NCBI GenBank assembly: GCA_963969495.1
Contig: OZ018327.1
Span: 30,573,175-30,637,174, forward strand
Direction: 5' to 3'
Length of the DNA: 64,000 nt
Source of the DNA: Ceratothoa steindachneri
Lineage: Eukaryota; Arthropoda; Malacostraca; Isopoda; Cymothoidae
The position numbers and the translations under genes were made by a program. The notes under the pieces were generated by a model. It saw nothing but the letters and a program-made list of their open reading frames with translations, did not search any database and was not told where the DNA came from. Shown one piece after another: positions 1-64,000 of the stretch; within the stretch, counting starts at the first letter, position 1, and every line of letters begins with the position of its first letter.

Positions 1-100
1 CTCAGGCCAGTGGTACCCTCTGGTTCTGCCCAGGACGCCTTTGACTATTTGTTGCTATGCCTCTGATCCCAGAGCTTCCACAGCGCTGCAAGTATTGGGT

Positions 101-560
101 TTATCTTTTTTAGAGCAAACCGTGTCACACTGGATCCATACCAGTGTATACAGATGGCTCTAAGTCCCAGGAGGGAGTCGGTTTCAACATCGTATCCCCT
201 CTGTTTGGAGTCAGTGGGGCTCTACCAGGCATTGCATGTCTTCACGGGTGAGCTGGTCGCAATACGCCTCTTAGTATGGGAGATAACAAGGCAGTCTCGC
301 AACCATCGTTGGGGGTTTGCCCCCTGTGAGTCCAATGACTGTGGTCACATATGGTTGCTTTGCCTATGCAGAGCCCTACTGGAAGGAGAGTCCCCATCAC
401 CTTTTAAGTCCTTGGGGGCCTGTGAATCTTTAAGAGGATTTTTGCCCAGGGCAGAGTTAAGCTTAGGGATATTTCCCAGTCTCACTCTTTGGGCCTGCCT
501 TCGTATCAGGAGGGTGCCACCCTTTGTCCATCCCTTCTCGAGGCATCATGATTCCTGACC
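101..560 (+). pseudogene. I-clade LINE RNase H-domain fragment
   Basis: Reading from base 144 gives VYTDGSKSQEGVGF, the typical start of the RNase H domain at the end of ORF2 in I-clade non-LTR retrotransposons (the catalytic Asp is in TDGS). It is followed by a degraded 'SGALPG' segment. Minus-strand copies of the same domain occur at 50263-50574 and 45379-45560. After about 40 codons the frame meets stops, so this is a decayed 3' fragment. The family assignment is from recognisable motifs; the borders are approximate. Confidence 0.6.
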
Positions 561-2315
561 CAAAACTCAATAAGCTTGTGGCCTATTGTTGGTGTACTAG
601 TCTAGGGAGCCAGCAGACCCACCCTCCCAATAGTCATGTCTAAAAATGAGGTCATGAACCGAGGGAGTCTGCCTTGCCTTCTACCTCTAAGGGGATGCAG
701 TCTGGCCACCTGCTGCATCGGGAGAGGTCAAGCTGCTTTTGCACAGCCACCTGACTCCCGAGGGATACTCTAAAGAAGGAGACATAAGAGAGGGATAAGA
801 CCCATATCTGCACAATATTTTGAGATAGAGCTGTCGAAGGGCGACTCAGGAAATGGTAAAGGGAGAGCCCTTTACCAATTGTGGTAAGGAAACCCCCTCA
901 ACAGGCAAGGTGGTGCAACATTTCACAATTTCTTTTCACACCTATTTTTTAAAAAATTGGGGAACATGAAAATAATAAGTGTGGACCATATGAAAAAGGA
1001 AAATGGAAGAAAGAGTTATATCCTGAATATAGCCACTCTCATTTTTCAGACCATTGGATTCCAAATCTCAGTACATTAATGGTTGATGACTGTGCATGTG
1101 CAACACACACCAAAGAGAAGTTACCCAGTGGACAGTCGAGCCGCAAAAACCATAGCTGCCAACTGAGCCATGAGAGAGGCAGGTGAGACAGAGAGGAATC
1201 CCTTACTAGGTTGTAGGAGTCATCAACGAAATGGCCAGAATCTAAGATCTGTGATATGATAGACCTAGAAAGGAACCCTCAAAGTTTTAGTTGGCCTGGC
1301 AACCAACAAGACAGTATAACGCACCCTCACAGGCAGTACAGCCTTATGCACCCAAGCAGTTGCAGGGCGGTGCTCAGTCCATTAGGCCCAGGGAAAAGGA
1401 GAAACAAAAAAAAATTTTGACCGCAAAACAAAACCCTACCTGGATGCAACCCTAGAGTGGGCCCACCCCACTTGGATGCACTCCATGGGAGGTTAAGTTG
1501 CAATGGAACTTCCACTTCCTGTTGCATTGACCTCTAGCACAAGTGCTATAAAATTCCCACAGCATGCAACAGCCTCCCTCCACTCCAACCTAGTCCCTCA
1601 GGACACTCCCACAGAAGGCGTGCCCCCCCCCCCTAATTGTGGTAACATTGACAGGGTCATAAAGCACAGGCTGTAGGATCAAAGGCTTTCTCCCTGTATC
1701 TCCCAAGGGGTCAAGGGAGCAGAGATCATCTGCTCCTGGGAAGCCATAAAACATCAACTTATATAGTAATATAGTATAGACCAACGTGGGCCCCAGCTAA
1801 CAAAATCACTTTTTTTACCTAACCACCAGCAAAATTATGACCCCTGGTTGGTCTATAGCAGAGTATAGAATGATAGGAGCCCAGGTCCTGGCCCCAACCA
1901 AATATTAGTGACCCCAGTCAGTCTATATATTTTTTACAGAAACAATTTTTATTGTATAGCATCATTCCTAATTGAGCAAAAGTTACTTATTTTTTAAAGC
2001 TTTCATTCTACTGTTTAACTCTCAACCACCATTCATCTCTACTTCAATCCCAACTTTCAAAAGCAGAGCTACATGGTAACGCCAACCTGTGATATTTTTT
2101 TTTCTTTATTAGTTCCCCTGTAATGTTTCTCTTAAAACTCTTTTACTTTCTAATTGGCATCAAATTTAACACTTAAGAGCTTCTCACATTAAAATGAAAT
2201 ACAGAAATAGTTGGTGAACATAAATGGTTTGATACGGCTCAACTTTCTGCACTTGCACATTAAGTTGGATTTTTTTTTTTAATGTTAGCAGTTTAATATA
2301 AAAATCGTACCTTAC
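561..2315. other. no gene recognised; intron or flank of COX18
   Basis: I see no convincing coding segment here on either strand. The right part should be intron of the minus-strand COX18 gene, because the exon at 2316-2453 ends in a good donor site. I looked for the next COX18 exon (conserved helices after the second exon) on the minus strand and did not find it. The stretch holds short homopolymers (poly-C near 1626, poly-T near 2095 and 2270). Confidence 0.5.
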
Positions 2316-2453
2316 CGACCGATTAAACATCATCTCCGCTTTCTTTTTATCCCATTTGTATATTCGTACAGCAAGATTAGTTTCTTTCTTCAGTTCTTTG
2401 ACCAATTCATTCATCTCCAACCTCAGGTTTTCAACTTTGGCAAAGATGTATTG
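2316..2453 (-). CDS. COX18: COX18 exon 2 (mitochondrial Oxa1/YidC-family insertase), internal exon
   Basis: This 138-bp exon (46 codons, phase 0 at both ends) is bounded on the minus strand by acceptor TTTTCAG and donor GTAAGG. It begins QYIFAKVENL and continues with a charged helical segment. In COX18 proteins this follows the first transmembrane segment: an AKVENLQPEI-like motif, then a soluble alpha-hairpin loop. It joins in frame to the exon at 2545-3033. COX18 acts in the mitochondrial inner membrane, where it helps translocate the C-terminal tail of Cox2 during cytochrome c oxidase assembly. Remaining exons must lie left of the window or were not recognised. Confidence 0.8.
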
Positions 2454-2544
2454 CTGAAAAGGAAATAGTAATCAGCTTTGAGAATAACAAATATCATAGG
2501 TATGGAATATACACATAAATTCGCAAAAATCACTTCAAACTTAC

Positions 2545-3033
2545 TTGATAAATAGCAAGTGGAAAAGTTATCATAGTACGAAAAAGCACTGTAGATAACA
2601 TGATGGACAACCACCATGGGACATGCAATGAATCATGTATGTATTGAAGTAAAGACATTGACTTTTGTACAGCACCTGATTCGGCCACACTCTGGAACCA
2701 TTTTGATTGAGTAATTGCTAGGTTGTCTAGCCATGCTAGAGAGATATTTCTCACTTGATTAATTTGTATTGTTCTATGGTTTGTTAAAAGGGAAAGAGAC
2801 TCCCTACTCAACTGTAGAGTTGAGAGGGTCTTCACACTATTTAAATAGTACTTGTGATTCACAGTATGACTCAATATTAAACCACTGTCTTTTGAATTGT
2901 ATATAAATATACCAATGCATCTTTGTTGAGAGCTTGAATATTTTGTACTAACATTCTTGAGTTTGGAACTTATAATTCTGAAATTTTTATGTAGATACAT
3001 TATAAAAGGCTGAAATGAAAACAAACAGTGCAT
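2545..3033 (-). CDS. COX18: COX18 exon 1 (N-terminal mitochondrial presequence and first membrane segment)
   Basis: The open frame runs from an ATG at 3031-3033 (an alternative in-frame ATG is at 2998-3000) to donor GTAAGT after 163 codons, phase 0. The first ~100 residues are basic, hydroxylated and poorly conserved, as expected for a mitochondrial targeting region. The last ~55 residues carry the family signature: W-x-A-E-S, then 'VPWWLSI', 'LFRTMITFPLAIYQ', the beginning of the Oxa1/YidC/Alb3 core. The PWW and R-x-x-x-T-(F/L)-P-L-A-x-Y-Q pattern followed by AKVENL points to COX18 rather than OXA1L. No adjacent operon context; the upstream neighbour is a gypsy remnant. The exact start codon is uncertain. 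Confidence 0.82.
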
Positions 3034-3179
3034 TTTTACTATTGGAGTTGATTTTACAAACTGATATGTTTTTTTTTCATTTTAAGATCTAATAATGGCA
3101 GCAAGCAATGAGGACATAACCACTAAAACCCAACTATTAATCATTTAATCTACACAAAAATATTATATATCCATATATA

Positions 3180-3431
3180 TCAAATTAGGAAAAATAGCCC
3201 CCACCCCCCATGTACCATGTGTTATATGTTGCCCTTATTCATATGTATTCATGTTACTAATATTTTGTTTTGTTTCTTTTCTAGATGTATTATGAATATA
3301 GTTGATTAAACCCTATAAAAAGGGGCAGTTTGAATATACCTTACTTCTCATTTCTATCATTACAATAAAAGCTTGTAAGGCAGCTATGCTCATCACTACT
3401 TATAACTATCATAGCAACTTAATCAACTATT
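3180..3431 (+). promoter_or_regulatory. probable degraded LTR of the gag remnant: TATA box and poly(A) signal
   Basis: A strong TATA box (CCCTATAAAAAGGGG, TATA at 3314) is followed 50 bp later by AATAAA (3364-3369). A decayed gag starts about 60 bp further on, at 3432. This spacing fits the promoter and R region of a compact LTR. The second LTR and exact ends were not found, so this is inference. Confidence 0.35.
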
Positions 3432-4570
3432 ATGGATAAAGTCATACAACTTAAGAAGTTTGATCTACCTACTTTGGATCCTCACACTCGCAAATTATGG
3501 AAGCTTTGGTATAGAAATTTCTGCTACTTCCTTTCTACAATATCTGATCATTTCCCCCAAAAGTAAGAAGTACTCTACTTGTACATTGGCCCTCATGTCA
3601 TGGATGTAATAGAGGGCTGTGCTGATTATTCGAAGGCTATCGAGTTGTTGCAAGCTGCCTATATTAAGACTCCAACTGTAATTCATGCCAGACATTTGCT
3701 TTCTACTTGAATTCCACTTCCAGAAGAATCAATTGACCAGTACCTTCAAACTCTCAATTGTCTCGCTGTGGATTGCAACTTTCAGGATGTTACTGCTGCA
3801 GTCTACCGTGATGAGAGTATCAGGGATTCCTTCATATGAGGGTTTAAATCTTTGAACATTCATGCACGACTCCTTGAGAATCAAAAGCTTACATTAACTG
3901 ATGCTACTCAACAAGCTCAAGCATTAGAGCAAGCATTACCGAGATCTGAATCATACTTAGTTACTCCCGGTTATGTACCTGCTAGTGTGGTGGCTGTTCC
4001 TGGTATATCTATGACCTCTAGTAAAGAAGAAGAATGCAAAGAAGATAGCCTTCAACTTACAGCAGCGGTTTCAAAAATATTTCAAAAATGAAGAAAACAT
4101 GCTACAATTGTGGTGGTCATTGGCTTCCTGAGGATGACCAAACAATTTGTCCAGCTTGCAATGTAATTTGTCATAAATATAAGAAGTTTGGGCATTTTGA
4201 AAAAGTTTGTAAGTCAAAATCCAATTACCTGTTTCACTATCTTCTGCCACGCTTGCTTACACCTGTGCTACCAGCGGCTTGCTGTTGCCTACTGTTCCTG
4301 TTGAATTGAATGGAGATCCTCAGTTACTTCAAGGTCTGATTGACAGTGGAGGTTCAGAGAATTTTATGAATGAGGCTGTAATATAAGCTATGCATCACCC
4401 ACTTCATGAACGATTGTCTGTTTTTCTGATGGCATCTTCTTTCTCAGTAAATCTTAAAGGTTATTGTATTGTTAACGTTTTAATGAATGGTGGCACTTAT
4501 GAGAATGTTGAAGCTACTGTACTTCCAAATGCGTGAACTGATATTATTCTTGGTTATTGTTGCTCAAAAT
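3432..4570 (+). pseudogene. decayed Ty3/Gypsy gag and retropepsin
   Basis: From ATG 3432 one frame encodes a Gag-like protein through 4091, interrupted by three in-frame stops (near 3564, 3708 and 3837). After a frameshift at about 4088 there is a zinc-finger segment with CYNCGG and a CHKYKKFGHFEKVC knuckle. Further on, 'QGLIDSGGSENFMNEAV' is a retropepsin active site (DSG) and 'TDIILGY' its C-terminal ILG motif. Order and motifs fit the gag-protease part of an old Ty3/Gypsy element unrelated to the two large copies in this window. RT and integrase are missing: around 4570 it abuts an antisense pol fragment. Confidence 0.65.
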
Positions 4571-4831
4571 TATCCTGAACTCAGGCAAGAGAGCATTGCC
4601 AAAGTCGTGATCCTCTTGACTCAAGGCACCTCTCCTATTCCACATCTTGTAAACTTTTTGCTTCTTACATTCACTCAAGTTTTCTTCCAATTTCACTTGC
4701 TCAATCAAATTTTCATACTTCCAAACATTCAACGTTATGCTCACAGAAAACACACTTGCATTCACCACACGCGTATCATTCTCCATATTCACCACTGTAT
4801 TTAACACACCCAATTTATCTCCCACTTGCAC
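4571..4831 (-). pseudogene. antisense pre-RT pol fragment of an older relative of the large gypsy element
   Basis: The minus strand encodes a peptide with QVGDKLGVLNTV, 'RRGALSQEDHDFG' and 'LLPEFRIIL'. It aligns with copy 1 Pol residues about 238-327 (QVGDVLGHLSTV, RKGALSKGDLDFG, KLPEFKIVL) at roughly 40 percent identity by eye. The frame continues across the copy 1 insertion: bases 13792-13810 on the minus strand supply the preceding 'VLRG' residues. Copy 1 therefore landed inside this older copy in the opposite orientation. The fragment ends at about 4570 against the other gypsy remnant. Confidence 0.65.
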
Positions 4832-5696
4832 TGTGGTGGGGCGAATGTGAGTGTGTGTAAAAGGGCCATTCTCCCACCCCTTTTCTCAGTACCCTCTCCC
4901 TCCCTCTGTAAGAATGTGTGTGAATGGGAATGGGTTTGTTTTATTTTTGTTAAATTCATGTATAAAATGATTACCATGTTTTTCTTTCTTTCCAGGCGTT
5001 ATTCTGGAAAGATAAAAGCTAATTTTAAGATATCACTCTAAAAGATATTTCCTTGTTTAAATTGAACTTTAACGAAGCGTTATTCTGGAAAGAGGTAAGC
5101 TAGTCAATGTATTTTCGGGTAATGCCCAATTATTGGTTTCGCCATCCATGTATAAATGGATGGATCACTGAAGGAGGATATATCTCTTCTTCAGAGAGAG
5201 TGGAAGTGCAGACTGGAAGCAAGAGGGGTTCTATAGAGGAGTGCTCCACCCAGCCCTGAGAGGAGGGCTTTCGTGTCTCTATCCACCTGAACCGCCATAC
5301 CTGCCTTCGTTGACAATCCTGCCTCCTTCTAGTTAGCCAACTACCGCCCACCTCCAGCAAGACATAGCGCGTGTCCCCTTTTCGTTCGGTTGTGGTTGTG
5401 TTTTTTGTTTTGTCTAGAATTTACGTAAATTGTTGTATCCGCCCGTTATACGCTTCTCGTTTGGTATCATTATTTTTATTTGGGAATTTAGCCTCATTTT
5501 GAAGTGTGCACACTTCCCTAGTAAAATATAAAATTTTTGTAAATATAAACTGTAGCTATCATTGTATTTTTGTAAGTAAAGGGACTGTATATACAATCCG
5601 TTTTATTCTCCCTCGATTTCTCACGTCCGGACAGTGTAGGAAGCGGGTTGGATCGATTATCGATTGGGATTAGAGATCTATTTTCGGCCCGCTACA
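4832..5696 (+). repeat. 5' LTR of copy 1
   Basis: The 865-bp LTR carries TG...CA termini. A TATA box (TATAAA, 5151-5156) is a plausible promoter. Upstream of it the LTR holds a splice-acceptor-like tract ending in CAG at 4993-4995 and a donor-like GAG/GTAAGC at 5092-5100. These enclose 99 bp whose two ends repeat GCGTTATTCTGGAAAGA (4996-5012 and 5077-5093). I found no canonical AATAAA after the TATA box. Confidence 0.92.
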
Positions 5697-5698
5697 TT

Positions 5699-5716
5699 TG
5701 GCGCCCGAATAGGGAC
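5699..5716 (+). other. primer-binding site (tRNA-Lys type), copy 1
   Basis: TGGCGCCCGAATAGGGAC begins two bases after the LTR end. It differs at one base from the well-known tRNA-Lys3-complementary site of primate lentiviruses, so priming of minus-strand DNA by a tRNA-Lys is the likely reading. The identical site follows the LTR of copy 2. Confidence 0.85.
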
Positions 5717-5831
5717 GTGAGACTTCGAAACTGGGAGCGTGACTGGATTGGATTGCAGTCCATACCCAATTAGTGTGACAAGTAGTTTGATTGATTTTTC
5801 CCTCCTCCTATCTTTTACTAACTTGGGAAGA

Positions 5832-7541
5832 ATGGCTGTAGCGGAAACATTGAATGAAGAAGTAGTGCGATTGAGACTGGAGTTGAGGAAGAAAGAAGAG
5901 GAGTGTGAAATGTTGCGGGGAATGATGGAGGGAATGGAGAATAAAATAAAAGGGATGAATGAAAAGACTGATAGGATGAAGAAGGAAATGGGAGACCGAC
6001 AGGATCAGACGGACCGACGGATGCAGGACCTGTATAACATGATGACAGGGGCTGGATCAGTCCCAGGACCTACAACCCTGACCCCTGCTCCTACTGAAGG
6101 GACTCCGCTAAATGGAATGGATGGCAGTATGATCGAGTCTAAAGAAGATACTGTGAGTGGTAGGAAAGGGGGTGAATGGAAGAGAGTGGAAAGTAAGAGA
6201 GGAAGTAAGCATGGTTCTAAGGTTAAGGATAGGAAGGCGAGAGGGAAGAGTGTGGATTCGCTATACTCAGATGAGGGAGAGAGTGACGATATGATTGGAA
6301 TGAGTGAGACCGAGAGTAGCTCTTCGGAGAGTGAAGTGAATGTGGGAAAAGGAATTTTGATTAGGGAAGTGCCAAGGATTGATAAGTTTAGATTGCATGG
6401 GGGAAAGAGTATGGATGAGTTCTTCGGGGATTTTGAGCGGTACTGCAAGCTCAAGTACCCGCAGAACAAGGGTCACTGGGTGAGTGTTCTGGGAGATTGT
6501 TTGGATGGGAAAGTGTTGGAGTTCTTGCGAGTGATAACGAGTGTGGGAGAGCCAAAGTACGATGTAGTGAAGAAGAGATTGATTGGGCAGGTGAAACGAA
6601 TGAAAGAGAGTGTGAAGTATAAGAGGGTGAATGAATTTGAGAAGGCTCGAATGGGGAAGAGTGAAAGTGTGAATATGTATGCACATAGGCTTGAGAGTAT
6701 GGCAAGAACGAGGTATGGTGATGATGATGTAAATGAATGTAAACCACTCATGAGGAAGTTTTTGGACACGATCCCGCGAAAGGTGAGTGAATGGCTGAGT
6801 GGAAAGAGAAAGGAGAGAGTGAGACTGACAGGTGAACGGTTGATGTGGGAGGATGTGTTGGAACTGTTAGAAGATGGACGATTTGATGATGAAAGCGATC
6901 TAGAAGAGGATGGATGGTACAGTGTGAATGTTGGGGGTAAGAAGCCCAGGAGCTTTCATCCACCCCAGCAGTTTGTCAGCTACAGGGATGCCCTGAAGGC
7001 TGCACCAGCTGGAGTGATGTCAAACTTCCTGGGCCGGCAGAATGGATGGGCAAATGGAGGGTGGTCGAATGGAAGGGGGCAGATGAATTTCAAGCGTGGG
7101 AACGGATATATGAGAGAGAAACCGAGGTATGTCCCAGCAAATGAGAGACCGAATGGTGTGAGAAAGATTGTGGAATGTCGTCGGTGTGGAAGGAAAGGTC
7201 ATATGTTGGCAGAATGTAGGTGGACATCTGGTGCGTGTTTTGGGTGTGGTAAGAAAGGGCATATGATAAAGGATTGCCAGGAAAGTGTGAAAGAGTGCTT
7301 CGAGTGTAAAGAAATAGGCCATTTGAAGAAAGATTGTCCGAGGTTGAATGGTGGAGCAACTGCTGGGGAAAGTATGAAATATGCATGTGGTAATTGTGGA
7401 AAGGCTGGTCATTATGCAAGGATGTGTCGTGACCAGAGGAATGTATGTAGCTATTGTGCGATGGAAGGACATTCAAGTGAAAAGTGTTGGATTAGACTGA
7501 GAGCGCAAGGTGTGAATGGAAAGTCTGAAGCGGGAAACTGA
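5832..7541 (+). CDS. gag: Gag polyprotein, copy 1
   Basis: The 569-residue Gag forms the element's capsid and packages its RNA. Residues about 5-70 form a Glu/Lys/Met-rich heptad coiled coil. Residues 100-170 are a Ser/Lys/Glu-rich linker. Residues about 183-350 look like a retrotransposon capsid domain (IDKFRLHGG, FERYCKLKYP, LDTIPRKVSEWLSG). A Gly/Asn/Arg-rich stretch leads to five CX2CX4HX4C zinc knuckles whose first Cys are at 449, 469, 489, 519 and 539. I chose the start at MAVAET: an in-frame ATG at 5739 exists, but copy 2 has a one-base insertion between the two sites, so only the part from MAVAET is conserved. The stop overlaps the pol frame. Confidence 0.9.
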   Translation: MAVAETLNEEVVRLRLELRKKEEECEMLRGMMEGMENKIKGMNEKTDRMKKEMGDRQDQTDRRMQDLYNMMTGAGSVPGPTTLTPAPTEGTPLNGMDGSMIESKEDTVSGRKGGEWKRVESKRGSKHGSKVKDRKARGKSVDSLYSDEGESDDMIGMSETESSSSESEVNVGKGILIREVPRIDKFRLHGGKSMDEFFGDFERYCKLKYPQNKGHWVSVLGDCLDGKVLEFLRVITSVGEPKYDVVKKRLIGQVKRMKESVKYKRVNEFEKARMGKSESVNMYAHRLESMARTRYGDDDVNECKPLMRKFLDTIPRKVSEWLSGKRKERVRLTGERLMWEDVLELLEDGRFDDESDLEEDGWYSVNVGGKKPRSFHPPQQFVSYRDALKAAPAGVMSNFLGRQNGWANGGWSNGRGQMNFKRGNGYMREKPRYVPANERPNGVRKIVECRRCGRKGHMLAECRWTSGACFGCGKKGHMIKDCQESVKECFECKEIGHLKKDCPRLNGGATAGESMKYACGNCGKAGHYARMCRDQRNVCSYCAMEGHSSEKCWIRLRAQGVNGKSEAGN

Positions 7542-10500
7542 ATGGTAAGAGGGTACCTGCTGAAGTATCCTCTGGGTGCATGAGTGTGAGTAATGTGTTG
7601 GTAAGTCTGTCTAGTGTGAAAGTGCTGTCTGGTAGGAAGTATGAGTGTCTGAGTGTGAAGGTGGAGTTGAATGGAATTGAGTGTTTGGCTTTAATAGATT
7701 CTGGATGCAAGGCGAGCTTGGTGTATAAAGATGTGTATAACAAGTTTAGCGAGAAAGCCCTCCTGTCTGAGAGCAAGGGTAGTTTAGTAGGTATTGGTAA
7801 TAGGAGAGTGCCTGTGATTGGAATGATAAGGTCACCTGTTCGAATGCATGGTATGATGATGAATGAATGTGAATTTTCTGTGATTGATAAGGTGAGTAGT
7901 GAGTATGGTGTGATTTTGGGGTATGATTTTATGAAAATCAATCGTATGGTTGTGCATCCTGCGAGTGATCAGATTGAGAGAAAGATTGGTAAAAATGGGG
8001 TGTATAAGTTGTATGTAGGGAAAGATGGTAGCGTTTTGAGGAGTGTGTTTACTGGTATAGAGGTGACTGCTATGGAGAGTGTAAGGCTTGTGAAGGGTGA
8101 AAGGGTGTCTGTTAGAGTGAGTTGGAGTAAGGATGTTAGTTTGAATGTGAGTGAGAACACTGTGATATTGGATGGAAAGGATGCGTGTTATAAGGTAAGG
8201 CGTGTTGCTTGTGTGTTTGATGGCTTGATGAGAATGAATGATCCTTTTGTATGTGTGCAGGCAGACCCCAGTGTGAAAGGGCAGGTGAGGGGAATCCAAG
8301 TCGGAGATGTACTGGGCCACCTCTCCACTGTCAATGAGGTAGGTATGGATGATAGTACGGATATCAGGGTGAATGTTGCGAATGAAAAGACATGTGAATG
8401 GATGTATAATGAGGTGAAGGACATGGTGAAATTGGATGGATGTTTGACTGAGTATGAAAGGGAGGATGTGTATCGAATGATATTTGAGCGAAAGGGAGCC
8501 CTCAGTAAGGGTGATCTGGATTTCGGGGTTGCAAAGCTCCCGGAATTCAAGATTGTCCTGAAGGAGGACTCCCCAATCTATCAGCGGCCGAGGCATTTCC
8601 CACGTCCGGTTGCTGAAGAGATTGAGGAGCAGTGTTTGGAATTGGAGCAATTGGGGGTGATTGAGGAGAGTGAGAGTGCATGGAATAGTCCAATTGTACC
8701 TGTACGTAAGCCGGATGGAAGATTGCGTCTGTGTGTGGATTATCGAAAGGTGAATGAAAGGACTGTGAAAGAAAGGTTTCCGATGTGTGTGGTATCTGAG
8801 TGTGTGTATAGTATGCATGGGATGGAGTGGTTTACGAAGCTGGATCTGGTACGGGGGTATTACCAGATGCCCATTGCTGAGGAGAGCCGGCCAGTAACTG
8901 CCTTCTCTTCCTCAAAGAGGCATTACCAGTTCCGGAACCTCAGCTTTGGGTTGGCTAATGCTCCCGGAGCCTTCCAGCGGGCAATGAATGTTGTGTTGAG
9001 TAAGTTTGCGAGTAAGAATGTGATTGCGTTTATAGATGATATTTTGATTATGACTGAGACTTTTGAGGAGCATATGAGATTGGTGAATGATGTGTTGAGA
9101 ACGTTGGAGAGTGTTGGTGTGAAGGTGAAAGTGGCGAAGTGTGAATGGTTTGCGAAAGAAGTGGAATTCCTTGGACATATGGTGAGTGAGAATGGATTGC
9201 GTAAATCATCGAAGTATGTTGAGAAGGTGCGAATGTTTCCTAAACCGGTGACTGTGAAGCAACTGAAGTCATTTTTGGGTTTGATTGAGTTCCAGCGAAA
9301 GTTTATACGTGATTGTTCTGGTGTGAGTAAGCCTCTGACTGAGTGGATGGGCAAGAAAGGTAGTACGGTTGTCAAGTGGAATGATAAGATGAATGAGGCG
9401 TATGAGAGACTGAAGGAGGCAGCGGTTGAAGATGTTGAATTAGCTTACCCAGATTATAGTGTAAATGCTAAAATGCTTGAATTGTATACAGATGCGAGTG
9501 GGTATTGTATGGGAGGTTTTCTGATGCAAGAGCAGCGTTTGAATGGAGAGAATGTCAGGCGAATAATTGGGTATGTATCCAAGGCTATGAATGTTGCAGA
9601 ACGAAAGTATTCGACTGTGGAACGAGAGCTGGCTGCGATAAGATATTGTTTGAAAGTGTTGCGTCCATTTTTGTATGGTGTGAGGTTTGTGATAAAAACC
9701 GATCATCAACCTCTTGTGTATCTGCAGCGTATGAAGTGGGCTGATAGTAGGATTGCAAGGACTTTGGAAGATTTGAGTGACTTTGACTATGTGATTGAGT
9801 ATGTGCCTGGTGAACGGAATGGAGTGGCTGATTTGATGTCAAGGTATCCTGGTACGAATGATGAAAATGTGTGTGGAGTGAGTGATCCTGAATATTTGCC
9901 GAAAGGAATTATGAATGGAAAAGAGAGTAAGGGTGGTGGTGATTCCTTGTTTGAGAGTGTATGGAATGGTTTGCAAGATTTGAAGAGTGATGGAGTAGAT
10001 GTGAGAGTGCCCGATAGTGTAGATGATTTAAGGAAGGAGGTAATGAATGAAGTGTGTAGGAAGCCTGAAAGCATTGGTATGGCAAAGGTGCGGAACTTCA
10101 TGAAAGAATTGAGAGCGATGTGTATGCAAGGGGTCCCGCCATTTCAGGAAGTGTTGATTGTAGTGAGTCGTTTGTATGGAGTGATTGTATATGTGCACTT
10201 TGGTGGTGAAAGGCCGATTGTGTACAAGGATGAGAAGATGAAGGGTTTGAATCCTAATGTGGTACATCTGCAATGTTTGAGCGGTGTGCACTACAATTGG
10301 GTGATTGAAAAGTGTTCATATATAAGAGAGAAGAATGATTGTCTGGATGAAGATGAGCGTGTGGTGAGTGATGATATGGGAGTTAATGACAGTGTGGATA
10401 TAAGTGCTGATGTTGGCGTGCTTGTTCCTTCGGTGTATTGTGAACATGGTGGACCTGATATGATGGAAGCGAGAGTGAAAGTTGGTGAAAGGTTGTTCTG

Positions 10501-12877
10501 TGGTTTGATTGATACTGGAGCGCAGGTGTCTTTAGTGAATGAGAATATTCTGAGTAAGTATGAAGAGTTTAGATGTTGCGAGCATAAACCTGTGAAGTTA
10601 CGGATAAGTGGATTAGGGAATGGCATGATAGTGGCATGGGAACTGGTTAGTCTGAAAGTGAGTTTGGGTAATGGTGTGAATGTGAAGCATGACTTTGTGA
10701 TTCTGAAAGGTGAGCAAATGCCTTGTTGTTTCTTGCTTGGTGTAGACTTTATGAGATTGAATGATTTGTCTTTGGATGCTGATAAGGATCGTCTTATGAA
10801 AGGTGAATGTGAGGTGATGAGGTTGAATGAGTGTGCAAAGAATGTTGTCAAGTTTTGCGGTATGATTGAGTTGGTCATGGATGATGAGAATGAGATTTTA
10901 AGTGATGATGATATTCTAGAGATGCAAGAGATGTGTCCTTTTGTTAGTGAGTTGAAGAGGTGTGTAATGATGCGTGTTGATTTGAATGAATGGCCAGAGT
11001 GTTTAAGTGATTTTAAAAGGTATGCTAAGGATTTTGTTGTTTGTATGGATGTTGTATATTTTGTGAGGCATGTGAAGGGTGGTGATGATATGTATGTACC
11101 TGTGATGTCCTTAGTTGGTATGATTGGTCTGGTGAAGGTTGTGCATGATAATTATGGGCATATGGGTAAGTTTAAGCTGTGGGAGTGTATGAAGGAGCAT
11201 GTGTTCCACCCGTTTCTGAGAACTGTTGTGAATGATGTTGCAACTACGTGTGAAAGGTGTCAGAAGCGAAAGGTACAAGGTGTGCAAGTGAAACCACCGA
11301 TGTTGAAAGTTGATGCGAAAGAACCGTTTGAATTGGTAGTGATTGATTGTGTGTCTTTGCCGCGTACGAGTGCTGGGAATGTTGGTATGGTTGTGATGGT
11401 TGACCATAAAAGTAAGTTTGGGTATGCAGCGCCTGTGAGAGATAAAAGGAGTGTGACTGTTGCGTGTGTGGTTGAGCAGTTGTTTTTTCCTATGTGTGTA
11501 TGGAAGCCTAGAAGATGTCTGAGTGATAATGGGCCTGAATTTGTAGGGGAAGTGTTTGAGCAAATGTTGAGAGAGAATGGTGTGGAGCATGTGAGAACAA
11601 CTCCGTATGTACCGTCTTCAAATGGATTGGCTGAACGGACTATAAGAACCTTGTGTGAGATGTTGAGAATGATGAGTACGACAGTGAATGACTGGGATGT
11701 GTGTCTGGGGAGAGTGTTGTGGGCGTATAATTCAACTGTGCATAGTGCAACTGGAATGTCCCCATGTCAGTTTGTGATGAATTTTGAAAGGCGAGTGAAA
11801 GATAGGTTTCGTTTGAGTGAAAGTGAGCAGAGTGTATGGCGTGAGGCGCATGAAAGGTTCCGTTCATTTGAATTAGGTGCAAAAGTATTGAAGGTGAAAG
11901 AAGTGAAGGGTAGGTTGAATGTGTCAAAGATGAGTGAGAAGTTTGATGGACCTTATAGAGTTGTGAGGGTTTGGGAAAATGGAGTGACGTATGTTTTGGA
12001 GAGTTTGAATGACGGCATGACTGAGAGAGTGCGGGCTCATCAGAGTCAGTTAAGGAGATGGAGAGAACCTCCTGACTACCTGGTGAGCCATCCAGTGTAT
12101 GGACTGTGTAGAGAGAGAGGTAAAGTGCATGATGATGAGATTGAATGTGATAGTATGGATCTGTCTGGGAAAGAGCTAGTCTTAGTCTCGAGGAGTAGAA
12201 AGCGTACAAAGAAGGGTGAAAGGAAGAATGCAAGTACGAATGAAAGTAAGTCTGAGCAGAGTGTTTCTGGTATGGGGGATCTTGAAAGGGAGATTGAGTT
12301 TTTGCGTAAACAGGTGAGTGATTTGGCTGGTATAAGTAGACGAGTGAGTGAGCTGCCTGTGCCTGATTTTTCTGGTTTTGGGAACAGTATGAATGATAGT
12401 GTGTTTGGGCAGAATGAACCTAGTGTGGCTGATTTTTCGGGTTTTATGAATGGTAATAGTAGGGGTGAGTTTGATGTAGTGAATGATGAAGTGGCTGATT
12501 TTTCAGGTTTCTGGTGGGAACCAGTTGAAGGGGTTTCTGGTATGCCTGTTGAGAATACAGGGGATGTGAGTGACCTGTCTGTTTCGCAAGAATGTACCTT
12601 GAGTTGGATGAGAGCTGTGAATGAGGAGCTGATGAATGGGGGTATGAAGAGTGAGAGTTCTGAACGGAAGAGTATGAAAGAATTCTGTCGTGAGATGGGA
12701 GAACTGGTAATGAGGGCTAAGAGTATGGTTGATGAGATGATAAATAGTGATGATGAGACTGACAGGACGACTGACGAACAACCCCGACTAATTGCTACGC
12801 GTAGCCAGGGACCAGTAGACGAGTGTGAATGGGTGCAGAAGGGTGCGATTGAGCACAAGTGGTACCGTGAAGAGTGA
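7529..12877 (+). CDS. pol: Pol polyprotein, copy 1 (PR-RT-RH-OTU-like-PR2-IN-tail)
   Basis: The frame opens at 7529, 13 nt inside gag, and is probably entered by -1 frameshifting; its first ATG is 7580 (residue 1 below). Domains: retropepsin 1 (LIDSG 38-42, ILGYDF 112-117); RT about 340-540 (LDLVRGYY, FIDD 484-487); RNase H about 630-755 (TDAS 637-640, ERELA, TDHQ 707-710); OTU-like about 783-915 (GDSLF 787-791 with Ser789 where Cys is expected, HYNWV at 904); retropepsin 2 (LIDTG 976-980, FLLGVDF 1051-1057); integrase zinc finger H1189/H1194/C1224/C1227; core D1256, D1316, E1352 (DD35E); GPY 1457-1459; then a ~280-residue tail with DFSGF at 1596, 1618 and 1640 and a short coiled coil before it. 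It copies and integrates the element. The tail lacks membrane segments. Confidence 0.92.
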   Translation, partial: SGKLNGKRVPAEVSSGCMSVSNVLVSLSSVKVLSGRKYECLSVKVELNGIECLALIDSGCKASLVYKDVYNKFSEKALLSESKGSLVGIGNRRVPVIGMIRSPVRMHGMMMNECEFSVIDKVSSEYGVILGYDFMKINRMVVHPASDQIERKIGKNGVYKLYVGKDGSVLRSVFTGIEVTAMESVRLVKGERVSVRVSWSKDVSLNVSENTVILDGKDACYKVRRVACVFDGLMRMNDPFVCVQADPSVKGQVRGIQVGDVLGHLSTVNEVGMDDSTDIRVNVANEKTCEWMYNEVKDMVKLDGCLTEYEREDVYRMIFERKGALSKGDLDFGVAKLPEFKIVLKEDSPIYQRPRHFPRPVAEEIEEQCLELEQLGVIEESESAWNSPIVPVRKPDGRLRLCVDYRKVNERTVKERFPMCVVSECVYSMHGMEWFTKLDLVRGYYQMPIAEESRPVTAFSSSKRHYQFRNLSFGLANAPGAFQRAMNVVLSKFASKNVIAFIDDILIMTETFEEHMRLVNDVLRTLESVGVKVKVAKCEWFAKEVEFLGHMVSENGLRKSSKYVEKVRMFPKPVTVKQLKSFLGLIEFQRKFIRDCSGVSKPLTEWMGKKGSTVVKWNDKMNEAYERLKEAAVEDVELAYPDYSVNAKMLELYTDASGYCMGGFLMQEQRLNGENVRRIIGYVSKAMNVAERKYSTVERELAAIRYCLKVLRPFLYGVRFVIKTDHQPLVYLQRMKWADSRIARTLEDLSDFDYVIEYVPGERNGVADLMSRYPGTNDENVCGVSDPEYLPKGIMNGKESKGGGDSLFESVWNGLQDLKSDGVDVRVPDSVDDLRKEVMNEVCRKPESIGMAKVRNFMKELRAMCMQGVPPFQEVLIVVSRLYGVIVYVHFGGERPIVYKDEKMKGLNPNVVHLQCLSGVHYNWVIEKCSYIREKNDCLDEDERVVSDDMGVNDSVDISADVGVLVPSVYCEHGGPDMMEARVKVGERLFCGLIDTGAQVSLVNENILSKYEEFRCCEHKPVKLRISGLGNGMIVAWELVSLKVSLGNGVNVKHDFVILKGEQMPCCFLLGVDFMRLNDLSLDADKDRLMKGECEVMRLNECAKNVVKFCGMIELVMDDENEILSDDDILEMQEMCPFVSELKRCVMMRVDLNEWPECLSDFKRYAKDFVVCMDVVYFVRHVKGGDDMYVPVMSLVGMIGLVKVVHDNYGHMGKFKLWECMKEHVFHPFLRTVVNDVATTCERCQKRKVQGVQVKPPMLKVDAKEPFELVVIDCVSLPRTSAGNVGMVVMVDHKSKFGYAAPVRDKRSVTVACVVEQLFFPMCVWKPRRCLSDNGPEFVGEVFEQMLRENGVEHVRTTPYVPSSNGLAERTIRTLCEMLRMMSTTVNDWDVCLGRVLWAYNSTVHSATGMSPCQFVMNFERRVKDRFRLSESEQSVWREAHERFRSFELGAKVLKVKEVKGRLNVSKMSEKFDGPYRVVRVWENGVTYVLESLNDGMTERVRAHQSQLRRWREPPDYLVSHPVYGLCRERGKVHDDEIECDSMDLSGKELVLVSRSRKRTKKGERKNASTNESKSEQSVSGMGDLEREIEFLRKQVSDLAGISRRVSELPVPDFSGFGNSMNDSVFGQNEPSVADFSGFMNGNSRGEFDVVNDEVADFSGFWWEPVEGVSGMPVENTGDVSDLSVSQECTLSWMRAVNEELMNGGMKSESSERKSMKEFCREMGELVMRAKSMVDEMINSDDETDRTTDEQPRLIATRSQGPVDECEWVQKGAIEHKWYREE
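7532..7573 (+). promoter_or_regulatory. -1 programmed ribosomal frameshift signal, gag/pol
   Basis: The gag frame ends GCG GGA AAC TGA, containing the slippery heptamer G GGA AAC (7532-7538) in the correct phase. Slipping back one base reads GGG AAA CTG and enters the pol frame, which is open from 7529. A 9-bp stem follows after a 9-nt spacer: 7548-7556 (AGAGGGTAC) pairs with 7565-7573 (GTATCCTCT), with one G-U pair and an 8-nt loop. This is the classic architecture. The same arrangement occurs in copy 2. Confidence 0.85.
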
Positions 12878-12913
12878 TTGAAAGGGTTTAGTGAGTGGCT
12901 GGTCGAATGGCTT

Positions 12914-12926
12914 AAGGAAGGAGGGG
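12914..12926 (+). other. polypurine tract, copy 1
   Basis: AAGGAAGGAGGGG ends exactly at the first base of the 3' LTR. It is the expected RNase H-resistant primer for plus-strand DNA synthesis. Confidence 0.85.
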
Positions 12927-13791
12927 TGTGGTGGGGCGAATGTGAGTGTGTGTAAAAGGGCCATTCTCCCACCCCTTTTCTCAGTACCCTCTCCCTCCCT
13001 CTGTAAGAATGTGTGTGAATGGGAATGGGTTTGTTTTATTTTTGTTAAATTCATGTATAAAATGATTACCATGTTTTTCTTTCTTTCCAGGCGTTATTCT
13101 GGAAAGATAAAAGCTAATTTTAAGATATCACTCTAAAAGATATTTCCTTGTTTAAATTGAACTTTAACGAAGCGTTATTCTGGAAAGAGGTAAGCTAGTC
13201 AATGTATTTTCGGGTAATGCCCAATTATTGGTTTCGCCATCCATGTATAAATGGATGGATCACTGAAGGAGGATATATCTCTTCTTCAGAGAGAGTGGAA
13301 GTGCAGACTGGAAGCAAGAGGGGTTCTATAGAGGAGTGCTCCACCCAGCCCTGAGAGGAGGGCTTTCGTGTCTCTATCCACCTGAACCGCCATACCTGCC
13401 TTCGTTGACAATCCTGCCTCCTTCTAGTTAGCCAACTACCGCCCACCTCCAGCAAGACATAGCGCGTGTCCCCTTTTCGTTCGGTTGTGGTTGTGTTTTT
13501 TGTTTTGTCTAGAATTTACGTAAATTGTTGTATCCGCCCGTTATACGCTTCTCGTTTGGTATCATTATTTTTATTTGGGAATTTAGCCTCATTTTGAAGT
13601 GTGCACACTTCCCTAGTAAAATATAAAATTTTTGTAAATATAAACTGTAGCTATCATTGTATTTTTGTAAGTAAAGGGACTGTATATACAATCCGTTTTA
13701 TTCTCCCTCGATTTCTCACGTCCGGACAGTGTAGGAAGCGGGTTGGATCGATTATCGATTGGGATTAGAGATCTATTTTCGGCCCGCTACA
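12927..13791 (+). repeat. 3' LTR of copy 1
   Basis: 865 bp, apparently identical to the LTR at 4832-5696 base by base, ending CTACA. It is followed by target duplication GCAC (13792-13795). Confidence 0.92.
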
Positions 13792-13803
13792 GCACTCCTC
13801 TAA

Positions 13804-13983
13804 GAACAGAATGAGAGCCGGCCATTGTTCCCAAATTCGACTAACACTGTGCCGCAGATAGGCAAAGTGTCTTACATGGTTTTAGGATTTGATAATCATC
13901 CACATTTAAAAGACATTAACGCAAAAGACTTTTTTAATTGTGATGTCAGTCGCCTTATCACACAAGATGGAAAATCCATTTGA
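13804..13983 (+). other. short unidentified coding-like frame
   Basis: A 59-codon open frame without ATG at its beginning encodes a protein-like sequence including VSYMVLGFDNHPHL and FFNCDVSRLITQDG, then stops. It lies in the flank of copy 1 just before a hAT-like remnant. I do not recognise the family; it may be an exon or transposon fragment. Confidence 0.25.
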
Positions 13984-14031
13984 TAGTTTGAAATCTTCAA
14001 CAAGCTTTTAACGGCCATACTGCGACAAACA

Positions 14032-14034
<3 letters not shown>

Positions 14035-14089
<55 letters not shown>
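14035..14089. repeat. (AT)n microsatellite
   Basis: About 27 uninterrupted AT dinucleotides. Confidence 0.97.
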
Positions 14090-14094
<5 letters not shown>

Positions 14095-14095
<1 letters not shown>

Positions 14096-14584
14096 GTATG
14101 ATTGCATCTCATTCCCTTAATGTCTATTGAGTCATCAGCAATGTCATGGAGAGTTGGCACAAGAGAGTCTAAGAAGTTGAGTGAAATGTTTTTCTTGTAA
14201 TCGGGGCTACAACTTTCAACTCTGCCTTGACAGTTGTAGAATCCCTGATGACAGTGCAAGATCTTATGGGGCGATTTTGCTGATATATCTTGGCTCGCTG
14301 CAAGGGATGAGATGATTATCACAAAAGGAGCAAAAAGTCTTTTCTGGATGGATTTTCAATTCAGAAAGCCATCCTTGTGCCCAACTCTCATTTTCCCACT
14401 CACAGCAATATTTTTGGTGTCTATAATTCTTCTTGGCTTCTTTTGTCATCTTTGTCTGAGGCTGGGTCATGTCACTTGGTGAAGTTGTTAATAGCTCCAT
14501 CCTCAGACTAATGTTGATTGAGTGCAGTCTGCTGGATTCTCCCCTGTGCCAGTGTAACCTGTGAAGTTGTTGCATTCTTAACAC
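14095..14584 (-). pseudogene. frameshifted BED-zinc-finger / hAT-like fragment
   Basis: On the minus strand one frame (to about 14270) encodes KYCCEWENESWAQGWL followed by FCSFCDNHL. This is the N-terminal pattern of a protein family common in arthropod genomes that pairs a BED-like zinc finger with a hAT-like transposase region. A second, overlapping frame continues with 'NISLNFLDSLVPTLHDIADDS' and 'RCNHTK', which resembles the segment after the finger in the same family. The two parts are in different frames and the rest is missing, so this is a broken fragment. The family call is from pattern memory and needs a profile search. Confidence 0.45.
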
Positions 14585-14599
14585 ATATCAGGCAACAAA

Positions 14600-15330
14600 C
14601 AGTCACACACCACAATAAATTTAACCATTGAAAAACTACAAGCCACATTCCACCAAGGTTACATATCTATAGGTCAAGAAAGCATCAACCTCAAACCCAA
14701 ATCAAAGCATACACCCCTCTTTTATATCATGTTTCTATGTATTTAGAGAGGAAAGATCTTCCTAGAGATTTCTTTAGTTACCTGGAGCTGGGGCTGGGGC
14801 TGGTTGGGTATGACTTCAAACCACGAGGAGGCTATGTTGTGAATTTCCTCAAATTGCAAGTAGGTGGCAGTGTAGTAGAAGAGTATACAGTATATTCAGA
14901 GAAAATGAGAGACTTTCAGGGGTATTATTATTAGTAGTAATAGTAGTATATTTTTTATAGTAATGATCAGTATATTTGCTTGAGAAACGGTGCAATTTAT
15001 GAAGATTTTCTTGAGAAACAGCTTCAATTCTTAAAAATCATTGAGAAATAGCATAAAAACCTTCAGTATCCTGTAGAAAACTGTAAAAAATCTGTAGCAA
15101 TACAGGGAAAACTGTAGGTCTGGCAACTTTGCTGACCGCTGGCATTTTTTGGTGCCTCTGGGCTATCATCTGGGTCTTCCTGCCCAGTCCTTATTAAAAA
15201 ATAAAGATTAAAGTTCAAAATATAAATCTCCACTACATATTGTCATTTTAGCCCCTAGCTACATATTACCATTTTCCCCGTAGGTATCCTCCACCCCCTA
15301 CAATAGGCTGAAATCCCCTACCATAGAGAT
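14600..15330. other. no gene recognised
   Basis: AT-rich, with several stop-interrupted frames and no recognisable protein motif. It precedes the CR1-like ORF1 remnant. Confidence 0.5.
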
Positions 15331-15959
15331 TTTCCCCTATGAGTGGCAGTCTTGCTTTGGTAGAGGAGGCGAGTCAGTTGTGTGATGAGTGCAAGAGATT
15401 AAGTGAGTTGGTGTATGAAGTAAGAAGGGATACGAGTGTACACATGAAGAATGTGGCTGGGAGAAGGAGGGTGGAAGATAGACCTAGACTAAGGATTGGA
15501 GGAAAAGAAGTGACTGATGTAAGTGAAGATGTGAATGGTGGGTGAATATGGATAGGTTAGGACAGTTTAAGTATGTGAGTAAGGGGGACATGGAACCTGA
15601 TAGGTTGACTAATAGATTCAATGCCCTGAGAGAGGAAGATATTGAAAGTGATTTGTCTGATGTGGTTGCGGAAGAAAGTTGAATAAGTAGTGGTTTGAAA
15701 GAGATCAGGAGGGAAGGTGAAGCTAGAACTAGGGGGACTAGGAGGATGACTGAGGTGCTTGTGATGAGTGACTCTCAGATTAGATAGGAAGGTGAGTGCT
15801 CGCAAATGGAAAGGAGTGAGAATTTGTTTGCCGGGCCCTGGTGTAAATAATGTGTGAGAGGGATGCAGTTGTGATTACGCATGTGACAGTAAATGATGTC
15901 AAGAAGGTGGGTTCATGTGAGTTACGAGAGAGGTACAAAAGGTTAGTTAACCCATTAGT

Positions 15960-16685
15960 CGCCAAGTGAATTGCTTTGAAATTGCCCTCAAAAAATTTAT
16001 TTTTATTACCTCATTATGGAAAATAATAAAATAAAATATTTAAATCCTTTATTTTATATCAAATAATATATCATTTTAATTGCAAAGAATTATTCTATTG
16101 ATTTAACCTAAAAAATATTAATAGACTTCTACATATTTAGAATTATGATTGGAAATATTTGCTTGTTGCTCAAAGTTATTTCTTGTTAACTGAAGAAATG
16201 AATTGTTAAATTTTAGTTACCGCTTCTAAGCCAACGTCATTTTATAGAAAACTGCTTATTTCTTATTGATAACTGTTTTATATGAAATCAATTTTCAAAT
16301 TTGGTGAAAAAACAAATATTAACCTATTTTGGGGCTGAATAGGCTTTTATCCCTTAGTCCGCTTTAAATAAGATGCTGATTTTAATTGGATGATAAATGA
16401 AAAACATAAGTGTATTGAACAAAAAAAAGAAGTCCTCAAAAAACAGCTGTTTAGAAAGGTGTAAACCATAAATCAGCCCCTTTTTTGCGGTCGATTTATG
16501 GTGGACCTTGAACGAAGTCAAGTTACTCTCATTGATAAATCTCTGTTTACAAACAAAGGACTGACTTAAGCCATTTATGTATTTTAATTAGATGATTACT
16601 CACTAAAATATGAGTTTGACCAAAAAAGAAGCTGAATTATCCTAAAAATCAGGGCGAATGGTTGTCTCGTACAATTGGACTGAAT
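15960..16685. other. AT-rich insertion inside CR1-like ORF1
   Basis: The ORF1 protein homology stops near 15955 and resumes near 16690. The intervening ~720 bp is very AT-rich and non-coding. It begins GTTAACCCATTAGTCGCC, so TTAA followed by CCC is reminiscent of a piggyBac-type target and terminus, but I could not find a matching inverted end. Confidence 0.35.
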
Positions 16686-16765
16686 GAGTATGTGAAAGGC
16701 ATGTGTGAGGCATCGGGATTATAGTGTTTGTAGATGCTTGGAATGAGTTTATGAGAATAAGGCAT

Positions 16766-17552
16766 TGTGGGGAAGCGGTGTATGTGTGTGTGTGTGTGTG
16801 TGTGTCTGTAGGGCCATTCTCCCCCCCCCCTTTACATATATCTTTCCCTACCCCTGTGTGTGTGGGTAGAATTTGCCTTCCAATTATTTATATTAGGAAT
16901 ACAGATAATGTTAATATTTTTTTTTTATTTTCAGTATATAAATATTTCTACAATTTTGTAAAAGTTAGGAGTATCCTAAAATTTGTCCAGCGCATTGGGA
17001 TATTACCCTTAGTATTGCATCCTGTGTCTTTAAAGAGTGAAGCTTTAGCGGACTGTGAGAGGAATCCTCGAGGCGAGTGCTCTGCCCAGCCCAGCCCTGA
17101 AACAGAGGGCGTTACCTGCCTCGCTTGCCACCGGCACTGCCTACCTGCATTGGCTGATGAGCCTGTCCCCCTTTTTATTGGCCGACTACTACTACTACTA
17201 CCACGACCACCCAGCGCACAAGTGATAGTCCCATGCCTCTTCTCGTTCGGGTGTTGTTTTTTTTGTTTTGTTGTGTGAACTTGTTTGGCTTGTGGAAATT
17301 TGTTCTCTGCACCTGTCATATTTTATTTTTGTTTTTGATGGAGAAGTTTAATTTGTATAGAGTATTTATTTTGAATGCGCACCGGTGTTTTGTTTTGTTT
17401 TTGTAAATATAAACTGTAATTTTCACTGTATTTTTTTGTAAAGTAAAGGACTGTATATCAAATTGTATCAATTCTTCCTTGGGGTTCTTAAGGTCCATAA
17501 ATTCTAGGATAAGGTTGGAACGTGGGGTTAGTGTTGCTTTCAGCCCGCTACA
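16766..17552 (+). repeat. solo LTR, diverged relative of the large gypsy element
   Basis: This 787-bp sequence starts TGTGGGG and ends CAGCCCGCTACA. It shares blocks with the large element's LTR in the same order: 'GGGCCATTCTCCC', 'GAGTGCTC.GCCCAGCCCTGA', 'TTGTAAATATAAACTGTA', 'GGACTGTATAT', 'GGCCCGCTACA'. Flanks are GCAT (16762-16765) and GCGT (17553-17556), a 4-bp duplication with one mismatch. It sits in the CR1-like ORF1 and lacks internal sequence, as expected after LTR-LTR recombination. A (TG)n tract lies at 16782-16804. Confidence 0.78.
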
Positions 17553-18811
17553 GCGTATATATTGGATGGGGTGGGGTTGACATGTTGTGGCAGGAGTTAG
17601 ATAGTGTCGTTGGATCTTTGCAAGTGGGAAACTAGTTACTGAGAGTGGTCAGGGAAATATAAGAGTATAGGGTGGGGCAGGGAAAGAAAAGAGATGCAGA
17701 AGAGATAGAGCGGAAGGTATACATTGCAAAAGAGGTGCTTCAGGGATAGGAGGGCCAGGTTGTCTTTATACCAATGCTCATAGTCTAGGAAATAAGAAAG
17801 ATGAGTTATATAGATATATTATTGATAAAGATATAGATATAATATGTGTAATAGAATCATGGGTTAATGAAAATAAATTTAATGACAATGTGAGTGAATT
17901 TGAACTACAGGGTTATGATATGTACATTAGTCAAAGGAGAGATAGGACGGGTGGTGGGTTGATTATTTATATCAGAAATAGCATTTCTTCAAATCTAAAT
18001 AATTCTATAAAGCAAGAAGAAGTTGAGTCACTGTGGATAGATATTAAGGTCATTTAAAATAGGATAATACAATTGTGAGACTTTTACAGACCACCTGAAC
18101 AGACAGACTGTATTGATGAGCTAATGACCAGGGAAATAAGGAAAGGATGTGAATTAGATACAGTTATTCTTGGTGACTTTAATTTAAATACTGTGGACTG
18201 GGAAAATATGATAGGAAGGGATAGAGCAAGTTGTAAGTTTATAGAATGCTTTGAGGATCATTTTTTTACTCAATTTGTTAATAAGCCAACAAGGGGTGCC
18301 AATATCTGAGATCTGGCTCTTTCAAATGATGATCACTTGGTTCAGGAATTGACTGCAGGGAAAACATTGGGAAATAGTGATCATCAGATGGTTTGTTTTA
18401 ACTTGGGTAGTGAACGGTAGAATATCAACAAACTCCACAAAAACTCCAAATTTTAATAGGGGCGAATACAATAAATTACACAACTTGCTAAATCAGATTA
18501 GGTGGGATATAGAATTCAGGGAGGAAGGATACTTATGAGATGTGGGACACTTTTAAGACTATATTAAACATAGTCCAGGAGCAGTGTATTCTAATGAAGG
18601 CTATTAGAAAGAAATGTAGGAAGCCGTTGGTCAACCAGAAATGAGCTAAATAAGATTATTAAGAAGAGCAAAAGGGTGGCAGAGAATAATTTAGTTCAAA
18701 GTAATAATAAAGATCCAAGAAAATTCTTTAGCTATTCAGATCAGATGAAGGTGTCTGGTATAGCTTTTTCTACAGCACCGGACTATACATTTTTCTTGAT
18801 CTTATTTCAGG

Positions 18812-19070
18812 CTACTCAGGCTCTCCCAACACTTGTTTTCTTTCCTTCCAAAGACAGTATCTGAGTTCCTTATATTTTTCAGCTTTTTCACTTCCTGTAA
18901 ATAATAACACTTCACTTAATTGCACATCCTGAATTTCAAACTTACACTCATTCATGAAATGTCCCAAAGTTTCTTCTTCTCTTGTCTTACACAGTTGACA
19001 CATCACATCTCCCAAGTACCTCTTCCTCCATCCAAGTTGCAATGTGTTGCTCTGTGCCCTATACATTAAA
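18812..19070 (-). pseudogene. LINE C-terminal zinc-finger-like fragment, antisense in CR1-like LINE
   Basis: The minus strand encodes CQLCKTREEETLGHFMNEC, the Cys/His motif found after the RT of several non-LTR retrotransposons. It resembles the 3' part of the LINE at 32870-35880. It interrupts the plus-strand CR1-like copy just upstream of its RT segment. Confidence 0.55.
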
Positions 19071-19999
19071 ATAGATTTATAGGTATTATCATAAAAACTG
19101 TCTTCTTTGCTATTATAGAGTTAATTACAAATCTAACAGTGATAAAATAGGTCCTATTACATATGAAAGGGTTTTGAAGGAATCTGATGAGGAAATAGTA
19201 GAGGTTCTTAATGATCATTTTTCTTCAGTATTTACACAAGAGAATCAAGATAGATTAATTGATGATAATTCTAGTTCAAGGGAAGTATTGTTGAATACCA
19301 TTAATGTGAACAGGAAAATAATTAAAGGGCTTATATTGGAGTTAAATACTAGTATTGCAGTAGCTCTTGAGAAGATATATACTAGATCACTAGAGTTTGG
19401 AGAAATACCTAATGATTGAAAATTACTGAATGTAGTGCCAATTTTAAAAAGGGGAAGTAAAGAGCACCCAAATAACTTTAGGCCAGTAAGCTTAACTTCT
19501 ATTGTTTGTAAAATTCTTGAGAAGATAGTTAAGAAGGGGATTTCTGACCATCTAGAGTGTGGTAGGTTAATAAATGATGCTCAGTATGGGTTTAGAAGAG
19601 GTAAATCGTGTTTAACAAATTTTATGGATTATGTTACTAAACAATTAGATAAGGGAGAGAATAATAATGCATGGGATATGTGGTAAAGTTTTGAATTAGA
19701 TAACTGAATGGCTGAAAGACAGGAAACTGAGAGTTGTGCCTAATGGGGGTGAGGTCACAGTGGAGGGACGTTATTAGTGGCGTACCTCAGGGATCCGTTC
19801 TAGGCCCTTTATTATTCATAGATCTTGGGGAGGCTGTAAATAGCAAAGTGTCAATTTTTGCTGATGACATTAAATTTGCAGCTGTAGTCAAAGAAGTTGA
19901 GGGTAGCTTTAAAGTGCAGAGTGACTTAAATAAGTTTTTTTATCTTCAGCTCAGAAGTGGCAGATGACTTTTAACGTTAAAAAATGCAGTTATTAACAT

Positions 20000-20240
20000 G
20001 GGAAGGGATAATAGAGAATTTAGCTATGAACATAAGAAAAGAAGGAGACTGCAAAAGACCATTCATGGCCTACACTTGGCAGCTCCTGTTCCAGTCAACA
20101 CACAAAAGATTTCTTACCAGAGAAAAGTCATCAACATTGTCACCCTTTACAGGAGTTTGTCAGATCTAATCTACAATATACATAAAATGCATCCAGAGGA
20201 TTATGTCCATTCATGCAACTGCAAAATATAATCTCCCCAC
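20000..20240 (+). repeat. interspersed repeat resembling a LINE 3' end
   Basis: Contains ATGAACATAAGAAAAGAAGG and GGCCTACACTTGGCAGCTCC, a pattern I associate with a dispersed 3' repeat frequent in crustacean genomes. It directly follows the CR1-like RT fragment. Attribution is from memory of pattern, not a search. Confidence 0.35.
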
Positions 20241-20254
20241 TCCTTAGAAAAATA

Positions 20255-20505
20255 TATACATATGTACATAAAAAAAAGTCAGTCCCATCTAGCAGCTTCA
20301 TCCATATATTTATCTAATCTATTATTAAAACTACCCAGAGAGGAGGCTTCTATCACATGTCTAGTGAGCCTATTCCATTCATCTACTACACGATTTGTAA
20401 ACCAATTCCTCCCAATCTCCTTCCTAAACCTATACTTATCAAGCTTAAACCCTGTGATAGAACGAGTTGAATCTGTGTTAAATTCAACTCCTATCCCATA
20501 TTAGT
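20255..20505 (-). pseudogene. CR1-like LINE 3'-terminal fragment, minus strand
   Basis: The reverse strand encodes STRSITGFKLDKYRFRKEIG and NWFTNRVVDEWNRL, ending near SFNNRLDKYMDEA, the C-terminal end typical of CR1-like ORF2. It overlaps in content with, and is separate from, the fragment at 21824-22640. Confidence 0.65.
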
Positions 20506-20939
20506 TAAAACCTCGAGGAGGCCCACGTGCATCTTCGATTCGAGGCTTGGAGTCTTATCAACAGCTACCGAACGTCAATGTTTAAACAAGGAGGTTATCG
20601 TCCCCCCCCATTCGCCCCCATACGCCGACCTCGCCAGATCGAGTTAGGCTTATGGACAGATAAGGCATTTTTCTCCGGCCCGGCTGTGCGTTCCCTCGAA
20701 GCTTCCACCCCATTCTCCCCCACGCCAAGGAGATGTCCTGGCTATTTATATGGAAACTTTACCACTAAGATCAGATTGGAGATCCAGATTTTCGTCGCAA
20801 AACATCACCACGACCCTCTCTCCCTTTGTGCGCCAAGGGACCTCGAACTCGAGATTCACCATCACTTGTCCAGAAGGAGGACAATATTCATTGAGTGCCA
20901 AAGGTTCGAGCCTTTAGTGACGCCAAGTCCCCAAGGCAT

Positions 20940-21335
20940 CCCCCCCCCTGTTGTTCAAGGAGAACAACATTAGAACAGCCATTGTTCGTTTTGAGCCCTT
21001 CGCCAAGAAACGGTTCTCATCCCCCCCTGTTGTTCAAGGGAGAACAACATTAGAACAGCCATTGTTCGTTTTGAGCCCTTCGCCAAGAAACGGTTCTCAC
21101 CCCCCCCTGTTGTTCAAGGAGAACAACATTAGAACAGCCATTGTTCGTTTTGAGCCCTTCGCCAAGAAACGGTTCTCACCCCCCCTGTTGTTCAAAGGAG
21201 AACAACATTAGAACAGCCATTGTTCTTGAGCCCGTAGACAAGAGACGGTTCTCATCCCCCCCTTTGTTCAGAAGAGAACAACCTAGAACAGCCATTGTTC
21301 GTCAAGCCGTTCGTCGAGTAACGGTTCTCCTTTCC
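20940..21335 (+). repeat. 79-bp tandem repeat with internal palindromes, about five units
   Basis: Units begin CCCCCCCTGTTGTTCAAGG at about 20941, 21021, 21101, 21179 and (diverged) 21255; successive spacings are 78-80 bp. Each unit carries GTTGTTC...GAACAAC, GAACAGCCATTGTTC and GAGCCCTTCGCC...AAACGGTTCTC, each of which could fold into a hairpin. It lies in a GC-rich block (20510-21460), unlike its AT-rich surroundings, followed by AATAAAACTC at about 21655. Confidence 0.85.
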
Positions 21336-21823
21336 AAGACGCCTTGTCAGGATCCTTTCATCCCCCCCCTTCGGCTGGAGCTCGCCAGCGGACCGAATAT
21401 TCCTTCAAGTACCTTCCACTGCACCCTAATGAAGTTACGTAAGCCAAGCGTCACCTTTTGAGTATTGATCCCTTATTTGTCAATTCTATCCTGTGCTTTA
21501 AATGGTTTATCAAACCATCCCATCTCTTTAACTCCATATTTGTTTTACCTTTTTTTGATCCCTTAAATCCTTGGATTAGCCCGAGTCTCCACGACCCTTT
21601 CCATTCTGTTTGTCAATATTTTCCGTTTTTGTGTTTTGTTTATAGTTATTATTAATAAAACTCTATTTTATTAATGATAGCAATATTATTATCCTTGAGC
21701 TCAGTTCCACTTCTTAAGCATTTTGAAGATACATAATATCCGCCGCCAGACAGTAAAATGCACTCTAAAGATAATTAAGGAAGTTCCCTCAACGAATAGT
21801 GTTATATATAGTATCGTCGGGAG

Positions 21824-22640
21824 TCATTCTACGACAAACCCATTGCTACGTGTCCTGTCATGTTCACTAAGTATAAGAACCTTACCCAGATCCCCTTTAT
21901 TATATCCTTTTACCCATTTGAAGACTTCAATCAATTCCCCTCTGACTCTTCTCCTTTCCAATGTATGTAGATTTAGTTTTCTGAGCCTTTCACCATAAGG
22001 TAAGTTCCTTAGCCCACCAATCATCTTGGACATCCTTCTCTGCACAGACTCAAGCAAATCAATATCCTTCCTATAATATGGTGACCAAAATTGTACTGCA
22101 TAGTCTAGATGAGGCCTAACTAGCGCCAGATACAGTTTTAGAATGACTTCAGCACTCTTATTGCTTACACTCCTCCTAATGAATCCCAATATCTTATTAG
22201 CTTTATTCTTAGCATTTAGGCATTGCTTTCTAGGACGAAGGTCTGAACTTACCAAAATACCCAAGTCCCTCTCACAATCGGTCCTCCCTAAAATTCTCCC
22301 ATTTAATTTATAACTATTCAATGGATTATTTCTACCTATACTAAGTACACTACATTTGTCTATGTTAAACTTCATTTGCCATTTCTTGGCCCAATTGGAC
22401 AGAATGGTCAATTCCTCCTGCATTACAACAGCATCAGAATCAGCCCTACCTAGCTTAGTATCATCAGCAAATTTACTCAGGTCACTACTTATACCTATGT
22501 CAAGATCATTAATATAAATTAAGAATAGCAAGGGACCCAAAACAGATCCTTGCAGAACTCCACTGCTAACACACCCCCACTCAGATTTAACTCCATCTAT
22601 ACTAACTCTTTGCTGTCTGTCACCAAGCCATGACTGAATC
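21824..22640 (-). pseudogene. CR1-like LINE RT C-terminal half, minus strand
   Basis: About 238 codons open on the minus strand, extended upstream by 'LGDRQQRVSI' and 'GVLQGSVLGPLLFLIYINDL'. RT motifs include KFADDTKLG, KWQMKFNIDKC and DLGILVSSDLRP, then the thumb segment LVRPHLDYAVQFWSPYYRKD and the C-terminal LLESVQRRMSKMIGGL. This is a relatively young but 5'-truncated copy. It faces the plus-strand fragment at 22640-23460. Confidence 0.8.
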
Positions 22641-23460
22641 CACCTAAATATGAAGGCAGCGAGGGATCATATGCCAACAAAAAATTTAAAGAGTAAGAAC
22701 AAACCACTATGGATGAACATGGATGCCATCTGCAAAGCTAGGAAAAAATACCACGCATGGATAAGATATCTGAATACAAAGGGCAGACTTGACTGGGTAG
22801 CTTACACAGAAGCTAGAAATTCAGCTACACATGCATTGGCTGAATTCAGTTGAGGATGAGAAGGACTTAGGCGTAGTAGTAAATAGGTCACTGAAGTTTT
22901 CAAAGAAGTGTAATGAGGCAAAAAATAGAGCAAATACGGTGCTAGGATACATTAACAGGAATGTTAGCTACAAGAATAAAGAGGTTATCCTTAAATTCTA
23001 GAACTTGTATGTTAGGCCACATTTAGAGTACTGTATACAAGCATGGTCACCACATTTTAGACATGACATCAACCTGCTGGAGTCAGTACAATGTAGGGCA
23101 ACAAAAATAATACCTTTCCTGAAGCACCTTGAATATGAAGATAGGGCGAGGGTACTAAATATGTTCTCATTTGAAAGAAGATATGTGAGGGGAGATATGA
23201 TTGAGCTTTTTAAAATCTTTTCTGGGATGGATATGTTGGATTTTAGCAAGTTATTTGAGTTGGAAGGTAGTAATAGGACTAGGGGTCACCACTTAAAAAT
23301 TAAAAAACATAGGTGCAGGTTGGATGTTAGAAAATATTTTTTCACCAATAGTGAGAGATTACTGGAATAGTTTGCCATCTGAGACAATAGACAGTCCAAA
23401 CCTGAATGTTTTCAAAAGTAGATTAGATGATTATATGGGGAGGATGGGTTAATTTTTGAG
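22641..23460 (+). pseudogene. internally deleted CR1-like LINE fragment
   Basis: At 22650 the plus strand encodes the endonuclease-RT linker (KNKPLWMNMDAICKARKKYH, ending ALAEFS). It then jumps directly to the RT thumb and C-terminus (EKDLGVVVNRSLKFSKKCNE, VRPHLEYCIQAWSPHFRHD, LLESVQCRATKII, RTRGHHLKI). The whole RT palm is missing. Several frames are joined by stops. It ends about 160 bp before copy 2. Confidence 0.7.
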
Positions 23461-23617
23461 GGAAGGGAGGGGGCGTATTCTGGACTCATTTCTATGGATG
23501 AAATTTTTTATTATTGTATATTATGATTGATTTGGATTTTGACGAGTCTGGATGATGATGCCTTTTGTTTTTGGACACATTCATGTGGATGGTTCTAATT
23601 GTATATTTTAAATGCAT

Positions 23618-24486
23618 TGTGGTGGGGCGAATGTGAGTGTGTGTAAAAGGGCCATTCTCCCACCCCTTTTCTCAGTACCCTCTCCCTCCCTCTGTAAGAA
23701 TGTGTGTGAATGGGAATGGGTTTGTTTTATTTTTGTTTATTTCATGTATAAAATGATTACCATGTTTTTCTTTCTTTCCAGGCGTTATTCTGGAAAGATA
23801 GTAGCTAATTTTTAAATATCACTATAATAAGATAGTTCTTTGTTTAAATTAACTTTTATCAAAGCGTCATATTCTGGAAAGAGGTAAGCTAGTCGATGTA
23901 TTTTCGAGTAATGCCCACTTATTAGTTTCGCCATCCATGTATAAATAAATGGGTCATAAAAGGAGGATATATCTCTTCTACAGAGAGTGGAAGTGTGGAC
24001 TGGTAGCAAGAGGGGTTCTATAGACGAGTGCTCCACCCAGCCCTGAGAGGAGGGCTTTCGTGCCTCGCCAACCACCTGAACCACCATACCCGCCTTCGTT
24101 GACAATCCTGCCTCCTTCTAGTTAACCAACTACCACCCACCTCCAGCAAGTCATAGCGCGTGTCCCCTTTTCGTTCGGTTGTGGTTGTGTTTTTTGTTTT
24201 GTGTAGAATTTACGTAAATTGTTGTATCCGCCCGTTATAAGATTCTCGTTTGGTATCGTTATTTTGATTGGGGAATTTAGCCTCATTTTGAAGTGTGCAC
24301 ACTTCCCTAGTAAATATAAAATTTTGTAAATATAAACTGTAACTATCATTGTATTTTTTTTGTAAGTAAAGGGACTGTATATACAATTCGTTTTATTCTC
24401 CCTCGATTTCTCACGTCCGGACAGTGTAGGAAGCGGGTTGGATCGATTATCGATTGGGATTAGAGATCTATTTTCGGCCCGCTGCA
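23618..24486 (+). repeat. 5' LTR of copy 2
   Basis: 869 bp, TGTGG...CTGCA. Compared with the copy 1 LTR the first ~150 bp are almost the same. The segment around the splice-like sites and TATA box carries many substitutions and small indels. The acceptor-like TTTCCAG and donor-like GAGGTAAGC are kept. Confidence 0.92.
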
Positions 24487-24488
24487 TT

Positions 24489-24506
24489 TGGCGCCCGAAT
24501 AGGGAC
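24489..24506 (+). other. primer-binding site, copy 2
   Basis: Identical to the copy 1 site, TGGCGCCCGAATAGGGAC, two bases after the LTR. Confidence 0.85.
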
Positions 24507-24622
24507 GTGAGACTTCGAAACTGGGAGCGTGACTGGATTGGATTGCAGTCCATACCCAATTAGTGTGACAAGTAGTTTGATTGATTTTTCCCTTCTCCTA
24601 TCTTTTTACTAACTTGGGAACA

Positions 24623-26332
24623 ATGGCTGTAGCGGAAACGTTGAATGAAGAAGTAGTGCGATTGAGACTGGAGTTGAGAAAGAAAGAAGAGGAGTGTGAA
24701 ATGTTGCGGGGAATGATGGAGGGAATGGAGAATAAAATAAAAGGGATGAATGAAAAGACTGATAAGATGAAGAAGGAAATGGGAGACCGACAGGATCAGA
24801 CGGACCGACGGATGCAGGACCTGTATAACATGATGACAGGGGCTGGATCAGTCCCAGGACCTACAACCCTGACCCCTGCTCCTACTGAAGGGACTCCGCT
24901 AAATGGAATGGATGGCAGTATGATTGAGTCTAAAGAAGATACTGTGAGTGGTAGGAAAGGGGGTGAATGGAAGAGAGTGGAAAGTAAGAGAGGAAGTAAG
25001 CATGGTTCTAAGGTTAAGGATAGGAAGGCGAGAGGGAAGAGTGTGGATTCGCTATACTCAGATGAGGGAGAGAGTGACAATATGATTGGAATGAGTGAGA
25101 CCGAGAGTAGCTCTTCGGAGAGTGAAGTGAATGTGGGGAAAGGAATTTTGATTAGGGAAGTGCCAAGGATTGATAAGTTTAGATTGCATGGGGGAAAGAG
25201 TATGGATGAGTTCTTCGGGGATTTTGAGCGGTACTGCAAGCTCAAGTACCCGCAGAACAAGGGTCACTGGGTGAGTGTTCTGGGAGATTGTTTGGATGGG
25301 AAAGTGTTGGAGTTCTTGCGAGTGATAACGAGTGTGGGAGAGCCAAAGTACGATGTAGTGAAGAAGAGATTGATTGGGCAGGTGAAACGAATGAAAGAGA
25401 GTGTGAAGTATAAGAGGGTGAATGAATTTGAGAAGGCTCGAATTGGGAAGAGTGAAAGTGTGAATATGTATGCACATAGGCTTGAGAGTATGGCAAGAAC
25501 GAGGTATGGTGATGATGATGTAAATGAATGTAAACCACTCATGAGGAAGTTTTTGGACACGATCCCGCGAAAGGTGAGTGAATGGCTGAGTGGAAAGAGA
25601 AAGGAGAGAGTGAGACTGACAGGTGAACGGTTGATGTGGGAGGATGTGTTGGAACTGTTAGAAGATGGACGATTTGATGATGAAAGCGATCTAGAAGAGG
25701 ATGGATGGTACAGTGTGAATGTTGGGGGTAAGAAGCCCAGGAGCTTTCATCCACCCCAGCAGTTTGTCAGCTACAGGGATGCCCTGAAGGCTGCACCAGC
25801 TGGAGTGATGTCAAACTTCCTGGGCCGGCAGAATGGATGGGCAAATAGAGGGTGGTCGAATGGAAGGGGGCAGATGAATTTCAAGCGTGGGAACAGATAT
25901 ATGAGAGAGAAACCGAGGTATGTCCCAGCAAACGAGAGACCGAATGGTGGGAGAAAGATTGTGGAATGTCGTCGGTGTGGAAGGAAAGGTCATATGTTGG
26001 CAGAATGTAGGTGGACATCTGGTGCGTGTTTTGGGTGTGGTAAGAAAGGGCATATGATAAAGGATTGCCAGGAAAGTGTGAAAGAGTGCTTCGAGTGTAA
26101 AGAAATAGGCCATTTGAAGAAAGATTGTCCGAGGTTGAATGGTGGAGCAACTGGTGGGGAAAGTATGAAATATGCATGTGGTAATTGTGGAAAGGCTGGT
26201 CATTATGCAAGGATGTGTCGTGACCAGAGGAATGTATGTAGCTATTGTGCGATGGAAGGACATTCAAGTGAAAAGTGTTGGATTAGACTGAGAGCGCAAG
26301 GTGTGAATGGAAAGTCTGAAGCGGGAAACTGA
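24623..26332 (+). CDS. gag: Gag polyprotein, copy 2
   Basis: Intact 569-codon gag beginning MAVAET, with only a handful of substitutions from copy 1 (for example D-to-N near residue 153 and M-to-I near 274). The coiled coil, capsid-like region and all five CCHC knuckles are present. A one-base insertion upstream (TTTTTACTAAC) puts the region before MAVAET in a different frame from copy 1, which supports this start. Since pol is broken, this copy could still supply Gag. Confidence 0.88.
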   Translation: MAVAETLNEEVVRLRLELRKKEEECEMLRGMMEGMENKIKGMNEKTDKMKKEMGDRQDQTDRRMQDLYNMMTGAGSVPGPTTLTPAPTEGTPLNGMDGSMIESKEDTVSGRKGGEWKRVESKRGSKHGSKVKDRKARGKSVDSLYSDEGESDNMIGMSETESSSSESEVNVGKGILIREVPRIDKFRLHGGKSMDEFFGDFERYCKLKYPQNKGHWVSVLGDCLDGKVLEFLRVITSVGEPKYDVVKKRLIGQVKRMKESVKYKRVNEFEKARIGKSESVNMYAHRLESMARTRYGDDDVNECKPLMRKFLDTIPRKVSEWLSGKRKERVRLTGERLMWEDVLELLEDGRFDDESDLEEDGWYSVNVGGKKPRSFHPPQQFVSYRDALKAAPAGVMSNFLGRQNGWANRGWSNGRGQMNFKRGNRYMREKPRYVPANERPNGGRKIVECRRCGRKGHMLAECRWTSGACFGCGKKGHMIKDCQESVKECFECKEIGHLKKDCPRLNGGATGGESMKYACGNCGKAGHYARMCRDQRNVCSYCAMEGHSSEKCWIRLRAQGVNGKSEAGN

Positions 26333-29300
26333 ATGGTAAGAGGGTACCTGCTGAAGTATCCTCTGGGTGCATGAGTGTGAGTAATGTGTTGGTAAGTCTG
26401 TCTAGTGTGAAAGTGCTGTCTGGTAGGAAGTATGAGTGTCTGAGTGTGAAGGTGGAGTTGAATGGAATTGAGTGTTTGGCTTTAATAGATTCTGGATGCA
26501 AGGCGAGCTTGGTGTATAAAGATGTGTATGACAAGTTTAGCGAGAAAGCCCTCCTGTCTGAGTGCAAGGGTAGTTTAGTAGGTATTGGTAATAGGAGAGT
26601 GCCTGTGATTGGAATGATAAGGTCACCTGTTCGAATGCATGGTATGATGATGAATGAATGTGAATTTTCTGTGATTGATAAGGTGAGTAGTGAGTATGGT
26701 GTGATTTTGGGCTATGATTTTATGAAAATGAATCGTATGGTTGTGCATCCTGCGAGTGATCAGATTGAGAGAAAGATTGGTAAAAATGGGGTGTATAAGT
26801 TGTATGTAGGGAAAGATGGTAGCGTTTTGAGGAGTGTGTTTACTGGTATTGAGGTGACTGCTATGGAGAATGTAAGGCTTGTGAAGGGTGAAAGGGTGTC
26901 TGTTAGAGTGAGTTGGAGTAAGGATGTTAGTTTGAATGTGAGTGAGAACACTGTGATATTGGATGGAAAGGAAGCGTGTTATAAGGTAAGGCGTGTTGCT
27001 TGTGTGTTTGATGGCTTGATGAGAATGAATGATCCTTTTGTATGTGTGCAGGCAGACCCCAGTGTGAAAGGGCAGGTGAGGGGAATCCAAGTCGGAGATG
27101 TACTGGGCCACCTCTCCACTGTCAATGAGGTAGGTATGGATGATAGTACGGATATCAGGGTGAATGTTGCGAATGAAAAGACATGTGTATGGATGTATAA
27201 TGAGGTGAAGGACATGGTGAAATTGGATGGATGTTTGACTGAGTATGAAAGGGAGGATGTGTATCGAATGATATTTGAGCGAAAGGGAGCCCTTAGTAAG
27301 GGTGATCTGGATTTCGGGGTTGCAAAGCTCCCGGAATTCAAGATTGTCCTGAAGGAGGACTCCCCAATCTATCAGCGGCCGAGGCATTTCCCACGTCCGG
27401 TTGCTGAAGAGATTGAGGAGCAGTGTTTGGAATTGGAGCAATTGGGGGTGATTGAGGAGAGTGAGAGTGCATGGAATAGTCCAATTGTACCTGTACGTAA
27501 GCCGGATGGAAGATTGCGTCTGTGTGTGGATTATCGAAAGGTGAATGAAAGGACTGTGAAAGAAAGGTTTCCGATGTGTGTGGTATCTGAGTGTGTGTAT
27601 AGTATGCATGGGATGGAGTGGTTTACGAAGCTGGATCTGGTACGGGGGTATTACCAGATGCCCATTGCTGAGGAGAGCCGGCCAGTAACTGCCTTCTCTT
27701 CCTCAAAGAGGCATTACCAGTTCCGGAACCTCAGCTTTGGGTTGGCTAATGCTCCCGGAGCCTTCCAGCGGGCAATGAATGTTGTGTTGAGTAAGTTTGC
27801 GAGTAAGAATGTGATTGCGTTTATAGATGATATTTTGATTATGACTGAGACTTTTGAGGAGCATATGAGATTGGTGAATGATGTGTTGAGAACGTTGGAG
27901 AGTGTTGGTGTGAAGGTGAAAGTGGCGAAGTGTGAATGGTTTGCGAAAGAAGTGGAATTCTTTGGGCATATGGTGAGTGAGAATGGATTGCGTAAATCAT
28001 CAAAGTATGTTGAGAAGGTGCGAATGTTTCCTAAACCGGTGACTGTGAAGCAACTGAAGTCATTTTTGGGTTTGATTGAGTTCCAGCGAAAGTTTATACG
28101 TGATTGTTCTGGTGTGAGTAAGCCTCTGACTGGTTGGATGTGCAAGAAAGGTAGTACGGTTGTCAAGTGGAATGATAAGATGAATGAGGCGTATGAGAGA
28201 CTGAAGCAGGCAGCGGCTGAAGATGTTGAATTGGCTTACCCAGATTATAGTGTAAATGCTAAAATGCTTGAATTGTATACAGATGCGAGTGGGTATTGTA
28301 TGGGAGGTTTTCTGATGCAAGAGCAGCGTTTGAATGGAGAGAATGTCAGGCGAATAATTGGGTATGTATCCAAGGCTATGAATGTTGCAGAACGAAAGTA
28401 TTCGACTGTTGAACGAGAGCTGGCTGCGATAAGATATTGTTTGAAAGTGTTGCGTCCATTTTTGTATGGTGTGAGGTTTGTGATAAAAACCGATCATCAA
28501 CCTCTTGTGTATCTGCAGCGTATGAAGTGGGCTGATAGTAGGATTGCAAGGACTTTGGAAGATTTGAGTGACTTTGACTATGTGATTGAGTATGTGCCTG
28601 GTGAACGGAATGGAGTGGCTGATTTGATGTCAAGGTATCCTGGTACGAATGATGAAAATGTGTGTGGAGTGAGTGATCCTGAGTATTTGCCGAAAGGGAT
28701 TATGAATGGAAAAGAGAGTAAGGGTGGTGGTGATTCCTTGTTTGAGAGTGTATGGAATGGTTTGCAAGATTTGAAGAGTGATGGAGTAGATGTGAGAGTG
28801 CCCGATAGTGTAGATGATTTAAGGAAGGAGGTAATGAATGAAGTGTAGTAAGCCTGAAAGCATTGGTATGGCAAAGGTGCGGAACTTCATGAAAGAATTG
28901 AGAGCGATGTGTATGCAAGGGGTCCCGCCATTTCAGGAAGTGTTGATTGTAGTGAGTCGTTTGTATGGAGTGATTGTTTATGTGCACTTTGGTGGTGAGA
29001 GGCCGATTGTGTACAAGGATGAGAAGATGAAGGGTTTGAATCCTAATGTGGTACATCTGCAATGTTTGAGCGGTGTGCACTACAATTGGGTAATTGAAAA
29101 GTGTTCATATATAAGAGAGAAGAATGATTGTCTGGATGAAGATGAGTGTGTGTTGAGTGATGATATGGGAGTTAATGACAGTGTGGATATCAGTGCTGAT
29201 GTTGGTGTGCTTGTTCCTTCTGTGTATTGCGAACATGGTGGACCTGATATGATGGAAGCGAGAGTGAAAGTTAGTGAAAGGTTGTTCTGTGGTTTGATTG

Positions 29301-31658
29301 ATACTGGAGCGCAAGTGTCTTTAGTGAATGAGAATATTCTGAGTAAGTATGAAGAGTTTAGATGTTGCGAGCATAAACCTGTGAAGTTACGGATAAGTGG
29401 ATTAGGGAATGGCATGATAGTGGCATGGGAACAGGTTAGTCTGAAAGTGAGTTTGGGTAATGGTCAAGCATGACTTTGTGATTCTGAAGGGTGAGCAAAT
29501 GCCTTGTTGTTTCTTGCTTGGTGTAGACTTTATGAGATTAAATGATTTGTCTTTGGATGCTGATAAGGATTGTCTTATGAAAGGTGAATGTGAGGTGATG
29601 AAGTTGAATGAGTGTGCAAAGAATGTTGTCAAGTTTTGCGGTATGATTGAGTTGGTCATGGATGATGAGAATGAGATTTTAAGTGATGATGATATTCTAG
29701 AGATGCAAGAGATGTGTCCTTTTGTTAGTGAGTTGAAGAGGTGTGTAATGATGCGTGTTGATTTGAATGAATGGCCAGAGTGTTTAAGTGATTTTAAAAG
29801 GTATGCTAAGGATTTTGTTGTTTGTATGGATGTTGTATATTTTGTGAGGCATGTGAAGGGTGGTGATGATATGTATGTACCTGTGATGTCCTTAGTTGGT
29901 ATGATTGGTCTGGTGAAGGTTGTGCATGATAATTATGGGCATATGGGTAAATTTAAGCTGTGGGAGTGTATGAAGGAGCATGTGTTCCACCCGTTTCTGA
30001 GAACTGTTGTGAATGATGTTGCAACTACATGTGAAAGGTGTCAGAAGCGAAAGGTGCAAGGTGTGCAAGTGAAACCACCGATGTTGAAAGTTGATGCGAA
30101 AGAACCGTTTGAATTGGTAGTGATTGATTGTGTGTCTTTGCCGCGTACGAGTGCTGGGAATGTTGGTATGGTTGTGATGGTTGACCATAAAAGTAAGTTT
30201 GTGTATGCAGCGCCTGTGAGAGATAAAAGGAGTGTGACTGTTGCGCGTGTGGTTGAGCAGTTGTTTTTTCCTATGTGTGTATGGAAGCCTAGAAGATGTC
30301 TGAGTGATAATGGGCCTGAATTTGTAGGGGAAGTGTTTGAGCAAATGTTGAGAGAGAATGGTGTGGAGCATGTGAGAACAACTCCGTATGTACCGTCTTC
30401 AAATGGATTGGCTGAACGGACTATAAGAACCTTGTGTGAGATGTTGAGAATGATGAGTACGACAGTGAATGACTGGGATGTGTGTCTGGGGAGAGTGTTG
30501 TGGGCGTATAATTCAACTGTGCATAGTGCAACTGGAATGTCCCCATGTCAGTTTGTGATGAATTTTGAAAGGCGAGTGAAAGATAGGTTTCGTTTGAGTG
30601 AAAGTGAGCAGAGTGTATGGCGTGAGGCGCATGAAAGGTTCCGTTCATTTGAATTAGGTACAAAAGTATTGAAGGTGAAAGAAGTGAAGGGTAGGTTGAA
30701 TGTATCAAAGATGAGTGAGAAGTTTGATGGACCTTATAGAGTTGTGAGGGTTTGGGAAAATGGAGTGACGTATGTTTTGGAGAGTTTGAATGACGGCATG
30801 ACTGAGAGAGTGCGGGCTCATCAGAGTCAGTTAAGGAGATGGAGAGAACCTCCTGACTACCTGGTGAGCCATCCGGTGTATGGACTGTGTAGAGAAAGAG
30901 GTAAAGTGCATGATGATGAGATTGAATGTGATAGAATGGATCTGTCTGGGAAAGAGCTAGTCTTAGTCTCGAGGAGTAGAAAGCGTACAAAGAAGAGTGA
31001 AAGGAAGAATGCAAGTACGAATGAAAGTAAGTCTGAGCAGAGTGTTTCTGGTATGGGGGATCTTGAAAGGGAGATTGAGTTTTTGCGTAAACAGGTGAGT
31101 GATTTGGCTGGTATAAGTAGACGAGTGAGTGAGCTGCCTGTGCCTGATTTTTCTGGTTTTGGGAACAGTATGAATGATAGTGTGTTTGGGCAGAATGAAC
31201 CTAGTGTGGCTGATTTTTCGGGTTTTATGAATGGTAATAGTAGGGGTGAGTTTGATGTAGTGAATGATGAAGTGGCTGATTTTTCAGGTTTCTGGTGGGA
31301 ACCAGTCGAAGGGGTTTCTGGTATGCCTGTTGAGAATACAGGGGATGTGAGTGACCTGTCTGTTTCGCAAGAATGTACCTTGAGTTGGATGAGAGCTGTG
31401 AGTGAGGAGCTGATGAATGGGGGTATGAAGAGTGAGGGTTCTGAACGGAAGAGTATGAAAGAATTCTGTCGTGAGATGGGAGAACTGGTAATGAGGGCTA
31501 AGAGTATGGTTGATGAGATGATAAATAGTGACGATGAGACTGACAGGACGACTGATGAACAACCCAGACTAATTGCTACGCGTAGCCAGGGACCAGTAGA
31601 AGAGTGTGAATGGGTGCAGAAGGGTGTGATTGAGCACAAGTGGTACCGTGAAGAGTGA
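26320..31658 (+). pseudogene. pol: Pol polyprotein, copy 2, broken by two deletions
   Basis: The first frame (ATG 26371 to stop 28846-28848) covers retropepsin 1, RT (FIDD retained) and RNase H. It ends in the OTU-like domain, where a 2-bp deletion plus a G-to-T change create a stop. A second frame (to about 29473) covers the rest of the OTU-like domain and the second retropepsin active site (LIDTG). An 8-bp deletion near 29465 shifts again. The third frame (from about 29460 to 31658) encodes the end of retropepsin 2, the integrase with DD35E residues, GPY and the DFSGF tail. All domains are otherwise well conserved with copy 1, including Ser in the OTU-like nucleophile position. Confidence 0.9.
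26323..26364 (+). promoter_or_regulatory. -1 frameshift signal, copy 2
   Basis: GGGAAAC at 26323-26329 lies just before the gag stop. The same 9-bp stem follows (26339-26347 with 26356-26364), unchanged from copy 1. Confidence 0.82.
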
Positions 31659-31694
31659 TTGAAAGGGTTTAGTGAGTGGCTGGTCGAATGGCTT

Positions 31695-31707
31695 AAGGAA
31701 GGAGGGG
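31695..31707 (+). other. polypurine tract, copy 2
   Basis: AAGGAAGGAGGGG immediately before the 3' LTR. Confidence 0.83.
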
Positions 31708-32550
31708 TGTGGTGGGGCGAATGTGAGTGTGTGTAAAAGGGCCATTCTCCCACCCCTTTTCTCAGTACCCTCTCCCTCCCTCTGTAAGAATGTGTGTGAA
31801 TGGGAATGGGTTTGTTTTATTTTTGTTTATTTCATGTATAAAATGATTACCATGTTTTTCTTTCTTTCCAGGCGTTATTCTGGAAAGATAGTAGCTAATT
31901 TTTAAATATCACTATAATAAGATAGTTCTTTGTTTAAATTAACTTTTATCAAAGCGTCATATTCTGGAAAGAGGTAAGCTAGTCGATGTATTTTCGAGTA
32001 ATGCCCACTTATTAGTTTCGCCATCCATGTATAAATAAATGGGTCATAAAAGGAGGATATATCTCTTCTACAGAGAGTGGAAGTGTGGACTGGTAGCAAG
32101 AGGGGTTCTATAGATGAGTGCTCCACCCAGCCCTGAGAGGAGGGCTTTCGTGCCTCGCCAACCACCTGAACCGCCATACCCGCCTTCATTGACAATCCTG
32201 CCTCCTTCTAGTTAACCAACTACCACCCACCTCCAGCAAGTCATAGCGCGTGTCCCCTTTTCGTTCGGTTGTGGTTGTGTTTTTTGTTTTGTGTAGAATT
32301 TACGTAAATTGTTGTATCCGCCCGTTATAAGATTCTCGTTTGGTATCGTTATTTTGATTGGGGAATTTAGCCTCATTTTGAAGTGTGCACACTTCCCTAG
32401 TAAATATAAATTTTGTAAATATAAACTGTAACTATCATTGTATTTTTTTTGTAAGTAAAGGGACTGTATATACAATTCGTTTTATTCTCCCTCGATTTCT
32501 CACGTCCGGACAGTGTAGGAAGCGGGTTGGATCGATTATCGATTGGGATT
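31708..32550 (+). repeat. 3' LTR of copy 2, 3'-truncated
   Basis: Matches the copy 2 5' LTR through GATTGGGATT, then breaks. The last 25 bases are absent and a G/C-hairpin repeat starts at 32551. Differences from the 5' LTR include single substitutions near 32116, 32172 and 32188 and a one-base deletion near 32410. Confidence 0.9.
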
Positions 32551-32625
32551 ATATACTGGGGGGGGATGTGCTCCCCAGACCCCCCCCCCCAAATGATTGA
32601 AATCTGAGGAACATCGTAGGCCCAT
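32551..32625 (+). repeat. G/C-hairpin repeat, copy 1 of 2
   Basis: ATATACTGGGG...CCCCAGACCCCC followed by GAAATCTGAGGAACATCGTAG matches 37176-37235 in the same order. It begins exactly where the copy 2 LTR is broken. Confidence 0.6.
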
Positions 32626-32869
32626 CCCCCTGATGAGCCCATACTCGCAACATTTACCACATATTGTAGATGCATGATTTGACACAATGCTATGGATGCA
32701 TTTTGTGGGTGGATTTTGACAGATGTGGATGACCTTTGATGGGCCCTTGTGGCTTTTGTCATCCATGAAATTATGTTATGTTAATCTTCACCTTCGTATC
32801 CAGGTTCAGGTTGTTGAGCCACCCTTTGTATCGGAATATCACATTTATTTTCAGTGGAGAAGAGAAATA

Positions 32870-35800
32870 GTTTATTAGCCTTGTTCATTTCTCTTCTTCC
32901 ACACACACTGCAAAAAATTCTTTGTTGCTCTTACTATTCTTATTCTTTTATCATCTATATCTTTTTTTCCACACTCAGTCCATAATCCTCCCTTCTCTCC
33001 ACCTCCTCCCACTTTTCTCTTCCCAGCTCTATCATCAATTCTTCTTTCAATTTCTCCCTCTTGAGACTGTGGCCCACACATTCCACGATCAAATGTTCTA
33101 TAGATTCTCTCTGCCCCAATAGGCACCATTCGCATCTGTCTTCTCCTCCATTCTATCTGTATGCCCTCCCCTTCACTTCTAAGGATCTAGTCCGTGCCTT
33201 GAATAGTAGCTGTCTTGCAAAACTCTCATCATACATATTCTCATGGAAGGCTCCTTTTTACCTCTATATACGTTCAGACTTCTCTTTCCATTTATTCCTC
33301 TTCTCCAGAGCCTTTCTCCTGAATCTAATATTTTTTGTTTCAGCTTTCCTTTTGCTCTGTCCTCTATATAGATTGCTTCTAATTCCTATTTTGTATCCAC
33401 TCTCATTACCTCTTTGCACCACTCAGTCCTATCATAGGCAGCATACATATAGCCTGCCCACGTCTCTATTCCCATACCTTGCAGTCTCAACTTATAGTTT
33501 GCTTTCATCCTTGCCACCCTCTCTTCATACCTACTCCAGCCCATTTCTCCTCTCAGTGCCTCTACTGCTACATAGGGATTGGCCCCTAATGCAATTCTTG
33601 CCACTTTGTTTTAGATCTTTTCCATTCTCTCCAATTCTGTCTTTGTCACTTTGCAGACATCATACCCATACAGGCTTCTTGGGACTGCCTATCCCTTTTC
33701 ACAGTTCCCTTATCATTTTATACTTATTTGCTTGCTTAGTTGCCATGTTCCTCAGCATGCCAGTCATTTTTAGCATATTTACTTCATTTTGTCTCTTATG
33801 CTTCTCAAATATATCCTTCTGGTTACAGACTATGTCACCCAAGTATCTATAATCATTTACCACTTCTAGGATGTCATTTCCTAACATCCATCCTTCATTC
33901 TCCAAATATTATTTTGCACTTTCCTCTACTAAATTTTACTCTCCATTCTTCCCCATACTGGTACACCACATTCAAACGTTTCTGCTGTTTTACTAACCAG
34001 AACTATGTCATCTTTAAATCCCAGGGGTGTCAATATGCGATCTCCAACCATGACTCCTTGGCCTCCCCTCTTTACTCTCTCCAACAGTTCTTCAATGAAG
34101 AAGCTGAACAAGCTAGGAGACATGGTACACCCTTGTCTAACCCCAATGTCATTCACCATCCAACCTGTTTCTATGTCTTTCAGATTTAGTTTGACTTTGT
34201 TGTTCTCATATAGTTTTTGTATTACATTTAGAATATTTGCATCCATCAATAAGTCTCTTAGTCTTGCAAACAATTTTATTTTATCAACTCTATCAAAGAC
34301 TTTCTCTATATCAAGAAAGCAGACATATAGCACACCCTCTTGTTTTCTTATCCTCTATATTATATTCCGTAGTATATAGAGATTGACTATGGCTCTTCTT
34401 CCAGTCCTGAATCCATTTTGCTCGACTCCAAGTCTCTCTTCACGTTCATCCCACTCCTTCAGATTCTTTGTCATGATGCTACCAAACAACTTTCCTATCA
34501 CACTCATTATAGTTACTGCCTGTAGCTATCCACCAGTTTTCTATCTTTACCACCTTTGGGCAACAAATTAATCCTACTTTTCTGCCAAGTCTCAGGCACA
34601 CATCCATTCACCAGAATATCATTAAATAGGGTTGTCAGTAACTCTTTCATCCTTTCTCCTCCATATTTCAGAAATCCACCAACTATCCTTTCTTCATCCA
34701 TTGCCTTATGGTTTTTTAACCTTTTCAACCCATACTCTATGTCGTCCCTGTTGATTCCTATACATTCATCCTCTAATTCCTGTACTGCATACAGAAGTTC
34801 CTCATTAGCTCCGGTTTCTTCCCATCCCTCCCATGCCCGAATGATTCTTCCCCAATATTCTTCAATTTGTATCTTTATTTTTTCCTCATCCTCGCATTCT
34901 CCTTCTGTTGTCTTCATTATTACTTTGTCCTTACTTTTATCCCCTTCCAAGGCCCTCCTCAGATATCTCCACTGCTCTCTTTCTTGGTCATTTACATCCA
35001 ACTTGCTCCACTGTCTTATTTTTTCCTCTTCCTCCTTGATCTTTGCATCCCAGAATACTTGTGTAACTTTTTGCTTTTGCTTCCTATATTCTAATTCCAT
35101 CCTTTCCACTTGTTCTGCCTCAACCCTCTCTCTCTACTTTGCCTTAGTTTTCTTAGTGGTTTGTTCATCTTTCTCCTAGTTAAGTACTCTTTCTCCACTT
35201 CCTTGTTCCACCACCCCTTGCTTGAACTTTTCCTTCTTGTTCAGATCCATTTTATTTTTCCACACTTTTATTTTCCCTTCTAGCTACATATAATTTACTT
35301 TCATATCCTCAGAGATTATTAGTCCTGCCAATGCTTCTTCCATTTCATTTTTATATGCTCCCCAATCTGCCCCTTTTCTTCTCTGTTTTCCCTTTTTCAT
35401 TTCCTATACCGGGTCCCATTTTACTTTCACTATTATAGCTTTATGGTCAGTTTGTATCTCTATTTCCTGATCCACATCAATACATATGCCTTCATCTATC
35501 TCACCACACTTTCTGTTTATTATAGCAAAATCTATTGCACTCCTACTCTCTCCTTGTTGCCAGGTTGGGATTCCTTGCACTTTTAAATTCTTCAGAATTA
35601 CATTGCTTTCAATTATCCATCGATAAACCCTTCTTCCATTGCCGTTCATTTCTTTCCCCAGTAGGCCCCCCACATGAGCATTAAAATCCCCCATCACTAA
35701 CCATTTTTCGTTCTCCATTTCTTGTGTCAGGCTCCTTAATTCTTCTATTAGCCATTCACTCTTCTTCCAGTTGGTACCTTCCACATAATTGTACACTACT

Positions 35801-35885
35801 GTCACCACTAGGTTGGTTTTGCCTCTTGTGACCCTATATGTCCTCCCTTTCTTTGCTAAAATTATTTTAACAAATGCCGATCCAA
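32870..35885 (-). pseudogene. decayed APE-type LINE ORF2 (endonuclease-RT), minus strand
   Basis: In minus-strand order: an endonuclease part (35404-35880) with KWLVMGDFNAHVGG, SAIDFAIINR and TDHKAIIVKV; linker and RT fingers (34513-35109) with KNHKAMDEE and CVPETWQKSRINLLPKGG; RT palm (33929-34333) with FLDIEKVFDRVDK, GVRQGCTMSPSLF and GFKDDIVLVS (catalytic box FKDD instead of FADD); thumb (33386-33905); and a C-terminal region (32875-33135) with remnants of a Cys/His finger. Several stops and frameshifts. The clade is not certain. The N-terminal endonuclease piece lies at 36760-37042, separated by an inserted mini-LINE. Confidence 0.72.
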
Positions 35886-36755
35886 AGGCTATACTGAATT
35901 TTATTCTGTTTCACTTAATTTCAAATAAAAATCATTTGGAAAACTTGGATTATAATCATTATATAGTAGAGTAAATAAAGTAAACATGGCTACGCAGGAT
36001 GTAAACACTACCCAGCTGGACAACAACACGGACGTATGTGCACTTTGTGACTCAGAGGAGAGCCTAAATAAAGCCATACAATGTTATGACTGCAAAAGGT
36101 GGGTGCACTATAAATGCTCTAAATTACCACTCTACCAACTTTGGTCCCTGGCACACTTGAACAGAAAGTACTCATGTGAAAAGTGTTGCACTCTGAAGAT
36201 GGAAACTGGAGACCAGGATTGGATTACCGAAGTGAAAGAAACTCTGAATGAAAGGTTAAATGAGCACAAAACTATCCCCTAAATGAGAAAGAGGATAAGG
36301 TAGAAGACGAAGTATCCCTGGGTAACACTCCAGAGGATATTGATCTAAACCTAGGCACACAAATTACTGCTACTCAGACCCCAAATTGTAGCCGACTAAC
36401 AGCGCCATCTACCGTGCGCCTCAAATCTGAAGTATTACCCAAAATTGTAGCATACAAACAGCGCCACCTACCATGCGCCCCAAATCTGAAGTATTACCCT
36501 GGGTTATTCAACTGCCTTCCTAGGGATCTCCGGAATGTAAGTGGAGCAAGCCTGGAAATTTTTAAAAGAAAATTGGATAGGTGGCTGGGTTGACTACCAG
36601 ACCCCCCACCAATACCGGAATATCCCAGCCATCATCACAACACCCTGCCTGAAGTCTGCCAGGCAGAGAGAGTGGATGAAGGACAACCTGGTGTGAGTGG
36701 AGGCTGACCTCAGCTTCATCAGTAACAGGTAGAATCATCAAAAGTAAGTAAGCAT
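35886..36755 (+). mobile_element. internally deleted mini-LINE (PHD-finger ORF1 joined to ORF2 tail)
   Basis: A 98-codon frame from ATG 35986 encodes a PHD-like zinc finger (CALCDSEE, AIQCYDCKRWVHYKC, YSCEKC) of the type seen in ORF1 of some CR1/L2-group LINEs. About 200 bp later the plus strand encodes FNCLPRDLRNVSGASLEIFK RKLDRWLG (written with a break), the C-terminal end of ORF2 in L2-like LINEs. A short AAGTAAGTAAG tail follows. The entire endonuclease and RT are absent. It interrupts the minus-strand LINE endonuclease. Confidence 0.55.
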
Positions 36756-36759
36756 ATCT

Positions 36760-37042
36760 GCTAGTGCCATTATCTCTATCTCTGCTCTTTCACATTCCCT
36801 TACAATTGCTTTTCTCTTGCCTAGGACCATTCCTTGGCAGTTCAAGAATCCTACCTTCACTCTCTTGTATCCGCTTTCCTCTATCCTCTTCCTTGCATTT
36901 ACCCAGGGTCGCTTTGGCCCTCTATCCTATCTATCATTACACTTGACCTGCTGCACTTGCATCAGTGCCCAAGTCCACCTCTTTCTCTTGTTCACTGGTC
37001 TCCGTACCTTGGAGGTGGACTCCATCTCTCCTTAAGCAGTAC
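36760..37042 (-). pseudogene. LINE endonuclease N-terminal fragment, minus strand
   Basis: The minus strand encodes KVGFLNCQGMVLGKRKAIV and IEIMALADML, the first strand and helix of an APE-type LINE endonuclease. Its continuation is probably the fragment at 35404-35880. Confidence 0.5.
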
Positions 37043-37050
37043 TTCTATTC

Positions 37051-37371
37051 GGTAAATATGTAGATTAGCGGCCCAGCCCCCCAAAAAATTGTGTTTAAAT
37101 ATTATCATTCACTCGTGTCGGAATATTCATGCGCGTTTGGGTCCTTTTCGAATTATTATTCTATAAACAATTAGGATATATACTGGGGGGCTGTGCCCCC
37201 CAGACCCCCCTCAATTTAATGAAACTCAGGATCATCGTAGTGTAGTCCCCCCATTGTGTTTACCCCCACACGAGCCGTCAACTTAAATGTACTCCAAAAA
37301 ACTTGAAACATTTTGGAATACGGACGAAATAGTAAGTCCCATCGTTCGCGCCGATAATCTACATATTTACC
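37051..37371. mobile_element. 321-bp MITE with 22-bp inverted ends and 8-bp target duplication
   Basis: The left end (37051-37072, GGTAAATATGTAGATTAGCG followed by GC) is an inverted copy of the right end (37350-37371) with one mismatch. Direct repeats TTCTATTC flank it at 37043-37050 and 37372-37379; the repeat could be read as 9 bp by sharing the terminal C. Inside is a perfect hairpin, CTGGGGGG-CTGTG-CCCCCCAG, at 37183-37203. No transposase. The superfamily is not assigned. Confidence 0.75.
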
Positions 37372-37379
37372 TTCTATTC

Positions 37380-38022
37380 ATCATATCTCCACCCATTTCA
37401 TGTCAAAATATTCGCCTAACCACCCATATGCATTCGGGGGTAAGGCTTATATGTCTTAGGTCAAGGAACGCGGTAGAAAAATTAGAGGCCTAACGACATT
37501 TAGCAATCGCCTTTGAATTCGAATCTAATGTTAGGCTGTCGAATTAGGAATATTTCTAGTTTATTTAAACCAGGCAATGGTTTCGCCACTCCTCCATACA
37601 GGGGTAGCTTGTGTTTCGCTACTAAGATTAAAATCTAAAAAAAAGCAGCCATGGTTAAATTTTTACAAATTTTCTGAACTTCGCCAATAATAATTATTTT
37701 AAAAAGGAACTCTAAACTATTTCACCCCTTTCAAAACATCACGTCGCTAAAATATAGTTAATAATAAAATAAAAAAGCAGCTTACTTAAATTTTAATAAA
37801 TTTTCTGAACTTCAACAATTGTAATGTATTTTTTTAAAACATTATAAAGCATTGAATAAGCATATTTATTTTTTCTGAACTAAACTATTTTGTTTTTTTA
37901 AACTCTAAAGAAATTCTTAGAGATTACCTTGATAAAAATTTAAAATATACTTGTCATAACTAAACTAAGATCAAATTATTATTCAAATACTCAAAAAATC
38001 TTGTTCTTAAATTGGAGTTAGT
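37380..38022. other. AT-rich stretch, no gene recognised
   Basis: Non-coding, with two similar segments ('AAATTTTTACAAATTTTCTGAACTTC' type) near 37655 and 37785 suggesting a decayed local duplication. Nothing else supported. Confidence 0.5.
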
Positions 38023-38049
38023 GATGATGATGATGATGATGATGATGAT
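38023..38049. repeat. (GAT)n microsatellite
   Basis: Nine GAT units, directly before a minus-strand LINE 3' end. On the LINE strand it reads (ATC)n and may be its tail. Confidence 0.93.
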
Positions 38050-38059
38050 TACGGTAGGT

Positions 38060-38460
38060 AGCAAGAAGAAGGAAGCATGATCCGGGGTGAGGATGAGCCT
38101 AGCCTAACCCCAGAGCAGGAACATGCGACCTACAACAAGGAGTCGAATAAAATAAAGGAGGTTAACCTCCTCCAAAAAATCAGATGAACGAAAAGACTGT
38201 CTACGAACCACTACCAAGTACAAAGGACAAGCGGTATCGATCCTGCTCGTCCTGGTATAGGACAGGTAGGATAAGCGAAAATCAACCAGAATGGGACATT
38301 CAAACAGAATGTGCTGAACAGTCTGGGGGACAACGTAGTCGGCGCCATAAAGGGCAGGCAAGCGCCCAATCAAATAGCGGTGCGTCCGCGAGTTTGCCTA
38401 ATTCGAAAACGACAGAAAGCAACCTGAAAACGTTGTGGCATTCGGGGATAGCTCCCAGGA
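38060..38460 (-). pseudogene. I-clade LINE 3' end, minus strand
   Basis: The minus strand encodes VVPQTVQHILFECP followed by a variable tail, the region after RNase H in I-clade ORF2. Parts (for example GAATGGGAC.TTCA and CAGGTAGGATAAGCG) resemble the corresponding 3' end at 44870-45110. Confidence 0.5.
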
Positions 38461-38464
38461 AAAG

Positions 38465-38660
38465 GTCATAGGGTATAGATAGAGGGAAGTAGGAAAAGGG
38501 GCAACGAAACGAAAAAATAATAGCGTAGGTGAGTTGCGAACAGCTTCCGGCGTCGCTGGACCACTGTTAGCCAACGGCGAATCAACTTGGCCTTCCCGAG
38601 TCTCAAAAAAGTCATTCAAACGAAGCTTTTAAGCCGCTCGCCTGCACTTCTCGTACGCTA
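38465..38660. repeat. ~190-bp dispersed repeat, copy 1 of 3
   Basis: Shares AATAGCGTAGGTGAGTTGCG, GGACCACTGTTAG and CGAAGCTTTTAAGCC with 48825-49008, and the first two-thirds with 38765-38890. Unknown family. Confidence 0.6.
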
Positions 38661-38764
38661 TACAACCCCCTTCCTAGAAGCAGGGCGGATTTGAAGAGAG
38701 CCCGTTTAGAAATGTTATCCAAGAGCTAGTGCTCCCTCTACCGGGTCTGGGCGCCATTGCAGAT

Positions 38765-38888
38765 AAAGGGGAGTAGGAAAGGGGCAAAGAAAAAATAATA
38801 GCGTAGGCGAGTTGCGAACAGCTTCCCGCGTCGCTGGACCACTGTTAGCCAGCGGCAAATCTACTCGGCCATCCTGAGTCTCAAGAAA
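38765..38888. repeat. ~190-bp dispersed repeat, copy 2 of 3 (truncated)
   Basis: Matches the first two-thirds of the repeat at 38465-38660 and breaks at 'GAGTCTCAAGAAA', where the duplicated LINE block begins. Confidence 0.6.
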
Positions 38889-39297
38889 GAGCAAAATGGC
38901 GGGTCAGATGCTAGGCCTTTGCTGGCCGGAGGTTGCCCGCTCCTGGCCTACAAGGTGAGGTGTCGGTCAAAAACAAGACCAAGGAAACTGTGCAAATTCC
39001 CCACTTCCAGACGAACCACGTTTAGGAACAAGTCCGGGTCAGAATGGAGCCCGGAATGGCGGCAGAAGTCCACCACCTTAGTCTTGGCCAAGGAAAACCG
39101 AAATCTGTGCGCTTCAGCATAACGATATGCGATCCAATACCTGTTGGTGTCGACGCTCCAGAGTTGGCATCCGGGCCCCACTAAAAGAGATCGAAAAGTC
39201 GTCCACGTAGAGCGTAGCGAGAACATCTTCCGGCAGCAGCGAATTGATACCAGAATGCTCAGGGCAAAGAATGTGACACTGAGGACACTTTGCTGCG
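38889..39297 (-). pseudogene. duplicated I-clade LINE RT block carrying the right end of a hAT MITE
   Basis: Over 90 percent identical by eye to 46531-46940. On the minus strand it encodes the RT segment ending GLVFDRHLTL. The first 57 bp (38889-38945) are the right end of the same hAT MITE seen complete at 46146-46588, followed by the same GCCTACAA duplication, so the two blocks derive from one another. The block ends at about 39297 against a gypsy fragment. Confidence 0.75.
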
Positions 39298-40690
39298 GGT
39301 TGAAAATGTGCCGACGGTAATCGAGAGGAATGAGAAGCCGAGGGCAGTCAGACAATGAATAGTCGACCAGGATGCACCTGGAAGGACTGTCTGGTGATTC
39401 TACTTCACGGACAATAGGGTGAGAAGAGAGACGCAGCGTTCGCTTGTCTTCGCCGAGTTCTTGTGCCAGCGCTATTGTCACATGAACGTTGGCCACCATG
39501 TGAGAATTGCTTGCCTAAAATTGCGGAAATGCGAGAAAGCGCGTCTGGTACGACGTTTGAAGAACCAGGAACATAACGAATATCGCTCGTCATCTGCAGG
39601 ATAAAGTCAAGATCACGAGTATCAACTGCGGTGTGTACTGACGAAGTACTACGAGACGAACAAGCACCGACCAAAGGTTTATGGTCCGTAAAAATAGTGA
39701 AGTCCCGCTCTTCCAAATGAGGGCGGAAGTGGCGGATTGCGATGTATATTCCAAGTAGTTCGCGAGAGAACGTACTAGACCTCTTTCGAGAATCAGAAAG
39801 AGAGCCAGAGAAGAAAGCAAGAGGTTGACATTGTCACCAATCTTCTGCTGCAAGGTTGAACTTACGTGAGTTGAGGATGCGTCTGAGACGCTAATAAGGG
39901 ACCCTGGAGAAGTATGAGCCAATTCCACAGCGCGAGCAATAAACTCTTTGGTGCGAGAGAATGAATCACACTCCTCAGTAGATCATTCGAGAGGGTAGTT
40001 GTTTTTGGTCTTAGTGAGCATAGAACTGATAGGTTGCTTGGCCTGGGCACAGTACGGAATGAATCTGTAGTACAAATTGACCATTCCACAGAAGCGTCGG
40101 AGTTGTTTGCGTGATGTAGGTGTAGCAAAATTTCCCATCACTGTAACTTTTTCTTCGAGTGGGCTAACCCCAGCATTTGAAACATGGAGTCCCAAGAATG
40201 AGAGTTGCGAGACACCAAAGAGACGTTTAGAAGTGTTGAACACGATACTGTACTCTCGAAGGCGAGTAAAACTTGACGAAGGTGAGAAATGTGTTCTTCG
40301 AGCGAGGAAGATGCTATTAGCAGGTCGTCAATGTAGCAAAAACAAAAGGAAGACCGCTAATAATTTGGACCATAAAGCGCTGGAAAGTTAGACCTGAGTT
40401 ACGCAAACCATAGGGCATTCTAATCATTTCAAAAGAACCAAACGGAGTGGTGATGCTAGTCTTTGAAATATCGTCTGGGTGAATAGGGATCTGGTTGAAA
40501 GCACGATCCAGATCTAAGTGAGAAAAGATTGTACATCCGGAGAGAGGTGAAATGTAGTTGGCTAGGTACGGCAAAGAATAGCGATCAGGGATTGTTACAG
40601 CATTAAGAGCTCTGTGATCCTCAACTACTATGAAATCCCCCGGCGTGGGTTTAGGCACAATGTGGAGTGGAGATGCCCATGGAGGGCCGG
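39298..40690 (-). pseudogene. decayed Ty3/Gypsy pol (RT, RNase H, start of integrase), minus strand
   Basis: In minus-strand order: RT (40317-40690) with VEDHRALNAVTIPDRYSLPY, IFSHLDLDRAFNQIP, FGSFEMIRMPYGLRNSGLTF; RT-RNase H connection (39983-40243) with FLGLHVSNAGVSPLEEKV; RNase H (39590-39950) with SVSDASSTHV, then FTIFTDHKPL and DIRYVPGSSNVVPDALSRI; and the integrase lead-in (39300-39420) with PRLLIPLDYRRHIFN. Four or more frame breaks. It is a different gypsy lineage from the large element (ordinary RT motifs, closer to elements named after 297/opus-type pol). The catalytic YVDD region is lost at a break near 40320. Confidence 0.75.
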
Positions 40691-40769
40691 TTTCAGTTGT
40701 ACCCCACCCTCGCCTTAAATTTTAAGGGAATGATTCGCTCCAACGAATTACTGAGTAAGATGTCTCGAG

Positions 40770-42560
40770 ACTAAAAGATGAATTTTCGTCCCAGAGGGTT
40801 ACGGCCGTTTATAGGGTGTCTAAGTCTGTTGGTCGCGCTAAAGTTCCTACAAGTACGTTCATCGTCAGCTTTGACCGTCAGGATCTGCCCCAATTTGTTT
40901 GTGCTCGTTATCTTCGTGTCCCTATATCCTGTTATGTCGAGCTTTCACAGATGTTGTTTTAATTGCCACCAGTTTGGCCATATGAGCAGCAATTATAGGC
41001 AGGCTCGTCGTCGTGTGGCCTGTGCAATGGCCTATCATGGCTCCTCTTGTGGGAATCATGCATGTTGCGCCAATTGTGTAGGTTCCCATAGCGCGGTTTT
41101 CGCGTTCTTATTCCGTATTATTTTTTGCGTGCTCTCCAGGACTCCCTCAGGCTGAACTTCCATGAGGCCCGTCGTAGGGTGCGGGGGCAGCTCGCTCTTT
41201 CCGGCCGTCTCTTTTCTGACTTTCTCCGGGAGGCGGGTTCCCACCGCCCCCTCCTTTGCCTTATGTCTCTTCCTGTGGTTCTTCCGTTGCGCCCTCTCTT
41301 TTGCATTTGGTCTCTTCTAATGTTTTTTTCTTTGTCGCGGACCGTGAGACAGATCGGGTTGGGACGTTGTTGGAGGATATACGGCAGTTACTCCAGGAGT
41401 TTGTCCCCGCTGTTCCTTCCGTTCCTTTGACTCAACGCAAACGAAAGGGTTTCCTCTTCAAGCCCGTTCGGACACCAAGCGCACCGCCTCTAATGAGGCT
41501 TGTTTGGTCCCAGAGTTGGTTGGTGGGGTCGCCATCCGTCTTGATGTCTTCTCCCCGGTCTTCGCTGGCTTACCCCGTTGGCATCACCGGTCATTGTGAG
41601 GGCGGAGGTTCACCTGGTTCCGTCTTCCTTGCCCCTTACTTCTGTTGTTTTCGAAGCCTCCTACCCTAGTTCCGTCTCCCTCACCTCCTTCCTTGACCTC
41701 TGCCCCTGTTCCTTCATCTCCTTCTGACCCAATTCCCTCCTTAACCTCTGTCCATCTTCCTCACATCTTAGTTCTCGTCAGTCTCTACTCGATCTTCCTT
41801 TCCATCCGTGCCATGAGTCGTCCACGTTGGGGGTTCGGTCTCTCTCTCAGCCGTTCACGCTGCCAAGTTCGTGCCGGGTGACCGCGATCTGCCCCTTGTT
41901 GCCTCTGAGTTTTATACTTGTCGGGAACCTTCGTCGGTTTCCATCACTAGAATCCAGACGTTGGTGTCGAGACGACAGAGTAATATGTCACCTTACAGTG
42001 GAATTATCAAGAGCTTCTTCCCAAGTGGGAGGAACTCCTACTCTTGCTTTCTAGCGTTCGGGCTTTGGTGGTCTGTTTGCAAGAAAATAAGCTTGATACT
42101 CGTCCCTTCCCAGTGCTTTCGCAGTTCCGTGTGTTTAATTTCATCGCCCCTGCTGGTGCTTCCCTTTTAATTTCCTCTTCGTTATTTTCTGCACCACATC
42201 CGCTCCGTACTACCTTGCAGGCTGTTGCTGCGAAGGTTTTTATCGCCAAGGTTTTAACTGTTGTTCTGTGTGCATCCCCTCGGATTTTAATTTGAGTCGG
42301 TCTGACCTTTTAAGTCAGTTACCTACCCCGTTTTTATTACTTGGTGATTTTAATGCTCGCCACCCGTCTTGGGGTGATATTACCCGTAATCCCCGGGGCG
42401 GTGTGGTTGAGTATCTTTTATTATGCGATTCCCTTTGTCTTTTAAATTCCAGCGATCTTACTTATCATGTTTAAACGGATTCTTTTAGTGCTGTAGACTT
42501 GGCCTTATGTTCGCCCGACTGTTTCCTCGATTCACACTCTTTACCGAATTAAAGGTAGTG
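40770..42560 (+). pseudogene. I/Jockey-group LINE, ORF1 and endonuclease, plus strand
   Basis: ORF1 remnants at 40770-41110 show a CCHC-like knuckle (CCFNCHQFGHMS) followed by ANCVGSHSA, typical of the Gag-like ORF1 of this group. A frame-interrupted linker with proline/serine-rich sequence runs to about 41990. The ORF2 endonuclease then begins (WNYQELLPKWEELL, ALVVCLQENKL, LRTTLQAVA, FLLLGDFNARHPSWGD, LLNSSDLTYHV, SAVDLALCSPD). Many frameshifts. Confidence 0.68.
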
Positions 42561-43194
42561 TGGGAGATACTAACGAGACGAGACTATCTTGGTTTTATCA
42601 TGTTGGCCGCGGAAGAATACCTCACCAAGGTTAGCATAATTGGGCCATCCTGTCATAGGCCTTAAAGCAGCGTAGTCAGGAAGTTCTCCAAACACCCCCT
42701 TTCACTCATGTGATTATTAGATAAGAGCGGATTCGCAAGTCATTCATTCTAGTGGTTTTAAACGACCTGTGGCTGACACCGTATGAGGGAAGAGTGAGGG
42801 AGAGAGTTAAGAGTAATTTTATTTCGAATTAAAATGGGGATGGTACACATCAACGCCTAATTGCGTATCGCGCCCATAGGAACGAAAATTTCGGGCGAGC
42901 GGCCCATACAGGGTTTAGTGACCATTTACGACTCGCTAAGAAAAGACGCTATGGGTGTTCTTCCCGCCTCATTTAAGGAGAAAAAACAAGTTCTGCCCCC
43001 CCCCCCCCTCCCTAACTTCTAAACAAACAAAATATACTTTTGCCCCCTCCCCCCCTAACTTCTAAACAAACAAAATACAATTCAATCCAGCCTTGAGCGC
43101 AAAGGAGGCAAAGACTCGGTGGAATTCGTTTTAGCGAAACACCCGACTTCCTGATCTGCTTCTTTGGATCGCAGATCATTTGCCCAAGATCCTC
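42561..43194. other. degraded continuation of the LINE; poly-C tracts
   Basis: No clear motif. Stop-rich plus-strand sequence may be the LINE's RT lead-in. Two poly-C runs followed by the repeated TAACTTCTAAACAAACAAAAT occur at 43000-43075. Confidence 0.35.
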
Positions 43195-43342
43195 GTCCAT
43201 TAGATCGGAGATCCCAGTTTTAGGCCGAAGATCGTCTATTAGGTCCGGAGATCCCAGTTTTAGGTTGAAAAATCCTCGTTTTAGGCCGAAGATCCTCGTT
43301 TATTAGATCACAGATCCTCGTTTTAGGTCAGGGATCCTCGTC
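43195..43342. repeat. short tandem repeat of GATCCTCGTTTTAGG type
   Basis: Seven or so imperfect units of about 15-35 bp built from 'AGATCC(T/C)(C/A)G TTTTAGG' and 'TTAGATC(G/A)(G/C)AGATC'. It lies directly 3' of the terminal exon of the hydratase gene, possibly within its 3' UTR on the minus strand. Confidence 0.7.
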
Positions 43343-43374
43343 GAGCTCGACTACGGGGTTCGAGCGAGGCGCTA

Positions 43375-43497
43375 TCAGCTTTGTCCTTCCCTCTTCGGGT
43401 CCAGATCTCCCCAACAAGTGGGTGTCGCTTCCCCAGAATCAAAGGACCCGTGTCTTCCCATACCACCCATGAATTTCTGGGCGCCCATTTGGGCTTC
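43375..43497 (-). CDS. enoyl-CoA hydratase gene, terminal coding exon (exon E)
   Basis: After acceptor CTTCTTTTACAG the exon runs 123 bp, phase 0, to a TGA at 43375-43377. It encodes EAQMGAQKFMGGMGRHGSF and a short acidic/basic tail. The GA-x-x-F-x-x-G-x-GRHG-x-F motif is the usual C-terminus of this crotonase subfamily. It joins in frame to the exon at 48607-48761 across a 5-kb intron filled with LINE copy B and a hAT MITE. Confidence 0.82.
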   Translation of the reverse strand, partial: EAQMGAQKFMGGMGRHGSFDSGEATPTCWGDLDPKREGQS

Positions 43498-43581
43498 CTG
43501 TAAAAGAAGCGAGGATAAAACAAACCATAACGAAAGCCATACACCCCACCCCGCGCCCCTACCATAAAAGGGGGCAGCACT

Positions 43582-43640
43582 CATTAGCCGAGTGGATACA
43601 GCGTTGGATTTCTAGCATCGAGGCACGGGTTGGATCCAAC
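43582..43640 (+). repeat. tRNA-like sequence, possible SINE head
   Basis: TAGCCGAGTGGATACAGCG (43585-43603) resembles a tRNA-Leu/Ser A box, and GGGTTGGATCC (43627-43637) resembles a B box lacking one base. Spacing is short for a functional class II tRNA and I see no complete cloverleaf, so a SINE or tRNA pseudogene is more likely. The rest of the repeat would extend right. Confidence 0.35.
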
Positions 43641-43699
43641 AAGCGTTGACACACTCGAAACAATTCCTCATTAACTGGCCGCCCATTGGACGGATACGC

Positions 43700-44400
43700 T
43701 GATGCCTCTACGGGTCATCATGCACAGAGCCAATCACAATACCGATACCAGTCCCCTTCCCACATTCAAAACACAACATACACTTTCTCTCCTTTTAGGA
43801 AACCCTGCCGAGGGAGTACATGGGTTTGACAATCACTGGTTGGTGTCAAAACACAAAAACCACCCGGACACCATTCACCTTCGAACGAGGAACTGCCCCA
43901 GGGCCTTTGGGCTTGCCAGGAAATGTCATTCTAATTTTTATGTTCAAGAAATCCCTCCGGACAACCTACGCTCCCCGCCCCTTCTATATACCTACAATTG
44001 AAAATAGTTCAAATGCATGGACATTTATAAAGGAAGAAACTACCAGGCGCATAAAATAACCACATCAGGACGGCGTCTCTTTTTAATTCATTCTTCTATA
44101 TGGGGAGTGTATAAATTCTGATCGCTCTCAACCAACCTACTCCACTCAGGGGCCAAAACTCTCCTCATATGCACAAACATGGTAGGCAGGCATTTCTACA
44201 CCGACACATGCTCGCAATCACACCAACGCCGCAACCTCAACACAAACACCCTCCATCAAGGAAGGACACATATCGATATAATTTACACCTCACTTATACT
44301 CTTTCCCACAACAACAAACGCAAACCACTCCAATCGTCAGCCACAACTTATAACCTCCAAATCAATCCCACACTTCACTCACCGCCCAGACACATACTGA
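43700..44400 (+). pseudogene. possible LINE endonuclease remnant
   Basis: Around 44230-44300 the plus strand encodes a segment with RTHIDIIYTSL and NHSNRQPQLIT, similar to the I-D-(I/L)-x-x-T/S...S-D-H-x-P end of APE endonucleases. The preceding part (43800-44060) is coding-like but unrecognised. Confidence 0.3.
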
Positions 44401-44839
44401 AGTAAGACCGCCCCCACCATACACTACCACTCTCTTCACTCATATCAGGCTACCACACCTATAAACACCTCTCATAAAAAAAGTGAAGATGGGGAAGTGA
44501 AAATATAGAGCTGCAGATCTTCCTATAGGGAGAGCGGGCAACTCTTCAGATGTCAGCTGCAACAGTAAGTCGGCGACTACCCTGTAAAATTAACCGAAGG
44601 CCAAGAAAAAATAGGCGAGAAGAGGAGTGTAAAGAAGTGGAATAAGGCCGGGGCAGTCCCAATCTTAGATGAGAATACCCGAGAGGGGGTGGGCCATGCC
44701 GCTCATCCAGGTACCAGGTGTAAGTCTACACGGAGCACCCCGTAACCAATGCAACATGCCACGCACTCAAATACAACGCCACACCCTCTTCACCGCTACC
44801 CCTATTAACGACACCTTTTTTTTAAATGCACCCATCTAC

Positions 44840-47800
44840 TTGAAAATGACCAAAACCAAACAAAAAAAAAATAAGAAACAAGAAAGGCAAGAGGAAGGAA
44901 GCACACTCCGGCGTTGGGGCAAGGCAAGCCTCCGTCCAGCACAGGATCTTGCGACCAACGCCAAAGAGTGAAATAAAATGGAAGCGAGCGTCCTCTGAAA
45001 AGTCACTAAACAAGCGGGAGCAACCCCGCTCATCCCGGTGCCGAGACAGGTAACGTTTGTGAAGATCACCCAGAATGGGACCTTCACGGCACCCGGGAGG
45101 CTGCCCAAATTCCTACCAAGTAGTCGGTGAGAGAAAGAGCGAAATTGTGGTCTGGTAGCCCATTCCTCGCGGACTCTTTGGCACCTTCTCGGCGCGCTCA
45201 TTCACCACAATTCTTACATGTCCAAGAACCCAGCCCAAGATAATATGGATATCCAGCGAGGTCGCAACACGAGTACCGAAAATCAGGGTGTGTGGAGATT
45301 CCAATGGCCCGAGAGCACTCAGGGCGAGTTGCGAGTCCCTAAAGATCACAATCTAGTCTCCGAGCCGGGCACGACGCATTATCTCTCATACCGAGCGGTG
45401 TATTGCACCCAGATCGGTCGTGAAGACAATCGCAGGGCCTGGTAGAGCCCCGCTGTGTTCAAACAGAGGAGGTTCGGCGAGGAAACCGACCCGATCCTGA
45501 GACCTGGAGCCATCCGTGTACACTGGCACTCATCGAGCGTGACACGAAGTATGCTCCCAAAATACTGAACGCAATACTCCCGTGGCTGTGGAAGCCTAGG
45601 CGTGGCGACAAACATTCAAAGGTGGTACCTTCCAGGGTGGCCTCGTGGGCAGAACCAGAGGCGTAACCAACCCGAGAGATATACCAAGCTCTCGAAGCAG
45701 CTTCCTAGCGCTAAACCCAAAGGGCTTAGGCTATGACTGGCATATTGTGGAGGGATAGGCACCGTCGAGATCAGCCGCGGATGCAGTGAGAGCCACTAGC
45801 GACTGAGGAAGGCACCAGGTTCGCGCGTACAAGCGCATAATCCACTGTGTACACCGCAGAGCGAGCGGCATCGACAAGTACGCAGTAGACACTCAATAGG
45901 GAAAGTGCGGAAGGCGCGGGTCGCCAGGCGGAGGCCGATGGGGTGGATCGAGTCCACTTCCGCAATACACGCTCGGCTGCGGATACATAAAACTCGCATC
46001 AATAGTGAATTTCGCGCGAATAAAGAATCTGTAAAAAAGTTAGGTCGTAGCCCGAGCAGCACCTCAAGTGCTGAGCATTACAGAACAAAGAATGTCCATG
46101 GCGAAGGTAGAAAGAGACCCTAAGGCTGCGGCTATGAGCCTACAACAGGGGCGGGCAACCTTTTCAGATTTTAGGGCCAGATGAGACTTTTGGGAGCAGG
46201 CCGCGGGCCAGAGGGACAAACGAAATCCCTAAAGTGACCATATATATATATACTAGAATACATTATACAAGAATGGTATGTTCGTACCCATATCTCAGTA
46301 ACGATTCATTGCCGCGGAAAAAGTCATAACCATATTTTTTTTAGAATTGCTTCCTCTACAACTTTGGTCTCTGAAATTTTTCGTAATGTGAGGAAAAGGC
46401 ATTTTTTTACTCATTTTCGCCGACAGGCGTGACTCATTCCCCTCTTCCTCTACGAGTCTACTGAGACAAATGTTGTTTGGCAGAATTTTGGGGGGGGGAT
46501 GGGGGGGGGGGGAGATTGCAGTATTAATGCCGAGCAAGGTGGCGGGTCAGATGCTAGGCCTTCGCGGGCCGGAGGTTGCCCGCTCCTGGCCTACAAGGTG
46601 AGGTGTCGGTCAAAAACAAGACCAAGGAAACTGTGCAAATTCCCCACTTCCAGACGAACCACGTTTAGGAACAAGTCCGGGTCAGAATGGAGCCGTGAAT
46701 GGCGGCAGAAGTCCACCACCTTAGTCTTGGCCAAGAAGAACCGAAATCTGTGCGCTTCGGCATAACGAGATGTGGTACAATACCTGTTGGAGTCAACGCT
46801 ACAGAGTAGGGCATCCGGGCCCCACTAAAAGAGATCGAAAAGTCGTCCACGTAGAGCGTAGCGAGAACATCTTCCGGCAGCAGCGAATTGATACCAGAAT
46901 GCTCAGGGCAAAGAATGCGACACTGAGGACACTTCGCTGCGGGACGCCCTCCTCCTGCTCCAATGGGTCATAGAGCATTCCTCCTTACCCGAAGGTCGAG
47001 TCTACGATCTCGCAGAAATTGAGAAATAAATATAGGGAGGCGTCCCCTCGCGCCCCATCGTGTCGAGAGTCTTCATGATACCATATCATCATGCGGTATC
47101 ATAGGCTTTCTCCAGATCGAAAAAAATCCGTGGCGTATTGCTCTCTACGAAGGAAGGCCTCGCACACATCAATTTTCCAACTGGAGCAGAGCATCCCACG
47201 TGGAGTGGAACTTGGGGAAGCAGCCCTGTGCATATAACAGATGGCTTCCGCTGTCCAGGAAAAAGGTAATCTAACATTTACCAAATTCTCCAACTTGCAT
47301 ACGCAGGAGGTTAGAGAAATTGGGCGGAAACTAGCCGTGATAGAGTGATCTCTCCCCGCTTTGCGCAAAGCGAGCACAATAAGCATTCGCCAAGAGTCTG
47401 GGAGGGTACCCCGTCTGTCCAGATCCTGCTGAACAAATCTAACAGAAAGGCCATGCCTCGCTCACTCAGGTGTCTACGCATGCCATACGAAAACCTCGGG
47501 AGTAGGGGCGGTGTCCGAGCATGAAGCCAGAGCGGAACGCAACTCACTCAAGGTAAACTTGTCGTTGAAGGGTTCTCTGCATCTGTAGGTAAGTCCAGTC
47601 ATGGATTCGGTACCAGCATCTCAGATAGAGAAGGTGGAGAAAGCAGTCGCGAAAGAATCCCCCACGGACGCGGGATCCGAGATTGCGGTCCCATTCTCCT
47701 GGAGAACGGGAGGTGGTCCTGCGAGATATTGCCCCGAATCCTTTTGACTCGCTTCCATGCCTCCTTAAGAGAGGTATTTCCTTTAAGTGAAGACTCGTAT

Positions 47801-48390
47801 GCCTGCCAGCCAGTAAGAGCTGCGGGCGTGCTTCGAAATATACCGGAACCTAGCTCTAGCTCGACGATATTCACCGACAGTGAAATCGTTCGGGCGCCGC
47901 TTATAGCGCAGGTAGGCATAACGCTTCTGTTTGAGGGCCGTCTCACACTCGGCTGACCACCACGGGGGCCGCTTATAGCGCAGGGAAAAGTATGTAAATA
48001 CTATAGCCTTCTAATAACTTGGGAGGCTAAGAGAAATGTCTCCATAGGACCAGAAAATTCCAGAATGTGATCATTTACACAAACAAGGTCCACGTGTTCC
48101 GAGTTAAGATGGGCCTCGACAATCCAATACACCAGTCAGCCAAATTTGTCCTCGCGCTTTGACCATAAAGATTGGTTCAAACGTAGCCACCTTATATGTG
48201 TACTCGAAGGTGAGCAGAGTTGACTTCCCAGCACAGCCCATACCTAATACTCGCCTCAACCAGCGGGGGGCTTTCGGCCCTCGCAGCAGGTAGGGACCTC
48301 ACGGTATACACTGCTACTCGACTAAGGAGACAGACGAGGACGAACGGGCGCCAAGCAGTCGGAACCTCTGTGATCGCACTCCATCCCATA
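44840..48390 (-). pseudogene. I-clade LINE copy B (RT-RNase H), minus strand
   Basis: In minus-strand order: RT fingers (47099-47946) with SFRPISLTSCVCKLENLVN and FFDLEKAYDTA; palm with ALYVDDFSISF near 46850; thumb (46597-46700) ending FDRHLTL; the LINE is then split by a hAT MITE (46146-46588) and resumes 46137-45770. RNase H lies at 45160-45560, with a 'GVGF'-type start, 'ALPGP' and LGWVLGHVRIVVNERAEK. The 3' end is at 44840-45110. Multiple frameshifts and stops. The left part (48003-48385) also occurs at 55565-55915. The copy fills the intron between hydratase exons D and E. Confidence 0.72.
46146..46588. mobile_element. hAT-type MITE, 443 bp, perfect 8-bp target duplication
   Basis: The left end CAGGGGCGGGCAACCT is the inverse of the right end AGGTTGCCCGCTCCTG with one mismatch. 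GCCTACAA flanks both sides (46138-46145 and 46589-46596). CAGGG-type ends and an 8-bp duplication are hallmarks of the hAT superfamily. It contains G-runs at 46491-46512 and no transposase. It is inserted in the RT thumb of LINE copy B; copies A and C lack it at the same place. Confidence 0.88.
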
Positions 48391-48606
48391 TAAATACTTC
48401 ATTCCCTTTCATATTTGTCTCACATAGTGCAAACACCCGCACTCTCCCTCTTTTAAGCACATTTGCTACTGCTCCCCTCACATTACCCATATCTAAGCTG
48501 TCTCTTTTTAGGACCCTTGTCGGAACAAGATATGGGTATTCATTCTTCTACCCCAGACCCCGGCGAACATTACCACCCCCCTTCTCCCAAAGCAAGCCCG
48601 TCTCAC

Positions 48607-48761
48607 CTTAAGGGCTTTAAGGGCACCCTGTCTTTCGTTCTTGAGGGCTTCCTGGAGGGAAGAGGTGAGGAAGGCGCGTCGCGCAGAGTTCCTGTCCGCT
48701 TTCAAGGCTTCCTGGGGGCGGTACAGAGGCCCCTGCGTGTAGAACACGGCCCTCCCGATGG
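48607..48761 (-). CDS. enoyl-CoA hydratase gene, exon D
   Basis: 155 bp between acceptor GCTTCGCAG and donor GTGAGA. The first two bases complete a codon begun by the last base of exon C (G|CC), and the exon ends in phase 0. It encodes AIGRAVFYTQ, then PQEALKADRNSA and LQEALKNERQGALKALK. The P-Q-x-x-x-x-x-D-R-x-S pattern and the following helix are the standard C-terminal part of crotonase-fold enoyl-CoA hydratases. Confidence 0.85.
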
Positions 48762-48824
48762 CTGCGAAGCAGAGGGGGGGGGGGGGCTCTATTAATCTGG
48801 ACAGGGGACTTAACGTGTAAATAG

Positions 48825-49008
48825 AGGAGAGTAGGAAAAGAGGCAAAGAAAAGATAATAGCGTAGGTGAGTTGCGAACAGCTCCCTGCGTCCCAGGACCA
48901 CTGTTAGACAGCGGCGAATCCACTCCGCTATCCCGAGTCTCAAAAAAAGACTCATTCAAGCGAAGCTTTTAAGCCACTTGCTTTCACTTCTCGTACGCTA
49001 CAAACGCA
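48825..49008. repeat. ~190-bp dispersed repeat, copy 3 of 3
   Basis: Same sequence blocks as 38465-38660. Lies in the intron between hydratase exons C and D. Confidence 0.6.
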
Positions 49009-49195
49009 CGGATAGCGCGTATCTCAGTGGGTGATCTACTCAGGCAACATAACCCTTTTCAAATCTAGTTTTACCCCAAATTCAAGCCCCTCACCCCCTA
49101 TTTCGCCAGCCAGTGCTTATAAAACGACAGATTTTTTTTAATGAAATGGATGAGGGGGCTGGGTGTGTGTGGGGGGGTGAGGAGTAACTGCTTAC

Positions 49196-49350
49196 CTGAG
49201 CCGCAGGCGCACACTTCATTGGCGAGACCGATCGCGAGCGCTTCAGGGGCTCGAACGGGACGTCCTGTGAGGATCATATCGAGCGCCCGGCCCAGCCCGA
49301 CCACCGCCGGAAGCCGCACAGTTCCCCCGTCCACAAGGGGAACCCCGAGT
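49196..49350 (-). CDS. enoyl-CoA hydratase gene, exon C
   Basis: 155 bp between acceptor TTTGCTTCTCGCAG and donor GTAAGC. One base completes the codon opened by exon B, then 51 codons, then one base carried to exon D. It encodes LGVPLVDGGTVRLP, GLGRALDMILTGRPV and EALAIGLANEV, the most conserved stretch of this crotonase subfamily (GGT loop, 'MILTGR' helix, 'GL.N.V'). GC-rich compared with the repeats around it. Confidence 0.88.
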
Positions 49351-49399
49351 CTGCGAGAAGCAAAGAAAGGGGGCGTTTTCGCTTTCATTGGAGGGAGAC

Positions 49400-50255
49400 A
49401 AAGGATGAGAGAGAATAAGGGGGCGGAAGGCAGATGGTAAATGAATACAAGATGTAATATACAGTGGAGTCTAGGGGGGAGGGGATGTGTTGTGGAGGTT
49501 GAACAGATTCCGGCCTCGACTGCCCCAATTACTCTCCTCTTTACTCACTCTACACGAGTGACGTCCCCAAAAACGGGCCCCAAATTTTGATAGGTTTCAT
49601 TTTTTTAATTTGACAAAACATTAAGAAATGAAGACTATCGAAAAATGAGGCCCGTTTTTTTTGTTTTTTTTTTGGGGGGGAGGCTACCCCCCAAATATGA
49701 CTTTCTTCATGAACCTATTTAAGTACATCTTAAAAACTCCGGGAGTGAGGGTGCGTGCGTGTGTGTACAAATGAATACAAGGATTCGCAGTTACGAATTT
49801 CTTAAATTTGTTTAAGCGGCAGAAATCTTTCAGAAATGGTTAGAGAGAAAGTTCCTAGTCACTCATTGAACAACAGTAAGGTTTCTCACCTCATTTAACA
49901 TATTTGAACCTTAAAAAAAGGAGGGACGTACCCCAAAACATCCTGCCCCATCGCCTCATACCAAATAAACCCCAGGTATCGAACTAATGCAACTCATTGA
50001 TCGAAAGCTATCAGCCAACAGCCTAGCCGTACAAAAGACTTACGTGGACAGCTGGTCCAGGCCCCCCAGTCAAGGAGTGTCGCTTTTAATCATGTTTTGT
50101 TTTTATTTTCAATCAAACGCATTAAGTTTTACTAATATATTTTAATGGGAAAATATAGTCTGGGGATAGACACCTTGCATTATCTAACTCCATTTAACTA
50201 TTTATTTCTTTTCCGGGATATTGCCAAGCAGAGTGGTAACACTGCTTCCAAATAC
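49400..50255. other. intron sequence, no gene recognised
   Basis: Contains homopolymer-rich repeat (T/G runs at 49657-49680) but no coding motif on either strand. Confidence 0.5.
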
Positions 50256-50259
50256 AGGT

Positions 50260-53200
50260 AAGTTAGGTCATATCGGGCGAGGTAAATAGCCGAAAGGAGT
50301 CATGCTTTGGGGCGAATTCAAACCGGCTGTCATAACCCTGTAATGACCTGTGGTTCGGAATCCGGTCTCTGAATAAGGTATAGCGCTTACTATCCTGTAG
50401 CGAGCGGTGCATTGCAAACAGCTCGGCCGTGAAGATAGACGCAGGACTCGGAAGAACCCCACCGGCTTCAAACGAGGGGAAGAAGGCATGAAAGCAGACC
50501 TTCCCTCTTCGGATTTGGTGCCATCCGTGCACACTAGCATGACTCCGGCGTGTGCTCAAGAAATTCGAAATCAATAATACTGATTCTGCAGAAGCTTTGG
50601 GAGTAGAGGCGTCGTGACAAACGTTCTATATGGTACTCGCTAGGGTGGTGTACTGGCAGAACCAACGACCCAAGAAATACGTCAAGTTCTCGAATGAGTA
50701 TCCTTGCACTAAGCTAAAACGCTTATGGTATAAAGTGTCTGACGGCGGGAGAGACACCGAGATCAGTGGCGAACGAAATCAGAGTCGTTGGTGACCGAGG
50801 GAGACGCTGGGCTCAAGTGTAAAAGCGCATAATGTCCTGTGTACTCCGTAAAGCGAGTCGCAAAACAGCGGCGTTAACAAGGAGGGGATGTGCGAAAGGA
50901 ACAAGTCACCCAACGAAGACCAGTGTGGTGGATCGAGTAAAACTTCGACAATTCACACTAGGCTTCGGATGCATAGAACTCGCCCCTGTAATCAAGCTTC
51001 GAAAAAAAAAGGGTAAGGTAGAAAAGTAAGGCAGTAGCCCTGTCAGCACATCAAGTGCTGAACGACGCGGAATTAAAAAAGAGACCCTAAGGTTGCGAAT
51101 TTAAGTGAGGCGTCGGTCAAAAAATAGACCAGGAACTCTACCACATCCAGGAACAGGTTTGGGTCGGGATGAAAGGCTGGATAGCGGGAGAAGTACAATA
51201 ACCTTAGTCTTGACCAAAAAAAAACGAAACCTGTGCTTTTTAGAATAGCGAGAGATGGAGTTCAATGGCTATTGGAGTCGACATTCCAGAGTTGATATCT
51301 GGTTCGCATCGAAAAGGATCAAAAGCTCATTGATGTTCAAAGCAAATAGTGCGACACTGCGGACACTTCCCTATGAAACGTTATTATCTTCCTGCCCTAT
51401 TGGGTGGGAGATCCCCCCCCCCAACCGGTACAAGGAATCCAACTCATATAAAAATTGGGAGGCGTCCCAACACCCCACCCCCAATGGTTTTGAGGGTCTC
51501 CATGATACTGTATCACCATGCGGTATCATAGGCCTTCGCTTGATCGAAAAATAGCGTGGCGCGCTGTCTAGGAAGGAAGGCCTCGCAGAGAGCATTTACC
51601 AGACTGAGCAGAGCATCCGACATGGAGAGCAACTTTCGCCAGACAGGTGGGTTCCGCTGTCCAGGATAAAGGTTAATCTAACATTTACTAATTTCTCCCA
51701 TCAATTTGCACATGGAGGAGACTAAAGATATTTAGCGGAAACAGACCGCAGCGATATCTCCCCAGCTTGTAAAATCAAGCACAGTAGCCATTTGTCATGA
51801 GTCTGCGATGATACCCTGTCCAGATCCTGTTGGACAAATCTAACAAAAATCCCATACCTCGCTCACCTTGATGCTGAAGCATGGCATACAGGACATCGTC
51901 CAGACCTGCACCCAGATTGGAGGTTCCCTCTGTGGTCGGGTCTTTCCTTGCGGGTACTGGGCCAGTGAGGACAATGCTCCTCCAGGTATAATTGTAGAAA
52001 GTGGTTCCACCCAGAGCTAGACCATATACCTTCTTGCAGGTAGACAAAGAATTTAGGGGGCAGTCGTAGAATGAGAAAAGGGGTGTTGAGAGAGACATAT
52101 GGGCAAAATGCACTAGCTTCCCCAGGCTTCGTCAGAGTTCAAGTCAACCTAGATATGGTGCCTTCCCTACTTTGATTCCACCCATGATGACATGCAGTTC
52201 CTTTGGATACCCCCCCCCCCTACAGCCACTCGGACTGGGAGGCTGTGCTGCTCCTCCAGGTTTCACTTGTAGCAGAGGTGGTAGCCCCGGCTACCCCACC
52301 TAAAATTGGGTGCTGAGAGGAAGCAGGAGGAATCGCACTAACTTCCCCAGGCCCCATTAAAGGGCTTAAGTCACCCCGGGGATCGGGGTCTCAGCAAACG
52401 TCTCACGATGCGGCGGAAGTTCCCCACGTCGAAGTCGGCTAACGGTGGAATGTACGTAGAAATAGCAGTATACCTCCTATCCAGGTGCATCTGTATAGCT
52501 ACTGCCTGAAAGGAGGTATTTAAAGGAAAGAGAAGAACGGAGACATCATGCCAGGTGTAAATATCGCATTCTCGTGACCAGCTCACATCCTGTGGTGGTG
52601 GGGTCACAAAACCCTTATAACACATCCGGGAGGGTTGGTAGGGGGCACGCGCCTAGCAAAGTCCCATGCAAAAAGATATGTAACGGGGAACGGGAGAAGA
52701 GTAGCCTCCGCAGCTCCTCCCAGTTGGCCCGGAGTCCGCGGCAATTCCATTGAAGGAATATGCCCTCTAGGCCTAGATCGGAGGAGATGCGGTGGCCCTC
52801 TTCGAAGAGAAGACCCTCACCGGAATGGTCGTACTCTTCCCGGAGGTAGAACTCCGGGCGCTGTTGGCCGAACAAGACGCTGAAAGCGCCGTCGCCTTAG
52901 AGGATTTATCGAAGGAGGTTGGGCTCGCTATGCGAGTCTTTTCTTCCCTCCGCCTCGAAACTTTAGGCGGGCAGGGCAGGGCAGTTTCAGAGGTGGGAGA
53001 ACTTCTTTTCGAGGATCCACCGTCTCCGACGCACTCAGCCAGGTCTTGGGTGGGGGCCTAGCAACCGAAGCTCCTTTGGTGCTGTCCTCCTTTGTGGGGG
53101 GGGGGGCAGCGTTAGGGAACCTCGGAACACGGACTCATGACCTCCTTTAGCGGTGTTGCCTCCTACGAGTCTAACGACTCGCTGGGAGGGGGAGGGGATG

Positions 53201-54080
53201 GTTTTAGCCAAGGTTGGGTATGAATGAACCCTCTGTGCTGCCAGCTCTAACACGGGTGAGTAGAACCCGCAGATAGATTCCGAATAGGGGCAAAAACGAC
53301 TATACTTGTAGACCTGGAAGGGCCAGAGCAGAGGGTCCCTATTTTTAAATTGAGGCATAGGAGGTCCAGGCAGCGCCGGGCGAGTTAGGACCAAGTCCTT
53401 AAGCTCACCTAATGAAAGATGATCCGTAGCCTAAACAGCCAGGATTTCCTTCTCCACGAGATACGCACCACATTGCCCTGAAAAAGCGGGGTGCGGCTTT
53501 CAGTAATTGACACACTTGACCATACACGATAATGACTTATCGTGAACAGCCTTGGAGCAACTTACACAAACTTTGGGTAAATTCAACTTTGTGCACGTCT
53601 ACAGGAGCGATTAATATGCCGAAGCGGTGGCAGTAGTCGCACCTCCGCGGCAGTAGCACACATGCCCTCACGCTGCAGCGATACCAACCAGCACGCACAG
53701 ACTTAGGGAGCCTGTCGCGGTCGAATGTAATAAATAATGTATGGGTGGGTCTCGAGGAGCCTCCCTGTTTTATCATCACACGTTCGACTTTGACGGCTCC
53801 ATGGTTGGTCAGGTCTAAGGTGATGTCCTCGATGGAGTAGTACACGAGTTCCCTCGCATAAATTCCTTTAACGAAGCTCATGGTAGAGTTCGGCGTCATG
53901 ATCACTGGCGAGCCATTAAGTGTCCGAAAGGCACTGATCATGGCCACCTCGGAGGGATTCGAGGCATTTGCCAAAAGGGTCCCGTCCGAGAAACGGGACA
54001 CCTTGGCTGCCATCAGTGGAGCGAATAACGAGGAAGCATTTGAAGCCAGCGGACTAGAAAAAGCCAGCTAGTCTCTCAAT
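50260..54080 (-). pseudogene. I-clade LINE copy A (ORF1-endonuclease-RT-RNase H), minus strand
   Basis: The most complete copy. ORF1 (53537-54075) encodes a Gag-like protein with FSDGTLLANASN, ARELVYYSIEDITLDL and a Cys/His stretch (CDYCHRFG). The ORF2 endonuclease starts near 52800 (IFLQWNCRGLRANWEELRRL) and continues (FQAVAIQMHLDRRYTAISTY, PPLADF) to 52371. RT remnants lie at 51100-52110. RNase H at 50263-50574 shows DGTKSEEG and SPASIFTAELFAMHRSL. Frameshifts throughout. Its 5' end is cut near 54080 by a mariner-type element. Confidence 0.75.
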
Positions 54081-54089
54081 GATGAGCCC

Positions 54090-54780
54090 CGATGTAATCT
54101 AAGCTCCACTCAGCGAACCTGCGATTTTGGTCTTGGTCTGGGCCCGCCTGCCCACCCGGGAAAGCCTTGGGCTGATGAAAATCCCAGGAAGATTGTTGAA
54201 AAGCCACCGAATCCAACAAAAGGTCACTGTTTGGTGTGCATTTTTTGCTAGCGGAATCATTGGGCCGTATTTCTTCGAAAATGATGCCGAGAATTCTGTT
54301 ACGGTAACAGGCGAGCAATACCGTGCCATGATAAACAACTTTTTATGGCCTGAATTGAATTCTATGGATGTCGAAGATTTGTGGTTTCAACAGGACGGCG
54401 CCACATGCCACACAGCCAATGCAACAATGGCTTTATTGAATGAGAAGTTCCCAGGTCGCATCATCTCTTGAAACAGCGAGGTCAATTGGCCACCACGATC
54501 GTGTGACTTGAAGCCTTTAGATTTTTTCCTTTGGGGTCATCTCAAAAGTAAGGTCTATGCCAACAAGCCAACAACAATTCAACAGCCGAAGGATGAGATA
54601 ATAGGGCATATTGGTGAGTTCGAAGAGAAACTATGCAGAGACGTCATCAAAAATTTTGACCATTGAGTGGAGGTGTGCCGCCGAAGCCTTGGCGGACATT
54701 TAGGCCATAGTATTTTTCACCCATAATTGCCATGACTCAAATAACATGATCCAATAGTGAAATCAATAAATTTTCACCAA
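54090..54780 (+). pseudogene. mariner/IS630-type transposase, C-terminal remnant
   Basis: The plus strand encodes KVTVWCAFFASGIIGPYFFE, WFQQDGATCHTA, FPGRIIS, then after a stop WPPRSCDLKPLDFFLWGHLK and KVYANKPTTIQQ. These are the second and third catalytic segments of an IS630-Tc1-mariner transposase (Asp in QQDGA, Asp in PLDFF). Stops at about 54471 and 54664 and loss of the N-terminus make it inactive. It abuts the truncated LINE copy A. Confidence 0.8.
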
Positions 54781-54829
54781 TAACACTGTTTTATTTACTG
54801 ATAACTTCGATCTGTCTTAATGGAACACC

Positions 54830-55245
54830 CTTTATATATAAAGTCATAATATAAATTTTAACTAAAAAAATTAAATTCTTCAAAAAAATTTAAACATTCA
54901 ATTTATGTAGGAGAAAACATAAAAATTAAATTATTAAAAATTCAAAATGGGTTAATAACATAAACTATAAATAAATCAACAGAGAGAAAATATAAAATCA
55001 TGGAATAATATATTAATTTTTGTCGTAAGAGGTTTCAATTCTTCTGAAAATTTAAACATTCTATTCTCATAAAAGAAGACATGTAAGAAATAGTCTATTA
55101 AAGATTCAACAAAGGATAAAAAAGAAATAAGCTATAAATGGATCAACAAGAGGTACAAAACAGAGAGTATAAAATTGTGGGACAATATATTAAATTTTGT
55201 CTAAAAGATTTTGGTCCTTCTGAAAATTGAAACATTCTATTATCC
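54830..55245. repeat. degenerate AT-rich tandem repeat, three units
   Basis: The motif TCTTCTGAAAATTTAAACATTC and its neighbours recur near 54876, 55031 and 55213. ACATAAACTATAAATAAATC-type segments recur near 54958 and 55122. The period is about 155-185 bp. Confidence 0.6.
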
Positions 55246-55564
55246 TCGTCTTCGGTAGAAGAGAGTTGTAGGGTCACCTGAGAAAGCATGGGGGGGTGGA
55301 AGGACCTTTTCAGAGGTGGAGCTGCTCGAGAGTAGCTCCAAAAAATGACAAAAAGAAACGCCCTTTGAGCATGGAGATCGTGATAGGAAAGCCCCCTTCC
55401 CCACACACACAGGTCAAAGCGATGTCTCGTGTTACCTCGTCCTCCCCAACACCTAGGGAGGGCAAGGCCACACTCAGAAGTGGATCCTCATGCACAGTCC
55501 CACTCTTACCTTCTATTGTCACCATATTTGTAAGAAAAAGACACATGGAAAGCACATATTATGA

Positions 55565-55915
55565 CCTCCCAATGAATAAGGAGGTTAAGAGAAAAGTTTC
55601 CGTAGGATAAAAAAATTCCAGATCATTTACACATAATCGGCCCACAGGTTCGAGTGTTGATGGGCTTTGCCAACCAAATTGTCCTCAAGCTTTAACCATA
55701 AACGATGGTGTCAGGGTAGTTAGTAATCTTATATGTGTACTGGAAGAAGGTGAGTGGAGTTGACAACCCAACACACTGCCCACCTAATACTTGCCCTAGC
55801 CCACGGGCTTTCAGCCCCGCAGCAGGTAGGGACCACCCGGTATCCACCGCCACTCGACTAAGGCTCATAAGAGGACGAAAGTGCGCGGGGCAACCAAAAA
55901 CCTCTGTGGATACAA
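55565..55915. repeat. duplicate of the LINE-associated block at 48003-48385
   Basis: Shares AGGTGAG.GAGTTGAC, GGGCTTTC.GCCC.GCAGCAGG, TAGGGACC and CACTCGACTAAGG in the same order and orientation. It is probably the 5' end of another I-clade LINE copy on the minus strand. Confidence 0.55.
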
Positions 55916-56142
55916 GGGCAAGTTTGGAACGGGGTAGGAGGATACATAATAAAGAGAAGTAGAGAGAGGCAGGTCCACTAACGAGTAGGGTAGGGGATCA
56001 CCTATTATTATCATACCCTGGTGCCAGGTGACCCCAGGATGGCATGCAGTCCACAAGGCACCATGGTTACCAGACCGAACTCTGTCCAGGTGGAAATAGT
56101 CCTCCTGGTACACAGTGCAGATAGAAAATGTTGCGGGGATAG

Positions 56143-56365
56143 CTGTAATAATAATAATACCACAAAATGATATTAATAATGCACAATAATACACCATAAT
56201 AATTATGCAGTAACAATAATAATACAATAATTTTAATATGTAATAATAAATAATGATAAATACTACTAATACATGATATTACTAAATAATAAATACTACT
56301 AAATTAGTAATAAATAATAAGAATGATAATAACAATAATATTAATGCTAATAATACTAATAAAAA
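56143..56365. repeat. degenerate (TAA)n-type microsatellite region
   Basis: More than 200 bp made almost entirely of AATAAT, TACTAA and related trinucleotides with interruptions. Confidence 0.85.
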
Positions 56366-56658
56366 GGTAAAACAGTGCTGAGTGTGTATGTGTGTGGGGG
56401 GAAGGGGTGCACCAAAGCTTTGCCAGGCCCTATCAGAGAGTTCAAGTCAACCGAGTGACAGGGCTTCCCTAATTTGTACTCAGGCCAGGGAGGGGGGGGG
56501 GGGAGCTGCTCCAGGTACCAAGTGTAACAGACTAACTACACATTGTACCTCCCCACACGCTATTGGGGAGGCGAACATACCTCCCCTCCCCCCAATGCAC
56601 TGAACCCCAGAACACAAAGGGGTTACAGCTCCCCCTTGCCTGAAAACAACTAGAATCA

Positions 56659-58780
<2,122 letters not shown>

Positions 58781-58789
58781 ACAGATCTG

Positions 58790-59480
58790 ATATATGAGGG
58801 CGATCATAAAGTAATTACCTAAATCTTTCCATAGAGGAGACAAAAGAAATTCCAGTAAGTTTATTTAATGTAGTTATCATTGCTGTAATCATCATCAATA
58901 ATCTGTCCAAAGAGAAGGCAAATTATTTGTTTTTTTAAAAAAATGGGCATTTATCTGGGGAAAATCTATTTGAGATACCATTTGCAATGTCATCTTAATT
59001 TCTAAATGTTCAGCCACTTATAAAATGTTCTAGTAATTAAAATAAGTAATAGTATGTGAGGTGGGTAGGCTGTGGAAGAATATCCCATCTTGACAATCTT
59101 ATCTTTTCCTGGTTTTGTCGAGTGAACCTTGCATTGTCATGCTGGAGACACCTTTTCTACATACCAAAGACGGCCACTGTTGATGTAATGCTACATGATA
59201 TTGCTGGAAATAAATGCCTGTAGTAATGTTTGAACGAGAGAATATGAGGATCTGATTCAATCGTTTCTTTCAAAAGATCATCATTCAACAATATGGTTTG
59301 TCTTCAAGAATGAGATCCTATTAGAGAGGTCAAAATCGATGTTTGATGTTTTTTTAACTGCAAGTGACATTTACAAGCCTTCAGTCTATGAGGATACACT
59401 CTACAATTCCTTTTCATTGCCTGTGTAGCAGTACCAGCCCTTGAAACATAGGCGATGACAAATATGTTGCTTTTAAAAAA
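58790..59480 (-). pseudogene. decayed mariner-type transposase, minus strand
   Basis: The minus strand encodes HDNARFTRQNQEKIRLSRWD and then ILPQPTHLTYYYLF, matching the mariner pattern HDNARPH...W-(E/D)-(V/I)-L-x-H-P-P-Y-S-P-D-L-x-x-x-D-Y-x-L-F with decay. Upstream, a weak N-terminal domain similarity ('LLKETIESDPH') is present. Many stops. It lies in the hydratase intron between exons A and B. Confidence 0.55.
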
Positions 59481-59489
59481 AATTATCTT

Positions 59490-60150
59490 CCATGGCAAGA
59501 TGACTTTAAATAAGCACAACACACTGCTTGATATAAGATAATAAACTAGTTGGTTGTCTTATAATCCATAGCAGTCAAATAGGTAATTAATTTCCAAGCA
59601 CATTAATATATAGGGAAGGGTGTCTGGGGCCTTTTGCAGTTTAGAGAAACTACATTCTGCTGAGGTGTAGTGCTTTGTAGTGTGTTAGACTGTGTAGATC
59701 CTATATCAGCTGCCCAAACCATATTGACACTGGCTAGTGTGGTATGGATGTAGTTAGTCCTTGTAGATAGTTGATGAATTTGTTAGATTGCTACAATTGA
59801 GTGAATGGAGGTGCTCAGAGTCTATATTGCTGGTTTGTGTCATCATAATTCTGGTCTTGTGTCCAGGATGACACTGAGAACTGTTGGCATTTTGATGAAG
59901 AGGAGTAAGGTGGGTGGCTGATGTGATGTGGAAGGGATCATTATAGTCCATATAGTAGACTAAGAAGTGACAAAATATGTTGAATGGGAGACTTTCACCA
60001 GGCTCAGTAACAGCCAGAGTTCAATTTTATTTACCTTCTACAACCTCACCTGTCAGAAAGAGCACAGCTGCTGAATTCACACATGAAAGCCTCTTTCCAG
60101 CTCAACATGATGTAACCTAGAAGCATTCGAGATGAGATGCTGCCAGGGCT
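59490..60150. other. intron sequence, no gene recognised
   Basis: Nothing recognisable on either strand. Confidence 0.5.
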
Positions 60151-62120
60151 GTAGAAGTTTTGGGAGCAGTCTTAGCAACAAACATTCAAGGGTGGTATTC
60201 TCCAGGGTGGCAATTAGGGCAGAACCATCAGTGTCACAGCCCTGAGAATTACAGTGAACCCTTAGAGATTCCTTACCCTAAATGCAAAGGCCTTAGGGTA
60301 TGATTGACATCTCTCTTCTGCATAGACTTTGTCGAGATCAGCCAAAGATGAAATGAGAGCTGTTGATGACTGGAGTAGAAATCAAGCTTGCAAGTACAAG
60401 TGCATCATGCAGTGTGCATGTTGACACTCCAGTGGCATCTCACACACATCAACAAGGAGACACTTGAATCCGTAATCTAGCTTAGATGAACAAAGGAACA
60501 GTAAAAAAGAGTATGAAAGTAGCCCCATCAGCACCCTGAGTGTTGAATGTGCTGAACACCACAACAAAAAATGTCCATGGTGCAAGTACAGAAGAGAGTA
60601 AAGGCTGTGAATGTGTGCTGCTCAGGTGAAGCATTGGTAAAAAACAAGACAAAATAAATGGCGAGACTCCGCAACAACCATGCAAGCACCATTTATGAAC
60701 AGGTCTGGGTTAGGGTGAAGCTGTGGATGGTGGTAGAAGTGCACTGCCTTAGTCATGGCCAAAGAAAACTAACCCTGTGCACTTCAACATAGCAAGAGAT
60801 GCATTTCAAGGCCTTTCACTCATCCTGCCTAAAAATGTTTGGCTGGTGGGTCAACTTTAGGATTGAGGTTCCATCATCCTTAGAAGGGTCATAACATTAT
60901 GCAGTGCCACATCCGGCCTCAGGCAGGGGGAAGGGAGCTGAACCTCACTTGTTGCTACCCTCCTTTAAGTGGGTAGACTTTAGAAGCCCCTGGGCTGGAT
61001 TCAACACCACCTTCCCAAGGTTTAGACTGCTGTGAACCTTTGCTTTCCACAAAACTGTCATGTAGGGAAGGAGAGGGAGCCCTGGTTTTAGCCAAGGTGG
61101 GACTCGAGCCCATAGTGGCACCAGTTCTAGGGAGGTAGAACCAACAGAAAGGTTCCTAAATGGCATTAGATGTACCATGCTCATAGGCTTGGAGGGTCAA
61201 GGAGCAAAGGGTGCTTTCTTAAACCTGGAAGCAGAAGAGGTACCTGTTTGCACAGAGCACAACTGCATCATATCCATACCCTCCTGGAAAGAAACCTGGT
61301 CCACAGTTTGAATGGTCAGGACCTCTTTTCCCAACAAATACGAGGCACATTAATTCAAAGAAACAGAGTCTGTCTCACCACAATTCACACACTTGGCTTC
61401 ACATGATAGTTATCAAGCAGTGTTAGAACGGCATAGATCTGAGGATAACCTGACTATGCACATCTACAGGTTCTATAAGTATGACCATAGTAGTAGCAGT
61501 GATAGTGCACCAGCACTAATGGCATGGATGCCTTCATGCAGTAGCTGTACTAGCCACCTGCACCAATTTAGCAAGTTGTTCAGATCAAAAGTGAGGAGTA
61601 ACACCAGGCAGGGTCTAGATACCCCACTGCTTCGCTAACAATGGCTGCTCTTTGGCCAGCCAGCTCTTCTGTGATATTCTTGTAGTTTACTAGTTCCTGA
61701 TATACACTACCCCTTTTACAAAATTCATGGTAGAGTATGGTGTATCCCACATGGGTGTTCGAGTGTCTGAAGAGCAATCAGTTTGACACTGCCAGGTTAG
61801 CCACATTAAACAAAAGGATTCCACTCAGAAAATGCATCATCCTTGGCTTCCTACAAAAAAAAAAGACATTAGGGCCTAATGTTGATGGGACTTTTTCCCT
61901 CCAGACGAACCTTGTCCCATCAGTCATGTGAACAATTAAGAACTGCTTGAAGCTGACAGCATCGAAGAACCCAGGCAGTCTATCAAGAGCCCTAAAGGTC
62001 CCTGAAGCTCTGCTCCCCCTGCTGTTGTTTATTACTGCACAAGATGAGAGTTGGACCACATTTCTGCCACCATTATTTACTAAGACAATGTGAAAGACAA
62101 TCAGGGATCTATAAACCAAT
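60150..62120 (-). pseudogene. I-clade LINE copy C, highly diverged and internally deleted, minus strand
   Basis: The ORF1-like part (61400-62120) encodes SFKQFLIVHMTDG and MMHFLSGILLFNVANLAVSN, parallel to ORF1 of copy A. The segment 61140-61480 follows 53220-53600 in order (for example GTAGAACC.ACAGA, ACCTGGAAG, CAGGA.TTC, CACACTTG, TGCACATCTACAGG). 60170-60870 follows 45590-46130 of copy B (ACAAACATTCAA.GGTGGTA, CCAGGGTGGC, GGGCAGAACCA, AAAGGCCTTAGG). Endonuclease and most of the RT are absent. Confidence 0.55.
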
Positions 62121-62329
62121 TTGTTTCTAAATGAAATTCAAAGAAAATGCATGGATGGTGCATATCCTGAGTAGTGTACTAGGGACTAAGAAGGTGCGTA
62201 ATTGCATAACTCTCCAGAACCTGCACAATTCTACAAAAGTAGGTATTCTGAGAGGACCATTTTTTAAGGAAACAAAGTACCAAGAGAGAGAGAGAGACCA
62301 AGGAATGTAAAGAACTTTGAGACACTCAC

Positions 62330-62475
62330 CATAGGTCCCATATCAGGATCAAGTTTCGAAGTAAAATCTGATGTCACTGAGATCTCTTCCAAGTCATACC
62401 CAGCGCAGAAGTTCCCCCCAACACCATACAAAACAGCAGCCCTTGAATTATCATCTTCATCAAAATCCTTGAAAG
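62330..62475 (-). CDS. enoyl-CoA hydratase gene, exon A (5'-most exon visible)
   Basis: 146 bp between acceptor TTAATTTTCAG and donor GTGAGT. The first two bases complete a codon from an upstream exon outside the window, and the exon ends in phase 0. It encodes AFKDFDEDDNSRAAVLYGVG then GNFCAGYDLEEI and MGPM. 'VLYGVGGNFCAGYDL' is the first half of the crotonase oxyanion hole and CoA-binding loop. Together the five exons give about 239 residues, lacking only roughly the first 40 residues of a typical enzyme of this family. Confidence 0.87.
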
Positions 62476-62634
62476 CTGAAAATTAAGAGGTTTATTCACT
62501 AAATTTCAAAGAAGTGAAAGGATAATATTGTGAATGAAACCATTTGTATTGCATCAAATGATTGGTACAGAAAAGGAAAGATTATGCTAGCATGAGGAAA
62601 CTAATAATACCCTCCCATATAGACTAAATATAAA

Positions 62635-63067
62635 CCAAACCCTCTGAGCAATCCTTGACAGGACATTACAGACCAAACCCTCTGAGCAATCCAGGACAGG
62701 ACAGATTACAGACCAAACCCTCTGAGCAATCCAGGACAGGACAGATTACAGACCAAACCCTCTGAGCAATCCAGGACAGGACAGATTACAGACCAAACCC
62801 TCTGAGCAATCTAGGACAGGACAGATTACAGACCAAACTTGCTGAGCAATCCAGGACAGGACAGATTACAACCAAACCATCTAAATAATCCTTGACAGGA
62901 CAGATTACAGCCAAACACTCTGAGCAATCCAAGACAGGACAGATTACAGCCAAACACTCTGAGCAATCCAGGACAGGACAGATTACAGACCGAACCATCT
63001 AAACAATCCTTGACAGGACAGATTACAGCCAAACACTCTGAGCAATCCAGGACAGGACAGATTACAC
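62635..63067. repeat. 40-bp minisatellite, 11 units
   Basis: Head-to-tail units of 38-40 bp built on CTCTGAGCAATCCAGGACAG followed by GACAGATTACAGACCAAAC. The second and tenth units of the variable half carry CATCTAAA.AATCCTTGACAGG, hinting at a higher-order pattern. Confidence 0.95.
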
Positions 63068-63069
63068 TT

Positions 63070-63690
63070 TCATCTCTCTTTGTATCCTGCCCACCCAACT
63101 ACAAGCCAACAATGGATCAACTGCCAACACAGCAAGACAACCTCATTGTGGGTAATCAATACAAACACTGACACCTAAGAGCCCAAACTATTACAGGACA
63201 CCTAAACTACACCTAACATCCAGACATCACATGTTCACTAAAATAACCTAGCAATATTAAACCCACTAAACTCTAAACACCGCCAATCATCATACAAATT
63301 ACCCTAGAGAAGCCCATACTTCCAACCTCACACACCTGCACCAACTATAAATGAGTGGACTAGAACCATTTCTCCAGCCATATCAAACAAAAACTCCAAG
63401 ACTACTCAGTCACCCAGTTCAGTGACATTAACCCACATTTTCTCTACTGCAAACCAGAGAGAGTATGTGAGATGATCTACTAAAACAACCACATACCCCA
63501 AAAGAAAGCAGACATTAAAAACATAACACACAACACTCAAACAGTGATTCAGGAACAATGAAAATAACACTGGCAAACTTCCAAGACACTCTAAACCACA
63601 AAGAAATTCTGGAAAACCATCAGTAGGTTAATTCTAACAAGAACAAGACATACCATGAAGCCATCTACTTGAATGCAAGGTGTCAATTTC
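63070..63690. other. no gene recognised
   Basis: A/C-rich on the plus strand. No coding motif, and no upstream hydratase exon was found here. Confidence 0.45.
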
Positions 63691-63699
63691 ATAAAATAA

Positions 63700-63897
63700 T
63701 AATAGGTATTTATAATGCCCCCTTCAGGGCTGTTAGCCCTCCCAGAGCGCAGGTTGTGTAGCGAGTGTAGAGAAAGTTTACAGGGGAGAGAAGGCAATTC
63801 TGAAGAGATGAGTCTTCAGGAGACGTTTAAAAGTAGTGGGGGAGGGAAAGGATTGGACTTCAGCAGGAAGAGCATTCCAGTCTACAAAACTAGATAA
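63700..63897 (-). pseudogene. LINE ORF2 C-terminal fragment, minus strand
   Basis: The minus strand encodes WNALPAEVQSFPSPTTFKRL LKTHLFRIAFSPL (written with a break) and then a stop. This is the typical last ~35 residues of ORF2 in several non-LTR families ('WN.LP..V......F...LK..LF'). The clade is not determined. Confidence 0.6.
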
Positions 63898-64000
63898 AAA
63901 TTAGCAACAAAACACTTGATCACTCACACACAGCCACAAACAAAAACATACAATTGACCATGACTTATCCACAAAAATCACCATAGTAATGCTATCTGAT

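Follow-up and report, generated by a model that had tools for sequence, protein, structure and literature searches.

The Pol of Gypsy retrotransposons is a well-mapped polyprotein with a single protease, which lies ahead of the reverse transcriptase (RT). Additional domains are known from other mobile elements, as described in the relevant passages of two studies: Ginger1 DNA transposons unite a Gypsy-like integrase with an OTU domain in a single protein (PMC2836005), Helentrons carry an OTU-like protease, and certain retroelements have a dUTPase inserted in Pol, the passages on the latter two making no mention of a second retropepsin (PMC6431247). Troyka elements, in the part of their description considered here, have CG...CG termini and a 3-bp target-site duplication (TSD) and lack a GPF/Y motif (PMC12440569).

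The window analysed here is a stretch of 64,000 nucleotides from the isopod Ceratothoa steindachneri (assembly GCA_963969495.1, contig OZ018327.1, positions 30,573,175 to 30,637,174 of the forward strand), and the element at 4832..13791 within it is a young, intact LTR retrotransposon of the Ty3/Gypsy type that belongs to a distinct clade. With Ty3/Gypsy elements (Metaviridae) it shares TG...CA long terminal repeats (LTRs), a TSD of 4 bp (within the 4-6 bp of the group), a zinc-knuckle gag, the order protease-RT-RNase H-integrase, an RT closest to that of Ty3, and a GPY/F motif; it differs from them by an additional block between RNase H and integrase, consisting of an OTU-fold domain and a second retropepsin (PR2), and by a tail with FxGF motifs. 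An identity with Troyka is ruled out by the TG...CA termini, 4-bp TSD and GPY of the element, and one with Ginger1 by its LTRs and RT and by an OTU that precedes the integrase, whereas that of Ginger1, a DNA transposon with terminal inverted repeats, is described as lying behind it. Helentrons and dUTPase-bearing retroelements, so far as the source passages go, are alike in having a domain added to a mobile element, but either the domain or the element is a different one.

Anatomy and Expression of the Element

The initial annotation read this Pol as a Gypsy polyprotein with two retropepsins and an OTU-like domain between RNase H and integrase, which we can confirm, both folds being real. We are all but certain of the anatomy below, in which PR1, RT, RNase H, OTU, PR2 and integrase follow one another and are succeeded by a fast-changing tail:

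4832..5696 (+), 5' LTR, 865 bp, TG...CA, from direct reading of the flanks
5697..5720 (+), putative primer binding site, read right after the 5' LTR and presumably of the tRNA-Lys type
5832..7541 (+), gag, starting at the first ATG of the open reading frame 5739-7541, with several CCHC zinc knuckles
7532..7538 (+), GGGAAAC, probable -1 frameshift site, immediately 5' of the gag stop at 7539-7541
7580..12877 (+), pol reading frame, in the -1 frame and open from 7529
7646..7954 (+), PR1 retropepsin, residues 23-125, with LIDSG and ILGYDF
8702..9181 (+), reverse transcriptase, residues 375-534, with FIDDI
9377..9784 (+), RNase H, residues 600-735
9887..10324 (+), OTU-fold domain, residues 770-915, with GGGDS, Ser789 at the place of the OTU Cys, and HYN with His904
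10439..10774 (+), PR2 retropepsin, residues 954-1065, with Asp978, FLLGVDF and conserved C954, H956, C974 and C1050
11132..11614 (+), integrase H2C2 zinc finger and DDE core, residues 1185-1345
11948..11965 (+), GPY/F motif, residues 1457-1462, GPY, read directly
12365..12511 (+), three DFSGF motifs in the Pol tail, residues 1596-1600, 1618-1622 and 1640-1644, resembling the LEDGF/IBD-binding motif
12914..12926 (+), polypurine tract, read directly
12927..13791 (+), 3' LTR, 865 bp, no difference from the 5' LTR

The TSD, likewise read directly, is GCAC at 4828-4831 and 13792-13795. Because a canonical slippery heptamer, GGGAAAC, is situated in the gag/pol overlap ahead of the gag stop and is retained along with that stop in all 14 genome copies retrieved at this place, Pol probably arises, as judged from sequence, from a -1 frameshift where gag ends; heptamer and stop are also present in the second copy within the window. 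Nine bases downstream of the heptamer there is a 9-bp hairpin (7548-7573), found in exact form in 13 of the 14 copies, with a stability not clearly above that of shuffled sequences (z -1.40 over 42 nt and 0.19 over 121 nt).

Elsewhere in the window, an (AT)n microsatellite at 14035-14088 appears as a 54-bp palindrome in self-comparison, and the coding strand has a strong G-over-C skew (0.43-0.52) in the 4-kb windows 8001-12000, 24001-28000 and 28001-32000, which lie inside the two elements. Recognised by eye were open reading frames that resemble RT and endonuclease fragments of a non-LTR retrotransposon at 33929-35808 (-), a fragment of another Gypsy-like RT at 40317-40658 (-), and a fragment of a mariner-like transposase at 54127-54471 (+).

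The Layout Marks a Clade

Two queries were used to collect homologues: residues 760-1180 yielded 66 proteins, and the RT-RNase H region yielded 2682 matches, the best 120 of which were analysed. By HMM scan, all 66 proteins from the first query carry an OTU, as do 116 of the best 120 of the 2682 matches, and PR2 comes after it in 66 of 66 and 115 of 120, respectively. In the pooled set of 162 OTU-bearing proteins (window included), PR2 thus follows the OTU in 161, the exception (P0146) ending 33 residues past the OTU. The four OTU-less proteins of the second set are long, show 30-37% identity and have more than one RT-like motif. PR1 was found in 140 of the 162, and the other 22 start downstream of its place, with OTU domains that start at residue 696 or earlier, as against 706 or later where PR1 is present.

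These four OTU-less proteins and 118 new ones obtained with a pseudoscorpion Gypsy query formed a comparison set of 122, skewed to pseudoscorpion, green-alga and fish elements, in which no protein had an OTU at E up to 0.01. From 157 carrier and 182 non-carrier RT domains, subsets of 48 and 45 were taken for a FastTree phylogeny, in which the carriers group together in a single clade (SH-like support 1.0, branch 0.51); an interim IQ-TREE phylogeny, computed without support values, agrees. Among the sampled carriers, the order PR1-RT-RNase H-OTU-PR2-integrase therefore marks a clade, a point that the initial annotation had proposed to check by RT phylogeny, although elements that lack the block and are nested in the clade may exist among the RT matches ranked below the best 120.

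The best PDB match of the whole Pol is Ty3 (E 1.1e-81), in a comparison with solved structures. The only matches to NCBIfam models were to transposase, to RT and, in one chance-like instance, to another model. No relative was detected among IMG/VR contigs with the OTU and RT alignments as queries, or among GTDB genome contigs with the OTU alignment. The earlier remark that no named lineage has this order agrees with the open literature, where we met no description of the layout, an absence that weighs little since most subscription journals, Repbase and GyDB lay beyond the scope of the search. The relatives make up a large and apparently undescribed group.

Copies in the Host Genome and Selection on the Block

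The window contains a second copy of the element:

24581..31658 (+), second copy, coding part, with pol broken in its OTU and PR2 parts; LTR pair 99.5% identical

The OTU-PR2 block had been taken to be conserved in both copies, a claim that has to be given up: the second pol has two short deletions, one in the OTU and one in PR2, and both shift the frame. Substitutions between the copies, counted by codon position, number 0, 0 and 6 in the OTU and 1, 1 and 7 in PR2; with 13 of 15 at third positions (P 3e-5), most of them are silent. Divergence between the copies is about 1% or less in gag, RT and integrase, and about 2.6% in PR2. The LTRs of the second copy, which start at 23618 and 31708, are about 5% different from those of the first, plus gaps, as against an identity of 100% between the two LTRs of the first copy; this suggests either exchange among subfamilies by recombination or a fast turnover of LTRs.

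In the host assembly (3.93 Gb), the block is present without stops at at least 121 places, at 98-100% identity, in a search that scores the best candidates only and that decayed copies would escape. Among the 121 matches listed, 42 (the window copy included) have the top score, and 31 of these 42 have an open frame of 1782 residues. In a tandem array of a larger unit (G000:C9:271933-353111), the block occurs five times at an even spacing of about 20.05 kb, always with an open frame of 1782 residues.

From the 98-99% identical copies among the 121 listed, we took 20 and counted unique changes relative to the window copy, obtaining a dN/dS of 0.19 for the OTU (13 silent, 10 not), 0.35 for PR2 (10 silent, 13 not) and 0.30 for the whole block (26 silent, 31 not); third-position counts of the 12 copies with an identical protein were left out, since protein identity forces them. 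Active-site residues are altered in single copies, Ser789 in L033 and His904 in L041. The initial annotation had proposed dN/dS as a check, and the range of 0.19 to 0.35 indicates that the block is very probably under purifying selection. This range, together with the retention of the block throughout the clade and the presence of at least 121 open copies among the matches listed, makes it extremely improbable that the block is a passenger or a decaying insertion without function, even though both frame-shifting lesions of the second pol fall inside it and its two domains change faster than RT.

A Predominantly Serine-Type OTU

The OTU fold is supported by structure comparison, in which the top matches of Foldseek were re-examined with VIA-align, a structural check of the kind proposed at the outset. 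OTU and PR2 both match their expected folds and sit together as an inserted block under selection. The Pfam OTU model PF02338 matches 2 of 16 fragments (best E 0.084), the window fragment not being among them, an absence that we do not count against the fold. With the OTU deubiquitinases OTUD3, OTUD5, OTUD1 and the nairovirus OTU, the domain shares its fold, the catalytic His and the Asn behind this His; they differ in that the deubiquitinases have a Cys nucleophile, and the OTU of the element has mostly Ser and is embedded in a retroelement Pol. Across the 162 OTUs, the nucleophile position is occupied by Ser in 152, Ala in 6, Thr in 2 and Cys in 2, His904 is kept in all 162 and Asn906 in 158, and position 788 is Asp in 138 and Asn in 18. 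In the interim RT tree (without support values), the sampled Cys and Ala carriers are nested among Ser carriers, for which reason Ser looks ancestral in the clade.

The near-complete replacement of the catalytic Cys does not support an ordinary OTU ubiquitin hydrolase, as had been considered earlier. A different possibility is that the OTU is an active Ser hydrolase that strips ubiquitin, or a relative of it, from Gag, integrase or host factors; Ser, His and Asn are indeed kept together, and the two members with Cys, placed among Ser carriers, could be classic enzymes, but hydrolysis cannot be general given the Ala and Thr at the nucleophile position of eight members, and we regard this reading as improbable. 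Drosophila Otu and CG3251, which have a natural Ser for Cys, are described in the part of the study concerned with them as lacking deubiquitinase activity in vitro, even with the Cys restored (PMC4654579), which speaks against an active serine deubiquitinase and not against binding; these two are cellular genes, and the Cys-to-Ser change is what they have in common with the OTU of the element. A conserved groove that tolerates Ala favours, at the level of sequence, binding rather than cutting. Near-fixed Ser with rare Cys and Ala would also offer a natural series for the study of OTU folds that work without Cys.

The Second Retropepsin and a Possible Link to Ubiquitin

PR2 has the retropepsin fold and a D[TS]G motif, and its catalytic Asp is present in 161 of 161 proteins (for PR1, in 139 of 140 rows, with one gap). 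It further displays a set of conserved residues (n=161), namely Cys954 in 159, His in 133 or Cys in 20 at position 956, Cys974 in 157 and Cys1050 in 153, and no conserved Cys/His column occurs in an alignment of 13 PR1 domains. At 956, His and Cys replace one another, as metal ligands typically do, and conservation suggests that PR2 may be zinc-stapled by C954, H956, C974 and C1050, in a region where model confidence is moderate near C954 and H956 (block means 54 and 65). If it binds zinc, the C-x-[HC]...C...C pattern would to our knowledge be novel among retropepsins.

The interim IQ-TREE protease tree (no support values), in which PR2 forms one group (35 of 35), speaks for a single origin of this domain. 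PR2 is most likely derived from a protease of Gypsy type, and duplication of PR1 is its likely source; the idea of a simple duplicate of PR1 is favoured by the PR2 profile, with mixed results from the PR1 profile and no resolution in the protease tree. By hhalign, PR1 matches PR2 across the full domain (114 columns, 99.6% probability, E 3e-24). With the PR2 profile, in-clade PR1 domains have a median score of 36.3 bits (n 140) and the comparison proteins that it matched (70 of 122) one of 23.4 (best 33.4); with the PR1 profile, the median is 56.7 bits for PR2 (n 161) versus 37.1 for 102 comparison proteins.

These data bear on the main competing explanation, in which PR2 is a processing protease only that frees the integrase from RT-RNase H, either by pairing with itself or by forming a heterodimer with PR1, and in which the OTU serves as a folded spacer or dimerisation part. 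The position of PR2 just before the integrase, its invariant catalytic Asp, the alignment with PR1 and the higher scores of in-clade PR1 domains with the PR2 profile, as expected after duplication, all agree with it. However, duplication is no more than likely, as PR1 is not one group in the protease tree (the best split misplaces 10) and comparison proteases reach up to 66.0 bits with the PR1 profile, above the median of PR2; moreover, there would be no need for a spacer to keep GGG[DN]S and His in nearly all members, nor to be constrained at least as tightly as PR2 in dN/dS. We consider this processing-only explanation rather unlikely.

The best PDB matches of PR2 are Ddi1 proteases. Ddi1 and Ddi2 have a role in the ubiquitin pathway and share the fold of PR2, but the nearest PDB match of PR1 is Ddi1 as well, so that this likeness does not single PR2 out for a role with ubiquitin. 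They also differ by their UBL/UBA parts, which Pfam does not detect in Pol at E up to 1, and by the Cys/His cluster of PR2.

The OTU-PR2 block is real, clade-wide and under selection, and our best guess is a ubiquitin-guided second protease, with processing alone as its main rival. PR1 would act as the ordinary maturation protease and PR2 as a second active, zinc-stapled retropepsin; the OTU, with its Cys nucleophile mostly lost and its His groove kept, would bind ubiquitin or a ubiquitin-like tag, leave it uncut and in this way deliver PR2 to tagged substrates, either host restriction proteins or the Gag and Pol of the element, presumably in the manner of Ddi1. We offer this ubiquitin-guided step tentatively, with the chances leaning against it. 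A second retropepsin and an OTU fold throughout a clade would imply an unrecognised step in the life cycle of retroelements, and possibly a direct link between these and the ubiquitin system.

FxGF Motifs in the Integrase Tail

Behind the integrase, the protein of the window has a tail with three DFSGF motifs. FxGF is the motif through which JIL-1 (DFxGFDE) and partners of PSIP1 bind to LEDGF/IBD domains, according to the pertinent part of PMC6877644, and HIV integrase, in a similarly partial account, uses the same host domain, but by a structurally prearranged site (PMC10854676). Partner motifs of LEDGF/p75 and JASPer consist, as far as these sources go, of FxGF in an acidic setting, which is what we find here in the tail of a retroelement.

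Among 128 tails of at least 100 residues (from the 162 proteins), F.GF is present in 96 and missing in 32. It occurs 151 times, as against 1.74 expected by shuffling, in tails that are related to one another, a kinship that shuffles ignore. An acidic residue is located within five positions before F.GF in 116 of the 151 occurrences, and FSGF and F.GF top the list of spaced patterns shared by 40 tails or more. Apart from this the tails show little conservation (17-36% identity to that of the window in nine comparisons), and as a control, F.GF was found in 26 of 128 when the much longer rest of the protein was considered, and in 11 of 122 comparison proteins when their second half was scanned. 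In the host genome, one exon for a LEDGF domain exceeds the cut-off of Pfam (E 6.7e-8, 56 of 120 positions). We encountered no description of FxGF or LEDGF in connection with retrotransposons in the open literature, an absence of little weight.

Together, these observations, the second main result of the analysis, make it somewhat probable that the integrase tail docks on a chromatin reader of the LEDGF/JASPer type through its FxGF motifs, which would direct insertion into transcribed chromatin. If so, LEDGF-type targeting of integration would exist also in retrotransposons; JASPer is known in insects. The explanation as a whole, a ubiquitin-guided second protease combined with docking of the tail, we place a little short of an even chance. 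Its boldest version, in which the clade carries an endoprotease guided by ubiquitin, with a Ser-type OTU as reader and a zinc-stapled PR2 that destroys tagged host restriction factors or rescues the proteins of the element itself, and has arrived independently of HIV at integrase tethering to LEDGF/JASPer by FxGF mimicry, is speculative and, taken in full, unlikely.

Other patterns are enriched in the tails as well, for example in that of P0001 (1511-1765): of the 128 tails, 95 have TR..G and 68 have P.VQ.
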